Assembly (NCBI GenBank): GCA_036504035.1
Contig: DASXVV010000014.1
Span: 310,001 to 374,000, forward strand
Direction of reading: 5' to 3'
Source: Candidatus Deferrimicrobiaceae bacterium
Lineage (GTDB): Bacteria; Desulfobacterota; Deferrimicrobia; Deferrimicrobiales; Deferrimicrobiaceae
DNA: 64,000 nt
Shown: piece after piece, positions 1 to 64,000 of the stretch
How the letters are laid out: every line of letters begins with the position of its first letter
Position numbering within the stretch: position 1 is the stretch's first letter
The notes under the pieces: model-generated
Told to the model about the DNA's origin: nothing
The model's input: only the letters and a program-made list of their open reading frames with translations
The model's database searches: none
Program-made: the position numbers and the translations under genes

Positions 1-1
1 G

Positions 2-913
2 CTTGCCGCTCCGGTCGAAGCGCAACGTACCCGGCTCTGGATCCCCTATCCCGTTTCCGACGAAAACCAGGACATCTCCGACATTGATATTTCCGGGAAT
101 TTCGCCCGCGCGGCCGTCTACCGTGAACGAAAAGGGGGCAACGCCCTGCTTTATGCCGAATGGAACGGGCCTTCGAAAGAACGGACGCTCTCGTATACGT
201 TCCGTGCTTCCCGGCGGGAGGTTACGACGAAAGACTTTCCTTCGAAGGAGTTGTCGTTTGCCCCCAGTGAGTTCGCGCGCGAGCTCGCCCCGAACAGCCT
301 CGGTTCGACCACGGGGCAGGCGAAGGAATTCGCGGCAAGAATCACCAAGGGGAAGAAGACCAACCTGACGAAGGCCCGCGCAATCCACGACTGGATCGTG
401 GACAACATGCACCGCGATCCGGACGTCAAGGGGTGCGGGATCGGCGAGGTCGATTCCCTCCTGCGAAAGATGGGAGGCAAGTGCGCCGACATCCACTCCG
501 TGTTCGTGACGCTGTGCCGCGCGGCCGGCGTGCCGGCCCGCGAAGTATTCGGGATCCGGATCCCGAAGGGAAGCTCGGGAGAGATGACGAAGGCGCAACA
601 TTGCTGGGCCGAGTTTTATGAGCCCGGCGCCGGCTGGATCGTCGTTGATCCTGCCGACGTTCGAAAAGCCATCCTGGAAAAGAAGCTCACCGTCGAGGAA
701 GCCAGCCCCTTGCGGGAATACTACTTCGGAGCCGTGGACGAGAACCGGATCGCTTTCGGAACTGGACGGGACATCGTCCTTAACCCTCCGCAGGATGGGC
801 AACCCTTGAATTACTTCATGTATCCTTACGCGGAAGCGGATGGGAAGGTGTTGAACGAGGACCTCTTCGGGTTCAACATCGGTTACAAGATCACATATAT
901 CGATCAGCGATAG
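2..913 (+). CDS. Transglutaminase-like superfamily protein, 5' truncated by window edge
   Basis: The frame is already open at base 2, so the N-terminus lies outside the window; about 303 residues are visible. The C-terminal half holds a transglutaminase-like core with a plausible Cys-His-Asp triad: GGKCAD (Cys near nt 483), QHCWAEF (His near nt 600) and VVDPAD (Asp near nt 650). The part before it is a beta-rich extension without a recognised domain. Bacterial proteins of this family are usually proteases, amidases or peptide cross-linkers; the substrate here is unknown. An internal ATG at 251 could be mistaken for the start, but the in-frame sequence upstream (for example LWIPYPVSDENQ) looks coding. 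A strong hairpin lies 45 nt after the stop. I am sure of the fold, not of the function. Confidence 0.8.
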   Translation, partial: LAAPVEAQRTRLWIPYPVSDENQDISDIDISGNFARAAVYRERKGGNALLYAEWNGPSKERTLSYTFRASRREVTTKDFPSKELSFAPSEFARELAPNSLGSTTGQAKEFAARITKGKKTNLTKARAIHDWIVDNMHRDPDVKGCGIGEVDSLLRKMGGKCADIHSVFVTLCRAAGVPAREVFGIRIPKGSSGEMTKAQHCWAEFYEPGAGWIVVDPADVRKAILEKKLTVEEASPLREYYFGAVDENRIAFGTGRDIVLNPPQDGQPLNYFMYPYAEADGKVLNEDLFGFNIGYKITYIDQR

Positions 914-958
914 CGAACGCCGCCCCCGATCCCTCCCTCCAATCGCCGAATACTCTCC

Positions 959-988
959 GGGGCGTTGAAGAATAATCTTCAACGCCCC
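959..988. terminator. Perfect 13-bp hairpin, possible terminator
   Basis: GGGGCGTTGAAGA (959-971), loop ATAA, then the exact complement (976-988). It lies between the transglutaminase-like gene and the DUF2318 gene. No T-tract follows on either strand, so it is not a canonical intrinsic terminator. It may stabilise the upstream mRNA 3' end or assist termination. Confidence 0.5.
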
Positions 989-1122
989 GATTATCCCTGA
1001 ATTCCATTCTCGCTTATTACGCTCCAACCATCTGATATTGCAATCATTATGGGTCGCGCCGTTAAGCGGCACGGCCCTTGCTCAAAGTAAGGCAATATTT
1101 CCTATCCGGGAGGACAAGCCGC

Positions 1123-1641
1123 ATGTCTGGACACACTGATCGGATTCACCGAACCGGAAAAATGATCCTCCTGATTCTCCTGCTGGTCGGGGGGCTATCC
1201 GCGATCGTTCACGCAGGGGTGCTCGATGGACTCTTCAAGAAGTCGCCCGAAGCCTCCGCCAAGGCGGCCGGAGTCGTGGAATCGTCCGATCAGGTGACGA
1301 TTCCCCTGAAGTCGCTCGATTCCGGCAAGGCGATTTTCCTGCAGACCGAGTCTGAAGGTCGGACCCTCTACTTCCTGGCGCTGAAGACCGCCGACGGAAA
1401 GTATCGTTCCTCGCTGGATGCCTGCGACGTCTGCTTCCGGGCGAATCGCGGATACCGGCAGGAGGGCGATCAGCTCGTCTGCAACAACTGCAACCAGAAG
1501 TTCGCGGCCAACAAGCTCGGCGAGGCGAAGGGCGGATGCAACCCGCACCCGCTGGCGCACCGGATCGAGGGGACGAATATGGTGATCCAGAAGGCCGACA
1601 TCGCCGCCGGGAAGAATTACTTCCAGCGGAAGCGGTCGTGA
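1123..1641 (+). CDS. DUF2318 membrane-anchored metal-site protein
   Basis: A 172-residue protein. One N-terminal hydrophobic segment (about residues 14-32) is a signal anchor. The C-terminal half is a DUF2318-type domain with paired cysteines: CDVC, then CNNC about 20 residues later, and a GGCNPHPL motif. The start at 1123 is preferred over an earlier TTG/CTG because GGGAGG sits at 1108-1113. DUF2318 proteins are commonly found beside FtsX-type permeases and an ATPase in iron or copper handling loci, such as the Campylobacter p19 system; exactly those two partners follow here within 26 nt. A role in periplasmic metal delivery or redox is inferred. The cysteines could bind a metal or Fe-S cluster. 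Confidence 0.75.
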   Translation: MSGHTDRIHRTGKMILLILLLVGGLSAIVHAGVLDGLFKKSPEASAKAAGVVESSDQVTIPLKSLDSGKAIFLQTESEGRTLYFLALKTADGKYRSSLDACDVCFRANRGYRQEGDQLVCNNCNQKFAANKLGEAKGGCNPHPLAHRIEGTNMVIQKADIAAGKNYFQRKRS

Positions 1642-1666
1642 CCTGGAAACCGGCGGGGGGAAAGCG

Positions 1667-2818
1667 ATGAATATCCGGAAGCTGGCCTGGAAAAATCTGT
1701 TCCGCCGGAAATCGCGCGCCATCTTCACCGGCCTCGGGATCTTCCTCGGGATCGGGACGTTCGTGGCCATCTCGTCGCTGACGATGCGGATGGAAGGCGC
1801 CGTGCGCGACAAGCTCGACAAGTTCGGCGCCAACATCCTGGTCACCCCCCGGACGGAACAGCTCTCCCTGGGATTCGGAGATATCTCGCTGGGCGGCACC
1901 CAGGTCGCGCACGCGCAACTGACGGCTGACGACGAGAAGGCGATCCGGTCGATCGCCCTGGCGGAACGGCTTCGCATGGTCGTCCCCTATTACCTGACGG
2001 CGACCGACGTATCGGGGAAGAATCTCGTGTGGATGGGGATCCGCCCCGCCGACATCGTCGAATCCCGCCCTTGGTGGAAGGTGCAGGGTGATGCGCTGAA
2101 AGGCAGGGACGAGGTGCTGCTCGGTTCCGAGGCGGCGATCGCGCTCGACAAGGGGCCCGGCGGGACGATCGAATCGGGCGGGAAGACGTTCCGGGTCGCC
2201 GGCGTCCTGTTGCCGACCGGCGAAAAGGAAGACGGGATGGTGATCGCGAACCTCGAGGATGTCCGCGCATTGGCCGGCACGCCCGGCGGCGTCACCTTTT
2301 TCGAAGTGGCTGCGCTTTGCAAGGACTGCCCGGTGGAGGACATCGTCAAGGAGATCGGCGAGAAGATTCCCGGCGCCAAGGTTTCCGCGATCCGCTCGGT
2401 CGTCGAAAGCCGCAAGGCCGCGGTCGACCAGTTCCGACGGCTGGGACTGGGCGTGTCGGCGATCGTCCTGACCATCGGTGGCCTGATGGTGTTCGTCACC
2501 ATCATGGGGAACGTCCAGGAACGCACGCGCGAGATCGGCATCCTGCGGGCGGTCGGGTTCCGGCGGGGGGCGATCCGCGCGCTCCTGTTCTGGGAGACGG
2601 GCTGGATCTCCCTGGCTGCTTCGCTGGCCGGGGGCATTCTAGGGGCGGCCGCGGCGTTCGCGGGAGCGCCGCTCTTCGGTGCGGAACGGGGCGGGATCGA
2701 ACTCGCGCCCATCTTGCTGGGAACGGCGCTTGGGCTGGCGCTCGGGTTGCTGGGCACGATCCCGCCCGCCCGCCGAGCCGCCGCGCTGTCGCCGACCGAA
2801 GCCATCCGCAGCCTGTAG
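1667..2818 (+). CDS. FtsX/MacB-like ABC transporter permease
   Basis: A 383-residue inner-membrane protein with the MacB layout: an N-terminal transmembrane helix (about 20-42), a roughly 200-residue periplasmic MacB_PCD-like domain, then three C-terminal helices (about 265-380) forming the FtsX domain with its usual TREIGILRAVGFRRG cytoplasmic loop. It lies between the DUF2318 gene and the cognate ATPase (15 nt downstream), so the three probably form one unit. MacB-type systems are mechanotransducers rather than channels and often work with a TolC protein; two TolC homologues follow. Substrate is unknown, with metal or metal-chelate inferred from context. Confidence 0.85.
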   Translation: MNIRKLAWKNLFRRKSRAIFTGLGIFLGIGTFVAISSLTMRMEGAVRDKLDKFGANILVTPRTEQLSLGFGDISLGGTQVAHAQLTADDEKAIRSIALAERLRMVVPYYLTATDVSGKNLVWMGIRPADIVESRPWWKVQGDALKGRDEVLLGSEAAIALDKGPGGTIESGGKTFRVAGVLLPTGEKEDGMVIANLEDVRALAGTPGGVTFFEVAALCKDCPVEDIVKEIGEKIPGAKVSAIRSVVESRKAAVDQFRRLGLGVSAIVLTIGGLMVFVTIMGNVQERTREIGILRAVGFRRGAIRALLFWETGWISLAASLAGGILGAAAAFAGAPLFGAERGGIELAPILLGTALGLALGLLGTIPPARRAAALSPTEAIRSL

Positions 2819-2833
2819 ACGAGGAGATAAGGC

Positions 2834-3571
2834 ATGAAGCCGTTGATCACACTTGAAAACGTCTCGATGACCTACGGCGCCAACGGGACCAGCGCCACTG
2901 CGCTTCGCGAGATCAGCGTCTCGATCGCCGAAGGGGAATACGCGGTCATCACCGGCGAATCCGGAGCCGGCAAAAGCACGCTGCTCTGCCTGCTGGGCGG
3001 GCTGCAACTGCCGACTTCGGGACGCATCGTCATCGATGACGTCGACATCGCGACCCTCTCCCAGGACCGCCTGGCCGATTTCCGTGGGAAAAAGATCGGG
3101 TTTGTCTTCCAGGCGTACCACCTGCTTCCATACCTGACCGCTCAGGAAAATGTGATGGTCCCGATGGCGCCGGAAAAGGGAACGGCGACGCAGAAGAGCG
3201 ATCGGGCGACCGCATTGCTGGAATCCGTCGGGCTGGCCGGAAAGGAAGACCGGCTGCCGTCGCAGTTGTCAGGCGGAGAATGCCAACGGGTGGCGATCGC
3301 CCGGGCGCTCGTCCACGATCCTCCGATCCTGCTCGCTGACGAACCGACCGGGAATCTCGACAGCGCGACGGGGAATCAGATACTCGACCTGTTTGCCGAC
3401 CTTCACGACGCAGGCAAGACGATCCTGGTGGTGACCCACAACCGGACGAATATCGAGCGGGGAACGCGATCGATCCGCCTGGGCGACGGCCTGATCGTCG
3501 AAGACCGTCCCGTCAGGACGGTTCCCCGTGCGAGCCGAATCCACGTCCCGGAACAGGCATTGGGAGCATAA
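2834..3571 (+). CDS. ABC transporter ATP-binding protein, LolD/MacB type
   Basis: A 245-residue single-domain ATPase: Walker A GESGAGKST (about residues 38-46), Q-loop VFQAYHLLPYL, signature LSGGECQRVAIARAL, Walker B ILLADEPTGNLDS and switch His in VVTHN. The GNLDS and ECQRVA forms are typical of LolD/MacB-family nucleotide-binding subunits that serve FtsX permeases, matching the gene 15 nt upstream. The C-terminal 25 residues are an unremarkable extension. The start has AGGAG at 2822-2826. Confidence 0.88.
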   Translation: MKPLITLENVSMTYGANGTSATALREISVSIAEGEYAVITGESGAGKSTLLCLLGGLQLPTSGRIVIDDVDIATLSQDRLADFRGKKIGFVFQAYHLLPYLTAQENVMVPMAPEKGTATQKSDRATALLESVGLAGKEDRLPSQLSGGECQRVAIARALVHDPPILLADEPTGNLDSATGNQILDLFADLHDAGKTILVVTHNRTNIERGTRSIRLGDGLIVEDRPVRTVPRASRIHVPEQALGA

Positions 3572-3575
3572 AGCC

Positions 3576-3770
3576 ATGGAGACACCGAAAAACGAGAGAT
3601 CCGTGCGTGGGTGGATCATTGCCATCGTGGTCGCCATCCTCCTTTCCGTCGCGGTGACCTGGATCCTGGGAACGATCTTCCGGCAGGGGATGACGCACCC
3701 TGCGCATGGCTCGACGGGGGAAGGCGCCTCCGCTTCCGGGTGCAGGATGAAGTGTTGCGGCGGGGATTGA
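3576..3770 (+). CDS. Small single-helix membrane protein with Cys-rich tail
   Basis: A 64-residue protein with one transmembrane helix (about residues 12-33) and a short exported tail ending CRMKCCGGD. It starts 4 nt after the ATPase stop, with GGGAG at 3562-3566. The C-terminal three-cysteine cluster, together with Met and His residues in the tail, suggests metal or thiol chemistry at the membrane surface. I do not recognise the family. Position in the metal-export block is the only functional hint. Confidence 0.6.
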   Translation: METPKNERSVRGWIIAIVVAILLSVAVTWILGTIFRQGMTHPAHGSTGEGASASGCRMKCCGGD

Positions 3771-3844
3771 CGCAAAGGAGACCGGAAACGTTTTATAGTC
3801 GGGGTGAAAGCGGTGACACGGTGATGGAGAGGAGAACGGGAACG

Positions 3845-5332
3845 ATGCAGATAGTTACTTTCGGAACAGGGAAGCGGAGGCCGGAAACGGGAAGGCGCGC
3901 TTGCCCCCGGGCCGGTTTTCTTGTTCCGCTTTTACTGACGCTTGCCGTTGTCGCTTCAGCCGCGGATCCGGTCGGACTCGCGTTGCGAAAGGACGCCGCC
4001 GTTGCGGTCTCTCCCGTCGAGTTGCCGGGAAACGTCGAACGGGAAACCCTGGAGAAGAAAATTATTCAGGGACCGACGCAGGCCGACCTCTCCGCCTACG
4101 GCTATCTTTCCAGCCCGATGATCCAGGCGGCGCGCGCCAGGTGGCGCGGGACGGCCGAGAAATACCGGATCGACACCGCCTGGAACAACCCCGAGATCAT
4201 GATCGAGGGGATGCGCATGGTCGGTTCCGGCAGCATGGCCCCTACCGCGACGGGGCCCGACGGGATGCCGGTGGCCGGCAGCCAGGATTCGACTCCGAAG
4301 AACGACTGGACCGTGCGCCTGACCCAGGGCATCCCTCTGCCGGGCAAGCTTGGGCGGGCCGGGGATATCGTGCAGTCCGACGCGCGGATCGCACGGCTCG
4401 GTCTCGATGCGGCGGTTCGCGACGTCGTCCTGGGCATCCGCGAGTCGTACCAGGAACTGCTCTACATCGGTGAGGCGCGAAGGATCGCGACGCGGAACAG
4501 GGAGCTGCTCGACCAGCTGCGGAAGGTGGGGGAGGGGGCGTACGCCGCGAACCGGGCGGCGCTGGTCGACGTCATGAAGGCGCAGGCGCAGTCGGGGCAG
4601 TTGCTCTACGACGCGTTGTTGCTCGAGGAGTTGGAGCGGACCGAGAAGACGCGGATGAACGGGCTGCTCGACCGGCCGGCCGATGCCGCGATCGGGCCGC
4701 TCGCCGACCTCCCGGTCCGTCCGGTGGTCTACGCCCTCCCTGAGATCCAGGCGTTCGCGGAGGCGAACCTCGAGGAAGTGAAGATCGCCCAGGCGGGCGT
4801 CGAGAAGGCGCAATCCATGCTTTCGCTCACGCGGTACGAGAACCTTCCGGAATTCAACCTCGGCGCCTCCTACGGAACCGATCGGGGAGACAGGCAGGTG
4901 GGAGTCCAGGTGGGCGTCATGCTTCCGATCTGGCTGGGAAAGAACGCCGGCCGGACCGCCTCCGCGCGCGCCGATGTCGAGACGATGCAATCCATGAAGC
5001 GGGCGCAGGTCAACGAGACGCGGACCATGGTCCAGGAGGGATGGTTCCGGATGCGCAACGCGGAGCGGCTGGTCAAGCTTTACCGGGACGACCTGCTTCC
5101 GCAGGCCGAGCGCGCGATCGAGAGCGCCGAGACGCTCTACAAGCAGGGGCAGGGCGCCTTCAGCGACTACATCGAGACGCAGTCGACGTTCTACGGATTC
5201 CAGCTTTCGCTGGCGCGCGCGAAGGCCGACTACGGCAAATTCCAGGCGCGGCTCGAGAAGCTCGCGGGAAAAGGGCTGACCGAGCGGGAACCATCGACGG
5301 CGCCCCAAGCGGGCAAGGAGGTCGCCCGATGA
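3845..5332 (+). CDS. TolC-family outer-membrane efflux protein (first copy)
   Basis: A 495-residue protein with signal peptide (hydrophobic core LVPLLLTLAVVASA, cleavage after ASA) and two outer-membrane-efflux repeats rich in heptad helices. Typical features are conserved YQELLYIGEARR early and LYKQGQGAFSDYIETQ near the C-terminus. The start at 3845 is chosen because GGAGAGGAG lies just upstream and a clean signal peptide follows; the frame is open further upstream without coding character. It resembles CusC/CzcC-like TolC proteins. It overlaps the second TolC gene by 4 nt (ATGA). It probably provides an outer-membrane duct for the CusBA-like pump or the MacB-like system. Confidence 0.85.
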   Translation: MQIVTFGTGKRRPETGRRACPRAGFLVPLLLTLAVVASAADPVGLALRKDAAVAVSPVELPGNVERETLEKKIIQGPTQADLSAYGYLSSPMIQAARARWRGTAEKYRIDTAWNNPEIMIEGMRMVGSGSMAPTATGPDGMPVAGSQDSTPKNDWTVRLTQGIPLPGKLGRAGDIVQSDARIARLGLDAAVRDVVLGIRESYQELLYIGEARRIATRNRELLDQLRKVGEGAYAANRAALVDVMKAQAQSGQLLYDALLLEELERTEKTRMNGLLDRPADAAIGPLADLPVRPVVYALPEIQAFAEANLEEVKIAQAGVEKAQSMLSLTRYENLPEFNLGASYGTDRGDRQVGVQVGVMLPIWLGKNAGRTASARADVETMQSMKRAQVNETRTMVQEGWFRMRNAERLVKLYRDDLLPQAERAIESAETLYKQGQGAFSDYIETQSTFYGFQLSLARAKADYGKFQARLEKLAGKGLTEREPSTAPQAGKEVAR

Positions 5333-6933
5333 AAACGTTGACTGCGATATTTCGGGCGACGATCGGGTTGGGTTCGGTCGCGATACTGATTTCCGCGCCG
5401 GCCTCGGCCTGGGGGCCGTTCGGGACGGACGACCGGGGGCTCGTGCAGGAGGTCGACCGTTACCAGCCGTCCGGCACCTACCGTGCCGCGGTCACCGTTC
5501 CGGCGAAAGAGGCGGCGGGCGCCGCTGCCCCGGATGACTTCGACATGCAGGTCGGGAAGCTGCGGGCGCTCTCGGCGCGCTGGGAGAAGACGCTGTCCGA
5601 ACCGGTTGCGGAAGAATCGTTCCTGGTCCCCGATGCGTCGCGGATGACGCGTCTGGCAGGGGCGGCCACCGACAACGAAGCGGCTGAAAAGACGCTCGCC
5701 GACGGGTTCACGCTCGCCGACCTCGAGGCGCTGGCGCTGCTGCGGAATCCGGGCGCGGCGTCGAAGGAGCGGGATTTCCGCGCGGCGCTCGACGGCTATC
5801 CGCAGGTCGAGAACCTCGACACGATCCTTCGCCGGTACAGCGCGTTCACGAGCGGCCTGATGACGGGCATCGGGCCGATGGACAGCCCCGACGCGATGGC
5901 CCGGGCCAGGTTCCCCTTTCCCGGCGTGCTGGCGCTCAAGGGCGAGATCGTGACGCAGGAGGCGACGGCGGCGCGGGAAAACCTCGAGGCCGCGCGTCGC
6001 AAGGCGGTCACCTCGGTCCGGAAGAGCTATCGGGAACTGCTCTACGTGGCGGCAGCCCGGAAGACTACCGAGTCGATGCTCGATCTGCTCGACAATCTGA
6101 AAAGCGCCGCCTCCGCGCGCTACTCGGCCGGCGAAACCAGCTTCCAGGACGTGCTCAAGATCGGGATCGAGCGGGAAAAGATGCGGGAGGAGCTTCGCAC
6201 GCTCACGGAGGAGCAGCGGAACATTGAGGCGATGATCCGCGAGACGCTCGCGCTGCCGCCTTCCGTCCGGATCGGGATTCCCGCGTCCGACAATCTCGCG
6301 GTCACGGTTCCGGCGATCGAGGACCTTCAGGCGAAGTCGCTTTCGAGCCGGCAGGAGTTGCGATCGATGCGGGCGATGGTCGGGAAGATGGAACGGATGC
6401 TTCTGATGCAGGAGACGATGGTCCATCCCGGCTTCACGCTGAACCTGTCCCAGTACGACCGGGACGAGGCGTCGCGGATCGCAGCCGGCGGGATGGGCGG
6501 AGAAAAAGAGAACTTTCCGACAACGACCGTGGCCTCGGTGGGTGCGGGGCTTCCCAAGGCGCCGCTGTTCGGGACCCAGGAGGCGTACCTGCGCGAGCTT
6601 CGGCAGCGGATCGAGGGGCTGAAGAGCGACCTCCGGATGGAGGAAGCGGCCACGTTGCTCGGCGTCCGGACCGCGTGGTTCGCGCTCGACAAGGCGAAAC
6701 GGGAAGAGGCGCTCTACGGCGACCGGATCGTGACGCTGTCGCGCAGCGCGCTCGAAGCCTCGAACCAGGGCTATTCGGCGGGCAAGGTCATGTTCGCGGA
6801 CGTGATCGAGGCGTACCGGGGCTGGCTGGAAGCCAACCTTTCCCTGTCGCGCAGCCGGGCGGATCTCGGCGTGGCTTCTGCAGAACTGGAAAACGCGGTC
6901 GGGCAGCGGGTTGCCCCAGACCCGAAACGATAA
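5329..6933 (+). CDS. TolC-family outer-membrane efflux protein (second copy)
   Basis: A 534-residue protein starting inside the previous stop codon (ATGA). The signal peptide ends near ASAWG. A variable N-terminal segment (to about residue 130) precedes two efflux-protein repeats: KSYRELLYVAAARK (about 225-240), and GYSAGKVMFADVIEAYRGW near the C-terminus (about 485). It differs clearly from the first copy, so this is an old divergence, not a recent duplication. Two adjacent TolC-like genes before one adaptor and one pump suggest that either a hetero-partner or one duct for each of the two transporters in this block. Confidence 0.82.
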   Translation: MKTLTAIFRATIGLGSVAILISAPASAWGPFGTDDRGLVQEVDRYQPSGTYRAAVTVPAKEAAGAAAPDDFDMQVGKLRALSARWEKTLSEPVAEESFLVPDASRMTRLAGAATDNEAAEKTLADGFTLADLEALALLRNPGAASKERDFRAALDGYPQVENLDTILRRYSAFTSGLMTGIGPMDSPDAMARARFPFPGVLALKGEIVTQEATAARENLEAARRKAVTSVRKSYRELLYVAAARKTTESMLDLLDNLKSAASARYSAGETSFQDVLKIGIEREKMREELRTLTEEQRNIEAMIRETLALPPSVRIGIPASDNLAVTVPAIEDLQAKSLSSRQELRSMRAMVGKMERMLLMQETMVHPGFTLNLSQYDRDEASRIAAGGMGGEKENFPTTTVASVGAGLPKAPLFGTQEAYLRELRQRIEGLKSDLRMEEAATLLGVRTAWFALDKAKREEALYGDRIVTLSRSALEASNQGYSAGKVMFADVIEAYRGWLEANLSLSRSRADLGVASAELENAVGQRVAPDPKR

Positions 6934-6955
6934 TCGAAGGGCGGGGAGGATGATC

Positions 6956-8500
6956 ATGACGGAAGAAAACCACATCACCGAAAGCCCGGCGCCCAAGAAG
7001 CGCAAGGGGATCGCGACGGCAATCATCGCCCTGGTTGCGCTGGCGGTCGGTGTTGCCGGCGGGCTATATCTGGGCGGGCGGGGATCGAAAGGGGCCGGCC
7101 TTACGGACAATGCGGCGGCCGCGCACGTCGAGGGAGAGAAATACACCTGCGGCATGCATCCCTTCATCATCTCCGACAAGCCGGGCAACTGCCCGATCTG
7201 CGGCATGGCGCTGACGAAGATCCAGGGGAGCGGCGGGTCGGCCGGGGCGGGAAGTCCCGCCGCGAAGGGTCCCCGCAAGATCCTCTTCTACCGGAACCCG
7301 ATGAATGCCGTGGTGACCTCGCCCGTTCCGATGAAGGATGAGATGGGGATGGACTACGTCCCGGTCTACGAGGACGAGGCGAAGGGCGGGGGCGGGCAGG
7401 CGGCGGGCGCGCTGCCGGAGGGGTATGGGACGCTCGCTTCGGGCCCCGATACCCTCAAGCTGGCCGGCGTCCGGACGGCGCCCGCGGTTCGCGAGCGGAT
7501 CGCGCGTTCGGTCCGCACCGCCGGCATCGTGGTCCCCGACGAGTCGCGCATCCGCCGGGTACAGAGCAAGATCGACGGCTATGTCGAGAAGCTGTTCGTC
7601 AGCGCGACCGGCCAGGTGGTCAGGAAGGGGCAGCCGCTTCTCTCGCTTTATTCCCCGGAGCTGCTGGCGTCCCAGCAGGAGTATGTGAAGGCGCGCGAGA
7701 CATCGAAGAAGTTTTCCAATTCCACGAGCGACGAGGTGCGGGCGCTTGGCGAGGAGTTGCGGAACGCCTCCCGCCGCAGGCTCGAGCTGTTCGACGTTCC
7801 CGCATCGGCGATCGCCAGCCTGGAGCGCACGGGCACGCCGACGCGCACCGTGACGCTCGTCGCCCCGGTGTCCGGCTACGTGACCGGCAAGGAGGTTTTC
7901 GAGGGAACGAAGGTGGGCCCCGGCATGGAGCTGCTCACCGTCACCGACCTGTCCCGGGTCTGGATCGAGGCCGACCTCTACGAGACCGAGGCCGGTTCCG
8001 CCCGCGTCGGCATGTCCGCTACGCTGTCGCTTTCGGCCGATCCCGGGGTGCGCCTCAAGGGGCGAGTGGCGTTCGTCTATCCCGTCCTGACGCCCGACAG
8101 CCGCACCCTGAAGGTTCGCTTCGAGTTCCCGAATCCGGGTCTCAAGCTCAAGCCGCAGATGTACGCGGACGTGTCGATCGACCTCGCGGCCGCGACCGGC
8201 GTGACGATCGACGATTCGGCCATCATCGACACGGGCGTCCGGCGCATCGTCTTCGTCGAGACGGGCGAGGGATCGTTCACGCCGCGTGAAGTCACGGTCG
8301 GCGTCCGCGGTGACGGCAAGGCGCAGATCCTTTCCGGCGTCAAGGAAGGCGAGCGGGTGGCGATCGGGGCAAACTTCCTGCTCGACTCCGAATCGCGGAT
8401 GCGGGCGGCGCTGACGAAGATGACCGGGGGTTCGCCGACTGCGCCCGCTGCCCCCCCGAAATCGCCATCGGGGCATGAAGGACACGGGGGCGCCCGATGA
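6956..8500 (+). CDS. cusB: CusB-like RND periplasmic adaptor with heavy-metal-binding domain
   Basis: A 514-residue membrane-fusion protein: N-terminal helix (about 20-42); heavy-metal-binding domain with YTCGMHP and NCPICGMAL (about 60-90); a second Met-containing module NPMNAVVTSP...KDEMGMDYVP; then lipoyl/barrel-sandwich, alpha-hairpin and beta-barrel regions of the HlyD type. The start at 6956 is preferred to 6950 because GGGGAGG (6943-6949) abuts the earlier ATG. Established homologues pass Cu(I)/Ag(I) to a CusA-type pump. It overlaps the pump gene by 4 nt. Confidence 0.88.
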   Translation: MTEENHITESPAPKKRKGIATAIIALVALAVGVAGGLYLGGRGSKGAGLTDNAAAAHVEGEKYTCGMHPFIISDKPGNCPICGMALTKIQGSGGSAGAGSPAAKGPRKILFYRNPMNAVVTSPVPMKDEMGMDYVPVYEDEAKGGGGQAAGALPEGYGTLASGPDTLKLAGVRTAPAVRERIARSVRTAGIVVPDESRIRRVQSKIDGYVEKLFVSATGQVVRKGQPLLSLYSPELLASQQEYVKARETSKKFSNSTSDEVRALGEELRNASRRRLELFDVPASAIASLERTGTPTRTVTLVAPVSGYVTGKEVFEGTKVGPGMELLTVTDLSRVWIEADLYETEAGSARVGMSATLSLSADPGVRLKGRVAFVYPVLTPDSRTLKVRFEFPNPGLKLKPQMYADVSIDLAAATGVTIDDSAIIDTGVRRIVFVETGEGSFTPREVTVGVRGDGKAQILSGVKEGERVAIGANFLLDSESRMRAALTKMTGGSPTAPAAPPKSPSGHEGHGGAR

Positions 8501-11500
8501 ACTCTCACGGTTCCGCGTCCGGCGAACCGGGCAAGGAGACGCTGATCCAGCGGCTCATCGGCTTCTGCGCCGTGAACCGCTACCTGACGCTGCTCTTCGT
8601 CGTGGCATTGTGCGCCTTCGCGGTCTACACGCTGAAATCGATCCGGCTCGACGCGCTGCCCGACCTGTCCGACACGCAAGTCATCGTCTACTCGAAGTGG
8701 GACCGGTCGCCCGACATCATCGAAGACCAGGTGACCTACCCGATCGTCACGGCGCTACTCGGGGCACCGCACGTCAAGGCTGTTCGCGGTTCGTCGGACT
8801 TCGGCTTCTCGTATGTTTACGTGATCTTCGAGGACGGCACCGACATCTACTGGGCGCGCTCCCGGGTGCTCGAATACCTGTCCAAGATCCAGGCGCGGCT
8901 CCCGGCGGGGGTGCAGACCGAGCTCGGCCCCGACGCGACCGGCGTCGGCTGGGTCTATCAATACGCGCTGGTCGACAAATCGGGCACGCAGTCGCTCGAC
9001 AAATTGCGCTCCTACCAGGACTGGACGCTGCGTTATGCGCTCCAGGCGGTGCCGGGCGTGGCCGAGGTGGCGTCGATCGGCGGCTTCCAGAAGCAATATC
9101 AGGTGACGGTCGACCCGAACCGGCTCGCGGCCTACGGACTTCCGCTCGACATGGTCATCGCGGCGATCCGGCAGTCCAACAACGAGGTCGGCGGGCGGCT
9201 GATCGAGTTCGCCGGCGCCGAGTATATGGTCCGGGGGCGCGGCTACGCAAAGACGACCGCCGACCTCGAAAAGATCGTGGTCAAGACCGGCGCGGGCGGC
9301 GTGCCCGTCCTGCTGAAAGACATCGGCCGGGTCGAACTGGGTCCCGAGATCCGTCGCGGCGTCGCCGACCTCGACGGGAAGGGCGACCATGTCGGCGGCA
9401 TCGTCGTCATGCGTCACGGCGAGAACGCCTTGAACGTCATCAACCGGGTCAAGGCCAAGATGAAGGAGCTCGAACCCTCGCTGCCCAAGGGAACCGAGTT
9501 CGTCACGACCTACGACCGCTCCGACCTGATCGAACGGGCGATCGACACGCTCAAGCACGAGCTCACGATCGAGATGATCATCGTCTCGCTGGTGATCCTG
9601 ATCTTCCTGTGGCACGTCCCGTCGGCGCTCGTGCCGATCATCACGATCCCCGTCTCGGTGCTGCTCTCCTTCATCCCGCTGCATTACATGGGCGTGACGA
9701 TCAACATCATGAGCCTCGCCGGCATCGCGATCTCGATCGGGGTGCTCGTCGACGGGGCGATCGTCGAGGTCGAGAACGCCTACAACAAGATCCACCTATG
9801 GGACATCGGCGGGCGGAAGGAGGATTTCCATCATGTCCGGCTCTCGGCGCTGAAAGAGGTCGGGCCTTCGGTCTTCTTCTCGCTGCTGGTGATCGCCGTG
9901 GCGTTTCTCCCCGTCTTCGTGCTGGTCGACCAGGAAGGGCGCCTCTTCAAGCCGCTGGCGTATTCGAAAAACCTGGCGATGGGGCTGGCGGCCTTTCTCG
10001 CGGTCACGCTCGACCCCGCGCTCCGGATGATGTTCGCCCGGATCGATCCCTTTAACTTCAAGCCGTCGTTCCTGGCGAAGTTCGCCACCCACGCGCTCGT
10101 CGGGACCTACTATTCCGAGGATAAACATCCGATCAGCCGGGCGATCTTCCGGATCTACGACCCGGCGTGCCGCTTCGTCCTCAAGCACCCGAAAGCGGTC
10201 ATCGGCGCCGCGATCGTGGCGGTCCTGCTGAGCGTCCCCGTCTTCATGAAGCTAGGCAGCGAGTTCATGCCGCCGCTCAACGAGGGGACGATGCTCTACA
10301 TGCCGACGACACTTCCCGGGCTTTCGGTCGCTCAGGCGCAGGACCTGCTGATCCGCCAGGACAAGCTGCTCAAGACTTTCCCGGAGGTCGAGCGCGTCTT
10401 CGGAAAGGCGGGCAGGGCGGATACCTCCACGGATCCGGCGCCTTTTTCCATGATGGAGACGACCGTCATCCTCAAGCCGCAAAGCCAATGGAGCGGGAAG
10501 GACCGCTGGTATTCGAAATGGGCGCCCGGATTCGTGAAAGCGATCCTGCGGCCGGTCTGGCCCGACCGGATCTCGTGGGACGAGCTGGTCGCAAAGATGG
10601 ATTCGGTGGTCCGCTTCCCCGGCGTCACCAATGCCTGGACGATGCCGATCAAAGCGCGCACGGACATGCTGACCACCGGCGTCCGGACGCCGATCGGGGT
10701 CAAGGTCTACGGCAGCGACCTGGCCGAGATCCAGAAGATCGGGGAGCGTCTCGAGCAAGTCATGCGGGACATCCCGGGCACGCGCAGCGTCTTCGCGGAG
10801 CGGGTCACGGGCGGCTATTTCATCGACATCGAGCCGAAGCGGGAGCAGCTCGCGCGGTATGGCCTGACGATCGGGATGCTCCAGGACACGGTCATGAGCG
10901 CGATCGGCGGCGAAAACATTACGACGACGATCGAGGGACGCGAGCGTTATCCGGTCAACCTGCGCTACCCGCGTGAGCTTCGGGAAGATCCCGACCGGTT
11001 GGCGCGCGTGCTCGTCTCCGTCCCGGGCGGCATGGGTCGGCAGGTGCCTCTTGCGCAGTTGGCCGATATCAAGATGGTGCAAGGTCCAGCGATGCTGCGC
11101 GACGAGAACGGCTTCCTGGCCGGCTACGTCTTCGTCGACATCGCCGGTCGCGACGTGGGCAGCTACGTCGAGGAAGCGAAGAAAGTCGTCGCGAGCAGCG
11201 TCCAATTGAAGACGGGGTATGTGCTCCAGTGGAGCGGCCAGTACGAGAACATGATCCGGGTGCGCGAGCGTCTGAAGATGGTCATTCCGGTGACGCTGGC
11301 GCTGATCTTCGCGCTGCTCTACATGAATACGCGCAGCGCGTTCAAGGCGTCGGTTGTCATGCTGGCGGTGCCCTTCTCGGCGATCGGCGCGATCTGGCTC
11401 TTTTACGCGCTCGGCTACAACGTGTCGATCGCGGCGTGGGTCGGGATGATCGCGCTCATGGGGCTCGACGCCGAGACGGGCGTGTTCATGCTGCTGTTCC

Positions 11501-11832
11501 TTGACCTGTCCTACGGCGAAGCTCGGGCGCGCGGACAGGTGACGAACCCGGCCGAACTCGACGAGGCGATCGTCCATGGCGCCGTCAAGCGCGCGCGTCC
11601 GAAGATGATGACGGTCGCGGCGGCGTTCATGGGGCTGTTGCCGATCATGTGGTCTTCGTCGGCAGGCGCCGACGTCATGAAACGGATCGCAGCGCCGATG
11701 CTGGGCGGGTTGGTCACCTCGTTCATCCTCGAGCTGCTGGTCTATCCGGCGATCTACAAGCTCTGGAAACTGCGGGAGCTGCCGAAAGTCACGGATGCCC
11801 CGGAACCCCAGGGCGACGCGTTTAAAGGGTAG
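8497..11832 (+). CDS. cusA: CusA/CzcA-family heavy-metal efflux RND transporter
   Basis: A 1,111-residue inner-membrane proton antiporter with the full RND duplication: twelve transmembrane helices and two large periplasmic loops. Diagnostic segments include YPIVTALLGAPHVKAVRG near the N-terminus, the TM4 motif GVLVDGAIVEVENAYNK (Asp and Glu of the proton relay and subfamily signature) and SGQYENMIRVRERL. The subfamily is heavy-metal RND. With the HMBD-bearing adaptor and Met-rich neighbours, copper or silver is the most likely substrate; other divalent metals cannot be excluded. ATGA overlap with the adaptor shows translational coupling. Confidence 0.92.
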   Translation: MNSHGSASGEPGKETLIQRLIGFCAVNRYLTLLFVVALCAFAVYTLKSIRLDALPDLSDTQVIVYSKWDRSPDIIEDQVTYPIVTALLGAPHVKAVRGSSDFGFSYVYVIFEDGTDIYWARSRVLEYLSKIQARLPAGVQTELGPDATGVGWVYQYALVDKSGTQSLDKLRSYQDWTLRYALQAVPGVAEVASIGGFQKQYQVTVDPNRLAAYGLPLDMVIAAIRQSNNEVGGRLIEFAGAEYMVRGRGYAKTTADLEKIVVKTGAGGVPVLLKDIGRVELGPEIRRGVADLDGKGDHVGGIVVMRHGENALNVINRVKAKMKELEPSLPKGTEFVTTYDRSDLIERAIDTLKHELTIEMIIVSLVILIFLWHVPSALVPIITIPVSVLLSFIPLHYMGVTINIMSLAGIAISIGVLVDGAIVEVENAYNKIHLWDIGGRKEDFHHVRLSALKEVGPSVFFSLLVIAVAFLPVFVLVDQEGRLFKPLAYSKNLAMGLAAFLAVTLDPALRMMFARIDPFNFKPSFLAKFATHALVGTYYSEDKHPISRAIFRIYDPACRFVLKHPKAVIGAAIVAVLLSVPVFMKLGSEFMPPLNEGTMLYMPTTLPGLSVAQAQDLLIRQDKLLKTFPEVERVFGKAGRADTSTDPAPFSMMETTVILKPQSQWSGKDRWYSKWAPGFVKAILRPVWPDRISWDELVAKMDSVVRFPGVTNAWTMPIKARTDMLTTGVRTPIGVKVYGSDLAEIQKIGERLEQVMRDIPGTRSVFAERVTGGYFIDIEPKREQLARYGLTIGMLQDTVMSAIGGENITTTIEGRERYPVNLRYPRELREDPDRLARVLVSVPGGMGRQVPLAQLADIKMVQGPAMLRDENGFLAGYVFVDIAGRDVGSYVEEAKKVVASSVQLKTGYVLQWSGQYENMIRVRERLKMVIPVTLALIFALLYMNTRSAFKASVVMLAVPFSAIGAIWLFYALGYNVSIAAWVGMIALMGLDAETGVFMLLFLDLSYGEARARGQVTNPAELDEAIVHGAVKRARPKMMTVAAAFMGLLPIMWSSSAGADVMKRIAAPMLGGLVTSFILELLVYPAIYKLWKLRELPKVTDAPEPQGDAFKG

Positions 11833-11842
11833 GGGGACTGTC

Positions 11843-12730
11843 ATGGACTGTTGCAAGACACCGCTCTGGGTTTGGGGATCCTTCGCCGGAGTCATATTGC
11901 TGATGGTTCTCTATGGGATCTTTTCAAAGGGGAAACCCAAGGAGATGAAACCGTTCGTCCACGTTACGGGGGCGTTTACGGAAATCTTCGGTGAGTTGCC
12001 GTCCATGCCCATGCCTGGCCCTTGTTATGCGACGGTCGCGTACTTTCCTTCCACGAAGGAACCGGGCCGTTTCCGCCCGGCAGCGATCTTCACGACGGAA
12101 CAGGGGAAGGAAGAACAACTCACCGTTCGGACCGTAGTGAGGGGAATTCGCGATGCGGGAACATTTTCCGAAGAGGTGATCCTGCCGTTTGCCGAGGGAG
12201 CGGAGCTATCCGGTTACACGGTGGAAAAGGGCGTAGCGCACATCGTGGTTGGCGGATCTTTCCGGATTGAACAAATCCTGGAGGCGGATCGCAAGAGGGC
12301 CGCACAGGCGCTGGCGCTAACCGCAGTCCAGTTCGGCAAGGCGACCTCCGTGGATCTGACCGATACGGAAGGGAAGATCCATATCACGGCAGAGGCGAAA
12401 GGGAATCTTCCGGTTGATGTCGGAAATCCGAAGACGATCGGTGTTCTCGCAGTGAGCGAGAAAGCGGGAGAACCGGCGGGCATGCTCTCGGTCAATTTTG
12501 ATCGTCCGGTGGTCGTCGAGCAGATCGCCTTTGCGCCAGCGGGCGGCGACGACTATCCAGGGGAAAGCTACACCACCGGGTTCGGGATGACGGCTGAATT
12601 CCATCCCAAGCCGGCAGAAACGTTCAGTGGAACTCGAAAGTATGGCGTCCGGATGACCGTCCGCGACGGGAAAGGGAGGAAAACGAGCGGGGAGACTATC
12701 TGGAATCCGAAGGAAGTCGTGCGGGACTAG
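11843..12730 (+). CDS. Membrane-anchored protein of unknown function
   Basis: A 295-residue protein starting 10 nt after the RND pump stop with GGGGG at 11832-11836. A single N-terminal helix (about 9-27), preceded by MDCCK, anchors a beta-rich periplasmic part. I do not recognise a domain. The two N-terminal cysteines and the gene's position at the end of the metal-efflux block suggest an accessory role, but nothing in the sequence identifies a metal site. Confidence 0.65.
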   Translation: MDCCKTPLWVWGSFAGVILLMVLYGIFSKGKPKEMKPFVHVTGAFTEIFGELPSMPMPGPCYATVAYFPSTKEPGRFRPAAIFTTEQGKEEQLTVRTVVRGIRDAGTFSEEVILPFAEGAELSGYTVEKGVAHIVVGGSFRIEQILEADRKRAAQALALTAVQFGKATSVDLTDTEGKIHITAEAKGNLPVDVGNPKTIGVLAVSEKAGEPAGMLSVNFDRPVVVEQIAFAPAGGDDYPGESYTTGFGMTAEFHPKPAETFSGTRKYGVRMTVRDGKGRKTSGETIWNPKEVVRD

Positions 12731-12781
12731 CCCGCGATATTTACAACGCCCCACAACAAGGTCACGAGGGAGGAACGGAAA

Positions 12782-13318
12782 ATGCGGAACATCGGAAAAA
12801 TGGTTCGGATCGGAATCTGCACGTTGGGCATGTCGGTCATGGCGTTGCCGGGGCTCGCATTGGCGATGGATCACGGCGCCATGGGTGGAATGAACATGGG
12901 CGGTTCCGGGGATCACGCCGCGATGGACAAGAAGGACGGCGGCCACGACATGACCAAGATGGGCGACAAGCTGTACTCCGGCAAGCTGGGGGTCTGGAAG
13001 GCGGAGGCCCGCCTGATCGACATGGCAGCGCACATGAAGGCCATGCCCGGAATGAAGATGGAAGGGACGATGCCCAATTCCCACCATGTCGCCGTTTCCC
13101 TTACCGATTCCAAAACGAAGGCGGCGATCACGGAAGGGACGGGCAAGGTGACGGTGACCGGGCCGGACAAGAAGTCCGTCACGAGCGATTTCATGGTGAT
13201 GCAGGGTCATTTCGGGGCCGACGTCAATCTCCCCAAGCCGGGCAAGTACACGTTCAAGGTCGAGATCACTTCCGGCGGCAAGACGGGGTCGGAGACATTC
13301 ACCCACAAGGTGAAGTAG
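12782..13318 (+). CDS. Met/His-rich periplasmic protein, probable metal binder
   Basis: A 178-residue exported protein: signal peptide to about residue 28 (LPGLALA), then a Met/His-rich stretch (DHGAMGGMNMGGSGDHAAM, about 29-50) typical of periplasmic Cu(I) binding, then an Ig-like beta domain with repeated Met (HMKAMPGMKMEG). The C-terminal domain resembles small YtkA-like or FixH-like beta-sandwich proteins. Its position after the CusBA-like pump suggests that it buffers or presents copper in the periplasm. The family call is tentative; composition is the direct evidence. Confidence 0.7.
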   Translation: MRNIGKMVRIGICTLGMSVMALPGLALAMDHGAMGGMNMGGSGDHAAMDKKDGGHDMTKMGDKLYSGKLGVWKAEARLIDMAAHMKAMPGMKMEGTMPNSHHVAVSLTDSKTKAAITEGTGKVTVTGPDKKSVTSDFMVMQGHFGADVNLPKPGKYTFKVEITSGGKTGSETFTHKVK

Positions 13319-13436
13319 ACCGGCATTCCGATTCGGCAACCGGCGTGGAATCCGGGGAAGGGGCTGATGAAAGCCCCTCCCCGGCACGTCATATCCGTGA
13401 GGAAACGATGGAAATCCAGGACGTGACTTGACCGGC

Positions 13437-14492
13437 ATGGACCGACTGGTTCCGACGAATCGGGGGAGGTACCTGTTGATCGCCGCGTTGACGGTGATCG
13501 TCACGATCCTGCATTTCCGGACGACGGCCGGTCCGCACGATCTTCACTGGCTCCATCTCTTCTTCCAGAAGCTCTACTACATCCCGATTCTCCTGGCGGC
13601 GGCCTGGTTCGGTCCCCGGACGACCGGTGCGACCGCCTTGGCGGTCACCGCTCTTTTTTCCCTGCACATCTGGATCAATTGGGCAGGCGATCGGATGCAG
13701 CAGTCGGACCAGATCGGGGAAATCGCCAGTTTCTGGCTCCTTGCTCTTCTTTCCTCCGTCTTGTTCGAGCGACAGCGGAAGGCGTTCGAAGAGACGAAGA
13801 CGGCGCACCAGGAAACGCTTTCGGCGTTGGCATCTTCCCTCGACTTGCGGGAGCACGACACCGGACTCCATTCCCGCCGGGTCGCGGAATACACGATGCT
13901 CCTGGCGCACCGGATGGGATTCCGGGACGAGCGCTATCTTGAGGAACTCCGGAAGGGCGCGATCCTGCACGATATCGGAAAGATCGGAGTGCCGGACCGG
14001 ATTCTCCTGAAGGAATCCCGCCTGACCGACGAGGAAATGGACGTGATCCGGCACCACCCTGCGCAGGGAGCCGCTTTGATCGGAGAGATCCCTTTTCTGG
14101 AGGGTACCCGGGAGCTGGTCCTTTCCCACCACGAAAAATATGACGGGACAGGATACCCAAGAGGCTTGTCCGGTGAGGCGATCCCGATCGGGGGGAGGAT
14201 CTTCGCGGTAGCGGATGTGTTCGATGCTCTGACTGCGAACAGATCGTACCGGGAACCCGCTTCATGGATAGAAGCGGCGGACCACATTGACAAGGGGTCG
14301 GGAACCCATTTCGACCCCGAGGTGGTCAATGCCTTTCTCGCGATACCTTTCAGGGATTTGGAGGAAATCGCGGCGCGGACCGGCGTCGATTTGCGCCAAC
14401 CATTCCGCGACAACGATTCCGCCATGCCATCGAGTATCCCGAGCGCCACAACGTCCCTACGGGAAGGGCGCGGAGACATCAGAAGATCTTGA
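13437..14492 (+). CDS. HD-GYP domain cyclic-di-GMP phosphodiesterase, membrane-anchored
   Basis: A 351-residue protein. The first 110 residues contain about four transmembrane segments with an FQKLYYIPILLAA-type sensor region. A linker helix leads to the HD-GYP domain: catalytic HDIGKIGVPD (about 178-187) and HHEKYDGTGYPRGL (about 230-243), the hallmark residues. The established activity of the family is hydrolysis of c-di-GMP. An ATG at 13437 and a TTG at 13428 are both possible starts. A seven-codon ORF (ATG 13408, stop TGA overlapping the TTG) has the better ribosome-binding site and may couple translation. Confidence 0.85.
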   Translation: MDRLVPTNRGRYLLIAALTVIVTILHFRTTAGPHDLHWLHLFFQKLYYIPILLAAAWFGPRTTGATALAVTALFSLHIWINWAGDRMQQSDQIGEIASFWLLALLSSVLFERQRKAFEETKTAHQETLSALASSLDLREHDTGLHSRRVAEYTMLLAHRMGFRDERYLEELRKGAILHDIGKIGVPDRILLKESRLTDEEMDVIRHHPAQGAALIGEIPFLEGTRELVLSHHEKYDGTGYPRGLSGEAIPIGGRIFAVADVFDALTANRSYREPASWIEAADHIDKGSGTHFDPEVVNAFLAIPFRDLEEIAARTGVDLRQPFRDNDSAMPSSIPSATTSLREGRGDIRRS

Positions 14493-14604
14493 CGAGTTTC
14501 CGGTTGAGGGGTGAGTCGCTCCGGTAGAACCATGCCACGACCACGGCAGCGACGGCCGCAGTTACAGCGCCACCCAGAACGTCCGATACATAATCGATTC
14601 TCCA
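14479..14604 (-). pseudogene. Remnant of a PAP2-type phosphatase C-terminus
   Basis: On the minus strand an in-frame stretch after a stop reads RIDYVSDVLGG followed by a hydrophobic helix and a basic tail to a TGA. The SDVLGG motif plus a terminal membrane helix is how PAP2-family phosphatases end. There is no start codon and no upstream phosphatase domain; the HD-GYP gene's 3' end overlaps the last bases. I read it as a decayed fragment stranded between the HD-GYP and chromate transporter genes. The match is short, so chance is possible. Confidence 0.35.
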
Positions 14605-14621
14605 TCAAACCCATCTCCCCG

Positions 14622-15797
14622 TCACCGTCCCGTGTACGACATCAGCAATCCCGCCACTCCCGCAGCCAAGATGAGAACCGGCTCCGGAATCCGCTTCGCC
14701 TTTAGAAGGGCGGTAAGCGTCAACAGCGCAATCAGCGTGGTGGGGACGTCGACGATCGCCCGCCTTCCGAGCGTGATCGCCGCGCCTGCAATCGCGCCGG
14801 TTGCTGCTGCGGTGACGCCATCGACCAGCGCCTTGATCCGCGGACTCTGCCGGGACCGGTGGAAAAACGGCGCCGGAATGACCGTCAGTAGGTAGCACGG
14901 CAGAAACGTGCCCAAGGCGGCCACGACGGCACCCGACAGGCCGGCCACGAGGAATCCGATGAACCCGACCGTGATGACGACGGGGCCGGGGGTAATCATG
15001 GCGACGGCGACCGCATCCAGGAATTGCCGGTCGTTCAGCCAGTGGAACTCCTTGACCACGCCGGCGTACAGGAACGGGACGATGGCCAACCCGCTGCCGA
15101 ACACGAAGGCGCCGGACTTCGTGAAGAACCACGCGATCCGCGTAAGCGTCCCGGGCAAGGCAACGCCGTGCAGGCCGGTCGTCAGCACCGCGGGCCATCC
15201 GGAAACCATGACCGCTGCGAACCCGGCCTTCCCGAATTTTGGAGGTGCCTTCACGAGGACCGAGGCCACGCCGCAAGCCAGGAACGCCCACGCGACCTCC
15301 GACTGCGTCCAGACGGTCACGACAGCCGTGACGGCGGCGAACAGCCAGAGCAGCGGGTCTTTCCCCAGCGTCATCTTTCCCAGCTTGACGGCGCTGCGGG
15401 AGACGATGGCGATGACCGACGCGGCGATTCCGTAGAACGCCCACTGGAGCCACGGCAACCCCCCGAAGCGCAGGTACAGCGCGGCGAGGACGACCACCAT
15501 GAGGAAGGAAGGGAGAACGAAGGCCACGCCGACGAGGGTGCTACCCAAGATACCGCCGCGGACCCATCCGAGATAGATGGCAAGTTGGGCGGCGAGCGGT
15601 CCGGGCGAGAGCTGCGCGAGGGCGAGCCCCTCGGCGTAGTCTTCCTTGCTGATCCAGCCGCGTTCCTCGACGAGGTCGCGCTGCATGTAGCCAACCAGCG
15701 CGATCGGCCCGCCGAAGCCTGTCGCGCCGAGCCGGAGGAAGTAGAGGAGAAAATCCTTCAAGGGGACCGGCGCAGGGGTCTTGTCGTTCCCTTCCAT
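14622..15797 (-). CDS. chrA: ChrA-family chromate transporter (two-domain)
   Basis: A 391-residue membrane protein with two homologous CHR halves. The first carries LRLGATGFGGPIALVGYM and LSPGPLA; the second carries FFTKSGAFVFGSGLAIVPFL and MITPGPVVI. These PGP and GGP motifs are diagnostic. The ATG at 15797 is preferred over an upstream in-frame ATG (15908) because GGGGAG lies about 7 nt before it. Established function is chromate efflux, with sulfate as the structural analogue. It is transcribed divergently from the multihaem cytochrome across a 109-nt spacer, suggesting shared control. Confidence 0.88.
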   Translation of the reverse strand: MEGNDKTPAPVPLKDFLLYFLRLGATGFGGPIALVGYMQRDLVEERGWISKEDYAEGLALAQLSPGPLAAQLAIYLGWVRGGILGSTLVGVAFVLPSFLMVVVLAALYLRFGGLPWLQWAFYGIAASVIAIVSRSAVKLGKMTLGKDPLLWLFAAVTAVVTVWTQSEVAWAFLACGVASVLVKAPPKFGKAGFAAVMVSGWPAVLTTGLHGVALPGTLTRIAWFFTKSGAFVFGSGLAIVPFLYAGVVKEFHWLNDRQFLDAVAVAMITPGPVVITVGFIGFLVAGLSGAVVAALGTFLPCYLLTVIPAPFFHRSRQSPRIKALVDGVTAAATGAIAGAAITLGRRAIVDVPTTLIALLTLTALLKAKRIPEPVLILAAGVAGLLMSYTGR

Positions 15798-15906
15798 GTC
15801 CAGTCTCCCCAACCGGTCGTCATCCACGTCCGCAACCTTCGGCGGCAGGACGCATCCAAGGAAGTCGGTACATCTCCATTCTACGGAGTTATCAAGGAGG
15901 GTGTTC

Positions 15907-17181
15907 ATGCAATCATGGCCTACCCGGCTCGCGGGTGTCGGCGTTCATCTCGTTGCCTTTTTAGCCATCGCGATCCTGACCACGGGTCCGGCCGTGGCTG
16001 CCCCTCCGGCAACCGGCGGAGTGGACCTCTCCAAGGGAACAGGGACGCCGTCCGAAGTCTGCGGCGCCTGTCACGTCGCGATCTACCGGGAGTTCCAGCT
16101 CGGCTTCGGAAGCGACACCCGGTACCCGAAGATGACGCTGCGCGACAAGAGCGAGGAGCCCTTCGGCATGCCGGCCAACGTCTCGTCCGCAGCGACGACG
16201 CACGCGGCTGCCGGATTCGACCCCTTCGCGGTCCACGCCCGGGACGCTGAGGAGGCGGGACGCTCCTGCAACGTCTGCCATTTCCCCGAAGCATTCGCGC
16301 TGCCGCCGGTCGACAACGCCGAGATCGTCAAGCCCAAGGCGCGCGGCAAGGGGGACGAGGTCGGTGGGCTCACCTGCGCAAGCTGCCATTTGACGCAAGA
16401 CGGCAAGATCCGCGGCCCCTACAACGTGAGCGCGGCGCCCCACGCTACCGTCGAGGACCCGGAGATGCGGACCTCTTCCGCGTGCGCCTACTGCCACAGT
16501 CTTGGGAAACGGGTGCCGGGCAAACAGACGCAGACCTTCCTGGAGTGGCGAGAAGACTTCCGCAAGCCGGACCTCGGGCGTCAGCATTGTCAGGACTGCC
16601 ACATGCTCCGGTCGCAACGCAAGGTCGCCGAGGATTTCGACGTTCCCACTCGCGCCGTCGCCCGCCACCTCTGGACGGGCGGCCACTCGCCACAGCGGCT
16701 CGCGAGCGCCCTGAACCTGACGATCGTCCAGGCCGAGCTGGGCAAGCCGGCTTTCGAGTTCCACGTCGCCAACATCGCGGCCGGGCACTCCGTCCCGACC
16801 GGCTCCAACCGTCGGGGCGTCTACCTGATTGCCGAGCTGCAGAACCGCAAGGGGAAGACGGTGGCGAAGCAGGAGTGGATGTTCGCCCCGTGGTACGGCC
16901 CCCGTCCGGACGACAAGAAGTTCCTCGAAGAGGACAAGGCGCGGCCCGACGCGAAGGCGGCGTCTCAGGCCGATGCCCAGGGACCGCACGAGGCGATCAT
17001 CCATGCAGGCGAGGAGCGCGTCCTGTCGTGGGCGCCGGCGGCCAAGGCGGGCGATTACACCGTCAAGGCGCGGCTGGTCTACGACCTGAACCGGTACAAC
17101 GACCGGTCGTTCACCGACGACCAGACGGAGATGAACCGGAGCACCCTCAAAGTCAACGTGGCGAAGACCGGCGGGCGGTAG
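15907..17181 (+). CDS. Periplasmic multihaem cytochrome c (five CXXCH)
   Basis: A 424-residue protein with signal peptide (to about AVAA, residue 31) and five haem motifs: CGACH, CNVCH, CASCH, CAYCH and CQDCH, all in the first 245 residues. The C-terminal 170 residues are a beta-rich domain beginning near GHSVPTGSNRRGVY, a common ending of c554-like multihaem cytochromes. AGGAGG at 15895-15900 fixes the start. It presumably shuttles electrons in the periplasm. The divergent chrA invites a link to metal reduction or detoxification, but this is only positional. Confidence 0.85.
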   Translation: MQSWPTRLAGVGVHLVAFLAIAILTTGPAVAAPPATGGVDLSKGTGTPSEVCGACHVAIYREFQLGFGSDTRYPKMTLRDKSEEPFGMPANVSSAATTHAAAGFDPFAVHARDAEEAGRSCNVCHFPEAFALPPVDNAEIVKPKARGKGDEVGGLTCASCHLTQDGKIRGPYNVSAAPHATVEDPEMRTSSACAYCHSLGKRVPGKQTQTFLEWREDFRKPDLGRQHCQDCHMLRSQRKVAEDFDVPTRAVARHLWTGGHSPQRLASALNLTIVQAELGKPAFEFHVANIAAGHSVPTGSNRRGVYLIAELQNRKGKTVAKQEWMFAPWYGPRPDDKKFLEEDKARPDAKAASQADAQGPHEAIIHAGEERVLSWAPAAKAGDYTVKARLVYDLNRYNDRSFTDDQTEMNRSTLKVNVAKTGGR

Positions 17182-17236
17182 TCGGCAAAGGACGTAACAA
17201 CAAGAAGCGAACAATCATGCCCACCCGACTGGGAGG

Positions 17237-18127
17237 TTACGTCTTCCGGTAGATTCCGAGGGTGACCCCGCCCACCACCAGCAATCCGCCTGCGAGTTGC
17301 GATGCGAGCAGCTTCTCGCCGAGAAAAAGCGAGGCGAGCAATACCCCAAAGACCGGAACCAGGTTCACGAACAGCGCAGACCTGGCTGTCCCGATCTTTT
17401 GGATCGCCTCATACCACCAGACGAAACCGACGACTGTCCCGAGCAAAGCGAGTTGCAGGACCGCGATCCATCCCCAGGTCGAGAGCCCGCCTGTTGACCC
17501 GCCGGTACTTCGTTCGAGGAAGGCACACGGTATCAGCAACAACGCGCCGAATAGCGATGCCCAGGAGGTCGCCTCCAGCGGGCTGCACCAATCTAGTACC
17601 CGTTTCCCCATCACCGAGAAGACGGCCCACGTCACCGGCGCCGCCACCAGAATCAGGTCGCCCGGGTTGAAGGAGAAATGACGGAGGGTTTCCCACGATC
17701 CCCCCGATACGATCGTCAGGACGCCGACGAGCGAGAGCGCGAAGCCGGCGATCTGCCTCGATCGAACGGCTTCTTTAAGCCAGATCGCCGAAAGCATGGC
17801 GGTCATGACCGGATTGATCGCGACGATGAGGGAGCCGTTCGATGCGGTGGTCAGTCGAAGTCCGACAAAGAAGGCAGTGTTGTAGATGAAGATGCCGACG
17901 GCGCCAAGGACAAAAAGCGTCCCCCACTGCTTCGCGCCGGTCGGAAACGGAAACCGAACTCCCGAGGCTCGCACTCTCAACGCGAGCAACCCGAACAGCG
18001 CAACGGTTGCGATGACGTACCGACAGGCAGCCACGAAAAACGGGGGCGCTTCGCCCACTGCGTAACGTGCGGCGACAAAGGTTCCACCCCAGAAAAAAGT
18101 GGTCAGGATCAACTTGAGATAAAGCAG
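17237..18127 (-). CDS. EamA/DMT-family transporter
   Basis: About 296 residues, ten transmembrane helices in two EamA repeats (FFWGGTFVAARYAVG near the start; VTWAVFSVMGKRVLD opening the second). DMT transporters export amino acids or other small metabolites; the substrate is not predictable. No ATG lies near the first helix. A CTG at 18127 sits 4 nt after a good GGAGG and gives the usual family length. A further in-frame TTG lies slightly downstream, and the frame is open upstream to 18442 without coding character. The start is therefore uncertain. It faces the cytochrome gene convergently and the copper ATPase divergently. Confidence 0.8.
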   Translation of the reverse strand: MLYLKLILTTFFWGGTFVAARYAVGEAPPFFVAACRYVIATVALFGLLALRVRASGVRFPFPTGAKQWGTLFVLGAVGIFIYNTAFFVGLRLTTASNGSLIVAINPVMTAMLSAIWLKEAVRSRQIAGFALSLVGVLTIVSGGSWETLRHFSFNPGDLILVAAPVTWAVFSVMGKRVLDWCSPLEATSWASLFGALLLIPCAFLERSTGGSTGGLSTWGWIAVLQLALLGTVVGFVWWYEAIQKIGTARSALFVNLVPVFGVLLASLFLGEKLLASQLAGGLLVVGGVTLGIYRKT

Positions 18128-18352
18128 GTCAACCTCCGTTGCGAATATCGAGATTAATAATGCCGGGTGATCAGTCGTTATCTTCGCACGATCGCGATTT
18201 TGGGTACCGAATGAACCATTGTCTTCGACACACAAGAGAACTTTCTTTAGTTCTGCCGGCCCGCTGACGTTCGTCGGGGGAGAAACCGGAATTGTCAGGC
18301 GGCATCGAACCCACTGGAAACGAAGGACACCGCATCGAAGGGAAGGCGCCCG

Positions 18353-20689
18353 ATGAATGAGACCCCCGGATCCTCGAAGGACCCTGTCTGCGGGATGACG
18401 GTCGCACCTGGAACGGGACTCCGGCATTCCCATGGCGGCCATGAATATTCATTCTGCAGCGACCATTGCCTGAACGCATTCAAATCGGACCCCGAGCGGT
18501 ACATCGATCCGGGGAAGCCGGATTTATCCGCTTCCGGAAATCCGGCAGAGCGGACCGATGACCATGCGACCGGGGACGGGTACACCTGCCCGATGCATCC
18601 AGAGGTCGTCAGCGATGCCCCCGGGAATTGCCCCAAGTGCGGCATGGCGCTGGAGCCCCGCACGATCACCGCGGAGGAACCGGAAAGCGGTGAGCTGACC
18701 GACATGCGCCGGCGCTTCCGGCTCGGCCTGCTCTTGACGGTGCCGCTCTTCCTCGTTGCCATGGGAGATCACATCCCGGGGCGCCCCCTGGACCATCTCA
18801 TCCCGGGTTGGTCCCGGATCTGGATCGAACTGCTCCTGGCGACGCCGGTCGTCCTCTGGGGCGGTTGGCCGTTCTTCGTCCGCGCGTGGCAGTCGATCCT
18901 GAACCGGAGTCCCAACATGTTCACGCTGATCGGGTTGGGTGTCGGCGTCGCGTACGTCTACAGCGTCATTGCCGTGCTGTTCCCCTCGATATTCCCTCCC
19001 TCCTTTCGCGATCCCGCCACAGGGGTGGCCGTCTATTTCGAGCCGGCGGCCGTCATCGTGGTGCTTGTCCTTCTTGGGCAGGTGCTGGAGCTGAAAGCGC
19101 GCAGCCGGACCGGAGCCGCGATCAAGGCGCTTCTCGGGCTTGCCCCCAAGACCGCGCGGCGCATTGGGGATGACGGCACAGAGGAGGACGTCCCGCTCGG
19201 TGAGGTTCATCCCGGGGATCGCCTTCGGGTTCGGCCCGGGGAGAAGGTCCCGGTAGACGGGATCGTCCTCGAAGGGAAAAGCGCGGTCGATGAATCGATG
19301 GTTTCGGGAGAGCCGATCCCCGTGTCCAAGGAGTCGGGCGGCCGGGTGATCGGCGCCACGGTCAACGGCACCGGATCGTTCGTGATGCGCGCGGAGCGTG
19401 TCGGGGCAGACACGGTGCTGGCCCGGATCGTCCGGATGGTCGGCGAAGCCCAGCGGAGCCGTGCCCCGATCCAGAAACTGGCGGACGTCGTCGCGGGCTA
19501 TTTCGTCCCCGCGGTGGTCGCCGTGGCCGCGGTCACCTTCGTCGCCTGGGGAATATGGGGTCCAGAACCGCGTATGGCGCGAGCACTCATCAACGCGGTG
19601 GCGGTCCTGATCATCGCCTGTCCCTGTGCCCTCGGCCTGGCGACGCCGATGTCGATCATGGTGGCCATGGGGAAAGGGGCGTTGGCCGGAGTCCTGTTCC
19701 GGAACGCCGAGGCGATCGAGGTGATGCGCAAGGTGGACACGCTCGTCGTCGACAAGACCGGTACGCTGACCGAGGGAAAACCACGATTGGCGACGGTGTC
19801 CGCCGCCGACGGGTGGGACGCCCCGGGACTTCTGAAATTTGCGGCCGGGCTGGAAAAGGGGAGCGAGCACCCGCTCGCGGCCGCCATCGTGGCGGGCGCC
19901 CGGGAGCGCGGAGTCGACGTCCCGGAAGCGGGGTCGTTCGAATCGGTGACGGGGCAGGGGGTCACGGGGACCGTGGAAGGGCGCGCTGTCGTCCTCGGCA
20001 ATCGCACGCTGCTCGAATCGCTGGGAATCGCCCCGGAGAAGCTTGCCCGTGAAGCCGAGTCGCTTCGCGCGGACGGGCAGACCGTGATGTACGTCGCCGT
20101 GGACGGCAAGCCCGCGGGCCTTTTGGGCGTTTCCGACCCGATCAAGGAGAGTACGCCGGATGCGATCCGTTCCCTGCACGACGAAGGGATCCGGATCGTG
20201 ATGCTCACGGGCGACAGTCGCACGACCGCCGAGGCGGTGGCCAAAAAGCTGGGGATCGACGAGGTGCTGGCCGAGGTGCTCCCCGACCAGAAGGCCGATG
20301 CGGTGAAACGTTTTCAGGCGGAGGGGCGGATCGTGGCCATGGCGGGCGACGGGATCAACGACGCACCGGCGCTGGCCCAGGCCCATGTGGGAATCGCGAT
20401 GGGTACCGGGACCGATGTGGCGATGGAGAGCGCGGGCGTCACCCTGGTCAAGGGGGATCTGCGGGGTATCGTCCGGGCGCGCCGCCTGAGCCGTGCGACG
20501 ATGGGCAACATCAAGCAGAACCTCTTCTTTGCCTTCGTCTACAACGCGCTGGGGGTTCCCGTCGCGGCGGGCGTCCTCTATCCGTCCTTCGGGATCCTGC
20601 TGAGCCCGATCATCGCCGCGGCGGCGATGAGCCTGAGCTCGGTTTCCGTCGTCGGCAATGCGTTGCGGCTGCGAAGGGTCCGGCTTTGA
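18353..20689 (+). CDS. Copper-type P1B ATPase with YHS and heavy-metal-binding domains
   Basis: A 778-residue transporter. It lacks a classical HMA domain; instead residues about 9-45 form a YHS domain (DPVCGMTV ... EYSFCSDHC) and about 77-105 an HMBD ([19 protein letters not shown]). The pump core shows the CPC metal site in [13 protein letters not shown] (about 419-431), phosphorylation motif [11 protein letters not shown] (about 467) and hinge [13 protein letters not shown]. This architecture is typical of CopA2/CopB-like copper or silver exporters. GGAAGG precedes the ATG. The 225-nt divergent spacer shows no clear CueR-type operator. Confidence 0.9.
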
Positions 20690-20884
20690 ATGGCGTTCAT
20701 TTCGTGAGAATACTCTCACCTGTCTTGAAGATTATTCTTTGAAGATGAGTTGTCTTTCCGGTGTCTCAGATCACAACGTGCCGTTTTAACACGATTATCT
20801 TCTTGGGCACGGCCGATGCATATTTCCTTGGCAACTACACCGATCGGCAATCGGATTGCCGAAGGAAGAAAAAGGAGAGCAAAG

Positions 20885-21136
20885 ATGAAGAGCATCGGAA
20901 GCGTTATGATCATGGCGGCGGTGATGATGTTGGTGGGTGGATCAACCCTGGCGATGGCGGCGGAAAAAGAGGAGTCGGCGCCGGAGAAAGGCACCTGGCA
21001 GTACGATTATGCGATGGAGACCGGAACGCTCGAACCCGTCGGGACGGGAACTTTCAAAGAGGGCAATATCCCCCAGGTCGAGGAGACGGTGGTGATCGGC
21101 GGGATGACCTATCGGGTCCACATCGACCTGCCGTAA
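20885..21136 (+). CDS. Small secreted protein of unknown function
   Basis: An 83-residue protein with AAGGAGAG just before the ATG and a clear signal peptide ending STLAMA (about residue 25). The mature part of about 58 residues is acidic and beta-prone, with GTWQYDYAMETGTLEPVG. No cysteine or known domain is seen. It sits alone between the copper ATPase and the metK promoter. The 195-nt stretch before it holds a small inverted repeat (GTGAGA-ATAC-TCTCAC, 20704-20719) that could be an operator or weak hairpin. Confidence 0.6.
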   Translation: MKSIGSVMIMAAVMMLVGGSTLAMAAEKEESAPEKGTWQYDYAMETGTLEPVGTGTFKEGNIPQVEETVVIGGMTYRVHIDLP

Positions 21137-21143
21137 AAAAAGG

Positions 21144-21172
21144 TTGACACCGATCGCGTGTCGGGTTATAAG
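21144..21172 (+). promoter_or_regulatory. Strong sigma-70-type promoter for the metK leader
   Basis: TTGACA (21144-21149), 17-nt spacer, TATAAG (21167-21172). The -35 is perfect and the -10 is near perfect. It starts 8 nt after the stop of the preceding small gene and faces metK. An inverted repeat overlaps the end of the -10 and the likely transcription start. Confidence 0.8.
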
Positions 21173-21186
21173 TCTATCAAGTAGAC
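21172..21186. promoter_or_regulatory. Inverted-repeat operator at the metK promoter
   Basis: GTCTA (21172-21176), spacer TCAAG, TAGAC (21182-21186): a perfect repeat covering the start region, where a bound protein would block transcription. TCTATA/TATAGA variants occur before the sulfite reductase (36134-36152) and the sulfate-binding protein (37393-37410), pointing to a common sulfur regulator. The regulator is not in the window. Confidence 0.55.
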
Positions 21187-21279
21187 AGACATAATAGTTA
21201 ATATGGCCCGGGGAATTACCCGGACCCACGCTGACCAGACCACTGGAGGCCGAGGGAAATATTCCCTCGGCCTTTTTTT
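21178..21279 (+). ncRNA. Structured metK 5' leader, candidate attenuator or riboswitch
   Basis: About 100 nt between the promoter and an intrinsic terminator, 54 nt short of metK. It contains a CCGGG/CCCGG hairpin (21208-21223), then CTGACCAGACCACTGGA (21231-21247) with a CCAG/CTGG mini-hairpin, leading directly into the terminator stem. Two GGCC segments (21205-21208 and 21248-21251) could form alternative pairings. It does not show the SAM-I core, SAM-II or SAH consensus as I know them. A premature terminator before metK implies regulated read-through; the ligand could be SAM, methionine or sulfur status. It might instead be a separate small RNA. Confidence 0.5.
21248..21279 (+). terminator. 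Intrinsic terminator inside the metK leader
   Basis: GGCCGAGGGAA (21248-21258), loop ATA, perfect complement (21262-21272), then seven T residues (21273-21279). This is a textbook rho-independent terminator located upstream of metK, downstream of the only obvious promoter. Confidence 0.88.
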
Positions 21280-21332
21280 ATTTCCCGCGCCGACGTTGCG
21301 CGGAATTCGAATCCTGGAAGGGGGGATAGGAA

Positions 21333-22523
21333 ATGGCAGGCAAGCGGCATCTGTTTACATCCGAATCGGTCACGGAGGGGCATCCCGACAAGCTGGCCGA
21401 CCAGATCTCGGATGCGATCCTCGACGCGTTTTTGGAAAAGGATCCGCTGTCGCGCGTCGCGGCCGAAACCAGCGTGACCACCGGGCTGACGGTCGTGATC
21501 GGCGAAGTGTCCTCGAAGGCGCAGCTGAACGTGGCCCGGATCGCGCGGGACACCATCGCGTCGGTCGGGTATACGAAAGCCGAATACGGGCTCGATGCCG
21601 AGCACAGCGCAGTGCTCGTATCGCTCGACCAGCAGTCTCCGGACATCGCGCAGGGCGTCGATCAGGCATTCGAACAGCGTTCCGGCGGGGGCCATGACGG
21701 ACGGCTGGACGCAATCGGCGCAGGAGACCAGGGAATGGTGTTCGGCTACGCGACCGACGAGACGCCGGAATATCTCCCGACGAGCATCGCGTTGGCGCAC
21801 GGACTGACCCGGAAGCTGGCGCAAGCGCGCAAAAGCGGGGCGATCCCGTTTCTTCGGCCCGACGGAAAGAGCCAGGTAACCGTCGAATTCGAGGACGGCC
21901 GCCCGGTACGGATCGACACGATCGTGGTCTCCACCCAGCACGGTCCCGACGTCGACCTGGATCAAATCCGTAAAGCGGTCATCGACGGCATCGTCACGCC
22001 GGTCATTCCCGAAAACCTGCTCGACGACCGCACGAAATATTTCATCAACCCGACCGGTCGTTTCGTGGTCGGCGGCCCCCACGGCGATGCGGGCCTGACG
22101 GGCCGCAAGATCATCGTCGACACGTACGGGGGCGCCGCGCGTCACGGGGGCGGCGCCTTTTCGGGTAAAGACCCCACGAAGGTCGACCGCTCTGGCGCTT
22201 ACGCGGCAAGGCACGCCGCGAAAAACATCGTGGCGGCAGGGCTGGCGAAGCGGGTCGAGATCCAGGTCGCCTATGCGATCGGCGTCGCGCGACCCGTTTC
22301 CGTCTTCGTCGACAGCTTCGGGACCGGCGTCCTCCCGGAAGAGGAGCTGGCGAGACTGATCACCCGCACCTTCGACCTGCGTCCCGCCGCGATCATCGAG
22401 CGACTCGACCTGCGCAGGCCCATCTACAGGCAGACGGCGGCGTACGGCCATTTCGGGCGGCTGGATCTCGACCTCCCCTGGGAACGGGTCGACTTCGCCC
22501 GGGAACTCGAAAAAATCGCATAG
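21333..22523 (+). CDS. metK: S-adenosylmethionine synthetase
   Basis: A 396-residue cytosolic enzyme making SAM from methionine and ATP. Canonical motifs are all present: [21 protein letters not shown] at the N-terminus, [12 protein letters not shown] (about 129-140), the P-loop-like [13 protein letters not shown] (about 248-260) and [16 protein letters not shown] (about 271-286). Length is normal. It is the first gene of a run continuing with the SDR, the radical-SAM-like protein and the nitrogenase-like genes (gaps of 33, 41, -4, 16 and 1 nt). Supplying SAM to two radical-SAM-like proteins, or recycling methionine sulfur, would both explain its place. Confidence 0.95.
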
Positions 22524-22556
22524 GCCCCGCCGCAACCGGGCCGGAAAGGAAACGCA

Positions 22557-23321
22557 ATGTCATTCAAGGACAAGGTCGCCATCGTGACGGGGGCATCCAA
22601 CGGGATCGGGCGGGCGATCGCGCTCGAATTCGCAAGCAAGGGCGCCGGCGTCGTCGTGAACGGGCGCAATGCGGAAAAGGTCCAGGCGGTCGTCGAAGCG
22701 ATTCGCAGAAACGGCGGCACCGCGCTCGGCGTGTCGGCGGATGTCTCCAAAAAGGATCAGGTCGAGCGGCTCGTCCAGTCGACGCTGGGGAATTTCGGAC
22801 GGATCGACGTGCTGGTCAACAACGCCGGCGGCGATAGCAAAACCCGGACGGTCGAAGGGCTGCCCGAGGCGGAATGGGACCAGGTGGTCGACAACAACCT
22901 GAAAAGCGTCTTCCTCGTCTCGCAGGCGGTCATCCCGACGCTCAAGCGGCAAAAAAGCGGGCGGATCATCAACATCTCATCGCAGGCGGGCCGGGCCCTG
23001 ACAATCCTGGCCGGTCCCCATTATGCGGCCGCCAAGGCCGGCGTGATCGGCTTCGGCAAGCAGCTCGCGAAGGAACTCTCGCCGCATGGGATCAACGTGA
23101 ATACGGTCGCTCCCGGCATCATCAACAGCAGCGAGCGTCTCGAGGCCGTATGGGAATCGTTCCCGGCGGAGTCGCGAAAGCGGTTCCTGGAGGACATCCC
23201 GCTGGGACGTCTGGGGGACAACCGGGAAATCGTTGCCACCGTCCTGTTCCTCGCCTCGGAAGGGGCGGGCTACATCACCGGCGCAACCATTGACGTCAAC
23301 GGCGGTCGCTGGATGCTGTGA
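22557..23321 (+). CDS. Short-chain dehydrogenase/reductase, FabG-like
   Basis: A 254-residue NAD(P)-dependent oxidoreductase of the classical SDR type: cofactor motif TGASNGIG (about 12-19), NNAGG (about 89-93), catalytic Ser in NISSQAG and YxxxK in HYAAAKAGV, and C-terminal TGATIDVNGG. It belongs to the 3-ketoacyl-ACP-reductase-like group, whose members act on many carbonyl or alcohol substrates. In this operon it might process the carbon fragment released or used by the nitrogenase-like system; that is inference. Start ATG 22557 follows GGAAAGGAA. Confidence 0.85.
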   Translation: MSFKDKVAIVTGASNGIGRAIALEFASKGAGVVVNGRNAEKVQAVVEAIRRNGGTALGVSADVSKKDQVERLVQSTLGNFGRIDVLVNNAGGDSKTRTVEGLPEAEWDQVVDNNLKSVFLVSQAVIPTLKRQKSGRIINISSQAGRALTILAGPHYAAAKAGVIGFGKQLAKELSPHGINVNTVAPGIINSSERLEAVWESFPAESRKRFLEDIPLGRLGDNREIVATVLFLASEGAGYITGATIDVNGGRWML

Positions 23322-23362
23322 GGCATCCTTTCCGCATCCCACTTTGAAACAGGAGACAAGCC

Positions 23363-24580
23363 ATGTCTGAAGCAAAGCCCGCATACGGACTCAAGGACCT
23401 GTTGTGGAAGGAATTGGAGCTCAAGCTTGACCTCGGCATGAACGGCGTGGCCGTTACCAAGGAAGCGCTGGCGAAGATCCAGCCGGGAACCGTCGCCCAG
23501 GAGCAGGTGCACTGCCTGTTCGAATACGATTTCGACACGCACGATTTCACGCTTCCGTCCGGATTCAACCTGCCGCTGGGGTTGAGCGTTCCCTTCCGCT
23601 GGAACCGGGATGCCGCCCATACAGTCACCGTCGACGGCGAACGGGTCATCCTCGTGAAGAAGGGGAACGAGATCGCCGAGATCGACTTCCATCCCCGCCC
23701 CGCCTTCTACGGGAAGAAGACCTCGGACGGCAAGGAGATGGACACCATCGCCATCCTCAACCAGAAGCGTGCGCTCTTCATCGTCTACAGCAACGAGTGC
23801 TCGTACAAGGAGAAGGGGGAAGACTGCCTCTTCTGCAACATCAACTTCACGAAGGATACCTACGGCGAGAAGGAAGGCATCTTCTGGAAGACGGCCCGCC
23901 AGATCGGGGAAACCGCGGCCGAGGCGTTCCGGGAAGGCATCATCGACCACTTGACGGTCACCGGCGGCGTCATTCCCGAGCGGCGCGAACTGGAATACTA
24001 CCTGGACGTGGCGGAAGAGATCCGCATCCACACCGGGCGCGACGATTTCAACGGCACAGCGACCGTTGCCGCCCCGCTCGACCTGCGCAACCTGGACCGG
24101 CTGAAAGAGGCGGGATACCGCACCACGGCGATGAACCTGGAGCTGTGGGACAAGGGATTCTACGACACGATCTGCCCGGGCAAGGCGCGCGGCGGCGGGG
24201 GGTGGGACCACTGGCTCAAGGCGCTCGAATACGCCGTCGGCGTGTTCGGTCGCGGCCGGGTCCGGTCCAACTTCGTCGCGGGGATCGAGCCCAAGTTCAA
24301 GACGCTCGAGGGGCTCGAATACCTGGCAGAAAAAGGCGTTGTCGGCATCAATTCCGTGTGGATTCCATGCCCCGGTTCCGGGCTCGAAGGCCATCGTTCG
24401 CCCGTACCGGCCTGGTATATGGACCTCGCGTTCAAGCTGGTGCCGATCTGGAAGAAGGCCGGCTTTACGTTCGAGCAGGTCTGCGATGCGAACGCCTCGT
24501 CGGACTACCTGCAGCACGACATCTGGCGGATCGAGGACGAGCTGCTCCCGATATTCGGGGAGGCGAAGGCGGCGTCGTGA
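23363..24580 (+). CDS. Radical-SAM-like protein with CX8CX2C motif (paralogue A)
   Basis: A 405-residue protein. An N-terminal domain of about 135 residues ends with [18 protein letters not shown]; the core begins with SNEC (C146), then C155 and C158, a CX8CX2C arrangement in place of the canonical CX3CX2C. Downstream features fit a radical-SAM barrel: VTGGVIPE (GGE-like), NFVAGIE and a closing [10 protein letters not shown]. The ligand motif and barrel support a [4Fe-4S]-SAM enzyme, but the reaction is unknown. Its last codon overlaps the NifH-like gene by 4 nt, so the two are translationally coupled. A maturase or a partner enzyme for the nitrogenase-like complex are both possible. A paralogue lies at 30749. 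Confidence 0.75.
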
Positions 24581-25452
24581 GCGATAAAGTCGGCAAGCAC
24601 ATCGCCATCTACGGCAAGGGGGGGATCGGGAAGTCGACGACCACCTCCAACATCAGCGCGGCGCTGGCCGAGGCCGGGCTTCGGGTCATCCAGATCGGCT
24701 GCGACCCCAAGAGTGATTCGACCAACATCCTCCGGGGCGGGGAAGAGCTGCCGACGGTGCTCGACACTTTGCGGGAACATGGCAAGGTGCGGCTCGAGGA
24801 TATTTCCGCGACCGGGTACAAGGGCGTCCTTTGCATCGAGGCAGGGGGGCCTGTGCCGGGCGTCGGCTGCGCCGGACGCGGGATCAACGCCGCGGTCGAC
24901 CTGCTCCAGGAGCTCAACCTGTTCGAGACGTTCAAGCCCGACGCCGTGCTCTACGACGTCCTGGGCGACGTCGTCTGCGGCGGCTTCGCCGTGCCGATAA
25001 GGGACGGGATCGCCGACCGGGCGTTCGTCGTGACCTCCTCGGATTTCATGGCGCTCTTCGCGGCGAACAACCTGTTCAAGGCGATCAACAAGTATGCCCC
25101 TTCGGGCGGAGCAAGGCTCGGGGGGGTTATCGCCAACAGCGTCCTGGCCCCTTACGCGACGTCGCTGATCGACGATTTTGCGGAGCGGACCGGCACGCGG
25201 GTCGTCGGCTACATCCCGCGCTCCATCGAGGTCTCCCAGAGCGAACTTTACGGACAGACCGTGATCGAGGCGTCGCCCGGCTCCGAGCAGGCGCAGGTGT
25301 ACCGGAAACTGGCGGGCTTCATCCTCGAAAACGAGGCGAGCTGCATCCCGAATCCGCTGAACGGCCCGGACCTGAAGAACTGGGCACGGGAATGGGGCGA
25401 CCGCATCTTCAAGAGCGAGGCGGGGATCGTCGAAGCAAGCGGCGGGATCTAG
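24577..25452 (+). CDS. NifH/BchL-like Fe protein (ATP-dependent reductase)
   Basis: A 291-residue protein starting with GTG at 24577 inside the previous stop. P-loop [10 protein letters not shown] (12-21), GCDPKSDST (41-49), and both cluster cysteines: C98 in GVGCAGRG and C134 in DVVCGGFA. These ligate the [4Fe-4S] cluster at the homodimer interface in the family. Length and motifs are those of NifH, BchL, CfbC and MarH. It should deliver electrons with ATP hydrolysis to the NifD/K-like pair encoded 16 nt downstream. No nif cofactor-assembly gene is seen nearby, so nitrogen fixation is not supported. Confidence 0.92.
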
Positions 25453-25468
25453 CAAAGGCGGGATCGAG

Positions 25469-26863
25469 ATGTCACGACAAAAAACGGCTCCTGCGAGGGA
25501 AAAACGGATCAGGACGATCGGTGCGTTCATCGGTCCGATCGAGCGATTGATCGACGAACTTCGGGACCACGAATTGCCCCAGCGGATCCGGACGTATTCG
25601 GAAGCGGCCTCGGACGACCTCGTCCAGGCGCTTCGGCTGCTTTCGGGAATCGAGGGCGCGGGGATCATCGTCCACGGTCCGAGGGGTTGCGCCGCTTCGG
25701 TCATCGAAAGCGACCGGCCCGCCAGCGTTGTCGTCACCCATCTGGACGAACGCGACACCATCATGGGATCCGACAGGGCCGTATCGCAAGCGGCCCGGAA
25801 GCTCGTCGCCCGCGCCCGGCCATGGGTCATCCTGCTCGTCGGTACTCCCGTCGTCGCCATCAACAATGACGACATCCGATCGACGGCGAGCGAGTTGTCG
25901 GAGGAGCTGGGCCTCCCTGTCCTTCCCATATTCTGCGACGGGTTTCGATCCCGGTTCGCGGAGACGGGATTCGACGTGGCGTTCCACGGTCTTCTCAAGC
26001 TGATTCCCCGGAGGGACGGTCCTGCCGAAAAGGGGCTGGTCAATCTCCTGTCGATCACGGAAGGAGACGCGGCTGCCGTCCGGATATCGAAGCTGCTCGA
26101 TGGGTTCGGAATCCGGGTCAATCGGTTGCCTGCCGGCGCCGGTTCCGCGCAATTCGAAGGAGCGGGTCGCGCAGTCGCTTCCGTGGGCATCGATCCCGAT
26201 GCAACGAGATACCTGGGGCGCGACCTGGCGTCATCCCACGGAATCCCGTTTCTGGACGTGCCGCCCCCCATCGGAGTCGTGGGGACGAAGGCGTGGCTGG
26301 AAGCCGTGGCCCGGGCTGCCGGCGTGGAGGAGAAGGTGCCGCTGGTCCATGGGGTAGAACTTTCTAATCTTCCGGCAGGGTTCGGTCGGGCGCTGTCGGG
26401 CATGGACGTTTGGATCGGGTTCCCGCCGTCCGTAGCGCTCGCCGCCGCAGGATTGGTGGGAGAGATGGGCGGCCGCGTAAGCGGCTTGTCGGTCGACTAC
26501 GCGGATGCGGGTCATGCCGCGCGGCTGGACGCCCTTGCGGCGAATCACCCGGCACTGCCGGTCCATGCGGGGGTCGGTCAGACGTTCGAGGCGGTCAACC
26601 TGCTGCGACGGAATCCGCCGGCGCTATACATCGGAACGCCCGATCGCGCAGCCGTCGCAACCCGCGCCGGCATTCCGGCCGTGGGCATCCTGCCCGACGA
26701 GTTGCTGGGATATCGGGGCGTCTGCGCCCTGGTCCGGCGTGCCGCGAAAGCGCTGAAGAATCGCGGGTTCGCGGACAGCCTTTCCGGTGTGGCGTCTTCG
26801 AGGTACCGGGACGGCTGGCTTCGCAGGAGCCCCGACTGGCACATCAAGATGGAGGTGAAGTGA
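25469..26863 (+). CDS. NifD-like catalytic subunit of a divergent nitrogenase-like reductase
   Basis: A 464-residue member of the oxidoreductase nitrogenase component 1 family. Of the three P-cluster cysteines of NifD only the HGPRGC position is kept (C74). The first is absent from the N-terminus, and the third, before NNDDI (GDDI in NifD), is Thr126. Around the FeMo-cofactor ligand the segment before SSHGIPF reads VGIDPDATRYLG with no Cys, and the region expected to hold the homocitrate-side His is LLGYRGV. A nitrogenase-type cofactor is therefore unlikely. With the K subunit's three cysteines, one bridging [4Fe-4S] cluster is predicted. The gene runs 1 nt before its partner. Subunit naming (D versus K) rests on order and these motifs. 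Confidence 0.82.
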   Translation: MSRQKTAPAREKRIRTIGAFIGPIERLIDELRDHELPQRIRTYSEAASDDLVQALRLLSGIEGAGIIVHGPRGCAASVIESDRPASVVVTHLDERDTIMGSDRAVSQAARKLVARARPWVILLVGTPVVAINNDDIRSTASELSEELGLPVLPIFCDGFRSRFAETGFDVAFHGLLKLIPRRDGPAEKGLVNLLSITEGDAAAVRISKLLDGFGIRVNRLPAGAGSAQFEGAGRAVASVGIDPDATRYLGRDLASSHGIPFLDVPPPIGVVGTKAWLEAVARAAGVEEKVPLVHGVELSNLPAGFGRALSGMDVWIGFPPSVALAAAGLVGEMGGRVSGLSVDYADAGHAARLDALAANHPALPVHAGVGQTFEAVNLLRRNPPALYIGTPDRAAVATRAGIPAVGILPDELLGYRGVCALVRRAAKALKNRGFADSLSGVASSRYRDGWLRRSPDWHIKMEVK

Positions 26864-26864
26864 C

Positions 26865-28154
26865 ATGGCCCATCCGCTTTATCGGTCTCGAACCGGATGC
26901 GCCCTGCACGGCGCCATCCGGGCCGCGCGGGCCATTCCTGGCGTGGTGCCGGTGGTTCATTCGACCGCCGGGTGCAGCGCCCCACGGGAATTCGGAAGCG
27001 GGCTGCCCTCGACCGGCATCGTCGAGAAGCAGGTGGTTTTCGGCGGATCGTCGCGCCTCCGGGAACAGTTGAAGAACGCGCTGAAAGTGGTCTCCGGCGA
27101 CCTGTACGTCGTGCTCGGCGGTTGCGCGCCCGAACTGGTGGGAGACGACATCCCGGCCATGACGAAAGAGGCCGTGGAACAGGGATATCCGGTCATCTGC
27201 GCGGCGTCCGCCGGTTTTCGCGGGTCGGCTTTCGACGGGTACCGGTTGTTTCTAAAGGCGCTGATCGAGAATCTGCCGGATGCCCCATCAGGGGGGAACG
27301 ACAAGATCCCCGGCCTCGTCAACCTGCTCGGGATCGTCCCCGGAGGCCACGCGACCTGGGAAGGCGATCTTGCGGAGCTCGGTCGAGTCCTTGAACGAAC
27401 GAATCTCAAGGCCAACCCGGTATTCGGATATGGCGGAGGGATCGACGGCGTGCGAGGACTTGCGCGGGCGCAGCGGAGCGTCGTTTTTTCACCGTGGGGG
27501 CTCGACGCAGCCAGGCTGCTCGAAGCGCGCTTCGGAATTCCGTGGACCGATGCCGGGGCGATCCCGGTCGGTGCGGCCGAAACCGCCTCATTTCTTGAAG
27601 TGCTGGGTCGGGAGGCGGGACTTGGCGCGGACGCCCTCGAAGAACGATTGTCCGACGAAGCGCGACGGGAGCGTCACTTCCTCGACCGGCTGCCCGATAC
27701 GACGTTCGGTTACGACTTCCAGAAGGATTTCGCCATCGTCGGACCCGGGTCGCAGGCGCTCGGCGTCGCCCGCTTCCTGACCGCAACGCTCGGGTGGCTG
27801 CCGTCGCTGGTCGTTGCCACGGACAATCCCCCCGAATCGGCGCGCCAGGCGCTGGATCGTGCCGTGTCCGGAATCCTGCCCGATTTCGGGTCGAAACTGC
27901 TGTTTTGCGAGGATGCCGGGGAGATCCGGGACGCGATCGTGGACCGCGATGTGGAATTCGTGATCGGAAGCTCGCTGGAGCGCGAGGCGGCGAACGCGTT
28001 GAATATCCCGCTGCTCGAGTGGTCGCCTCCGGTCAGAGACGGACTGATCCTGGAAACGGGTTTCGCCGGCTTCCGCGGCGGTCTCTCCCTCGTGGAAGCG
28101 CTGAGCCGCGTGATCCTGTCGTTCGATCAAGTCGATCCCCGCGCACGCCGATGA
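26865..28154 (+). CDS. NifK-like subunit of a divergent nitrogenase-like reductase
   Basis: A 429-residue component 1 protein keeping all three P-cluster-type cysteines: C12 (RTGCALHGA), C37 (HSTAGCS) and C87 (LGGCAPELVGDDI). The VVFGGSSRLREQL segment (57-69) is the family's usual stretch between cysteines two and three. It lacks the long N-terminal extension of true NifK. Mid-protein FSPWGLDAARLLEARFGIPW is also typical. Together with C74 of the D-like partner this gives four thiolate ligands for one cluster at the interface. It ends the metK-led run; a 156-nt spacer follows. Confidence 0.85.
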   Translation: MAHPLYRSRTGCALHGAIRAARAIPGVVPVVHSTAGCSAPREFGSGLPSTGIVEKQVVFGGSSRLREQLKNALKVVSGDLYVVLGGCAPELVGDDIPAMTKEAVEQGYPVICAASAGFRGSAFDGYRLFLKALIENLPDAPSGGNDKIPGLVNLLGIVPGGHATWEGDLAELGRVLERTNLKANPVFGYGGGIDGVRGLARAQRSVVFSPWGLDAARLLEARFGIPWTDAGAIPVGAAETASFLEVLGREAGLGADALEERLSDEARRERHFLDRLPDTTFGYDFQKDFAIVGPGSQALGVARFLTATLGWLPSLVVATDNPPESARQALDRAVSGILPDFGSKLLFCEDAGEIRDAIVDRDVEFVIGSSLEREAANALNIPLLEWSPPVRDGLILETGFAGFRGGLSLVEALSRVILSFDQVDPRARR

Positions 28155-28310
28155 GTCACGGCGGGCAAGTTTCAATGAAATAAACGCGTTTTTATTTTAC
28201 CGGTCCGAGCAAGTGGCGAGCCGCAAGAGCGGCAGCCGGAACAAGAAGGAGAACAAGAGCAGCGACTGACCAGTCCACTGGAAGCGCGAATCCGAAAAAG
28301 GAGAAGAACG
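28155..28310 (+). promoter_or_regulatory. Spacer and leader before the porin/transport run
   Basis: 156 nt with an AT-rich start (28178-28200) that could hold a promoter, a GCCGC-AAGA-GCGGC hairpin, and CTGACCAGTCCACTGGA (28266-28282), which matches 16 of 17 bases of the motif in the metK leader (21231-21247). A GAAAAAGGAGAAG ribosome-binding site follows. There is no T-tract terminator. The shared motif suggests co-regulation with metK at RNA or DNA level. Confidence 0.4.
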
Positions 28311-29642
28311 ATGCGTGCTTTCAGGTTCATGAACGGGTTGCTGGTATTGCTGGTCCTTCTCGCCCCGATCTCCAGGGCAAGGGCGGACGAGGTGCCGCCT
28401 TCGGACGGGCCTCCCTCCACCGGTGCGGAAGCGAACGAGCGGACGGAATACGTGACGCAGACCGACCTGCAGGGGGTCCGGGCGGAGCTCGAGACGCTGC
28501 GCGAGCAGTGGACGCGAACCCTCGACAAGAACACCGCGCAGACGTCGCGGCCTCTCACGGTCGGCGGCATCGCGCAGGTCCGCTACACCGCGTCCGAAAA
28601 CAAGAAGGTCAACAACAGCTTCGACATCGCGGCGCTGATCCTCAACTTTCGCGGAAACCTGCGGAAAGACTACGAGGAGGGGCGGAACGTCGACTACCTG
28701 TTCAGCTTCGTAAGCCCCAGCGGTGCGAATGCCAACGGCAGCGCGGATTTCACCGTCCGGCCGCTGGATGCGTACATCAGTTATTTCCTCCTCCCTTCCC
28801 TCGACTTCGAAAAGCCGCTGCTGAGCATCACGCTCGGTCAGCAGAAGAAGCCGTTCGGACTCGAGGCGCTCGCGACCGAGGAGAAGAAGCCGACGATCAA
28901 AAGCGCGCAGAGCGCCACGACGCTCGGCCTCGATCCCCGCGACATCGGGCTGGTCGTCAAGGGTGACCTGTTCCCGTATTACGACGCCGGCTTCCGGTAT
29001 CGCGTGCCGTTGGTCGAATACTCGGTCGGCCTGCTCAATGGGAGCGGCCCCAACGCGACCGACGACAACGGGCACAAGGATGTCTCCGGCCGCGTCGTGC
29101 TCAACGCGCCCGTCGACTACAACTCCATCTTCCGCGGCCTTTCGCTCGGCGGCTCCGCTTATCTCGGACGCCAGAACGTCGGGGTCGGGACGGCGGTGGC
29201 GCAACAAGGCGCGAAGAACCGGTACGGCGTCGACCTGGCTTACGTGAACACCCCGGTCGGCTTCACCGCGGAATATGTGCGCGGGGAGGACGGGAAGCTC
29301 CTGTCCGGCACGAGTGTGGACAACGCCGTATTCGGAAAGATCCAGAGCGAGGGATTCACGTTCACGGTCTTCTACAACTTCGGCGAGCAGTTCCTCCGCG
29401 GCTTCAAGGCGCAGGACCGCTACGACGACTGGTACCCGCTCACCTTCCAGCCCTTCGTCCGATTCGACCGGTGGGATCCGAATCTCAAGGCGGGCGGCGA
29501 CCGGATCGACATCACCACACTCGGCTTCAACTGGTTCTTCGCGGAAACGACCAAGCTGCAGCTCAACTACAACAACAAGAAGCAGCAGGGCGTGAATGTC
29601 GCGAACAACGAGTTCCTCGCGCAGTTCCAGTTCGGATTCTAG
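28311..29642 (+). CDS. Outer-membrane porin, phosphate-selective porin O/P type
   Basis: A 443-residue protein with signal peptide (to about ARA, residue 24), a short coiled region with TDLQGVRAELETLRE, then a beta-barrel with alternating hydrophobic strands and a terminal Phe (QFQFGF), the outer-membrane sorting signal. QQKKPFGLEALATEE and PRDIGLVVKGD are typical of the OprO/OprP-like family. These porins pass anions such as phosphate, or sulfonated and carboxylated organics. Standing directly before a sulfonate-type ABC binding protein, it is probably the outer-membrane entry for the same anionic sulfur compound. Confidence 0.82.
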   Translation: MRAFRFMNGLLVLLVLLAPISRARADEVPPSDGPPSTGAEANERTEYVTQTDLQGVRAELETLREQWTRTLDKNTAQTSRPLTVGGIAQVRYTASENKKVNNSFDIAALILNFRGNLRKDYEEGRNVDYLFSFVSPSGANANGSADFTVRPLDAYISYFLLPSLDFEKPLLSITLGQQKKPFGLEALATEEKKPTIKSAQSATTLGLDPRDIGLVVKGDLFPYYDAGFRYRVPLVEYSVGLLNGSGPNATDDNGHKDVSGRVVLNAPVDYNSIFRGLSLGGSAYLGRQNVGVGTAVAQQGAKNRYGVDLAYVNTPVGFTAEYVRGEDGKLLSGTSVDNAVFGKIQSEGFTFTVFYNFGEQFLRGFKAQDRYDDWYPLTFQPFVRFDRWDPNLKAGGDRIDITTLGFNWFFAETTKLQLNYNNKKQQGVNVANNEFLAQFQFGF

Positions 29643-29681
29643 GCAAGCACAGACCCAAAACAACATGAGGAGACCAAGGTC

Positions 29682-30722
29682 ATGAAAAAAATAGTCGCTT
29701 CGATCCTGTCCATCGCAATCACCGTCCTCGTGGCGAGCACCATCGCAGCCGTCGCCGCGGAAAAGAAGCCGAAGACGATCTACCTCGGCTCCGCCTACAG
29801 CGGCGGCTTCGGCAAGCCGTACTCCGGCGGCGTCATCGGCATCGTCCACGCGCGGGCGCTGCTGGAAGAAGAGTTCAAGAAGGACGGCATCAAGATCGAG
29901 TGGTTCTTCTTCAAAGGCGCCGGCCCCGCGACGAACGAGGCGCTCGCGAACAAGACGATCGACTTCGCCTACATCGGCGACCTGCCCGCGATCGTGGGCA
30001 AGGCGAACGGCCTGAAGACGAAGTTCATCGCCCCCGGATCGAAGTGGACCCATGTCTACATCAGCGTCCCGAACGACTCGAAGATCACGACCATCAAGGA
30101 ACTGAAGGGAAAGAAGGTCGCGATCGCCAAGGGAACCAACGCCCAGCTGACTTTCGCCCGGATCCTCGAGGCGAACGGCCTGACGGAAAAGGATCTCAAG
30201 CTCTACAACCTGGGGCTGGCCGACGGCGGTTCCGCCCTCAAGACGAAGGACATCGATGCGGCCGTCTACTGGACCGATCAGCTGAACCTGCGCACGCTGG
30301 GCGTTTCCAAAATCATCTATTCGACGAAAGAGGCGCCGGTCGACTGGCGGAACACCGGCGGATTCTACGTCACCGAGGCGTTCGCAAAGCAATACCCCGA
30401 GATCACCAAGCGGGTGGTCAAGGCCTACGTCAAGGCGGCCCGCTGGGGGTCGGAGGAAAAGAACAAGGAAGAGCTGTTCCAGATCGGCGTCAAGGCCGGC
30501 ACCCCGCTGGCGGCGATCCGCGAGGAATTCGCGGGGCGTTCGGCAAAGGACATCAACAGCATCTCCTTCGACGATGCTTACGTGAAGCATTACGTCGAAG
30601 GCGCCGTGTTCGCCAAGGAACGGGGACTCATCAGGAAGACATTCGACGTCCACGCGTGGATCGACAGGAGCTACCTCGACGAGGCGCTGCGAGACCTCAA
30701 GCTTGAAGGGTACTGGAAATAA
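29682..30722 (+). CDS. ABC transporter substrate-binding protein, SsuA/TauA (NMT1) type
   Basis: A 346-residue periplasmic binding protein with signal peptide ending AVAA (about residue 26). It has the usual two-lobed pattern: GAGPATNEALANKTIDFAYIGDLPAIVG, then KELKGKKVAIAKGTNAQ and DIDAAVYWTDQL. This is the aliphatic sulfonate/taurine/nitrate family. It begins the transport run, but its permeases and ATPase lie four genes downstream (33724-36095), which still forms one co-directional unit. Substrate cannot be read from sequence; sulfonate or another organosulfur anion is inferred from family and context. Confidence 0.82.
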   Translation: MKKIVASILSIAITVLVASTIAAVAAEKKPKTIYLGSAYSGGFGKPYSGGVIGIVHARALLEEEFKKDGIKIEWFFFKGAGPATNEALANKTIDFAYIGDLPAIVGKANGLKTKFIAPGSKWTHVYISVPNDSKITTIKELKGKKVAIAKGTNAQLTFARILEANGLTEKDLKLYNLGLADGGSALKTKDIDAAVYWTDQLNLRTLGVSKIIYSTKEAPVDWRNTGGFYVTEAFAKQYPEITKRVVKAYVKAARWGSEEKNKEELFQIGVKAGTPLAAIREEFAGRSAKDINSISFDDAYVKHYVEGAVFAKERGLIRKTFDVHAWIDRSYLDEALRDLKLEGYWK

Positions 30723-30748
30723 CCCTCAACAAGGAAAGGGGAACGGAA

Positions 30749-32023
30749 ATGTCGTTGATCCTCCGCAAGGAATCGCTGTTCAGGGAATTGTCCTTCGACC
30801 AGGTGGTCGAGAAGCACGCAGACGTTTCACCTTTCGTCATCCTGAAGCTCGACCTCCAGCGGCGCGGCATCCGGTTGACGGAAGCGGCGGCGGCGGCCGT
30901 CGACACGCCGTACTACCGGTATGCCCGCTCCAACGTCGTCCACGTCAAGAACCAGGACGGGAAGCCGCTGGTCTTCCCCGGCCCGGTCATTCTCCGCGAC
31001 GGGACCACGGTCCTCACCTCTCCGGTTCCCGGCCAGTTCGAGAACCCGTACACGGTCGACTTTGCCGACGGGAAATACTGGGCGGTGGACGCCGGCCGCC
31101 GCGTCGACGAGATCGACTTTACCCCGAGGCCCGATTATTACGGCAAGCTGACCAGCCGCGGGATCCCGATGGAATCGATCGCCAACGCGAGACCGCAGCG
31201 CCTCGACATCTCTCCCTACCGGTATTGCCACTACTGGGACACGCAGGACCAATGCAAGTTCTGCGCGTTCTTCACCGACCTCAAGGCGCAGCGGCAGGCC
31301 GCGGGAGACGACTTCGAGCGGATCGTGCATCCGGAGGACATCTACGAGACGGTGCGCGAGGCGCTCAAGGAGCCGGGGCGCATCTCCCAGATCAACCTGA
31401 CCGCGGGCACCGACTACTCGGGTGAGATCCCGTTCGAAAAGGAAGTGGACCGGTACGTCGAAGTGCTCCAGGCGATCGGGCGGAACTTCAAGACGCGCCG
31501 CTTTCCGAGCCAGCTGATCGCGCCCGCCTATTCGAAGCGGCAGGTCAAGCGGCTGTACGACGAGACAGGCCTGTCGTCCTACTGCCCCGACATCGAGGTC
31601 TGGGACGAGAAGCTGTTCAAGTGGATCTGCACCGGCAAGGAAAAGTGGTTCGGGCGCAACTACTGGATCCAGAGCGCGCTGGACGCGGTCGAGATCTTCG
31701 GGAAGGGCAACGTCTACACGAACTTCGTCGCAGGCATCGAGTTCGCGCAGCCGCACGGCTTCACGAGCATCGAGCAGGCGCTGGATTCCAACTTCGAGGC
31801 CGCCGACTTCTTCGCGAAGAACGGCGTTGTCTACCTGAGCCTTGTCTGGGTCCCGTGGAAGAGCACCGCCTTCGCGGGGCAGAAGCAGCCGCCGCTCGAA
31901 TACTACGTCCGCCTGGTGAAGGGACTGGTCGAGATTCGCAGGAGCCACGGCCTGGCTTCCGACAACGACGATTTCAAGCATTGCGGAAACCACGGCGACA
32001 GCGACCTTGAACGACTCAACTGA
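30749..32023 (+). CDS. Radical-SAM-like protein with CX8CX2C motif (paralogue B)
   Basis: A 424-residue paralogue of the protein at 23363. The shared N-terminal module ends EIDFTPRPDYYGKLTSRG against [18 protein letters not shown] in the other copy. The cluster motif has identical spacing: C160, C169, C172 (CHYWDTQDQCKFC). Both contain NFVAGIE in the barrel. It lies 26 nt after the binding protein and 17 nt before the flavin-binding protein. Having two paralogues in one island, one coupled to the Fe protein and one inside the transport run, suggests consecutive or complementary steps on the imported compound. Chemistry is unknown. Confidence 0.75.
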   Translation: MSLILRKESLFRELSFDQVVEKHADVSPFVILKLDLQRRGIRLTEAAAAAVDTPYYRYARSNVVHVKNQDGKPLVFPGPVILRDGTTVLTSPVPGQFENPYTVDFADGKYWAVDAGRRVDEIDFTPRPDYYGKLTSRGIPMESIANARPQRLDISPYRYCHYWDTQDQCKFCAFFTDLKAQRQAAGDDFERIVHPEDIYETVREALKEPGRISQINLTAGTDYSGEIPFEKEVDRYVEVLQAIGRNFKTRRFPSQLIAPAYSKRQVKRLYDETGLSSYCPDIEVWDEKLFKWICTGKEKWFGRNYWIQSALDAVEIFGKGNVYTNFVAGIEFAQPHGFTSIEQALDSNFEAADFFAKNGVVYLSLVWVPWKSTAFAGQKQPPLEYYVRLVKGLVEIRRSHGLASDNDDFKHCGNHGDSDLERLN

Positions 32024-32040
32024 CGAAAGGGATAATCGAC

Positions 32041-32508
32041 ATGGCAAAGCTGCCTGAAGAACTGGTGAACCTGCTCAGGGATATCGAAAGCATCAAGGTC
32101 GTGGCGACCCTGGACGGGGAAGGAGCGCCTCACGCCGTCGTCAAGGGCTCGCTGACGACGTTGGACGGCGAGACAATCGCCTTCAACGAGGGGTTGGAGA
32201 CGAACATCAGCAACAAGAACCTGGTGCGCAGCATCTGGTTCGACAGGAAAGTCGCGATCAACGTGACCAAGGGTCCGGTCAGCTACCAGATCAAGGGGAA
32301 GCCGTACCGGTACCTGATCACGGGATCCATCTTCAAGCAGTTTCTGCTCAAGGCGAGGGAGCGGCGGGGGCCGACGGCGGATATCGCGGGCGTCTGGATC
32401 GTCACCCCCGAGGAGGTCCGCAACGAATCGCCGGGCTTCCGGCGGAAACAGGCGGAGGAGGAACGGGGCCAGTTCCACAGCCACCTGGACCTGCTGCGGG
32501 CCGAATGA
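32041..32508 (+). CDS. Pyridoxamine 5'-phosphate oxidase-like flavin-binding protein
   Basis: A 155-residue single-domain split-barrel protein. The N-terminal half, VVATLDGEGAPHAVVKGSLTTLDGETIAF, is the usual PPOX-like start, and NLVRSIWFDRKVAINV follows. Such proteins bind FMN, haem or F420 and act as small reductases or cofactor-binding partners. Position between the radical-SAM-like protein and the MFS transporter suggests that it belongs to the same pathway, perhaps as an electron carrier. Length is normal for the family. Confidence 0.75.
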   Translation: MAKLPEELVNLLRDIESIKVVATLDGEGAPHAVVKGSLTTLDGETIAFNEGLETNISNKNLVRSIWFDRKVAINVTKGPVSYQIKGKPYRYLITGSIFKQFLLKARERRGPTADIAGVWIVTPEEVRNESPGFRRKQAEEERGQFHSHLDLLRAE

Positions 32509-32509
32509 A

Positions 32510-33727
32510 ATGGCCGAAACCCGCACGAAAAGCATGCTCCATCGCTTCATGCTGCTCTCGATCCTAGGCGGCATGGGCATGGGCGTGTCCCAGATCGCGG
32601 TGACGCTCTATGCGGTCAGCCTGGGGGCCGATGCTTCGCAGATCGGCCTTATCGGCGGAATCCAGGGGGTGGGTTTGCTGCTCACGGTCCTCCCCGTCGG
32701 TTTCCTAGTGGACCGTTTCGGCCCCCGGGTCGTCTTTCTGTTCGGCGGGCTGATGAGCGCGCTGATCTACCTGGCGTTCCCTTATGTCCGGACCGCGCAG
32801 CTCCTGATCGCATTCGTGGCGGTGATCGGGTTCTTCACGTCGTTCCGGTTCATCTCCATGAGCAGCGTGTTTCTCGAGTTCCTCGAATCCTGCGGGAACG
32901 AGAAGGCCGGGTGGCAACGCGGTTCGCATTCGACCGGGCTGGTATTTCTCGGCCCGATGGCGGGCGCTTTCCTGGCCCGGCATGCCGGATACACCGCGAC
33001 GTTCTACGCGGTCAGCGGGTCGCTGGTTGCCCTGATTCTGGGAGCAGCCGTCGTGTTTCCCGGCCGGCCAAATGAACCGTCCCGGCATTCCTTTCGCGAA
33101 ACGCTGGCGCACATCGGGGGGATGTTCAAGGACCGGAACCTGGTCGAGGCGTCGCTTGCCGAGGGGTTGGCGCTGGCGACATTTTCATGCTTCAACGCCT
33201 TCATCGTCGTCATCGCAATCCGGACTTTCGGGTTATCGGCACAGGGCGCGGCCATGTTCGTCTCGCTGGAAGGAATCGTCTTCATCGCGACGTTGTTCTC
33301 GCTCTGGCGACTGGTGGCAAGGCTCGGGCAGCGCCGCTTCTACTTGTTGAGCATCGGGATCCTGGTTGCCGGCCTGTCCCTTCTCTCCATTTCCCGACAT
33401 CCGGCGTTTCCGGCCGCGGGGACGGTGCTGGTCGGGATCGGGCTCGGGATGTTCAACCTGGTCAACGTGACGCGGATCGGCGCCACGCCGGGGCGAAAGG
33501 GAAAGGTGGCGGGGCTTTTCGCCTTGTTCACGGTCGGCGGATCGATCCTGGGGCCGATTGCCGGCGGCTATATCGGAAAAGCTTTCGGCCCGGGAGCGAT
33601 CTTCCCGGCATTCATCCCCTTGTTCCTGGCGTTCGGGCTCCGGCTTCACCTGCGGGGAGACGACGAGATTTCGTTCGGCGGCACGCCCTCGCGGGTCGAC
33701 CACGGCGCGGAAGGAGCTGCCTCGTGA
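32510..33727 (+). CDS. Major facilitator superfamily transporter
   Basis: A 405-residue protein with about twelve transmembrane helices and the MFS loop GFLVDRFGPRVVFLFGG (about 64-80), which is the family's signature between helices 2 and 3. A charged loop of about 30 residues separates the two halves. It begins 1 nt after the PPOX-like gene and overlaps the following permease by 4 nt (GTGA). With an ABC importer in the same run, MFS could export a by-product, for instance the desulfurised carbon skeleton; this is speculation. Confidence 0.85.
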   Translation: MAETRTKSMLHRFMLLSILGGMGMGVSQIAVTLYAVSLGADASQIGLIGGIQGVGLLLTVLPVGFLVDRFGPRVVFLFGGLMSALIYLAFPYVRTAQLLIAFVAVIGFFTSFRFISMSSVFLEFLESCGNEKAGWQRGSHSTGLVFLGPMAGAFLARHAGYTATFYAVSGSLVALILGAAVVFPGRPNEPSRHSFRETLAHIGGMFKDRNLVEASLAEGLALATFSCFNAFIVVIAIRTFGLSAQGAAMFVSLEGIVFIATLFSLWRLVARLGQRRFYLLSIGILVAGLSLLSISRHPAFPAAGTVLVGIGLGMFNLVNVTRIGATPGRKGKVAGLFALFTVGGSILGPIAGGYIGKAFGPGAIFPAFIPLFLAFGLRLHLRGDDEISFGGTPSRVDHGAEGAAS

Positions 33728-34506
33728 AAATCGCGAAACGTTCGAAATGGGGCGACGCCGCGCTGGGGCTGATCGTCCCCCTGCTGCTGGTCCTGTTCTG
33801 GGAAATCGCCTGCCGGCTGGAACTGTTTCCGCCCCAGATCGTCATTCCGCCGCGGCTGGTGCTCGCCACATTTCTGGAACTGCTGCGCTCGGGAGAGCTG
33901 GCGGACAACCTCAAGATCAGCCTGATCCGGGTTCTCCTCGGATTTGTCCTGGGAACCGTCTCCGGATTCCTCCTGGGAGCCGGAATGGCGATATCGCGGC
34001 CGGTGGAGCGGTACCTATTACCTCTGTTCACCGGCATCCGGCAGGTTCCGGTCCTCGGCTGGATACCGTTGCTGATGATCTGGCTCGGGATCGGGGAAAC
34101 GTTCAAGGTCGTCTTCATCTCGCTGGGCGCCTTTTATCCGATGACGGTCAATACGTTCGATGGATTTCGCGGCGTGCCGGTCTGTTACGTCGAAGTGGCC
34201 CGCGCATTCGGATTCCGGCGGCGGAAGCTGCTGCTGCGGGTCCTTCTGCCGGCGGCACTCCCCTCGATCTTCACGGGAATTCGGATCGCCCTGAACATGT
34301 CCTGGATGCTGGTCATCGCGGCCGAGCTGGTCGCGGCGGGGGAGGGGATCGGGTACACGATCACCTGGGGGCGGCAACTATTCCAGATGGATATCGTCAT
34401 CATGGGCGTCATCCTGATCGGCTTGATCGGCTACGGAATGAATCATCTCGTCGGCTCCGCGGAAGCGGCCTCGCTGCACTGGCGGCGCCCGTTCCAGGCG
34501 AAATGA
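33724..34506 (+). CDS. ABC transporter permease, SsuC/TauC type (first)
   Basis: A 260-residue protein starting with GTG at 33724 within the MFS stop. About six transmembrane helices. It carries the BPD_transp_1 EAA loop EVARAFGFRRRKLLLRVLLPAALP (about 157-180). GIRQVPVLGWIPLLMIWLGIGE is the hallmark of sulfonate/taurine/nitrate permeases. A second, different permease follows, so the transporter probably has a heterodimeric membrane part, unlike the homodimeric SsuC of E. coli. Confidence 0.85.
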   Translation: MKIAKRSKWGDAALGLIVPLLLVLFWEIACRLELFPPQIVIPPRLVLATFLELLRSGELADNLKISLIRVLLGFVLGTVSGFLLGAGMAISRPVERYLLPLFTGIRQVPVLGWIPLLMIWLGIGETFKVVFISLGAFYPMTVNTFDGFRGVPVCYVEVARAFGFRRRKLLLRVLLPAALPSIFTGIRIALNMSWMLVIAAELVAAGEGIGYTITWGRQLFQMDIVIMGVILIGLIGYGMNHLVGSAEAASLHWRRPFQAK

Positions 34507-34520
34507 ACCGGGAGAATACG

Positions 34521-35312
34521 ATGCGAAAAATCAAGGCAGCGGGTCATAAGGGACTGGACATCGGCCGGGGATTGTTGCTTCCGTCCCTGATTCTCTCGGT
34601 CTGGTGGGTCTGTTCGAGCAAAGGCTGGCTGTCGCCGAAACTGTTTCCTTCCCCGGCGCTGGTATTCAAGGAGCTCAAGGTGGTCATCGGCGACGGCAGC
34701 CTGCTGGAAAATCTCGGGATCAGTTTCGCGAGAGTGCTCAAGGGGTTTGCACTCGGGGCATCGGCGGGATTCATCCTCGGCTCGGTCCTGGGTCTTTCCA
34801 GGACCGCGGAAAGGCTGATCGGGCCTGTCTTCAACGCGATCCGCCAGGTTCCGCTCCCCGCCTGGATCCCGCTGCTCATCCTGGTCAGCATCGGCGAGTT
34901 GTCCCGGGTTGCGTTCATCGCGATCGGCGCATCCTACCCCGTGGCCTTGAACACCTTCGAGGGGATCCGGAGCGTCCGAATGGACCTTCTCGAAGTCGGG
35001 CGCGTGTTCCGCTTCGACCGCGCGAAGCGATTCCTGTCGATCATCCTGCCGTCGGCGTTCCCGACGATCCTCACCGGGTTGAAACTGAGCCTCGGCGTTT
35101 CGTGGACGCTTGTCGTCGGGGCGGAAATCTTCACGACCTCGGGCGGCGGGATCGGGGAAATGATGTGGGTGGGAAGGGAACTCTCCAATATCGAGCTCGT
35201 CGTGATCGGGATCGTGACGATCGCGCTGGTCGGCTTTGCGATGAACCTCCTGATCGCAACGCTCGAGAGAACGTTCTCCGTCTGGAGAAAAACGATGACG
35301 CAGGGAAGGTGA
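34521..35312 (+). CDS. ABC transporter permease, SsuC/TauC type (second)
   Basis: A 263-residue permease homologous to the preceding one: IRQVPLPAWIPLLILVSIGELS and the EAA loop LEVGRVFRFDRAKRFLSIILPSAFP. An earlier in-frame ATG (34503) overlaps the previous stop, but GGGAG at 34510-34514 favours 34521. It ends 6 nt before the ATPase gene. The two permeases differ throughout, indicating an old duplication with separate roles. Confidence 0.84.
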   Translation: MRKIKAAGHKGLDIGRGLLLPSLILSVWWVCSSKGWLSPKLFPSPALVFKELKVVIGDGSLLENLGISFARVLKGFALGASAGFILGSVLGLSRTAERLIGPVFNAIRQVPLPAWIPLLILVSIGELSRVAFIAIGASYPVALNTFEGIRSVRMDLLEVGRVFRFDRAKRFLSIILPSAFPTILTGLKLSLGVSWTLVVGAEIFTTSGGGIGEMMWVGRELSNIELVVIGIVTIALVGFAMNLLIATLERTFSVWRKTMTQGR

Positions 35313-35318
35313 GTAGCC

Positions 35319-36095
35319 ATGGGAACGGCCGGAACGTTGCAGATCCGCAAGTTGAACAAGAAATTCGTCGTGCAGGGCCGCGAAAACAAGGTCCTTGAAG
35401 ATATCAACCTCACGATCGAGCCCGGGGAGTTCATCAGCATCATCGGCCTGAGCGGCTGCGGGAAAACGACGCTGCTCCGGCTGGTCGTCGGGCTCGAATC
35501 CGAATACGAGGGGGATATCCTCCTGGATGGCCGGAAGCTCAACGGCCCGAGCATCGACCGCGGGATCGTGTTCCAGGACCATCGCCTGTTTCCGTGGCTA
35601 AACGTGGAAAAGAACGTGGCGCTCGGCATCGTCGGCAAGAACGACGCGGCGAAGCGGGAGACCGTATTGCGCCACATCGAGCGGGTTGGACTCAAGGGGT
35701 TCGAGAAAAACTACCCGCACCAACTTTCCGGCGGAATGTCGCAGCGGGCCGCCATCGCCCGGTCGCTGGTGAACCAGCCCGAGATCCTGTTGTTGGATGA
35801 GCCGCTCGGGGCGCTCGACGCGTTGACGCGGATGTACATGCACAAGGAGCTGGAAAGGATCTGGCGGCAGGAAAGCATCACGATGATCATGGTGACGCAC
35901 GACGTCGAGGAGGCGGTGTATCTCTCCGACAAGATCATCGTCATGTCGGCCCATCCGGGGAAGGTGCAGAAGATCATCCCCGTTCCGCTGGCCCGCCCCC
36001 GCGACCGCGCCAGCTACGATTTCGGCCTCGTCAAGGAACAGGTGCTCGAGGAATTCCATCTCCAGTCCGAAAGACATTTCAGCTACGCGATTTGA
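35319..36095 (+). CDS. ABC transporter ATP-binding protein, SsuB/TauB type
   Basis: A 258-residue ATPase: Walker A GLSGCGKTT (about 44-52), Q-loop VFQDHRLFPWL, signature LSGGMSQRAAIARSL, Walker B ILLLDEPLGALDA, and His in MVTHDVEEAVYLSD. The QDHRLFPWLNVEKNV form is typical of sulfonate, taurine and nitrate importers. It completes the importer begun by the binding protein at 29682. A promoter-operator follows its stop, so the next gene starts a new transcription unit. Confidence 0.88.
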   Translation: MGTAGTLQIRKLNKKFVVQGRENKVLEDINLTIEPGEFISIIGLSGCGKTTLLRLVVGLESEYEGDILLDGRKLNGPSIDRGIVFQDHRLFPWLNVEKNVALGIVGKNDAAKRETVLRHIERVGLKGFEKNYPHQLSGGMSQRAAIARSLVNQPEILLLDEPLGALDALTRMYMHKELERIWRQESITMIMVTHDVEEAVYLSDKIIVMSAHPGKVQKIIPVPLARPRDRASYDFGLVKEQVLEEFHLQSERHFSYAI

Positions 36096-36124
36096 CCGGG
36101 ATCGTGCTCCTCGGAAATACCGGA

Positions 36125-36152
36125 TTGACATTGTCTATAGGTCTTGTATAGA
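36125..36152 (+). promoter_or_regulatory. Promoter and operator for the sulfite reductase gene
   Basis: TTGACA (36125-36130), 16-nt spacer, TATAGA (36147-36152). Within it TCTATA (36134-36139) and TATAGA (36147-36152) form an inverted repeat with a 7-nt spacer, the right arm being the -10 itself. The same half-sites occur before metK and the sulfate-binding protein. Confidence 0.65.
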
Positions 36153-36184
36153 ATGGAGTCAATTCGTGATCGAGGGGCATGGGA

Positions 36185-37138
36185 ATGGCCGACCGGAACG
36201 ACAAACCGAAGATCGACCTGGGAAACCTGAAATCGGGCGGGTTCATCAAGGAGCGCGGGAAGGATCTGTTCACGATCCGGCTGCGCGTCCCCGGCGGGCG
36301 CATGTCGTTCGACCGGCTGAAGAAGATCGCCGAGGTCGGCGAGAAATATGGCGGCGCGTTCGTGCACCTGTCCGTTCGCCAGTCGATCGAGCTGATCAAT
36401 GTCGATTTCCGTCACTTCGACGCGGTGGTCGCGGAGCTCGGCGAAGCCGGCCAGAAGGTGGCCTCGTGCGGCGCCCGGGTGCGCGTGCCGGTCGCGTGCG
36501 GCGGTTGCGAATACAACCCGAACGGGCTGGTCGATACCCAGCAGGCGGCGCTCGACGTCGATGCGCACCTGTTCGGCACCCCGACCGACCACCACAAGTT
36601 CAAGGCGGCGTTCGCCGGTTGCCCGTTCGACTGCCCCAAGTCCGCCACCAACGATGTCGGTTTCCAGGGCGCGCTCTGGCCGACGCTCGATCCGGACGCC
36701 TGCATCTCCTGCGGCCTGTGCGCCAAGAATTGCGAGCCGAAGGCGATCGTCATGGGCCCGGACAAAAAGCCCGTCTTCGACCCGGAGGCGTGCATCTACT
36801 GCGGAGACTGCGTCAAGGTCTGCCCGACCTCCGCCTGGACCGAAGAGAAGCGGGGCTACACCGTGCGGATCGGCGGGAAGTGGGGGCGATCCCCGCTCGT
36901 CGGGACGCTCTTCGCGAAGTTCCTCCCTGAATCCGAAGTGATCCCGTTTCTTGAGGCCGTGCTTGCTTGGTACAAGGACAAGGCCTCGAATCTCGGAAGG
37001 ATTCGTATCGGTGAGATCATCCGCCGGGAAGGGGTCGAGTCTCTGCTGGGCCACCTCCGTGATCGATTCCCAGCGTATATAGTGGAGGGGACGATCCCCC
37101 CCCGGAAGATCGAGACCCAGATCGGGAAGGAGAGGTGA
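36185..37138 (+). CDS. Compact siroheme sulfite reductase with inserted two-cluster ferredoxin
   Basis: A 317-residue protein of the nitrite/sulfite reductase superfamily. Siroheme-cluster cysteines lie at about C105/C108 (VACGGCEYNP) and C146/C150 (AGCPFDCPKS), followed directly by two CX2CX2CX3C ferredoxin motifs (C173-C183 and C203-C213), then the rest of the reductase fold. This is the single-subunit, AsrC/Dsr-like small type, not the large CysI. Located with APS reductase, ATP sulfurylase and sulfate permease genes, it is the likely sulfite-to-sulfide enzyme of assimilation here. The start at 36185 has better spacing from GAGGGG than the ATG at 36179. Confidence 0.85.
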   Translation: MADRNDKPKIDLGNLKSGGFIKERGKDLFTIRLRVPGGRMSFDRLKKIAEVGEKYGGAFVHLSVRQSIELINVDFRHFDAVVAELGEAGQKVASCGARVRVPVACGGCEYNPNGLVDTQQAALDVDAHLFGTPTDHHKFKAAFAGCPFDCPKSATNDVGFQGALWPTLDPDACISCGLCAKNCEPKAIVMGPDKKPVFDPEACIYCGDCVKVCPTSAWTEEKRGYTVRIGGKWGRSPLVGTLFAKFLPESEVIPFLEAVLAWYKDKASNLGRIRIGEIIRREGVESLLGHLRDRFPAYIVEGTIPPRKIETQIGKER

Positions 37139-37141
37139 CCT

Positions 37142-37372
37142 ATGCGCACGGTTGATCTGCGCGGCATTTGTTGTCCCACGAATTTCGTGAAAGCCAAGCT
37201 GGCGCTCGAAGAGGTCGAGCCGGAAACCGAAGTGGAATTCCTGCTCGACGACGGGGAGCCGGTCAAAAACGTTCCCCGGAGCCTGAAAGCGGAAGGGCAT
37301 GCGCTTCTGGGGCTGACGGAACTCGCGGGAGGCGGTTATTCCCTCAAGCTGAAAAAAGGGGCTGACGAATAA
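37142..37372 (+). CDS. TusA/SirA-like sulfur carrier protein
   Basis: A 76-residue protein with the TusA-type N-terminus VDLRGICCPTNFVKAKLALEE; the active-site Cys-Pro is present, though the usual second Pro is Thr and an extra Cys precedes it. It starts 3 nt after the sulfite reductase stop. TusA proteins carry persulfide sulfur; pairing with a sulfite reductase suggests that it accepts the nascent sulfide or donates sulfur. GGAGAGG gives a clear start. Confidence 0.85.
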   Translation: MRTVDLRGICCPTNFVKAKLALEEVEPETEVEFLLDDGEPVKNVPRSLKAEGHALLGLTELAGGGYSLKLKKGADE

Positions 37373-37392
37373 GAATTTTTTTATCGATAAAA

Positions 37393-37410
37393 TCTATAAA
37401 AACTATAGAC
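37393..37410. promoter_or_regulatory. Inverted-repeat operator before the sulfate transporter
   Basis: TCTATA (37393-37398), spacer AAAAC, TATAGA with a following C (37404-37410), in a 61-nt AT-rich spacer between the TusA-like gene and the sulfate-binding protein. The region is much more AT-rich than its surroundings and probably contains an internal promoter. The half-sites match those at 36134-36152. Confidence 0.55.
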
Positions 37411-37433
37411 CATAAAAGGCAAAGGGAGATGAG

Positions 37434-38465
37434 ATGAAACCGAAGACGATTGTCGCCGCGGCATTGTCCGCACTGTTGCTGGGAGGCGCCTGGGCCGGAG
37501 CAGCTTCGGCCGCAAGCGAGACCACGTTGCTCAACGTTTCCTACGACCCGACGCGGGAGCTGTACCAGGACTTCAACACCGCTTTCGCCGCCCATTGGAA
37601 GAAGACGACCGGGCAGGACGTGACCTTCAAGCAGTCTCACGGCGGGTCCGGGAAGCAGGCCCGGTCGGTCATCGACGGGCTGGAAGCCGACGTCGTCACG
37701 CTGGCACTGGCCTACGACATCGATGCGATCCAGGAGAAGGGGCTGATCAAAAAAGGATGGCAGAAGCGGCTCCCGAACAACAGCGCTCCGTACACCTCCA
37801 CTATCGTCTTCCTCGTGCGCAAGGGGAATCCGAAACAGATCAAGGATTGGGGCGATCTCGTCAAGCCCGGCATTTCCGTGATCACCCCGAACCCCAAGAC
37901 CTCCGGCGGGGCCCGCTGGAACTACCTGGCCGCGTGGGGATACGCGCTCAAGCTGAAGGGCGGCAACGACGCCAAGGCCGAGGCGTTCGTCAAGGCGCTC
38001 TACAAGAACGTCCCCGTGCTCGATTCCGGCGCCCGCGGGTCGACGAACACCTTCGTCCAGCGCGGGCTGGGCGACGTCCTGCTCGCCTGGGAGAACGAGG
38101 CGTTCCTCGCGATCAACGAGCTGGGCAAGGACAAGTTCGAGATCGTGACTCCTTCGGTCAGCGTCCTTGCCGAACCGCCGGTCACCGTGGTCGACTCGGT
38201 GGTCGATCGGCGCGGAACCCGCAAGATCGCGGAGGCTTATCTGAAATATCTCTACACCCCCGAAGGGCAGACCATCGCCGCGAAGCACTACTACCGCCCG
38301 ACCGACAAGAAGATCGCCGCTGCGTCCTCCAAGCTGCCCAGGCTCAAGCTGTTCACCGTCGACCAGCTGTTCGGCGGCTGGCAGAAGACGCAGAAGCGGC
38401 ACTTCGCCGACGGCGGGATCTTCGACCGGATCGCGGTGAATGCCGCGGCTCCGGCGGCGAAGTAA
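37434..38465 (+). CDS. sbp: Sulfate/thiosulfate ABC transporter binding protein
   Basis: A 343-residue periplasmic protein with signal peptide ending ASA (about residue 26). Family motifs include [43 protein letters not shown] and [19 protein letters not shown], which form the sulfate-binding site region in Sbp/CysP. It opens the sulfate importer operon sbp-cysT-cysW-cysA, behind its own operator. Whether it prefers sulfate or thiosulfate cannot be told from sequence. Confidence 0.92.
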
Positions 38466-38493
38466 GCGCGATAAGGAAAGCGGGAAACCGGAC

Positions 38494-39324
38494 ATGGCCG
38501 CAAGCGGGCATCGACACAACGTGCTACCGGGGTTCGGCCCGGCGCTCGGGTACACGATCTTCTACCTGAGTCTCGTCGTGCTGATCCCGCTCTCCGGCCT
38601 GGCGATCCGGTCGGCGTCGCTGACCTGGACGCAGTTCCTCGCGGCCGTCGCCGCCCCGAGGGTGATCGCTTCTTATCGCGTAACCTTCGGGGCGGCGATC
38701 GCGGCCGCGGGCGTCAACACGGTTTTCGGATTGCTCGTCGCGTGGGTCCTCGTCCGTTACCGGTTTCCCGGCCGGAAGATCGTGGACGCCCTGGTCGACC
38801 TGCCCTTCGCGCTGCCCACCGCGGTGGCGGGCATCACGCTCGCGACGCTCTATTCGCAGAACGGCTGGATCGGGAAGCAGCTGGAGACCGCCGGGATCAA
38901 GGTCGCCTACACTCCGCTGGGGATCGTGGTGGCCATGGTGTTCATCGGGCTGCCGTTCGTCGTCCGGACGGTCCAGCCGGTCCTCGAGGATCTCGAGGCC
39001 GAGCTCGAGGAAGCGGCCGCCTGCCTCGGGGCGAACCGTTTCCAGACCTTCACCCGGGTCATCTTTCCGGTCCTGCTCCCGCCGCTTTTGACCGGCTTTG
39101 CGCTGGCCTTCGCCCGGGCGGTGGGGGAATACGGCTCCGTCATCTTCATCGCGGGAAATTTGCCGATGGTGTCCGAGATCACGCCGCTGCTCATCATCAC
39201 GAAGCTGGAGCAGTACGACTATGCCGGGGCGACCGCCATCGCGATGGTCATGCTGCTCTTCTCCTTCGCGTTGCTTCTCGGCATCAACCTGCTCCAGAAA
39301 TACTCGCGCCGTTTTTCGGGATAA
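38494..39324 (+). CDS. cysT: Sulfate ABC transporter permease CysT
   Basis: A 276-residue permease with about six helices. [24 protein letters not shown] and the EAA loop [26 protein letters not shown] are typical of CysT/CysU. Near the C-terminus [13 protein letters not shown] is the sulfate-permease signature. It follows the binding-protein gene by 28 nt and precedes CysW by 10 nt. Confidence 0.92.
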
Positions 39325-39334
39325 GGAGGGCATC

Positions 39335-40159
39335 GTGCCGAAAAGGAACCACCGTGCGCTTACCGAACCGCCGGCGCTCCGGATCATTCTCACGCTGGTT
39401 GCGCTCTCGTTTCTCGCGCTCTTCCTGATTCTCCCGCTGGCCGCAGTTTTCTCCCAAGCGTTAGAGAAAGGATGGGGAGTCTATACAACCGCGCTGGCCG
39501 ACGCCGATGCCGCATCCGCGATCAAGCTCACCCTCGTGACGGCGCTGATCACGGTTCCGCTCAACACGTTCTTCGGGGTTGCCGCGGCCTGGGCGATCGC
39601 CCGCTTCGAATTTCCGGGGAAGGCCTTCCTGACCGCGCTCGTCGACCTTCCGTTTTCGGTGTCCCCCGTCATATCGGGACTCGTCTTCGTCCTGCTGTTC
39701 GGGCTCCAGGGGTGGTTCGGCCCTTGGCTGATCGGACACGGCTACAAGGTGATCTTCGCCATCCCGGGCATCGTGCTGGCCACGCTGTTCGTCACCTTTC
39801 CCTTCGTGGCGCGCGAGCTGATCCCGCTGATGGAATCGCAGGGACGCGAGGAAGAGGAAGCCGCGCTGACGCTCGGCGCCTCCGGCTGGAAGACGTTCTT
39901 CCTCATTACGCTTCCCAACGTGAAGTGGGGACTGCTTTACGGGATCCTGCTTTGCACGGCCCGCGCGATGGGCGAGTTCGGCGCGGTGTCGGTCGTCTCG
40001 GGGCACATCCGGGGGGAAACGAACACGATCCCGCTCCACGTCGAGATCCTCTACAACGAGTACAACTACACGGCCGCCTTCGCCGTGGCCTCGCTCCTGG
40101 CCGTCATGGCGCTCGTCACCCTGGTGGCGAAGCAGGTCGTCGAATGGAAGGGGCGGTAA
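39335..40159 (+). CDS. cysW: Sulfate ABC transporter permease CysW
   Basis: A 274-residue permease starting with GTG (39335) after [35 protein letters not shown] and the EAA loop [23 protein letters not shown] identify CysW, and [19 protein letters not shown] is its signature. It is the partner of CysT in a heterodimeric channel. CysA follows after 4 nt. Confidence 0.92.
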
Positions 40160-40163
40160 AACG

Positions 40164-41234
40164 ATGAGCATCGCGATCGACGGCCTGACGAAGCATTTCG
40201 GGGACTATGCGGCGCTCGACGACATTTGCCTCGACGTTCCGGACGGCGAGCTGGTGGCGCTCCTGGGCCCTTCCGGATCGGGCAAGACGACGCTTTTGCG
40301 GATCATCGCGGGGCTTGAGGCGGCGGACCGGGGGCGCGTGCTGTTCGACGGGACCGACGTTACGGACACACCGCTCCGCGAGCGGAAGATCGGATTCGTG
40401 TTCCAGCATTACGCGCTTTTCCGCCACATGACCGTGGCCGCCAATGTCGCCTTCGGCCTGTCCGTCCGGCCGAGGAAGGATCGTCCCTCCAAGGGCGAGA
40501 TCCGGGACCGGGTCCGGGAGTTGCTCCGGCTTGTCCAGCTCGACGGGTTCGCGGACCGGTATCCCTCGCAGCTCTCCGGGGGGCAACGGCAGCGGATCGC
40601 CCTGGCGCGCGCCCTCGCGGTCCAGCCGAAGGTGCTGCTGCTCGACGAGCCGTTCGGGGCGCTCGACGCGCAGGTGCGGCAGGAGCTCCGGCGCTGGCTT
40701 CGCCGGTTGCACGACGAGATCCACGTGACGAGCGTCTTCGTGACCCACGACCAGGAGGAAGCGCTCGAAGTCGCCGACCGGATCGTCGTCATGAACAAGG
40801 GGAAGGTCGAACAGGCGGGAACGCCGGACGAGGTGTACGACCACCCGGCCTCTCCCTTCGTGCTCAATTTCCTCGGCCGGGTCAACCTGTTCCGCGGGCG
40901 GATCCACGAAGGGCGGGCGCTGATCGGGGATGCGTCCTTCGACGCGCCGGAACATGCGGATGCGGACAATGCCCCGGGCGTCGGGTACGTTCGGTCGCAC
41001 GACCTGGAGATCGAGCGCGGCTCGAACGGAAGCGACTCTCTTCCGGCGGAGGTACGCCACATCCGGAAGCTGGGCCCGATGGTCCGGGTCGGGTTGACCC
41101 TTGCGGAGACCGGGGAAGCGCTGGAGGCCGAGCTGACGCGGGAACAATACCGGAGGCTGGAAATCCGCCCGGGCGAGCACGTCTTTCTCCGGCTTCGAAA
41201 CGTGCGGGTATTCACCGCGGACTACCAGATATGA
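40164..41234 (+). CDS. cysA: Sulfate ABC transporter ATP-binding protein
   Basis: A 356-residue ATPase: Walker [11 protein letters not shown]-loop [13 protein letters not shown], signature [15 protein letters not shown], Walker [14 protein letters not shown]. The C-terminal 115 residues are the TOBE-like regulatory domain found in CysA ([13 protein letters not shown]). It energises the CysT/CysW channel. It overlaps a possible early start of the APS reductase gene by 4 nt. Confidence 0.92.
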
Positions 41235-41254
41235 CCTACCGAAAGGAGATTCGC

Positions 41255-41947
41255 ATGAACGGGCTCCCGTTCCTGACCGACCAGCCGACCCCGGAGGAGA
41301 TCCTGGCCGCGGGAATGGCCGCAGCCGAAGGACGCGTCTCGCTCGCCTGCTCGTTCTCGATGGAGGACGTCGTGATCATCGACATCGCGCTCAAGGCGGG
41401 GCTTACCCCGGGAATCTTCGCGTTGGATACCGGGAGGCTGAACGAGGAAACCTATGAAGCCGCCGACGCCGTCGCCTCGCGTTACCGTCTCAAGATCGAC
41501 TGGTACTTCCCGGACCGGGAGCGGGTCGAGCGGCTGGAGCGCGACAAGGGGCTCCATTCCTTCTACGAATCGCTCGATAACCGGCACGAGTGCTGCGGGA
41601 TCCGGAAGGTCGAACCGCTTTCCCGGGCGCTTGCGGGTCTCAAGGGGTGGATCACGGGCATGCGGCGGGAGCAGGGCGTCACCCGGCAGGCGATCCAGCC
41701 GGTCGAGCGGGACGCGGCGCATGGCGGAATCCTCAAGATCAACCCGCTCGCCGACTGGACGGAGTCGCAGGTCGTCGCCTACGTGGCGGCACATCGGCTT
41801 CCGGTCAACCGGCTGTACCAGCAGGGCTACCGCTCGATCGGCTGCGCCCCTTGCACGCGGGCCGTGCAGCCCGGCGAGCCGGTCCGGGCCGGCCGCTGGT
41901 GGTGGGAAGACCCGGAGCAAAAGGAGTGCGGGTTGCACCGTCGATGA
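41255..41947 (+). CDS. cysH: Assimilatory adenylylsulfate (APS) reductase
   Basis: A 230-residue enzyme reducing APS to sulfite. The [4Fe-4S] signature CC (113-114) ... CAPC (197-200) marks the APS-reducing type rather than the cluster-free PAPS type, and the catalytic Cys is in KECGLH (C225). The nucleotide-binding FSMEDVVIIDIALK is near the N-terminus. The ATG at 41255 follows AAAGGAG at 41242-41248; an earlier ATG (41231) overlaps cysA. No CysC (APS kinase) is seen in the window, consistent with direct APS reduction. Confidence 0.93.
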   Translation: MNGLPFLTDQPTPEEILAAGMAAAEGRVSLACSFSMEDVVIIDIALKAGLTPGIFALDTGRLNEETYEAADAVASRYRLKIDWYFPDRERVERLERDKGLHSFYESLDNRHECCGIRKVEPLSRALAGLKGWITGMRREQGVTRQAIQPVERDAAHGGILKINPLADWTESQVVAYVAAHRLPVNRLYQQGYRSIGCAPCTRAVQPGEPVRAGRWWWEDPEQKECGLHRR

Positions 41948-42212
41948 GGGGGCTGCCATGAGATTTGGATATCTGCGGAGGTCCGGCGCTTTATACGTCG
42001 CCGGGTGTCTCCTTCCTTGGGCACGTCGGATACTTGGGACCCACCGGGACAGGCAGATGCCATTGCTCCCGTAAGAGAGGGGGGTGGGGGTCTGAGCGAA
42101 GTGCCGGTGGATAGGAAGGTTGCGGCTGACTACGGAGCGAACGGCCCCCTCCCCCGATCGCAGGGAATCGGGCATCTGCTAAACGTTCGATCGAAGAAAG
42201 GGAGAAGTTGAG
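41948..42212 (+). other. 265-nt spacer between cysH and cysD, no clear gene
   Basis: The only plus-strand ORF starting soon after cysH is 38 codons (41958-42074, MRFGYLRRSGALYVAG...), preceded by GAGGGGG; it resembles nothing I know and its downstream half is not coding-like. The segment is rich in G and C runs with local repeats (GGACCCACCGGGACAGGCAG near 42040, GGGGGGTGGGGGT near 42080) that recall degenerate REP-like elements or RNA structure. I could not match it to a riboswitch class. The cysD ribosome-binding site GAAAGGGAG ends it. Confidence 0.4.
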
Positions 42213-43016
42213 ATGGCGGACCACCTGGACGCGCTGGAGGCGCAGAGCATCTATATCTTCCGCGAGGCGTACCGCAAGTTCGACAACCTCGCGATGCTGT
42301 ACTCGATCGGGAAGGATTCCACGACGATGATCCACCTGGCGCGGAAGGCGTTTTTCGGGCGCATCCCGTTCCCGCTGGTGCACATCGACACGAGCTACAA
42401 ATACCCCGAGATGATCGCCTACCGCGACCGGATGGCCGCGGAATGGGACGCCAACCTGATCGTCGGGCAGAACAGGGAAGCGCTCGCCGAGGGGATGGGC
42501 CCCGACAAGGGGCGCCTCGTCTGCTGCGAGAAGCTCAAGACCGACGGGCTTTCGCGCATCATCGAGGAGCACGATTTCCACGGGCTGTTCCTCGGCATCC
42601 GGCGCGACGAAGAGGGGAGCCGGGCGAAGGAGCGCGTCTTCTCGCCGCGCGACCGCAACTTCGAATGGGCTTACAAGGATCAGCCACCCGAGCTGTGGGA
42701 CCAGTACAACACGAACTTCGCCCCCGGGACGCACATCCGGGTCCACCCGATCCTCCATTGGACAGAGCTCGACATCTGGGAATACATCCGCCGGGAGAAG
42801 ATCGAGATCTGCTCCCTGTATTTCGCCCGGGACGGCAAGCGGTTCCGGTCGCTCGGCTGCATGCCGTGCACGAAGCCGATCGATTCGACCGCGGTAACGG
42901 TCGACGAGATCATCGAGGAGCTGAAGACCATCAAGGCGCCGGAGCGCGCGGGCCGGGCGCAGGACCAGGAAAACGCCTACGCGATGCAGAAGCTGCGGGC
43001 GAAGGGGTACATGTAA
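42213..43016 (+). CDS. cysD: Sulfate adenylyltransferase subunit 2
   Basis: A 267-residue PP-loop ATPase subunit of ATP sulfurylase: [20 protein letters not shown] (P-loop near 28-40), [31 protein letters not shown] and the C-terminal [12 protein letters not shown]. It forms APS from ATP and sulfate together with CysN. Its stop overlaps the CysN start by one base (TAATG). Confidence 0.95.
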
Positions 43017-44545
43017 TGGGAGCTGCCATCGAGCAATCGGAACCGTTGAAGATCGTCATCGTCGGCCATGTCGACCACGGGAAGTCGACGCTGATCGGCC
43101 GCCTGTTCTACGACACCGGCAGCATCCCCGAGGTGCGCTACCGGGAGATCGAGGCGACCTGCAAGGCGCAGGGGCGCGAGTTCGAATTCGCCTACCTGAT
43201 GGACGCGCTGGAGGAAGAGCGCGACCAGAACATCACGATCGACACCGCGTCGACCTACTTCAAGACGGCCAAGCGGCCGTACGTCATCATCGACGCACCG
43301 GGTCACAAGCAATTTCTGAAGAACATGATCACCGGCGCGGCGCGCGCCGATGCGGCGATCCTGCTCGTGGACGGCGCCGAAGGCGTTCGCGAGCAGACGC
43401 GGCGGCACGCCTACGTGCTGTCCCTTCTCGGCATCCGGCAGGTGATCGTCGTCGTCAACAAGCTCGATATCGTCGGCTACGACCGGGCCGTGTTCCACGC
43501 GGTCGAGAACGACATCCGGTCGTTTCTCCACGCCGTCGGCATCGCGCCGTCGTTCGTCATCCCGGTTTCCGCGCGGGAAGGGGAGAACATGGCGAACCGG
43601 CTGGGTCATACACCGTGGTACGCAGGGCCGACCGTCCTGGAGGCGCTCGACACTTTCAGCGATACCGCCGTCGACGAGGATCTGCCGCTTCGCCTGCCGG
43701 TGCAGGATGTCTACAAATGGGACGGCCGCCGGATCTACGCAGGGCGGGTCGAGGCGGGCGTCGTTCGACCGGGGGATGACGTCGTATTCCTCCCCTCCGG
43801 CAAAAAGACGCGGATCAAGACGGTCGAGAAATGGCAGGAACCCGCGCTCGCGCGGGCGCGCGCCGGTGAATGCATCGGCATCACGACCGAGGACGAGCTG
43901 TTCGTCGAGCGGGGCGAGGTGATCGCGCCCGCCGACCAGCCGCCGTCCCTGGCGCGCGAGATTCGGGCAAGCGTCTTCTGGCTCGCCGAAGTCCCGTTCC
44001 TGTCGGGGAAGACGTACACGCTCAAGCTGGGGACGGCCGAGGTCGAGGCGACCGTCGTCTCGATCGAGGAGCGGCTGGATTCGTCGACGCTCGAGGTCAC
44101 CGAGCGCCGTGCGCCGGAGCTATCGCCGACCGAGGTGGGCACCGTCGTCTTCTCGCTGAAGAACGACATCGCGGTCGACCAGTGCGCGGATAACGCGCGG
44201 CTCGGGCGATTTGTCCTCGAGGATGGCGTCCACATCGGGGGCGGCGGCATCGTCCGCAGCGTGTCGGACGGGGCAGGTCTCTCCGCGCGGCGGATAGATC
44301 TTGGGGCGAAACGGATCGACGGCGACGAGGGGAACGTCGTGGATCTCACGTCGGAACGCGGGAACGTCGAGTTCGACGTGTCCGCCGGATTTCTCGATGC
44401 GCTTGCCAAGGGGAACCGAGTGCTCATCCGGCTCCGGGATCTCTCCCAGCTGGCGCCGATCGGGCTTCTGGCCTACGAACATTCTTTCCGATTCGAATTC
44501 AGTCGTTCGGGCGACCGCATCAACGTGATCCTATGCAATAGCTGA
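43016..44545 (+). CDS. cysN: Sulfate adenylyltransferase subunit 1 (GTPase)
   Basis: A 509-residue EF-Tu-like GTPase: G1 GHVDHGKST (about 17-25), G3 DAPGHKQF, G4 NKLD, followed by translation-factor beta-barrels. GTP hydrolysis drives APS synthesis by CysD. There is no CysC kinase fusion at the C-terminus, again fitting the APS-reductase route. It ends the sulfur island; the next 97 nt carry no feature that I recognise apart from a ribosome-binding site. Confidence 0.94.
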   Translation: MGAAIEQSEPLKIVIVGHVDHGKSTLIGRLFYDTGSIPEVRYREIEATCKAQGREFEFAYLMDALEEERDQNITIDTASTYFKTAKRPYVIIDAPGHKQFLKNMITGAARADAAILLVDGAEGVREQTRRHAYVLSLLGIRQVIVVVNKLDIVGYDRAVFHAVENDIRSFLHAVGIAPSFVIPVSAREGENMANRLGHTPWYAGPTVLEALDTFSDTAVDEDLPLRLPVQDVYKWDGRRIYAGRVEAGVVRPGDDVVFLPSGKKTRIKTVEKWQEPALARARAGECIGITTEDELFVERGEVIAPADQPPSLAREIRASVFWLAEVPFLSGKTYTLKLGTAEVEATVVSIEERLDSSTLEVTERRAPELSPTEVGTVVFSLKNDIAVDQCADNARLGRFVLEDGVHIGGGGIVRSVSDGAGLSARRIDLGAKRIDGDEGNVVDLTSERGNVEFDVSAGFLDALAKGNRVLIRLRDLSQLAPIGLLAYEHSFRFEFSRSGDRINVILCNS

Positions 44546-44642
44546 GGCCCTTGCCCTTCCCGCCCCATGCATCGATAATGGTGGGCGTTCCTCCGGTCGC
44601 TCATTCGGATCGTCGAAACGCCAGTTCCAGGGGAGGGTGGTC

Positions 44643-45674
44643 ATGCTGCGAAGATGGATGCCGCTGGCAGTGGTCGTACTTGTGTCTTTGGGACTAGGCG
44701 CATGCACCCGGTTCGAGAGCACCTATGTAAGGAAGGTCCAGGAAGCCGACAGCCTTGCGAAGCAACTGGCGGCCCAAAAGCAGAAGTACCAGGAATTGTC
44801 CGCGGAAAATGCCTCGCTCAAGTCGAAGCTCGAACAGATGACCGCCGAACGCGACAAGTACGTGGCCGATCTCACCGGGATGACCGCCCGACGCGACCAG
44901 CTCGCCACCGACCTTGCCGGAATGACCTCCCTGCGCGACCGTCTCGCGGCCGACAACAAGGAGCTCGATAAAGTGCTCCAGGCGAAGTCCGATTCCCTCT
45001 CCCAGTCGATCGCCGAGCTTCGCGGCAAGAATGCCGAGCTCGAGAGCCAGAACGCCCAGCTGAAGCAGCAGATCGCCGGCCTCAACCAGCAATTCGCCAA
45101 CCAGCAGCGATCGCTCGACGAGAAAACCGCGGCGGCGTCCCGCCTCGAGCAGGAGAACGTGAAGCAGCGCCAGGACATCGCCGCGCTTCAGCGGGCCGAG
45201 GAGGAGAGACTCCAGAAGACCAGCAAGACCTACGAGGACCTGCTCCAGAAGATGAAGGGCGAGATCGCCCTGGGCCAGATGACGATCACCGAGCTCAAGG
45301 GCAAGCTGACAGTCAACATGGTCGACGCGATCCTGTTCGACACGGGCAAGGCCGAGGTCAAACCCGAGGGGATGGAGATCCTGCAGAAGGTCATCTCGAT
45401 CCTCAAGGACGTCAAGGACAAGTGGATCCGGATCGAGGGGCACACCGACAACGTCCAGATCATCGGACAGCTGGCGAAGAAATTTCCGACCAACTGGGAA
45501 CTGTCCGCCGCGCGGTCGATCAACGTCGCGCGCTTCCTGCAGGAGCAGGGGATCGATCCCGCCATCCTTTCGGGCGTGGCCTACGGGGAATACCATCCCG
45601 TCGCGAGCAACGAGACGCCCGAGGGGAAGCAGAAGAACCGACGCATCGAAATCATCCTGGTTCCGAAGGAGTAG
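44643..45674 (+). CDS. OmpA-family lipoprotein with long coiled coil
   Basis: A 343-residue protein. Signal sequence with lipobox LGLGAC (Cys near residue 21). Residues about 30-215 form a heptad-rich coiled coil with repeats such as MTARRDQLATDLAGMTSLRD. The C-terminal 120 residues are an OmpA-like peptidoglycan-binding domain: ILFDTGKAEVKPEG, IRIEGHTDNVQI and LSAARSINVARFLQEQGID. It would tether outer membrane and cell wall. ATG 44643 is favoured over GTG 44637 because GGGGAGG (44630-44636) abuts the latter. Confidence 0.87.
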   Translation: MLRRWMPLAVVVLVSLGLGACTRFESTYVRKVQEADSLAKQLAAQKQKYQELSAENASLKSKLEQMTAERDKYVADLTGMTARRDQLATDLAGMTSLRDRLAADNKELDKVLQAKSDSLSQSIAELRGKNAELESQNAQLKQQIAGLNQQFANQQRSLDEKTAAASRLEQENVKQRQDIAALQRAEEERLQKTSKTYEDLLQKMKGEIALGQMTITELKGKLTVNMVDAILFDTGKAEVKPEGMEILQKVISILKDVKDKWIRIEGHTDNVQIIGQLAKKFPTNWELSAARSINVARFLQEQGIDPAILSGVAYGEYHPVASNETPEGKQKNRRIEIILVPKE

Positions 45675-45681
45675 CTGTCAT

Positions 45682-46911
45682 ATGACCCCAGGCAAGAAGA
45701 CCATCCAGCGTATCGGCGTCATCACGAGCGGCGGAGATGCCGGCGGCCTCAACGCCGTCATCAAGGGCGTCGGGCGCGAGGCGTTCCATCACGGGATCAA
45801 GGCCTTCATCGTTCCCAACGGCTACGCCGGGCTCTACAACCTCGTCGACATGGATCGGCTGGCCGAGCTTGACGCCGACCGCGTCAGCCGCATCACCGCG
45901 TCGCTGGCCGGCTCCGAGGCGGGCCACTCGCGTGTCAAGATCAGCAAGATCGACGACCCGGAGGCCTACAAGCGGATCCGCGACGGTCTCGCGAAGTTCG
46001 GGATCGACGCCCTCGTCATCAGCGGCGGCGACGACACGGGCAGCGTCGTGGTCGACCTGTCGCGGCAGGGGGTTCCCTGCATCCACGCCCCCAAGACGAT
46101 GGACCTCGATCTGCAGACTTACAGTGTGGGTGGCGATTCCGCGGTCAACCGGATCGCCACGATGGTACGCGACCTCAAGACCACCGCGATGAGCCACAAC
46201 CGGATCATGGTCGTCGAGGTATTCGGTCGCTACGTCGGTCATACCGCCTTCCTCGGCGGAGTGGGCGCCGAGGCCGACTGCATCCTGATCCCCGAGATCC
46301 CGGTCGACATGAATATCGTCTACGAGAACATCAAGCAGACCTACTTCGGCCGGATCGAGCGGAGCGACGTCAAGGCGGGCGCCTACATGATCGTCGTCGC
46401 CGAAGGGATCCGGGACGCGAACGGCGAGATGCTCTTCGACGAGACCGCCGCCCCCGATTCCTTCGGGCACAAGAAACTGGCCGGAGCCGGACGCTACGTT
46501 CGCCAGCAGATCGAGAAACGGCTCATGGGCGACAAGGCGGTCGTCCAGTTCATGAAGCGCACGGGGATGTTCGTCCCTGGGGTCTACGAGATTCCCGAGG
46601 TCCGCGACATCGTGCCGAGCCACCTCGTGCGGTCGGGCGCCACCTCGGCGTTCGACGTCAATTTTGGTTATCGCGCAGGCGCGGCGGCGGTCCTGCTGCT
46701 GATCAAGGGCGAGAGCGGCAAGACGGTCGTCAAGGTCGAGGGCAACCAGATCCATACCATGCCGACCGAGAAGGTGATCGTTCGCCGGGAAGTCAATCTC
46801 GACGAAGTCGCGCTCTTCGAGACCCTCGGCACCTGCTTCGGCCGCAACCCGCAGAAGGTAGACTATTCCGTGCTCGACGAAAGGCGGACCCCCGGGTTCC
46901 CGATCGGCTGA
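45682..46911 (+). CDS. Phosphofructokinase, probably pyrophosphate-dependent
   Basis: A 409-residue PfkA-superfamily protein. The phosphate-donor loop reads GGDD (115-118), where the second Asp (instead of Gly) is the known mark of PPi-dependent enzymes, and the catalytic loop is PKTMDLDL (137-144), with Lys in place of the Gly seen in ATP enzymes (PGTIDND). The N-terminal SGGDAGGLNAV has Gly where Pro is usual, and the last Asn of the canonical loop is replaced by Leu. These departures may affect activity or donor choice. It follows the OmpA gene by 7 nt. Confidence 0.82.
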   Translation: MTPGKKTIQRIGVITSGGDAGGLNAVIKGVGREAFHHGIKAFIVPNGYAGLYNLVDMDRLAELDADRVSRITASLAGSEAGHSRVKISKIDDPEAYKRIRDGLAKFGIDALVISGGDDTGSVVVDLSRQGVPCIHAPKTMDLDLQTYSVGGDSAVNRIATMVRDLKTTAMSHNRIMVVEVFGRYVGHTAFLGGVGAEADCILIPEIPVDMNIVYENIKQTYFGRIERSDVKAGAYMIVVAEGIRDANGEMLFDETAAPDSFGHKKLAGAGRYVRQQIEKRLMGDKAVVQFMKRTGMFVPGVYEIPEVRDIVPSHLVRSGATSAFDVNFGYRAGAAAVLLLIKGESGKTVVKVEGNQIHTMPTEKVIVRREVNLDEVALFETLGTCFGRNPQKVDYSVLDERRTPGFPIG

Positions 46912-46932
46912 CGGGCGCATCGGGGCAGGCAG

Positions 46933-48579
46933 ATGAGCGGCAAGGGCGAATACGGGCACATGTCCGTCTTTCCGCGGATTCCCCGGATTGCGGCGGGCCT
47001 GGTCGTTTTGGTAGGCGGGGTGGTCCTCGCCGGTTGGTTTTTCGACCTCGACGCGCCAGGTCTTAACCCCGTGAATATGGTCCGGATGAAGGCGAACGCC
47101 GCTTTCGCCTTCATCTGTGCCGGCACCTCCCTGATCCTGACGGATCTCCGGAGCAAGAGGAAGACCGTGAGGATCGCCGGTCGGCTGTTAGCATGCGTGA
47201 CGGCGCTGATCGGGATCCTGGTCCTGTTCGAATACGCGACCGGGATCGACCTGGGGATCGACCAGGCCCTGGTGCATGAAGCGCCCGGCGCGTTCGGAAC
47301 CTCCAGCCCGGGCCGGATCGCCCCGAACGCGGCATTCAATTTCATGCTCCTGGGATGCGCCCTCCTGCTGCTCGAATTCCCGGCTTGGGGATGGGTCGTC
47401 TCTGTGATCTCCTTCGTCGCAGGGTCGGTGTCCGTGCTCGCGTTGATGGCCTACATGTACAACGCCGAGCCGTTGCCGGGCGTCCTGACCTATACCACCA
47501 TCGCTTTTTACACCGCCGCCGCTTTCTTTATCCTCGCAGTGGGAGTCCTGTTCGCTTTGCGCAACCGGGGCGCCATGCGGCTCCTGGCTAGCCGCAGGCT
47601 GGGCGGCAAGATGGTGCGGCGTCTCCTTCCCATGACCGTCCTGGTGCCGCTCGCTCTCGGCTGGTTGCGGATGGCAGGGTATCGGGCGGGCTATTTCGGG
47701 GATGAATACGGGGTCGCCCTGATGGTCACCGGCACGATCGTGCTGCTGATCCTCATGGGCTGGAACAGCGCCGCCGCCGTCGAGCGGACCGATATCTCCC
47801 GGCTGCGGGCCGAGGAATCGCTGCGGACGCGCGCCGAGGAGCTGGCGCAGTCCAACGAGGAGCTCGAGCAGTTCGCCTACGTTGCCTCCCACGATCTCCA
47901 GGAACCGCTGCGGGCGATCTCGGGCTTCACCCAGATCCTCGCTCGCCGCTACCGGGGCAAGCTCGACGCCGAGGCGGACGAATTCATCGCCTACGTCGTC
48001 GAAGGCACGCTCCGGATGCAGACGCTGATCAACGATCTGCTGGATTATTCGCGAGCGGGCCGGATGAGCGGCGAGGTCCTTCCGACGGATTGTTCCGCGG
48101 CGCTGGACCAGGCGCTCGAAAACCTGAATGTCTCCATCGCCGAAAGCGGGGCCGAGATCCGCCGGGATCCGCTTCCCGTGGTGAGCGTCGACGAGAAGCA
48201 GCTGGTTCGCGTTTTCCAGAACCTGATCGGAAACGCCATCAAGTTTCGCGGCCCTGTCGCTCCCCGGATCCGCGTCCTTGCCGCCGGGGACGGGAAGGAA
48301 TGGGTGTTGTCCGTGCAGGACAACGGTATCGGGATCGAGCCGAAATATTTCGAGCGGATCTTCCTGCTCTTCCAGCGCCTCCACCGGCGGGACGACTACT
48401 CCGGGACCGGGATCGGGCTTGCGATCTGCAAGAAGATTATTGAACGCCGAGGGGGACGGATCTGGGTGGAATCGGAATTTGGCCGCGGGACGACCTTCCA
48501 CTTCTCGTTGCCGGCGGCGGAGCCGGAGCCAGAGACGGAGACGGAGCTGGAGAGGGAGCTGGAGACGGAGGGAACATGA
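46933..48579 (+). CDS. Membrane sensor histidine kinase
   Basis: A 548-residue kinase. The first 280 residues contain about eight hydrophobic segments (MASE-like sensor region), followed by a coiled linker, HisKA with [15 protein letters not shown] (His near 320) and HATPase_c with [26 protein letters not shown] and [12 protein letters not shown]. The phytochrome/CheY-like partner family (Rcp1-type receivers) commonly follows this HisKA type, as here. The C-terminus is a curious acidic repeat of PE and TE pairs (about 525-545), encoded by a GAG-rich tract. It overlaps the receiver gene by 4 nt. Confidence 0.88.
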
Positions 48580-49040
48580 CGCACGACAACGGGGCAAGGC
48601 CGATCGAGATCCTTCTGGTCGAGGACAACCCGGGCGACGTGCGCCTGACCCGGGAAGCGCTCCGCGAGGGAAGGGTACTCCACCGGATGACCGTGGCAGC
48701 CGACGGGGTAGAGGCGCTGGAGATCCTTCACCGAACGGGGAAACACCGGGATACACCCAGGCCCGACATCATCTTCCTCGACCTCAACCTGCCCAAAAAG
48801 GATGGCCGCGAAGTGCTGGTCGAGCTCAAGGCCGATCCCGACCTGGCCGTCATCCCGGTGGTGATACTGACGACGTCGAATGCCGAGACGGATATCCTGC
48901 GGAGCTACCAGCTTCATGCGAACTGCTACGTCACCAAGCCGGTGGACCTGACCCGCTTCATCGAGGTCGTGAAAAGCATCGAGGAATTCTGGTTCGCCGT
49001 GGTCGTCCTGCCAAGGAGAGGAGCGAGGCCGCAACAATGA
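48576..49040 (+). CDS. Single-domain response regulator (Rcp1-like)
   Basis: A 154-residue CheY-like receiver: acidic pocket VEDNPGD (about 15-21), phosphoacceptor Asp in [11 protein letters not shown], Thr in LTTSNAE and Lys in VTKPVDL. The loop with [16 protein letters not shown] is typical of Rcp1-type receivers paired with phytochrome-like kinases. ATGA overlaps at both ends couple it to the upstream kinase and the downstream hybrid protein, suggesting a phosphorelay. Confidence 0.9.
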
Positions 49041-50917
49041 TCGAATCCCGCATCCGCGTCCTGCTGATCGAGGATAATCCTGCAGACGCCCGGCTATTGC
49101 AGGAATCCATGGCCGACGCAACCGGGGCCGCGATCGTGATCGTGATCGCCGATTCGCTCCGGGAGGGCTTCGCGCGAATCGACGAGGGAGGGATCGACGC
49201 GATCCTTCTCGATCTCAACCTGCCAGACAGTCGCGGACTCGACAGCTTTCTGCAGGTGCGATCGCGTGTCCCCCGCCTTCCGGTCATCGTCATGACGGGA
49301 TTCGACGACGAAAGACTGGCGGCAAGGACCATGCGGGAAGGGGCCCAGGACTATCTCGTCAAGGGGGCGCACGACGGCCACCTGATCGCGCGTTCCATTC
49401 GTTATTCGATCGAGCGGAAACGGATCGAGGAACAGCTCCGCGAAAGCGAGGACCGTTACAGGGCCCTGTTCGAAAACAGTCTCGATGCGATCCAGCTCGA
49501 GCGGGGAGACGGGACGGTGATTGCGGCCAACCCGCCTGCCTGCCTGCTCCTGGGCCGTTCCGAGGAGGAAATCTGCCGGAGCGGGACGGGGCTCAACGAG
49601 AACCGGGCGGATCCCGGATTCGCCATCTTCCTCGAAGAGAGGCGTCGCACGGGAAGAACCTTCGGAGAAACGGCGGTTACCCGGAAGGACGGAACGCGGA
49701 TCCCGGTCGAGGTGTCTTCCACGACGTTCCACGACCGGGACGGGATCGAATGCACCGCTGTTTCCTTTCGGGACATTTCCGAGCGGAAACGGAGCACCGA
49801 CGCCCTCGCCGCGAGCGAGGCGAAATACCGATCGCTGGTCGAGCAGCTTCCGGACGTCATCTATGTCGCACGGGATGACAATCCAGGCGCCCTGATTTAC
49901 ATCAGCCCCCAGATCGAGCCATTGCTGGGATATGCTCCCGAGGAGCTGATCTCCGATCCGACGCTTTGGGCGCAGTGCCTTCACCCCGAGGACAAGGACC
50001 GGATCCTGTCCGATCGGGGGAGCTTCACCGGGGAGGAAGAGGTTCGCCACCAGTACCGGATGTTTTCCCGGCAGGGCGCCGAGAAGTGGTTCCACGACAA
50101 GGCGAGGATCATCCGCGACACCGATGGGAAGCCGCTCTTCATTCAGGGCATCCTTACCGACATCACGCGACTCAAGGAGATCGAGCGCATCGCCCTCCTC
50201 CAGGAGAAGATGGCCTCGCTGGGGCACATGGCCGCCGGGATGGCCCATGAAATCCGAAATCCGCTTTCGGGCGTCAATATCTACCTGGGGACTGCCGGGC
50301 GGTTCATCGAGGATTCCGAAGGCATCGACGACGATTCGAAAGAGAAGCTCCTGAACATCATCGCGTCGGCGCTTGCGGCTTCGGCCAAGATCGAGGACGT
50401 CATGCGGCGGGTGATGAATTTCGCACGGCCGGGCGGGGTCCTGCTCCGGCGCACCCGGATCGACCAGGCCATTCGGGAAGCGGTTGAATTTTCCCTCCTC
50501 GGGTTCCGCCAGAACCGGGTCCGGATCGAGGTGTCGTTGCCGGAGACGCTGCCCGAGTGTTACGCCGACCTGCGCATCATCGAGCAGGTAGTCCTGAACC
50601 TCATCGTGAACGCGGCCCAGGCGATCGAGGGGCAGAACAAGCCGGGCATCGTCTCGGTGGTGGCTGTCTCCGAGGGGGACCACGTTGTTATCCGCGTGTC
50701 CGATTCCGGGCCCGGCGTCCCCGATCACCTCAAACAGAAGATCTTCGAGCCTTTTGTCACCACCAAGCCCACCGGCATGGGGATCGGACTGAGTTTCTGC
50801 AATCGCGTTATCGCAGAGCACGGGGGGTACATCGAGGTCGGCGACAGCCGCCTTGGAGGAGCGGAATTCATTACGCACATTCCGGTTGACGGGAGAAGGA
50901 GGGCAACGGGTTCATGA
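49037..50917 (+). CDS. REC-PAS-PAS histidine kinase
   Basis: A 626-residue soluble protein. Domains in order: receiver (about 1-125, [15 protein letters not shown]), PAS (about 140-250), PAS with PAC (about 260-380), HisKA with [12 protein letters not shown] (His near 404) and HATPase_c with [20 protein letters not shown] and [16 protein letters not shown]. It has no transmembrane helix. It probably takes input from the upstream kinase/receiver and passes phosphate to the NtrC-type regulator encoded next, with which it overlaps by 4 nt. Confidence 0.9.
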
Positions 50918-52302
50918 TCTCCTATTCGGTCTACGTCGTCGACGACGAGGACAGCATCCGGTCCGGGCTGACCGCCGTTCTGAAGGGGAAATACCGCACA
51001 AGCGGTTTCCCGACGGCCGAGGACGCGCTGGCGGCCGCGAAAGAAGAGATTCCGGACCTGGTGCTTCTCGACCTGGGCCTGCCCGGGATGAGCGGGATCG
51101 ACGCGCTTCGCGAGCTGAAATCGATCTCCCCCGATATCCAGGTGATAGTGATTACAGCATACGAGGACGTCCGCAGCGCGGTTTCCGCGATGAAATTCGG
51201 GGCGCACGATTACATCCTCAAGCCGCTCCAGATGGAGACGCTCGAGGTGAGCATCCGGAACGCGCTCGCCACGGTGCGCTTCAAGAAAGAGGTGGAGGCG
51301 CTTCAGGAATTAGCGCTCCGGGAGAACATGCCCGATTTCGTCGGGAAGAGCGACACGATCCAGGACGTGATGGAACTCGTCGGCACGCTGGCCAAGAGTT
51401 CGGACACACCTATCCTGATTCTTGGCGAGACGGGAACAGGCAAGGAGCTGATCGCGAGCGCGATCCATTACCGAAGCCCGAATTTCAACGGGCCGCTGAT
51501 CAGCGTGAACTGCGCGGCCATTCCCAGGGACCTCGTCGAAAGCGAACTGTTCGGATACGAGCGGGGGGCATTTACGGGCGCGAGCGCGTCCGGCAAGACG
51601 GGCCTTGTCGAGAAGGCGGCGGGGGGTACGCTGTTCCTGGACGAGATCGGCGATCTGGGCATCGAGGCGCAATCGAAGCTGCTCCGATTCCTCGAGGAAG
51701 GGGTGTTCTACCGGGTCGGGGGAACGAAGAGCCACAAGGTGTCCACGCGGGTCGTCTCGGCCACCAACAAGAAGCTCGAGGAACTGATTGAAAAGGGGCT
51801 TTTCAGGGAGGACCTGTATTACCGGCTCGCGGTCGCCCGGATCGAGGTCCCGTCGCTGAACGAGCGGCCCGATGACATCCTCCCGATGGCGTGTCACTTC
51901 CTGCTCGAATTCAACCGGAAGTTCGGCAGAAACTTTACCGGTTTCACCCCGGATACCGAGGCGGCACTCAAGGCCTATCGATGGAAAGGGAATGTCCGCG
52001 AGCTGAAAAACATCGTCGAGCGAGGGACGCTGGTCGGCAAGGGGGCCGAGATCTCGATGCGAGACCTCTGCCTGAAGGAGATGGAATCGAAGGAGGCCGG
52101 CTGCGGCGGGGACGGAAACGGGATGGAATTGCCCGAGTTCCCCCCGGGAGGAATCGACCTGGACAATATCGTAAGTACGGTCGAGAAGCTTTACTTCGAA
52201 GAGGCGCTGCGGCGGACCGGCGGAAACGAGAGCCAGGCTGCGAAGCTGCTCAACCTCAACCACCACACCTTCCGCTACCGAAGGAAGAAGCTGCGTATCT
52301 AG
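50914..52302 (+). CDS. NtrC-family sigma-54-dependent response regulator
   Basis: A 462-residue activator: receiver (about 1-120, LLDLGLPGMSG), AAA+ domain with GETGTGKE (about 172-179), the sigma-54 contact loop GAFTGA and DEIGDL, then a Fis-type helix-turn-helix (NESQAAKLLNLNHHTFRYRRKKL). It is the output of the four-gene relay. A candidate sigma-54 promoter lies 126 nt downstream, before the sigma-70-like gene. Confidence 0.93.
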   Translation: MISYSVYVVDDEDSIRSGLTAVLKGKYRTSGFPTAEDALAAAKEEIPDLVLLDLGLPGMSGIDALRELKSISPDIQVIVITAYEDVRSAVSAMKFGAHDYILKPLQMETLEVSIRNALATVRFKKEVEALQELALRENMPDFVGKSDTIQDVMELVGTLAKSSDTPILILGETGTGKELIASAIHYRSPNFNGPLISVNCAAIPRDLVESELFGYERGAFTGASASGKTGLVEKAAGGTLFLDEIGDLGIEAQSKLLRFLEEGVFYRVGGTKSHKVSTRVVSATNKKLEELIEKGLFREDLYYRLAVARIEVPSLNERPDDILPMACHFLLEFNRKFGRNFTGFTPDTEAALKAYRWKGNVRELKNIVERGTLVGKGAEISMRDLCLKEMESKEAGCGGDGNGMELPEFPPGGIDLDNIVSTVEKLYFEEALRRTGGNESQAAKLLNLNHHTFRYRRKKLRI

Positions 52303-52427
52303 AAGTTTCGAATAAACTCGAATTTACCTGATTAAAATTTATATTATTCGACACCCTCCATGCCTGACGCTGCGGGTCCCGCCTTCTTAACTTGTCGAAA
52401 TGATTGCCATAAACCGGGCACGGCTGT

Positions 52428-52444
52428 TTGGTGCGACTCTTGCT
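52428..52444 (+). promoter_or_regulatory. Candidate sigma-54 promoter
   Basis: TTGGTGCGACTCTTGCT: the invariant GG (52430-52431) and GC (52442-52443) are exactly 10 nt apart, with TTGCT at the -12 element. The -24 element departs from TGGCAC at two bases. It lies in the 184-nt spacer after the NtrC-type gene, 43 nt before the next start. AT-rich sequence upstream (52310-52350) could carry activator sites. Confidence 0.55.
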
Positions 52445-52486
52445 AATAATTTTCGAAGGAGTCTTGCGCCATCCGGGGGGCAATCG

Positions 52487-53029
52487 ATGGAACAAACAGA
52501 GGTCATCCTCAACTATTACGAAAAGATCTGTTCGCTGGCGACTTCATTCCTCGGGAACGCGGACGATGCCCGCAAGACGACGCTCGATGTCCTGTCGACC
52601 GCAACCGTGGTGGCCGAGCGTCGCGGCGCCGATTTTCCCGTTTCCGACTGGCTTTACCGCAACTGCATCCGGACCTGCCTCCGAAAAACCGGGGCGGCAG
52701 CCAGCGTTAAGCCGGTCGCGTTGGACGACTGCATGCCCGCTTTCTCGGCGGAGGGGAGGCATGCCATTCCGCTCGACGACTGGACCGGAACGGTCGAACG
52801 GATCCCCCTGTCGCTGGTCCGCAACACGATTCGGCGGTTCATCGGGGATCTTCCCGAAAAAAGCCGGGTGGCGGTCATCCTGGTCGATGTCGAGGGGCTG
52901 TCGGTCGCCGACGCCGGCCGAATCCTCGGTCTGCCCGTTCCGGCAGTGATTCTCCTTCTCCACAAGGCGCGCCTTTGTCTCCGTGAAAAGTTGGCGCGGT
53001 ATACACGAGTGGATCATGAACCTGCTTGA
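52487..53029 (+). CDS. Sigma-70-like (ECF-type) factor
   Basis: A 180-residue protein with a sigma-2-like N-terminal part (ILNYYEKICSLATSFLGNADDA) and a sigma-4-like C-terminal helix-turn-helix (LSVADAGRILGLPVPAVILLLHKARLCLR). Typical ECF length. The region 2 core is divergent, so promoter recognition may be unusual or it may act as a modulator. No anti-sigma gene is adjacent. The likely sigma-54 promoter ahead of it suggests a regulatory cascade: kinases, NtrC-type activator, then this factor. Confidence 0.72.
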   Translation: MEQTEVILNYYEKICSLATSFLGNADDARKTTLDVLSTATVVAERRGADFPVSDWLYRNCIRTCLRKTGAAASVKPVALDDCMPAFSAEGRHAIPLDDWTGTVERIPLSLVRNTIRRFIGDLPEKSRVAVILVDVEGLSVADAGRILGLPVPAVILLLHKARLCLREKLARYTRVDHEPA

Positions 53030-53459
53030 ATCCGTCGAACGATGGACGGACATCATCTGGACTCCCGAGTATTCGGTCGGGGTCCCGGTAATCGACCAGG
53101 AACACCAGGAGCTGTTCCGGCGCATCAATGATTTCGGAAGAGCGGCGATGGGGCAGGGCAACAAGGAAGCGGTCGGGTGGCTCCTGAACAATCTCGGGGG
53201 ATACGTCATCGCCCACTTTGCAACAGAGGAGGGGTACATGGTCCGTCATGGCTATCCGGATCAGGCCGAGCACATGGCCGAGCACAACCGGATGATCGCC
53301 GAATTCACGAAGTTCCGCCGTGAATTCGATATTGCCGGCCCTCGCCTGTCCGTCATCAGCGGCAAGCAGGCCCAGGTCGCCGGTTGGCTCGAGCGCCATA
53401 TCTGCCACGCCGACCGAGATCTCGGCGAATTCATCCTGCGGGTCACAATGTCCTCCTGA
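53016..53459 (+). CDS. Bacteriohemerythrin
   Basis: A 147-residue four-helix di-iron protein with the ligand set in order: His in IDQEHQELF, His and Glu in HFATEEGYM, His in HMAEHNRM, then His and Asp in HICHADRDL. Hemerythrins bind O2 (or NO) reversibly. The ATG at 53016 overlaps the sigma gene's end by 14 nt; an in-frame GTG at 52983 is a possible alternative. Its 3' end overlaps the convergent permease gene by 17 nt. An oxygen-sensing or storage role beside stress regulation is plausible. Confidence 0.88.
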   Translation: MNLLESVERWTDIIWTPEYSVGVPVIDQEHQELFRRINDFGRAAMGQGNKEAVGWLLNNLGGYVIAHFATEEGYMVRHGYPDQAEHMAEHNRMIAEFTKFRREFDIAGPRLSVISGKQAQVAGWLERHICHADRDLGEFILRVTMSS

Positions 53460-54558
53460 AGGTCAAGATCGAGACGGTCATCATCACGACCGTGAAGCAC
53501 GCGAGAAACAGGATGTCCCCCGCGATCGTCGCAAGCCCGGCCCCCTTGAACATGATCGCCTTCAGGGCATCGACCGCGTAGGCCTCGGGGTTGACCCGCG
53601 CAAAGGCCCGGAGCCAGGGCGGGAAGCTCGCGATCGGATAGACCGAGCCGCTCGGGAAAAAGAGGATGACGTTCAGGAACCCGCTGATCACCCCGACGAT
53701 CCGCGGATGTCCCGCCCTTCCCAAGATCACGAACATCAGGCTGAGCAGGCATAGCGTCGTGAGCACCACCACGACGAGGAGCGGGACGAATCCGTGCAGC
53801 CCTCGTGACAGCGGGATTCCTGTGATCGTCATGCTGACCACGCAGATGACCGAGGCGATCACCGTGGTGATCGAAAGCCCGCTGACGACCAGGCCGGTGA
53901 CGATGTCGAACTTGGTCAGCGGGGTGAGCAGGTAGCTCTCGTCGATGCCGAGGAACCGGTCCATGACCAGATTGAAGACGCCGGTCGTCAACGTCCCAAG
54001 GAAAATCGCCATGATCATCACGCCCGGCACGAGCGACTGGTAGTAGTCCACCTTCGCGTACAGGTTGATGTCCCTCAGGATCACCGCGGTCCGGTCCTCC
54101 CGGATCGGTACATAATCTGAGCGGATCGACGACACCGAGGCGCCGACCAGCCCCCGGATCGTTTCCGAAGAGATGGGATCCGGGTTATCGAGAAAAAGCC
54201 CCACCTCGGGGCCGCCCTTGACCGACACCCGCTTGCTGAAATCGGAGGGGATGACGAGCGCGGCCTTGTATTTCCCGTCCCGGACGCCCTGCACGGCTTC
54301 CCCGGAGTCGCTGACCATGAGAAGCCGCAGCGTCCCCGGGCCTTCCTCGATGGCCCGAAGGTTTTCCATGACCCGCTTCGCCTGAGGCCCCGAGTCAAGG
54401 TCGACCACGGCGACGGGGAGGCCCACCAGCTTCCCCTGGAACGAATTCCCCAGGATCACTAGGTAGATGATCGGCATGAGGATGCTCATCGCAATCACGA
54501 TCGGGTTGCGCTTGAATTTCTTGAGATCCCTTTCGATAACCGCGAGCAGCCGGATCAT
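53443..54558 (-). CDS. ABC-2 type exporter permease
   Basis: A 371-residue membrane protein with one N-terminal helix, a large extracytoplasmic domain (about 45-175, VAVVDLDSGPQAKRVMENL...) and five to six C-terminal helices, the YbhR/YhhJ-like plan. Its start overlaps the ATPase stop (ATGA). With the HlyD-type adaptor and the ATPase it forms a tripartite ABC exporter; only one permease gene is present, so it may be a homodimer. Substrate unknown. Confidence 0.86.
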   Translation of the reverse strand: MIRLLAVIERDLKKFKRNPIVIAMSILMPIIYLVILGNSFQGKLVGLPVAVVDLDSGPQAKRVMENLRAIEEGPGTLRLLMVSDSGEAVQGVRDGKYKAALVIPSDFSKRVSVKGGPEVGLFLDNPDPISSETIRGLVGASVSSIRSDYVPIREDRTAVILRDINLYAKVDYYQSLVPGVMIMAIFLGTLTTGVFNLVMDRFLGIDESYLLTPLTKFDIVTGLVVSGLSITTVIASVICVVSMTITGIPLSRGLHGFVPLLVVVVLTTLCLLSLMFVILGRAGHPRIVGVISGFLNVILFFPSGSVYPIASFPPWLRAFARVNPEAYAVDALKAIMFKGAGLATIAGDILFLACFTVVMMTVSILTFRRTL

Positions 54559-55565
54559 CTTCCGCTAAGCCTCGTCGGAAGGCCGGCGCCGATCAGGAAG
54601 TTGACCTTCCGCGCTTCCTCCTCACGAATCGATTTGCCGGTGTGGTGGATGAAGACGTCCTCGAGCGACTGCTCGTGGACCGTGGCCGACAGGATGGTGC
54701 CATCCGCGGCCCGGACGGCGTCGATCAGGAGCGGGAGGTTTTTTCCCCCGTTGTCCACGAAGATCCGGAGCGATTCCTCCTCGACGACCAGTTTGTGAAC
54801 GAAAGGCAGCCTTTCGATCTCCGCGGACATTTCCGGGGAAATCGCGTCCACGGCCAGCGAGACGATGTCGCTTCCGGGAATCGCGGCTTTCAGCTCGGCG
54901 GGGCTGCCCATCGCGACGATCTTCCCCGAGTCGACGATCGCGACCCGCCCGCACAGCGACTCCGCCTCTTCCATATAGTGCGTCGTCAGGAAGATCGTGA
55001 TGGAATCGCCCCCGGCCAGGTTCCGGAGGAATTCCCACACGACTCGCCTCGACTGGGGATCGAGCCCGATCGTCGGCTCATCGAGGAAAAGAAGGCGGGG
55101 GCGGTGGACGAGGACCCGCGCGATCTCGAGCCGACGGCGCATCCCGCCGGAGTAGGTCGCCACGAGGTCGTTCGCCCGCTGCGAGAGGCCGACCATCTCG
55201 AGGAGGGAGCGGATCCGCTCCTTGCGCTCCCGCGCATGGATGCCGTAGAAACGGCCGTAGAAGTCCATGTTTTCGAAGCCGGTCAGGTCGAGGTCGCTCG
55301 TCATCGCCTGGGGGACGACGCCGATGCGGTTGCGGACTTCGGCGGGGTCGGACGCCACGTCGACGCCCGAAACGATCGCTTTCCCGCGGGTGGGCTGGAG
55401 CAGCGTGGTGAGTATCCGGATAAGCGTCGTCTTACCGGCGCCGTTGGGTCCGAGAAAGCCGAAGAACTCGCCCTCGTCCACGTCGAAGCTGACGTCGTTG
55501 ACGGCTGTGACCGAACCGAATGCCTTCGTCAGTCCGGAGACGATGATCGCTTTTCCATTCGGCAT
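54555..55565 (-). CDS. ABC-2 exporter ATP-binding protein
   Basis: A 336-residue ATPase: Walker A GPNGAGKTT (about 40-48), signature YSGGMRRRLEIARVL, Walker B LLFLDEPTIGLDPQSR and TTHYMEEAESL, the DrrA/YbhF-like form. A C-terminal domain of about 100 residues with IFVDNGGKN follows. An in-frame ATG at 55583 gives a longer N-terminus, but 55565 has a cleaner context. It lies 26 nt after the adaptor gene and is coupled to the permease. Confidence 0.88.
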   Translation of the reverse strand: MPNGKAIIVSGLTKAFGSVTAVNDVSFDVDEGEFFGFLGPNGAGKTTLIRILTTLLQPTRGKAIVSGVDVASDPAEVRNRIGVVPQAMTSDLDLTGFENMDFYGRFYGIHARERKERIRSLLEMVGLSQRANDLVATYSGGMRRRLEIARVLVHRPRLLFLDEPTIGLDPQSRRVVWEFLRNLAGGDSITIFLTTHYMEEAESLCGRVAIVDSGKIVAMGSPAELKAAIPGSDIVSLAVDAISPEMSAEIERLPFVHKLVVEEESLRIFVDNGGKNLPLLIDAVRAADGTILSATVHEQSLEDVFIHHTGKSIREEEARKVNFLIGAGLPTRLSGR

Positions 55566-55591
55566 GGCTCGCGCCTTTCCCACCCGGCTAT

Positions 55592-56641
55592 TCAGCGCGC
55601 CAGGGGAATCCGGACTTCCACGGTCATCCCGGGCTTGAGCGTCCCGGACGAGTCGTCGAAACGGACCTTCACCCGGAAGGTCTTGATGTCTTCACGCCCG
55701 CGGACCACGTCGCGCTGGGTGGCGAACTCCCCGAAGCGGCCGATCTCTGCGATGCTGCCGTCGAAGGTCTTTCCCCCCACGCCTTCCACCGTCACGAACG
55801 CCGGCCTACCGAGCGCGATCCGCCCGATCCGAGTCTCGTCGATGTCGACCCTGGCATACAGGCTGCCCAGGTCCACGATCGTCAAGATAGTGGCGCCGGG
55901 GCTGACCATCTCGCCCTTCTCGAGCGCCTTGAAGATGACCGTGCCCGAGACCGGCGCCTTGATCCCGGTGTCGGCCAGCTTCGACCGGTAGAAGGCCAGG
56001 TTCGCTTCGGTCTCCGCTAGCCCCGCCTTCGCGGATTCGAGCTGGTTTGCGGCCGCAACCTTCTGGCTGATCGCGATCTCCTTCCGGGTGCGAGCTGCGT
56101 TCAGCTTTTCCCGCGCCGAATCAAGAGAAGCCGCGTTCACGTCCGAGACGAGCGCCGCCTGGTCGAGCGTCTCCTGGGGGATGAAGCCCTCCGCCAGCAG
56201 CGACTTCCTGCGTTCGGTCTCTTGCCGCGTCTCTGCGAGCTGCGACTCCGCCTTGGCCTGGTCGGCGCGCGCGCTCCGGATGTCGGCCTCGGCGCCGACG
56301 ATGTTCGACGCGGCGCTCTCGACCGCGGCGGACGCGACCCGAATGTCCGCCCGGGCCCGGGCGACTGCGGCGGCTGCCTGGGCTACGGATGCCTTCACGT
56401 CGTCGCTGTCGAGGGTGACCAGGAGCTGCCCCTCGCTGACGCGATCGCCCTCCCGGCAGCCGATCGATGCGATCTTCCCGGCGACCTTCGGAGCCAGGTT
56501 GACCTCGATGCCGTCGACGATCCCGGTGACTTTGAGGTCGGTCGGTTCCTTGCGGGAGAAATTGAGATAGAGGAGAAAGGCGACGAGGGCCGCCGCCAGG
56601 ATTATCAGCGGAATCAAGAGCGGGCGGGATCTGAAAGCCAT
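55592..56641 (-). CDS. HlyD-family periplasmic adaptor
   Basis: A 349-residue membrane-fusion protein: one N-terminal helix (about 8-26), a biotinyl-lipoyl-like segment around VDGIEVNLAPKVAGKI, a long alpha-hairpin (about 75-215, Ala/Glu/Arg heptads) and a beta-barrel part with GIKAPVSGTVI and GTLKPGMTVEVRIPL. This is a YbhG-like adaptor. GGGGGA lies upstream of the ATG. First gene of the minus-strand exporter operon. Confidence 0.88.
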   Translation of the reverse strand: MAFRSRPLLIPLIILAAALVAFLLYLNFSRKEPTDLKVTGIVDGIEVNLAPKVAGKIASIGCREGDRVSEGQLLVTLDSDDVKASVAQAAAAVARARADIRVASAAVESAASNIVGAEADIRSARADQAKAESQLAETRQETERRKSLLAEGFIPQETLDQAALVSDVNAASLDSAREKLNAARTRKEIAISQKVAAANQLESAKAGLAETEANLAFYRSKLADTGIKAPVSGTVIFKALEKGEMVSPGATILTIVDLGSLYARVDIDETRIGRIALGRPAFVTVEGVGGKTFDGSIAEIGRFGEFATQRDVVRGREDIKTFRVKVRFDDSSGTLKPGMTVEVRIPLAR

Positions 56642-56724
56642 CAAGTATCCCCCAAAGCCGCGGCGATTACGTGCCTTCAGATATTATTGTGTCCCAAGCC
56701 GGTGAAACGTCAACATAAGGCCGC

Positions 56725-57216
56725 TCAGCCCCGTATTAACCGGTTGATGGCCGTATCCAGCGCCTGCAGGAATCGCGAGCGGTCGGCGCGCTCGAACGGT
56801 TTCGGCCCGCCGGTCTGGATTCCCGTCTGGCGCAAATGCTCCATGATCGCGCGCGACGCCAGCGCCGTCCCGATCGAATCTTCCGTAAAAGGGCGCCCGC
56901 TCGGCGAGACCACGGCGGCCCCCACCTTGAGACAGCGCGAGGCCAGCGGGATGTCGGCAGTCACCACGACGTCGCGTGACGTGACGTTCCCGGCGATCCA
57001 GTCGTCGGCGGCATCGAAGCCTGCCTCGACCTCGACCCGCTCGATCAGCGGATCGTCGGGGACGAAGAGGGGCATGTTGGCGACGACGATCACCTTCAGC
57101 CGAAAACGTCCGGCCACCCGGTAGACCTCGTCCTTCACGGGGCAGGCGTCGGCGTCGACGAAGACGCGGGGAGCGTCCGGCGGGGCGGGAGTTGGGGTCC
57201 GGCGGTGAGGGGTCAT
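56725..57216 (-). CDS. yaiI: YaiI/YqxD family (DUF188) protein
   Basis: A 163-residue protein with the DUF188 pattern: FVDADACPVKDEVYRVAGR (about 19-37), VVVTADIPLASRCLKVGA (about 84-101) and FLQALDTAINRLI at the end. The acidic residues resemble a PIN-like nuclease site, but no function is established for the family. The ribosome-binding site is poor and the frame stays open upstream to 57384. It is divergent from the SEC-C gene. Confidence 0.85.
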   Translation of the reverse strand: MTPHRRTPTPAPPDAPRVFVDADACPVKDEVYRVAGRFRLKVIVVANMPLFVPDDPLIERVEVEAGFDAADDWIAGNVTSRDVVVTADIPLASRCLKVGAAVVSPSGRPFTEDSIGTALASRAIMEHLRQTGIQTGGPKPFERADRSRFLQALDTAINRLIRG

Positions 57217-57322
57217 TTCGGGCCAATCTAGCACGAAGGGTTCGCCGTTGCATTCCGGCGCGGATTCCCCGATCCTGCAACAGGACGGCCGCTCGGAAAA
57301 CGGGCCGTCGACGGAGGATTCC

Positions 57323-58096
57323 ATGAGCGCCGCGCTCCTCGGCCGCAACGCGCCCTGCCCCTGCGGCAGCGGTCTCAAGTACAAGAAGTGCTGCTACGAA
57401 AAGGACCGCGCGGAGACGTCCAGGGCGCGGGACGAGCGCTCCGCAGTCGACATCGCGCTGGCCTACCTTTACGACGAATTCCCCGACGAGGTCGACGACG
57501 CGATCGACCACGGCTTTCTGGGCGGCCTCGAGGACGAGGAGTACGCGCGGCTGGAGCATCTGCCTCCCGAGGACCAGGCCGAGCTGGATATCAACATCGG
57601 CGAATGGCTGCTGGCGGATGCGGTGCTGCAGGTGGACGAGGAGTCGGTCTTCGCGCTCGACCTGGTGTTGGGCGAAGGCGGGCCGATGCTGCCGCCGCAG
57701 GGTCGGGACCGGCTGATCGCGGCGAGCGAGCGCCCCCTGAGCCTGTACGACGTGATCCGCGTTACAAAGGGCGAGGGGATCGAGCTGCAGGATTTGGTGT
57801 ATCCGGCCGACCCGCCGGTCCGGGTGCGCGATGCGTCATTATCGGAAAGCGCCCAGCGAGGCGACATCTTCGGCGCCCGGATCGTCCGCCAAGGGGACGA
57901 CTGGCTCCTCTCGGAAGCGTTCTACCCGATGCCGGAGGATTTCGCCCACGACTGCCTCAATGCGATCTTCCTCGAGCAGGAGGAAGCCGCGAAGGAGACC
58001 GCGGCCCGGCCGACGGACCCGGAATCGGACGCGTCCCGCGAGATCCCCGGCCCGATCATCATCGATTACTGGCTGCTGGGGCTGGCGGAGGAGTAG
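57323..58096 (+). CDS. SEC-C motif protein
   Basis: A 257-residue protein with an N-terminal SEC-C zinc motif, APCPCGSGLKYKKCC (about 12-26), as found at the SecA C-terminus where it binds zinc and SecB. The remaining 230 residues are acidic, mostly helical and not recognised. GGAGG precedes the ATG. SEC-C proteins often work in protein quality control or translocation; no specific role can be given. Confidence 0.82.
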   Translation: MSAALLGRNAPCPCGSGLKYKKCCYEKDRAETSRARDERSAVDIALAYLYDEFPDEVDDAIDHGFLGGLEDEEYARLEHLPPEDQAELDINIGEWLLADAVLQVDEESVFALDLVLGEGGPMLPPQGRDRLIAASERPLSLYDVIRVTKGEGIELQDLVYPADPPVRVRDASLSESAQRGDIFGARIVRQGDDWLLSEAFYPMPEDFAHDCLNAIFLEQEEAAKETAARPTDPESDASREIPGPIIIDYWLLGLAEE

Positions 58097-58233
58097 GAAC
58101 CCTTTTCCTGTAAACTGCTGCCTCGAACCGGATGACATTATCCTGCAGCGGGTATATAGTCCGGCGTCATAAGCAGGCATTCGTACAACCGGCCGCATCG
58201 GTTCCTGCACATTTCCCTTCGAAAGGAAGACCG

Positions 58234-61200
58234 ATGCGCCTCAGTTCCATTCCACCGTACAAATTTGTCCCCACCATTCTCTTGTTGTCCCTGCTCCTGA
58301 TCTTTACGAGCGCCTCTCATGCCGGCACCACCATCACGCAGACGCTTTCCGGACCCGAGCGGTTCAATTGCTCCAGCGGCACATCGACCCGGACGTTTTC
58401 CTGCCCGGCCACGCAGGGGGCGTTCACGATGAACGTCGTCAACGGCAACGGCAACGGGGCATCCACGATCTCGTCGGCGATCATCACGATCAACGGAACC
58501 ACGGTCGTCAGCAGCAAAGACCTGAATGCCAACGTCAAGCAGATCAGCAAGAATGTGACCAATCTTGTGAAGGGCAACAACACGCTGACGGTCCAGACCA
58601 AGACCTGCGGCGCCGGCAGCTATCTCACGGTCACGATCACCGGCGTCTACACGCTTGAGGTCAAGATCACCTCGCCGGTCGCCGGTGCGCAGATCGTTTC
58701 GCGCAGCACGGCGGTTTCGGGAACGTACGCAGCGTATTCGGGCGCCAGTTTCACGATCAAGGTCAACAATGTGAGCGCCAACGCTTCGGGCGGCACGTTC
58801 AGCGCGGCAAGCGTTCCTCTTGCTGGTGGGAGCAACGTGCTCAATGCCGTCCTCACCACGTCCGACGGACTGTCCGACTCGGACAACGTGACGATCAACT
58901 CGAACCTGCCGCCGGTTGCCGAGGCAGGCCCCAACATGAATGTCCGGATATTCGACAACGTGATGCTCGACGGGCGCACGAGTTCCGACCCGGAAGGCGC
59001 GTTGATCACCTATCGGTGGTCGCTGGCCGCAAAGCCGCAAGGCAGCGCCTCGATCATGAACAACAACACTTCAGTCACGCCGTTTTTCATGCCCGACCTG
59101 CAAGGGACCTACATTCCGCAACTGATCGTGAACGACGGGTTCCAGGACAGTGTTCCCGACAACCTTGCCGTGACCGCGGTCCGGCCCAATCCGGCACCGA
59201 CAGCGAACGCGGGCGCAGACCAGAGTGTCATCACCGGGAGTCAGGTCAACCTCGACGGAACGCTCAGTTTCGATCCCGACGGCGATCCGATTTCCTACAC
59301 GTGGCGTTTCTTGTCGCGTCCCCCGGCCAGCGTCGCGGCGTTGAGCAATCCGAATGACAATGTATCGTCGTTCATCGCGGACAAGGACGGCCAGTACCTG
59401 CTCGAACTGATCGTGAACGACGGCCAGGCGAATTCGCTTCCGGACAATGTTGCGATCGTCTCCTCGACGCCGAACGCGCCGCCTGTGGCGTTTGCGGGGC
59501 AGGACCAGACCATCTCAAGGGGAAGCATGATCCACCTGGACGGCACCGGTTCCTACGATCCGGAAAACCAACCGCTCATTTATGCCTGGAGCATCGTGTC
59601 GCTACCGACCGGAAGCACCAGCCTGCTGGATAATGTGGCGTCGCCCACCCCGGCGCTGCCGGCCGACAAGTTGGGCGACTACGTCGTCCGACTCACGGTC
59701 AATGACGGAGCGCTCGATTCGGCGCCCGACACTGTGATCGCCACGGCGCTCAACGATGCACCACTCGCGGTTGCCTCGGCTTCGGCCTCGAATGTGACGG
59801 TCGGTACGGCGGTCACGCTCGACGGATCCGCAAGCCACGATCCCAACGACGACCCGATTTCTTATGCATGGAGTGTCGTGTCGGCGCCGGTCGGAAGTAC
59901 GGCGAATGTTGTAAATATCACATCCGCCGTTGCCTTCTTTTCTCCCGACAAGGCCGGCAGTTACACGATCAACCTGGTCGTGAACGACGGCCTCGCCAGC
60001 AGCCTGCCATCTTCGGTCGGGATCACCGCCTACATTCCGACCGTGTCCGTTCCCGACGTCGGCGGGTTGCCGCAGGCAAATGCCCAGACTGCGATTGTCA
60101 ACGCCGGATTAATCGCGGGAATCGTCACGAATGCAAACAGCGACAACGTGACCGCGGGCAACGTGATCGGCCAGTCGCCGGTTGCCGGCTCGATCGTCCC
60201 GCAGGGATCGGGCGTCAACCTGACCGTCTCGTCCGGGCCACTGATGGCGGTTGTCCCGACGGTGACAGGCTTGAGCCAAGCTGCGGCGCAATCGGCGATC
60301 GTCGCGGCTGATCTTTCTGTCGGAAGCGTGACGACTGCCAACAGCAGCACGGTCGCGGCAGGTAACGTATTAAGCCAGATGCCGGATCCGGGAACCAGCG
60401 TAATTCACGGGACGGCCGTGAATCTCGTTATCTCGCTGGGGCCTAGGATGGTCAGCGTGCCGGTCCTGCTCGGGATGATCCAGGCCGAATACCAGAGCGC
60501 CCTGGCAAGTGCACCATTGTCGTTGGGAACGATCTCCAACGCTCATTCCGATACGGTTGCTCTGGGTCGGGTGATCTCCCAGAATCCCAAGAGCGGAACC
60601 TCGATTCTGCAGGACTCTCCGATCGCATTGGTTCTTTCGCAAGGTCCCGAACCTGTGGTGATCCCCCCTGATCCATTGACGGTTATTTCTCCGATCGATC
60701 CGACTGTTGCTACGAGTACGTTCGAAACTACCCGATTTCTGTATACCGGCAGCAATCCCATCCAGACCGGTGTGTTGCCCGAGACGATCAATATCCATCG
60801 TGCAGCTGTTCTTCGAGGCAAAGTAAAGACGCGCGATGATGTTCCGCTTTCGGGGGTGAAAGTAACCTTGCTGAACCACACCGAGTTCGGTCAGACGTTC
60901 ACCCGGAACGATGGGATGTTCGATCTGGCGGTCAATGGGGGCGGGCTACTGATTGTGAACTACACCAAACCCAACTATCTGCCGGTCCAACGGCAGATTA
61001 CTCCCGGCTGGCAGGATTATTCCACACTCCCGGACATTGTAATGGTTTCACTGGACAACCAGGTTACGGTTGTGGACGCCGCATCCCCGGCGGCCATACA
61101 GGTGGTGCGCGGGAGCGTGACATCTGATTCCAGCGGGACACGTCAATCGACGCTTTTCTTCTCCAATGGAACACAGCCCAGCATCGTTTTCCCGGACAAC

Positions 61201-64000
61201 AGCAGCCGCCTCCTTCCCACGATCAACGTCCGCGCGACGGAGTACACCATCGGCGACAACGGCCCCTCCGCAATGCCTGCAGACCTGCCCGCTACCACCG
61301 GTTACACCTATTGCGTGGAGCTGTCAGCAGACGAAGCGGTAGTTGCGGGGGCTACGGAAGTCCGGTTTGATAAGCCCGTCTATTATTACCTGGAAAATTT
61401 CCGCGGGTTTTCTGTCGGCACTGCTGTTCCAAACGGTTATTACGATCGCAATCGGGGGATGTGGATTCCCGATTCAGATGGGCGAGTCGTCAAGATTCTG
61501 GGAATCACGAACGGCATGGCCGACCTGGATACGGACGGGAACAGCGTCGTCGACAACGCTGCGACACTGGCGGCTCTGGAAATCACCGATGCCGAGCGAA
61601 CTCAGCTTGCTTCTTTGTATTCCTCCGGGACGATCCTTTGGCGGGTTCCCATCACACATTTTTCACCTCATGATTTCAACTGGATGCTTGTACCCGTTGC
61701 CGGGGCAACTCCCCCGTCTGTGACACCTCCGGTTACGTCCCTCCCGATTTCAGGTTGCACGGCGAATGGATCGATCATCGAGTGTCAGAACCAGGTATTG
61801 GGAGAACAGGTGGGAATTACGGGTTCTCCTTTCAGCCTGAACTATCGAAGCGACCGTAGTAGGGGCCGAAAAGACAGATATACCCTTCGAATTGCGTTAA
61901 GCGGCGCCACTGTGCCGTCGGTTCTTCGACGAATAGACCTCCAAGTGTATGTGGGCGGCAAACGGTTTGTCCAAAGTTTCCCGAATATTCCGAATCAGAT
62001 CTTTGAATTTATTTGGGACGGAATGGATGCTTATGGGCGAAAGATGCAGGGGAGCCAGCCGGTCACGGTTCGTCTCGGGAATGTCTATCCGGCTTTATAT
62101 GTCCAGGTCGGGGCCGGTACTGCAATGACAAGAAGCTTCATGCAAGCCGGAGGGGGAAGTCTCACGACCAACTCGGGCGCGATGGAAGCAACGCTTTGGC
62201 AAACATTCACGGATTCGATCGGCACTTTTTCAACCCAGGCCGGGTTGGGAGGATGGACGCTCTCGGTCAACCATGCTTACGATCCGGTAGGGAGAGTTCT
62301 CTACCCCGGCAATGGTTTGTTTCGCTCGGTGACCGATACGAAAAAGGTGATTACGACCATTGCCGGAAGCGGGCAGTCCGGATTGGACCCAGGCCCGATC
62401 AAGGCAACCCAGGGCAAACTGTTGAATCCCTACGACGTGGCCGTTGCTCCGGACGGCACCATCTACATCGCCGATCTATCCAACAACCGAATCCGGCGTG
62501 TCGGGACTGATGGAATCATGACGACTTTCGCAGGGAGGGACTTTTACCCCTGGGGGTCGGGTCCGGATAACGTATTAGCCACTCAGTCCGGAATAGGGTC
62601 CCCCTCGGGTGTTGCGATTGGACCCGATGGCAGCGTTTATATATCGGATTCCTCCGCTAGCGCTATCCGACGTGTCGGACCGGATAACATCATCCGGACC
62701 GTGGCAGGCACTGGCATGAATCCAAATCTAAGGCAAAATACCAGTTCTGGAATCGGAGACGGGGGGTTGGCGACCCATGCTTCCCTGAATATGCCGTTTG
62801 GCTTGGCTGTGGCGGCGGACGGCACGCTTTATTTTGCGGATTATGGAGACAATCGGATTCGTCGGATTGGAACCGACGGGATCATCAACACTGTGGCGGG
62901 AACAGGATATTGGTGCGACATGTGTGCCCTGCGCGATGGAGGACAGGCGCGGAACGCGGTTGTTCCAGGGCCAAATTCTATCGCGATCGACAGGTCCGGC
63001 AACCTGTATATCGCTCACTACAAAGGGGTTCGAAAAGTAACTCCGGGCGGTGTCATTTCCTCGCTCGCCATAAGCGGCCAAACGGTCTTCAATGGGGACG
63101 GATTGTCGAGTACACAACCGCTAATGAATCCCTATGGAATCGCGGTTCAGACTGAAGGAGTAGTTTATTTTAGTGATCTCCAAAACAACCGGGTGCGTCG
63201 GATTGATTCGAGCGGGGTTGTGACCTCGTTGGCGGGAATCGCGAATAATGGCAGTATCTCAGGGGGCTATTCCGGAGATGGAGGGTTGCCGAGCCAAGCG
63301 AATTTTAATATGCCCAGAGGGATCGCTTTCGGACCGGACGGTAGTCTTTTCATTGCCGATCAATATAACTATCGAATCCGGAAGATATCGACCTCCGCTT
63401 CGGATTTATCCGTGGACGATATTCGGATCGCTTCCGAGGACGGAAGTGAACTGTATATATTCAACGGCTCAGGAAAGCATATGCGCACGCTGGATGCCCT
63501 GACCGGTGCGGTCCGATACCGGTTTGGATACGACGATACGCATGGGTACCTTACAACGGTAACCGACTTCGACAACAACGTTACCACTGTCGAACGCGAC
63601 CTTTCCGGGAACCCCCAAGCCATCCGCGCGCCAGGAGGACAGCGCACATCCTTTACCCTGGATTCGAACGACTATCTGGCCTCTATTTCCACCCCGGCAG
63701 GAAACACCTCCCATTTTGTCTTTTCCAACGATGGTCTGTTGAACGAATATCGCGATGAAAACGATTTTCGGCATTTATTCCACTACGATCCGATGGGGCG
63801 TCTCGACCGGGACGACGACCCGGAAGGTGGATTTACGAAGCTGGACCGGCTCGATGGATCGGGAAATTTCCTCGTGAAGGGGAATACGGCTGAGGGACGA
63901 ATAACAAATTATCTGGTTGAGAATTATTCTACCGGGGCATCGAAGTGGACCAACACGTTTCCAACCGGGGCAATTTCTTTGACGGTAATGGGTACGGATG
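58234..64000 (+). CDS. Giant secreted PKD-PASTA-NHL-RHS (teneurin-like) protein, 3' truncated by window edge
   Basis: The frame is open from ATG 58234 (AAGGAAG upstream) to the end of the window, at least 1,922 residues. Signal peptide ends SASHA (about 30). Four PKD-like repeats of about 95 residues follow (about 226-600; for example ANAGADQSVITG, SFDPDGDPISYTW). Three PASTA-like domains lie at about 603-806 (VPDVGGLPQANAQ, PTVTGLSQAAAQ, VPVLLGMIQAEYQ). A carboxypeptidase-regulatory-like domain is at about 858-923. Six NHL repeats lie at about 1371-1719 (NPYDVAVAPDGTIYIADLSN, MPFGLAVAADGTLYFADYGD). A YD/RHS region then begins (FGYDDTHGYLTTVTDFDNN). The NHL-then-YD order is that of teneurins and bacterial RHS shells. 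The rest, including any toxin tip, is outside the window. Confidence 0.88.
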   Translation, partial: MRLSSIPPYKFVPTILLLSLLLIFTSASHAGTTITQTLSGPERFNCSSGTSTRTFSCPATQGAFTMNVVNGNGNGASTISSAIITINGTTVVSSKDLNANVKQISKNVTNLVKGNNTLTVQTKTCGAGSYLTVTITGVYTLEVKITSPVAGAQIVSRSTAVSGTYAAYSGASFTIKVNNVSANASGGTFSAASVPLAGGSNVLNAVLTTSDGLSDSDNVTINSNLPPVAEAGPNMNVRIFDNVMLDGRTSSDPEGALITYRWSLAAKPQGSASIMNNNTSVTPFFMPDLQGTYIPQLIVNDGFQDSVPDNLAVTAVRPNPAPTANAGADQSVITGSQVNLDGTLSFDPDGDPISYTWRFLSRPPASVAALSNPNDNVSSFIADKDGQYLLELIVNDGQANSLPDNVAIVSSTPNAPPVAFAGQDQTISRGSMIHLDGTGSYDPENQPLIYAWSIVSLPTGSTSLLDNVASPTPALPADKLGDYVVRLTVNDGALDSAPDTVIATALNDAPLAVASASASNVTVGTAVTLDGSASHDPNDDPISYAWSVVSAPVGSTANVVNITSAVAFFSPDKAGSYTINLVVNDGLASSLPSSVGITAYIPTVSVPDVGGLPQANAQTAIVNAGLIAGIVTNANSDNVTAGNVIGQSPVAGSIVPQGSGVNLTVSSGPLMAVVPTVTGLSQAAAQSAIVAADLSVGSVTTANSSTVAAGNVLSQMPDPGTSVIHGTAVNLVISLGPRMVSVPVLLGMIQAEYQSALASAPLSLGTISNAHSDTVALGRVISQNPKSGTSILQDSPIALVLSQGPEPVVIPPDPLTVISPIDPTVATSTFETTRFLYTGSNPIQTGVLPETINIHRAAVLRGKVKTRDDVPLSGVKVTLLNHTEFGQTFTRNDGMFDLAVNGGGLLIVNYTKPNYLPVQRQITPGWQDYSTLPDIVMVSLDNQVTVVDAASPAAIQVVRGSVTSDSSGTRQSTLFFSNGTQPSIVFPDNSSRLLPTINVRATEYTIGDNGPSAMPADLPATTGYTYCVELSADEAVVAGATEVRFDKPVYYYLENFRGFSVGTAVPNGYYDRNRGMWIPDSDGRVVKILGITNGMADLDTDGNSVVDNAATLAALEITDAERTQLASLYSSGTILWRVPITHFSPHDFNWMLVPVAGATPPSVTPPVTSLPISGCTANGSIIECQNQVLGEQVGITGSPFSLNYRSDRSRGRKDRYTLRIALSGATVPSVLRRIDLQVYVGGKRFVQSFPNIPNQIFEFIWDGMDAYGRKMQGSQPVTVRLGNVYPALYVQVGAGTAMTRSFMQAGGGSLTTNSGAMEATLWQTFTDSIGTFSTQAGLGGWTLSVNHAYDPVGRVLYPGNGLFRSVTDTKKVITTIAGSGQSGLDPGPIKATQGKLLNPYDVAVAPDGTIYIADLSNNRIRRVGTDGIMTTFAGRDFYPWGSGPDNVLATQSGIGSPSGVAIGPDGSVYISDSSASAIRRVGPDNIIRTVAGTGMNPNLRQNTSSGIGDGGLATHASLNMPFGLAVAADGTLYFADYGDNRIRRIGTDGIINTVAGTGYWCDMCALRDGGQARNAVVPGPNSIAIDRSGNLYIAHYKGVRKVTPGGVISSLAISGQTVFNGDGLSSTQPLMNPYGIAVQTEGVVYFSDLQNNRVRRIDSSGVVTSLAGIANNGSISGGYSGDGGLPSQANFNMPRGIAFGPDGSLFIADQYNYRIRKISTSASDLSVDDIRIASEDGSELYIFNGSGKHMRTLDALTGAVRYRFGYDDTHGYLTTVTDFDNNVTTVERDLSGNPQAIRAPGGQRTSFTLDSNDYLASISTPAGNTSHFVFSNDGLLNEYRDENDFRHLFHYDPMGRLDRDDDPEGGFTKLDRLDGSGNFLVKGNTAEGRITNYLVENYSTGASKWTNTFPTGAISLTVMGTD

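What the first reader, a model, noticed from the sequence alone, without database searches (positions are those of the whole stretch)
21144..21332. metK leader with promoter, operator and attenuator-like terminator: candidate new riboswitch
Seen: consensus promoter, perfect inverted repeat at the start site, about 70 nt of structured leader, then a perfect 11-bp terminator with seven T, all upstream of metK with no second obvious promoter. It does not match SAM-I, SAM-II or SAH consensus features that I know. Inferred: conditional termination controls metK and, through it, the nitrogenase-like operon. The two GGCC segments offer a possible antiterminator.
Basis: partly seen in the sequence, partly recalled or inferred. 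Interest (0 to 1): 0.7.

Follow-up and report, generated by a model that had tools for sequence, protein, structure and literature searches.

The report
Sulfur-gene attenuator RNA before metK
A short RNA hairpin ahead of a SAM-synthase gene can fold either as an antiterminator or as part of a transcription terminator; the same switch sits before sulfur-scavenging genes in many Geobacter-like bacteria and some Clostridia, and matches no RNA family in Rfam.

Summary
In detail: a promoter, an inverted repeat at the start site, a structured leader and a strong intrinsic terminator lie upstream of metK. It is a 22-nt hairpin, GCU-GA-CCAG-ACCA-CUGG-A-GGCC (21230-21251), whose 3' strand is also the base of the terminator. 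A pattern built from three leaders hit 79 sites in 277 genomes of Geobacter's class, against 1 for the reversed pattern. A covariance model then found about 150 strong members or more there, several in other lineages of the phylum and about eight in Clostridia. In 111 aligned copies, hairpin and terminator are 99% paired with compensatory changes at 12 of 14 pairs. The shared bases covary with both alternative partners, which is direct evidence for a terminator/antiterminator switch. Most annotated downstream genes act in sulfur metabolism: metK, cysK, metY, sulfate and sulfonate transport, nitrogenase-like genes. No locus scanned has an Rfam match over the element. The sensor is unknown: a RAT-like RNA-binding protein or a small metabolite. 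'Riboswitch' is unproven. The MetK tree suggests the gene, and probably the leader with it, was acquired from a Geobacter relative.

The parts
21144..21172 (+). promoter: TTGACA, 17 nt, TATAAG
   Evidence: sequence read directly; L165, upstream of a metK that also has the motif, shows a similar TATAAAGTCTATCAAATAG arrangement
21172..21186 (.). operator-like inverted repeat GTCTATCAAGTAGAC over the start site
   Evidence: TCTAY-N-RTAGA occurs upstream of 9 of 106 leaders, 0.57 expected
21208..21223 (+). 5' leader hairpin CCGGG-N6-CCCGG; not conserved, so probably accessory
   Evidence: no conservation at these positions in relatives
21230..21251 (+). conserved core: antiterminator hairpin GCU-GA-CCAG-ACCA-CUGG-A-GGC plus C; lower stem 21230-21232 with 21248-21250
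   Evidence: pattern match; fold; compensatory changes in the lower stem; triple covariation; model score 67.9 bits
21247..21279 (+). intrinsic terminator, 12-bp stem (21247-21258 with 21262-21273) and U-run, sharing AGGCC with the antiterminator
21333..22523 (+). metK, second (acquired) SAM synthase
   Evidence: TIGR01034, 567.9 bits; groups with metK of Geobacter relatives, 100/100 support
22557..23321 (+). SDR-family oxidoreductase
23363..24580 (+). radical SAM protein (NF045502), IsrB/NflB-like
   Evidence: PMC11423573
24577..25452 (+). NifH-like reductase (NflH/IsrH-like); start inferred
25469..26863 (+). NifD-like subunit (NflD/IsrD-like)
26865..28154 (+). NifK-like subunit (NflK/IsrK-like)
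28266..28286 (+). second, degenerate copy of the core (CTGACCAGTCCACTGGAAGCG), 25 bp before the porin start, no terminator
   Evidence: 14.2 bits, E 0.07; the Geobacter homologue of this porin has an intact copy with terminator (L069:2200-2249, 68.2 bits)
28311..29642 (+). porin (PF07396)
   Evidence: 62% identical to the porin in L069
29682..36095 (+). rest of operon: SsuA-like binding protein, radical SAM protein, FMN-binding-like protein, MFS transporter, permeases, ABC ATPase
36134..36152 (.). second operator-like site TCTATAGGTCTTGTATAGA at the promoter before the sulfite-reductase-like gene (36179)
37393..37409 (.). third operator-like site TCTATAAAAACTATAGA before the sulfate-binding protein gene (37434)

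Best explanation
The nascent leader first folds a 22-nt hairpin: lower stem GCY/GGC, a GA/A internal loop, a 4-bp upper stem and an A-rich loop. Its 3' strand GGCC is also the first part of the terminator stem. Left alone, the longer terminator stem displaces the lower stem and transcription stops before metK. When a factor binds and holds the hairpin, the base of the terminator cannot form and RNA polymerase continues into metK and the sulfonate-assimilation operon. The conserved domain is itself the antiterminator, so binding should turn genes ON, which fits a starvation signal. I think an RNA-binding protein is most likely, as with BglG/LicT and their RAT hairpins. Shown by comparison: the two mutually exclusive structures (about 0.93 likely), their conservation and the sulfur gene context. 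Inferred: direction of control, sulfur signal, protein sensor, and function in this host; the confidence below is for the whole chain.
For: 79 sites against 1 for the reversed pattern in 277 genomes. The N and N' positions left free in the pattern are A-U, G-C or U-A in 62 of 79. Hairpin plus terminator 99.1% paired, compensatory changes at 12 of 14 pairs, every shuffle control beaten. Antiterminator: changes on both sides at 7 of its 8 pairs, including lower-stem pairs that were not in the model. Rows in which one shared base changes together with both partners: L163, L172, L191, L267, L262, L265, L266, and Clostridia L282 and L292. Fold of the window RNA is antiterminator up to 21270 and terminator at 21280. 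Downstream genes. Cross-phylum members. Sharp edges of conservation, about 23 nt, argue for a small recognition hairpin.
Against: No expression data, no mapped transcript ends and no identified sensor. In this genome the element occurs only twice, both in one operon that looks acquired, so a dedicated trans-acting protein may be missing here. Some downstream genes are not obviously sulfur genes (D-Ala ligase-like L174, beta-lactamase fold L148, ankyrin L185, sigma factor L283). Alignment A2 was fitted to the hairpin-plus-terminator structure. No candidate RNA-binding protein was sought across genomes.
Confidence: 0.55

Rival explanations
1. A very small metabolite riboswitch: the hairpin itself binds a sulfur-status metabolite (for example O-acetylserine, O-acetylhomoserine or another starvation signal), which stabilises the antiterminator.
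For: Works without a dedicated protein, which fits an element carried into this host with its operon. Spread across Desulfobacterota and Clostridia with one gene theme. Invariant unpaired GA and A. Tandem copies, each with its own terminator (L152, L156, L158, L184).
Against: About 22 nt with only three invariant unpaired bases and a variable loop is smaller than almost all known aptamers (own knowledge). The gene set mixes methionine, cysteine, sulfate and sulfonate steps, with no single obvious ligand.
Confidence: 0.28
2. A plain terminator, or the 3' end of a stand-alone small RNA made from the 21144 promoter, with no regulation.
For: Strong terminator close to the promoter; weak similarity to sRNA models BjrC68 and SdsR.
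Against: Conserved core and covarying alternative stem; most sites lie ahead of genes on the same strand; Rfam sRNA matches far below cut-off.
Confidence: 0.05
3. An ANTAR-type antiterminator with two hexaloop hairpins, bound by an ANTAR protein.
For: Antitermination logic and a hairpin upstream that overlaps the terminator.
Against: ANTAR targets need two hairpins with six-base loops carrying A at 1 and G at 4 (PMC3369931). Here one hairpin is conserved, with a four-base ANNA loop.
Confidence: 0.02
4. The class is real, but the copy in this genome is an acquired relic without its sensor, so metK is simply attenuated or read through at a fixed rate.
For: Two copies only, one already degenerate with no terminator; acquired-looking metK.
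Against: The metK copy is intact at every conserved position and scores 67.9 bits, near the top of the family.
Confidence: 0.1

Closest known systems
RAT hairpins of BglG/LicT/SacY-type antitermination (own knowledge)
   Same: A small hairpin with an asymmetric internal loop whose 3' strand overlaps the terminator; binding would stabilise it and allow readthrough
   Different: Different sequence; sulfur genes instead of sugar PTS genes; no CAT-domain protein identified
ANTAR-target RNAs (PMC3369931)
   Same: Protein-stabilised antiterminator overlapping a terminator
   Different: One conserved hairpin, ANNA four-base loop, no A1/G4 hexaloops
SAM-I (S-box), SAM-II, SAM-III, SAH, SAM-SAH and SAM-Chlorobi riboswitches
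   Same: Control methionine and SAM-cycle genes, some by termination; Geobacter uses S-boxes at metX and metIC (PMC545781, PMC2700814)
   Different: No Rfam match over the element in any locus scanned; far smaller; the conserved part is the antiterminator
metXZ element of beta-proteobacteria (PMC4239095)
   Same: Predicted terminator/antiterminator RNA for methionine genes
   Different: Six conserved regions with a proposed pseudoknot, and a terminator not conserved in sequence
Predicted attenuator upstream of sulfonate ABC transporters in bacilli (PMC2965389)
   Same: Predicted attenuator at sulfonate transport genes
   Different: Alignment is in a supplement I could not open, so whether it is the same element is unknown
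Isr/Nfl isethionate assimilation operon of Rhodobacter capsulatus (PMC11423573)
   Same: Radical SAM plus NifHDK-like genes and an SsuABC-type transporter, as in this operon
   Different: Its regulation by RNA is not described; no convincing copy of the element in L065 or L066

Membership tests
Known SAM/SAH riboswitch classes and all other Rfam families | Covariance-model score at or above gathering threshold | tested here: not met
   No match over the element in the window, L065-L072, or in the loci
BjrC68 sRNA (RF02353) | Score at or above 39 bits | tested here: not met
   24.2 bits
T-box | Rfam T-box match with specifier and antiterminator bulge | tested here: not met
   A T-box was found in L067 but elsewhere (17485-17736); none over the element
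ANTAR-target RNA | Two hairpins with hexaloops, A at 1 and G at 4 | tested here: not met
   Single conserved hairpin with four-base ANNA loop; criteria
ANTAR-target RNA | Bound by an ANTAR protein | not tested
   No search for ANTAR proteins was made
RAT (BglG/LicT) | Hairpin overlapping and excluding the terminator | tested here: met
   Shared bases covary with both partners
RAT (BglG/LicT) | RAT consensus sequence | not tested
   No RAT model was run separately
RAT (BglG/LicT) | Bound by a CAT-domain antiterminator protein | not testable with these tools
   Needs binding assays; genome co-occurrence was not searched
Riboswitch (general) | Direct metabolite binding by the RNA | not testable with these tools
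   Needs in-line probing or in vitro transcription
Transcription attenuator with mutually exclusive stems | Two alternative pairings supported by covariation | tested here: met

The most novel reading that the evidence does not exclude
A new, exceptionally small riboswitch class, shared by Desulfobacterota and Clostridia, in which a hairpin of about 22 nt binds a sulfur-starvation metabolite and acts as an ON switch for sulfur-scavenging genes.
Probability: 0.28. Interest if true: 0.92.

Novelty: new variant of a known kind. Interest (0 to 1): 0.78.

Why it matters
How Geobacter-like anaerobes control sulfur assimilation beyond two S-box leaders is not described in the papers I could read. This element appears to tie metK, cysK, metY, sulfate and sulfonate uptake and the nitrogenase-like C-S cleaving enzymes into one regulon read at the RNA level. 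It predicts either a new RNA-binding antiterminator protein or an unusually small aptamer, and it makes the search for the sensor directly testable in cultured Geobacter relatives or a Clostridium.

Tried and rejected
(2) BLAST of the leader in plasmids and in 395 genomes of the phylum: only terminator-like or short chance hits; it missed the family because the core is too short. (3) Upstream regions of 29 metK genes of relatives: no similarity. (4) BjrC68 as a family: below cut-off; papers on Shewanella and Vibrio genomes also mention it (not read), which may mean a loose model. (5) CTAT-N3-ATAG operator with one mismatch: not clearly enriched (7 against 4.15); the wider TCTAY-N-RTAGA form is. 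(6) GTCTA-N5-TAGAC across the own genome: the near-identical second copy lies inside a reverse-transcriptase-like gene. (7) R1 matches below about 36 bits in the phylum look like ordinary terminators; the E-values there are too generous.

Full report
Observation. The described parts are present: TTGACA-17-TATAAG at 21144-21172, GTCTATCAAGTAGAC at 21172-21186, a structured leader, and a 12-bp terminator with seven T (21247-21279) before metK (21333). Folding energy is well beyond shuffles. Rfam has no match at cut-off. The strict promoter scan lists nothing in 20600-22600 because the -10 ends in G.

Setting. metK here is a second SAM synthase. The genome's other metK (contig C2) is about 60% identical and groups with same-family relatives, while this one sits with 100/100 support among metK genes of Geobacter relatives whose leaders carry the same element. 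It heads metK, SDR, radical SAM, NifH-, NifD- and NifK-like genes, porin, SsuA-like protein, radical SAM, MFS and an ABC transporter. Radical SAM plus NifHDK-like genes with SsuABC release sulfite from isethionate in Rhodobacter capsulatus (PMC11423573). The next genes in the window look like a sulfate assimilation cluster: sulfite-reductase-like, sulfate-binding protein, permeases, CysA-like ATPase, PAPS reductase and a GTPase subunit. So the region is a sulfur-scavenging island.

Finding the family. Direct BLAST failed. One scan for the radical SAM protein gave eight loci in several phyla. The Geobacter sp. UBA698 genome among them has a metK 80% identical to this one, and two of its leaders, before metK and before the homologous porin, share CTGACC-N8-GGAGGCC plus terminator with the window. 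The pattern CTGACCNGNNNNCNGGAGGCC found 79 sites in 277 genomes of that class, against 1 for the reversed pattern. Letters fixed in the pattern are conserved by construction. The free positions are informative: N and N' are A-U 42, G-C 11, U-A 9 of 79, the base before CUGACC is G in 53 of 59, and the loop is mostly ANAA. Upstream sequence is not conserved, so the edges are sharp.

Structure. Model R1 from 26 copies found about 150 or more matches above 47 bits in that class (the list was cut). In the wider phylum it found strong matches in a few other families, among them f83, which also carries nitrogenase-like genes. In 111 aligned copies, hairpin and terminator are 99.1% paired with compensatory changes at 12 of 14 pairs. 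The lower stem, which was not in the model, also shows compensatory changes. The same bases that pair with the 5' strand in the antiterminator pair with the 3' arm in the terminator, and rows exist where all three change together: GAC/GGUC/GACC in L163 and L267, GUU/GACC/GGUC in L172, GACC/GGUU/AACC in L191, A/GGCU/AGCC in L262, L265, L266. Clostridia add AAAC/GGUUU/AAACC (L282) and, by eye in a weak match, GGUU/GACU/AGUC (L067 18428). This is the strongest evidence for mutually exclusive stems. Unpaired G, A (columns 7, 8) and A (column 32) are nearly invariant. The window RNA itself folds as antiterminator up to 21270 and as terminator once 21280 is reached.

Gene context. First genes downstream include metK, cysK, metY, sulfate-binding protein, MetN-like and sulfonate-type ABC ATPases, a sulfite/nitrite reductase-like protein, NifH- and NifB-like proteins, MtaA/corrinoid methyltransferase proteins, porins and rhodaneses. 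Several sites follow a small gene ending KIRxNRxGHIDGSGI, which I recognise from memory as a DUF2292/YezD-like protein; in L104 it follows a gene that reads like cysK. In Clostridia the genes are NifH-like, NifB-like, MetY, SsuC-like permeases and a radical SAM protein. Not all fit: a D-Ala ligase, a beta-lactamase fold, an ankyrin protein and a sigma factor also appear. Tandem copies occur (L152, L156, L158, L184).

DNA-level control. In the window it matches three times (0.35 expected), each time just before a sulfur gene or operon: 21173, 36134 and 37393. A sulfur-responsive DNA-binding regulator probably acts in addition to the attenuator.

Mechanism and limits. The conserved part is the antiterminator, so whatever binds it should switch genes on; the sulfur gene set suggests a starvation signal. 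That step, and the nature of the sensor, are inference. Papers read or searched do not describe the element; one 2010 study mentions an attenuator at sulfonate transporters in bacilli whose alignment I could not compare.

Noticed in passing
28266-28286: A copy of the core hairpin without GGCC or terminator, ending 25 bp before the porin start; the porin homologue in Geobacter has the intact attenuator there. It may be a relic or a translational version.
   Followed up: partly
36134-36152 and 37393-37409: Two further TCTAT..ATAGA palindromes at promoters of the sulfate assimilation genes, like the one at the metK start site; probably sites of one sulfur regulator.
   Followed up: partly
21146-21162 and 21134-21143 with 21271-21280: GACAC-N7-GTGTC palindrome between -35 and -10 (three in the genome), and a perfect 10-bp complement between an A-run before the promoter and the terminator T-run; neither explained.
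   Followed up: partly
L156:605-755, L158:605-759, L184:599-710, L152:4971-5079: Tandem attenuators, each with its own terminator, in Geobacter relatives.
   Followed up: no
L146, L150, L193:3772: The element also precedes MtaA/corrinoid methyltransferase and CoA-dehydratase-activase-like genes, which resemble the mlp gene clusters of PMC10418091; this suggests those clusters serve sulfur recovery.
   Followed up: no
L161:272-321 and L161:204-255 (opposite strand to L161:609-671): Three copies in one stretch facing two directions; one has GCUCACC, the only change seen at the otherwise invariant G.
   Followed up: no
L082:1293-2246 (own genome, contig C8): Reverse-transcriptase-like gene with a YVDD motif next to a small HTH gene, possibly retron-like.
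   Followed up: no
L292:981-1137: A TwoAYGGAY RNA (RF01731, 44.8 bits) about 360 bp upstream of a copy of the element in a Clostridia genome.
   Followed up: no

Follow-up and report, generated by a model that had tools for sequence, protein, structure and literature searches.

The window considered here, a stretch of 64,000 nucleotides from the genome of a Candidatus Deferrimicrobiaceae bacterium, carries a nitrogenase-like D-K gene pair which, likened to the Rhodobacter capsulatus enzyme by its published residue positions, appears to be a divergent member of the isethionate-reductase (Isr) kind, a reading to which we give a probability of about two in three. Sequence comparison confirms that its pattern of four cysteines, three in the K-like and one in the D-like subunit, is real rather than due to chance, and that it is kept throughout a nitrogenase-like family. 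Neither the residue pattern nor the prediction of a single cluster is new, since a 2024 study of isethionate reductase had already reported both. IsrBHDK is the isethionate reductase of R. capsulatus (Morimoto et al. 2024, PMC11423573). Anaerobic growth on isethionate requires all four isr genes as well as SsuCAB, as seen in mutants, the seven isr and ssu genes confer isethionate growth on R. sphaeroides, and IsrDK co-purifies and displays an Fe-S spectrum (PMC11423573). IsrD has a single conserved cysteine, Cys74, the other two P-cluster positions being Arg and Pro/Ser; IsrK has Cys12, Cys37 and Cys99; IsrDK retains neither FeMo-co ligand, and the authors inferred for it one [4Fe-4S] cluster on four cysteines and no complex cofactor (PMC11423573).

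The window pair shares with Isr the one D cysteine (Cys74), the three K cysteines and the lack of NifD-type cofactor ligands, and the third D cysteine, replaced by Pro/Ser in IsrD, is replaced by Pro127 in the window. In both loci, a non-NifB radical SAM gene lies directly upstream of H and a SsuABC sulfonate transporter is present (window positions 29682-36095). The window locus differs from that of R. capsulatus in also having MetK, a sulfite reductase and a second radical SAM gene beside the Isr-type genes. From the sequence we infer the cluster type, the absence of a cofactor and the reaction of the window enzyme. The features are listed in Table 1.

Table 1. Genes and residues of the window locus, with positions counted from the first nucleotide of the window.
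Feature	Position	Strand	Basis
Second S-adenosylmethionine synthase (MetK), first gene of the run	21333..22523	+	TIGR01034, 567 bits
Short-chain dehydrogenase (SDR), in the run	22557..23321	+	PF00106
IsrB-type radical SAM protein (B), CX8CX2C	23363..24580	+	NF045502, 430.7 bits (cut-off 125)
IsrH-type (NifH-like) Fe protein, GTG start, P-loop, cluster Cys98/Cys134	24577..25452	+	PF00142, E=1.9e-96
IsrD-type (NifD-like) subunit, 464 aa	25469..26863	+	PF00148 (Oxidored_nitro, Pfam), E=2.5e-51
D Asp49 codon	25613..25615	+	Position of MarD Cys66 / NifD Cys62; gapless profile alignment
D Cys74 codon	25688..25690	+	MarD Cys91, NifD Cys88; sole P-cluster cysteine remaining in D
D Pro127 codon	25847..25849	+	Position of MarD Cys158
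D Asp242 codon	26192..26194	+	Cofactor-Cys position (MarD Cys270); D/C/S/T/N in the family
D Thr390-Pro391	26636..26641	+	Position of MarD Arg428-His429 (MAR cofactor His)
IsrK-type (NifK-like) subunit, 429 aa	26865..28154	+	PF00148 (Oxidored_nitro), E=3.2e-66
K Cys12 codon	26898..26900	+	MarK Cys32; kept in 30/30 family K
K Cys37 codon	26973..26975	+	MarK Cys56; kept in 30/30 family K
K Cys87 codon	27123..27125	+	MarK Cys121; kept in 30/30 family K
Outer-membrane porin (Porin_O_P)	28311..29642	+	PF07396
SsuA-type sulfonate-binding protein	29682..30722	+	TIGR01728, 172.8 bits, above cut-off
Second radical SAM protein, same family as B, CX8CX2C	30749..32023	+	NF045502, 211 bits
PNPOx-like flavin protein	32041..32508	+	PF01243, weak, under cut-off
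MFS transporter	32510..33727	+	PF07690
Two SsuC-type permeases, approximate starts	33717..35312	+	SsuC/TauC match for the first; relatives' permease genes match
SsuB/TauB-type ATPase	35319..36095	+	Family match; 77-82% identical to Chlorobium relatives
Siroheme-type sulfite reductase with ferredoxin domain (AsrC-like)	36179..37138	+	PF01077, PF03460, Fer4
sbp, cysT, cysW, cysA, cysH, cysD, cysN (sulfate assimilation)	37434..44545	+	sbp, cysH and cysD by NCBIfam; others from ORFs

Family membership and the cluster site

With the window D protein as query, 84,980 species genomes yielded 19 relatives, in Chlorobiaceae and Geobacter, and genomes from the phylum of the Chlorobium relative yielded 10 more, giving a family of 30 members with the window copy. 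In the D tree, window D lies within a clade of single-cysteine proteins (support 100/100), and in the K tree window K lies within the counterpart clade (98/92), in both cases outside methylthio-alkane reductase (MAR), so that the separation from MAR proposed in the earlier note holds. The same query found no other family member in a sample of 395 genomes of the phylum to which the window belongs, and hence the locus is rare in that phylum. A search for Isr-type pairs returned only MAR-like and nif-like pairs on plasmids and none on viral contigs. On the Treponema saccharophilum plasmid pTS2, two D-K pairs of MAR-like type, each with all its cysteines, are grouped with Fe-protein, radical SAM, NifX-like, cysteine synthesis and ABC transporter genes.

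The closest solved chain is MarD for window D (E=9e-39, search against solved structures) and MarK for window K (E=6e-64), and the D and K labels are therefore sound; the coordinates of both genes had been given correctly in the earlier note (Table 1). The D gene directly follows the NifH-like gene, and nearly all relatives have the same D-K junction, made up of a stop codon, one base and ATG. In a predicted fold of the read-through D-K fusion of a Geobacter homologue, the halves match MarD and MarK with TM scores of 0.77-0.79 and 0.82-0.85; with a pTM of 0.51 and low confidence in the cluster region, this model supports the fold of each half, not the complex.

Ligand positions were mapped by D and K profile alignments to MarDK (9FMG/9D9U) together with a joint alignment. 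The P-cluster of MAR is held by MarK Cys32, Cys56 and Cys121 and MarD Cys66, Cys91 and Cys158, and its active-site cluster by MarD Cys270 and His429 (PMC12552129). Window D contains cysteines only at 74, 156 and 419, and window K at 12, 37, 87, 112 and 348. As had been proposed, K Cys12, Cys37 and Cys87 occupy P-cluster positions, and Cys74 is the only P-cluster cysteine left in D; Cys74, like the three K cysteines, is kept in all 30 members. Since these four correspond to P-cluster ligands of MAR, they surround one cluster site by homology. The third K cysteine stands at 87 in the window and at about 100 in relatives (99 in R. capsulatus IsrK) because window K lacks a 13-residue loop after Gly44.

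At the two other D positions, the cysteines are replaced throughout the family. MarD and 21 further D proteins of MAR-like, other nitrogenase-like and NifD/NifE types all have Cys at the cofactor-Cys site as well as at each of the three P-cluster sites. At the third site, the family has Pro127 in 30 of 30 members, and the other D proteins have Cys in 22 of 22; the earlier assignment of Thr126 as the replacement was one residue off, MarD Cys158 aligning with Pro127, and residue 126 is T, N, S or G across relatives. At the first site, Asp49 is found in all 29 family proteins that cover it, the 30th being truncated. The published description gives Arg for this position, with NifD as reference and in a stretch that is hard to align (PMC11423573), as against Asp49 by the MarD alignment; the invariant Arg39 and Arg41 precede it by 8-10 residues.

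Standing at the first P-cluster position, Asp49 could supply an oxygen ligand. Taken further, this would mean that a P-cluster-like cluster persists, with more than one cubane or with three K cysteines, one D cysteine and Asp49 as ligands, a reading that we regard as unlikely. The gapless alignment of an invariant Asp49 on MarD Cys66 is in its favor, as is the known Asp ligand of BchB in DPOR (PMC11423573). Even so, every member has Pro at the third D position, leaving the D half one ligand short, and the neighboring Asp50 is likewise invariant, so that the conservation may be structural.

Window D has neither Cys nor His at the cofactor-ligand positions (D242 and T390-P391), the MAR-type histidine included, in agreement with the earlier note. 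The absence of a cofactor is thus well supported by alignment for the window copy, and less so family-wide, given Cys242 and His393: of the first 20 members examined, 9 have Cys at position 242, and His393, in a GD..H motif, is present in every relative covering the region and is Arg in the window. These residues, together with NifB in all 19 family genomes tested, could speak for a family that binds a large cofactor through non-MAR ligands, of which the window copy would be a derived form without them. We consider this quite unlikely, as position 242 varies freely (C/D/S/T/N), His393 lies two residues off the position of the loop-I His429 of MAR, and B is not NifB-like. The occurrence of NifB in all 19 genomes cannot by itself separate cofactor-bearing from cofactor-free readings, and it is accounted for by the nif genes of the organisms, as shown for the window genome, which carries a Mo-nitrogenase NifDK (contig 6) and a nif set with NifB. 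The earlier proposal of one bridging cluster and no cofactor is thus partly supported, by the four cysteines at one site and the missing cofactor ligands of the window copy; in the family as a whole, the cofactor site gives a more mixed picture.

MAR and the window enzyme have a common fold and a three-component plan, and MarDK are the closest solved structures, which might suggest that the window enzyme is itself a MAR variant. This is highly improbable, and MAR was rejected as an identification: of its eight metallocluster ligands four are missing, namely two of the six P-cluster cysteines and both cofactor ligands (Cys270, and His429 of Arg428-His429); the window proteins fall outside the MAR clade, and the radical SAM protein comes from another family.

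The P-cluster of nitrogenase consists of two half-cubanes bridged by alpha-Cys88 and beta-Cys95, and the four cysteines retained in the window are presumably the full ligand set of its K half. As aligned, the window pair thus retains the K half of the P-cluster and DPOR the D half, so that the two layouts mirror each other. An all-cysteine 3+1 cluster is also known in COR (BchYZ) and NifEN. In DPOR, the D-like BchN contributes three Cys and the K-like BchB one Asp (PMC11423573), whereas the window layout is reversed and all-cysteine, with three in K and one in D. The earlier analogy to a DPOR-like electron path therefore calls for revision, the layout being a mirror of DPOR and not a copy. DPOR has one [4Fe-4S] cluster at the interface, no large cofactor and its substrate in a cavity, and the same is predicted for the window enzyme. 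DPOR (BchNB) itself was rejected, in view of the reversed cysteines and scores of 49 and 95 bits against BchN and BchB equivalog cut-offs of 420 and 490. Mo-nitrogenase shares the superfamily and the K-subunit cysteines with the window pair; of the NifD residues, window D is without two of the three P-cluster cysteines and without the FeMo-co ligands, Cys275 and His442. Mo-nitrogenase was rejected as well, since in the MarD-based alignment D242 stands where Cys275 would be and the MAR-type position has no His; the nifD model gives window D 37 bits against a cut-off of 654.

Divergence of the window copy

The window D and K proteins are only 41% and 43% identical to those of relatives, which are 65% and 69% identical among themselves, while window H has about 80% identity to the H proteins of relatives, nearly as high as the 83% that these average among themselves. 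Among positions invariant in all other members, 30 of 117 in D and 34 of 120 in K are changed in the window, 64 in total, compared with four in the next most divergent member. The changes in K include NTP114-116 to ASA, QDPF161-164 to GHAT, His56 to Gln and His123 to Phe, besides the missing loop; His393 of D has become Arg. All cluster-site residues are kept. Taken together, this suggests that the pocket has changed and that the path of the electrons is conserved. With about a quarter of the invariant sites changed, however, the fact that six cluster-site residues are retained does not by itself argue strongly for selection.

With 64 invariant positions lost, the substrate or even the activity of the window enzyme may differ from that of its relatives. 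Tentatively, and at less than even odds, the window enzyme could be an Isr-type reductase retargeted to another sulfonate or organosulfur compound, in which the cluster cysteines, Asp49 and Pro127 are frozen and the pocket is rebuilt, Asp49 acting as a previously unrecognized ligand or gate. It is improbable, in our view, that window D and K are instead decaying or changing function freely under little catalytic constraint. Their low identity beside that of H, the 64 changed positions with the 13-residue deletion, and a third-position GC of 0.76, against 0.81-0.89 in the other reliably measured genes of the run, would fit such relaxation; yet both frames are intact, the start/stop spacing is retained and so are all cluster residues.

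Gene neighborhood and a possible route for sulfonate sulfur

B belongs to the NF045502 family and not to NifB, and it is 50-53% identical to most B genes adjoining relatives' HDK. MetK, of which the window genome has another copy elsewhere, stands at the head of the run, and on a Geobacter contig a MetK 80% identical to the window copy adjoins a B-type radical SAM gene, hinting at a dedicated SAM supply. In several relatives an SDR gene lies between B and H, and it is only about 32% identical to the window SDR. The pair formed by the second radical SAM gene and the PNPOx-like gene is kept in Chlorobiaceae and Geobacter, where it lies close to HDK or to separate Ssu transporters. Many relatives (L090, L091, L092, L094, L096, L098, L100) have 2-6 IsrB-family radical SAM genes in tandem, adjoining one HDK set or SsuABC alone, with the order porin-ssuA-ssuC-ssuC-ssuB-B-B-B-B-MFS in L100. 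Such tandems suggest either that one reductase is served by several of these proteins, or that the radical SAM enzymes are specialized, for several substrates. In Geobacter sp. OR-1 (L062:11730-13999), genes of the nucleoside phosphorylase and xanthine/uracil permease families directly follow K and possibly serve to recycle deoxyadenosine from radical SAM chemistry.

The surroundings of HDK, with SsuABC, a sulfite reductase, sulfate uptake and CysHDN, form a sulfur-assimilation island which fits the assimilation of sulfonate sulfur with sulfite as product. The sulfite reductase scores 137.6 bits with TIGR02912, under the cut-off of that model, and a search of the window genome for xsc gave nothing above cut-off.

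On the preferred Isr-type reading, SsuABC would import a sulfonate, and IsrH, an ATP-driven Fe protein, would supply the D-K heterotetramer with electrons. At the D-K interface, a single [4Fe-4S] cluster, with K Cys12, Cys37 and Cys87 and D Cys74 as predicted ligands, would hand these on to the substrate, bound in the cavity that is occupied by a large cofactor in nitrogenase and MAR. Reductive cleavage of the C-S bond would then release sulfite, which the neighboring sulfite reductase would convert to sulfide. The radical SAM protein would be needed for the system. The substrate of the divergent window enzyme may be isethionate or another sulfonate.

The nitrogenase-like family probably serves bacterial sulfur recovery from sulfonates. 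The occurrence of the cysteine pattern in all 30 members lends support to the view that Isr-type enzymes represent a third way of arranging clusters in the nitrogenase superfamily, in which only the K half of the P-cluster is present, the reverse of DPOR, and the divergent window copy offers a natural comparison for the residues that set the substrate. If metal analysis agrees, these enzymes would cleave the C-S bond of a sulfonate with no large iron cofactor of the kind that MAR employs to break C-S bonds; this, if true, would bear on the need for that cofactor and on the evolution of the P-cluster.
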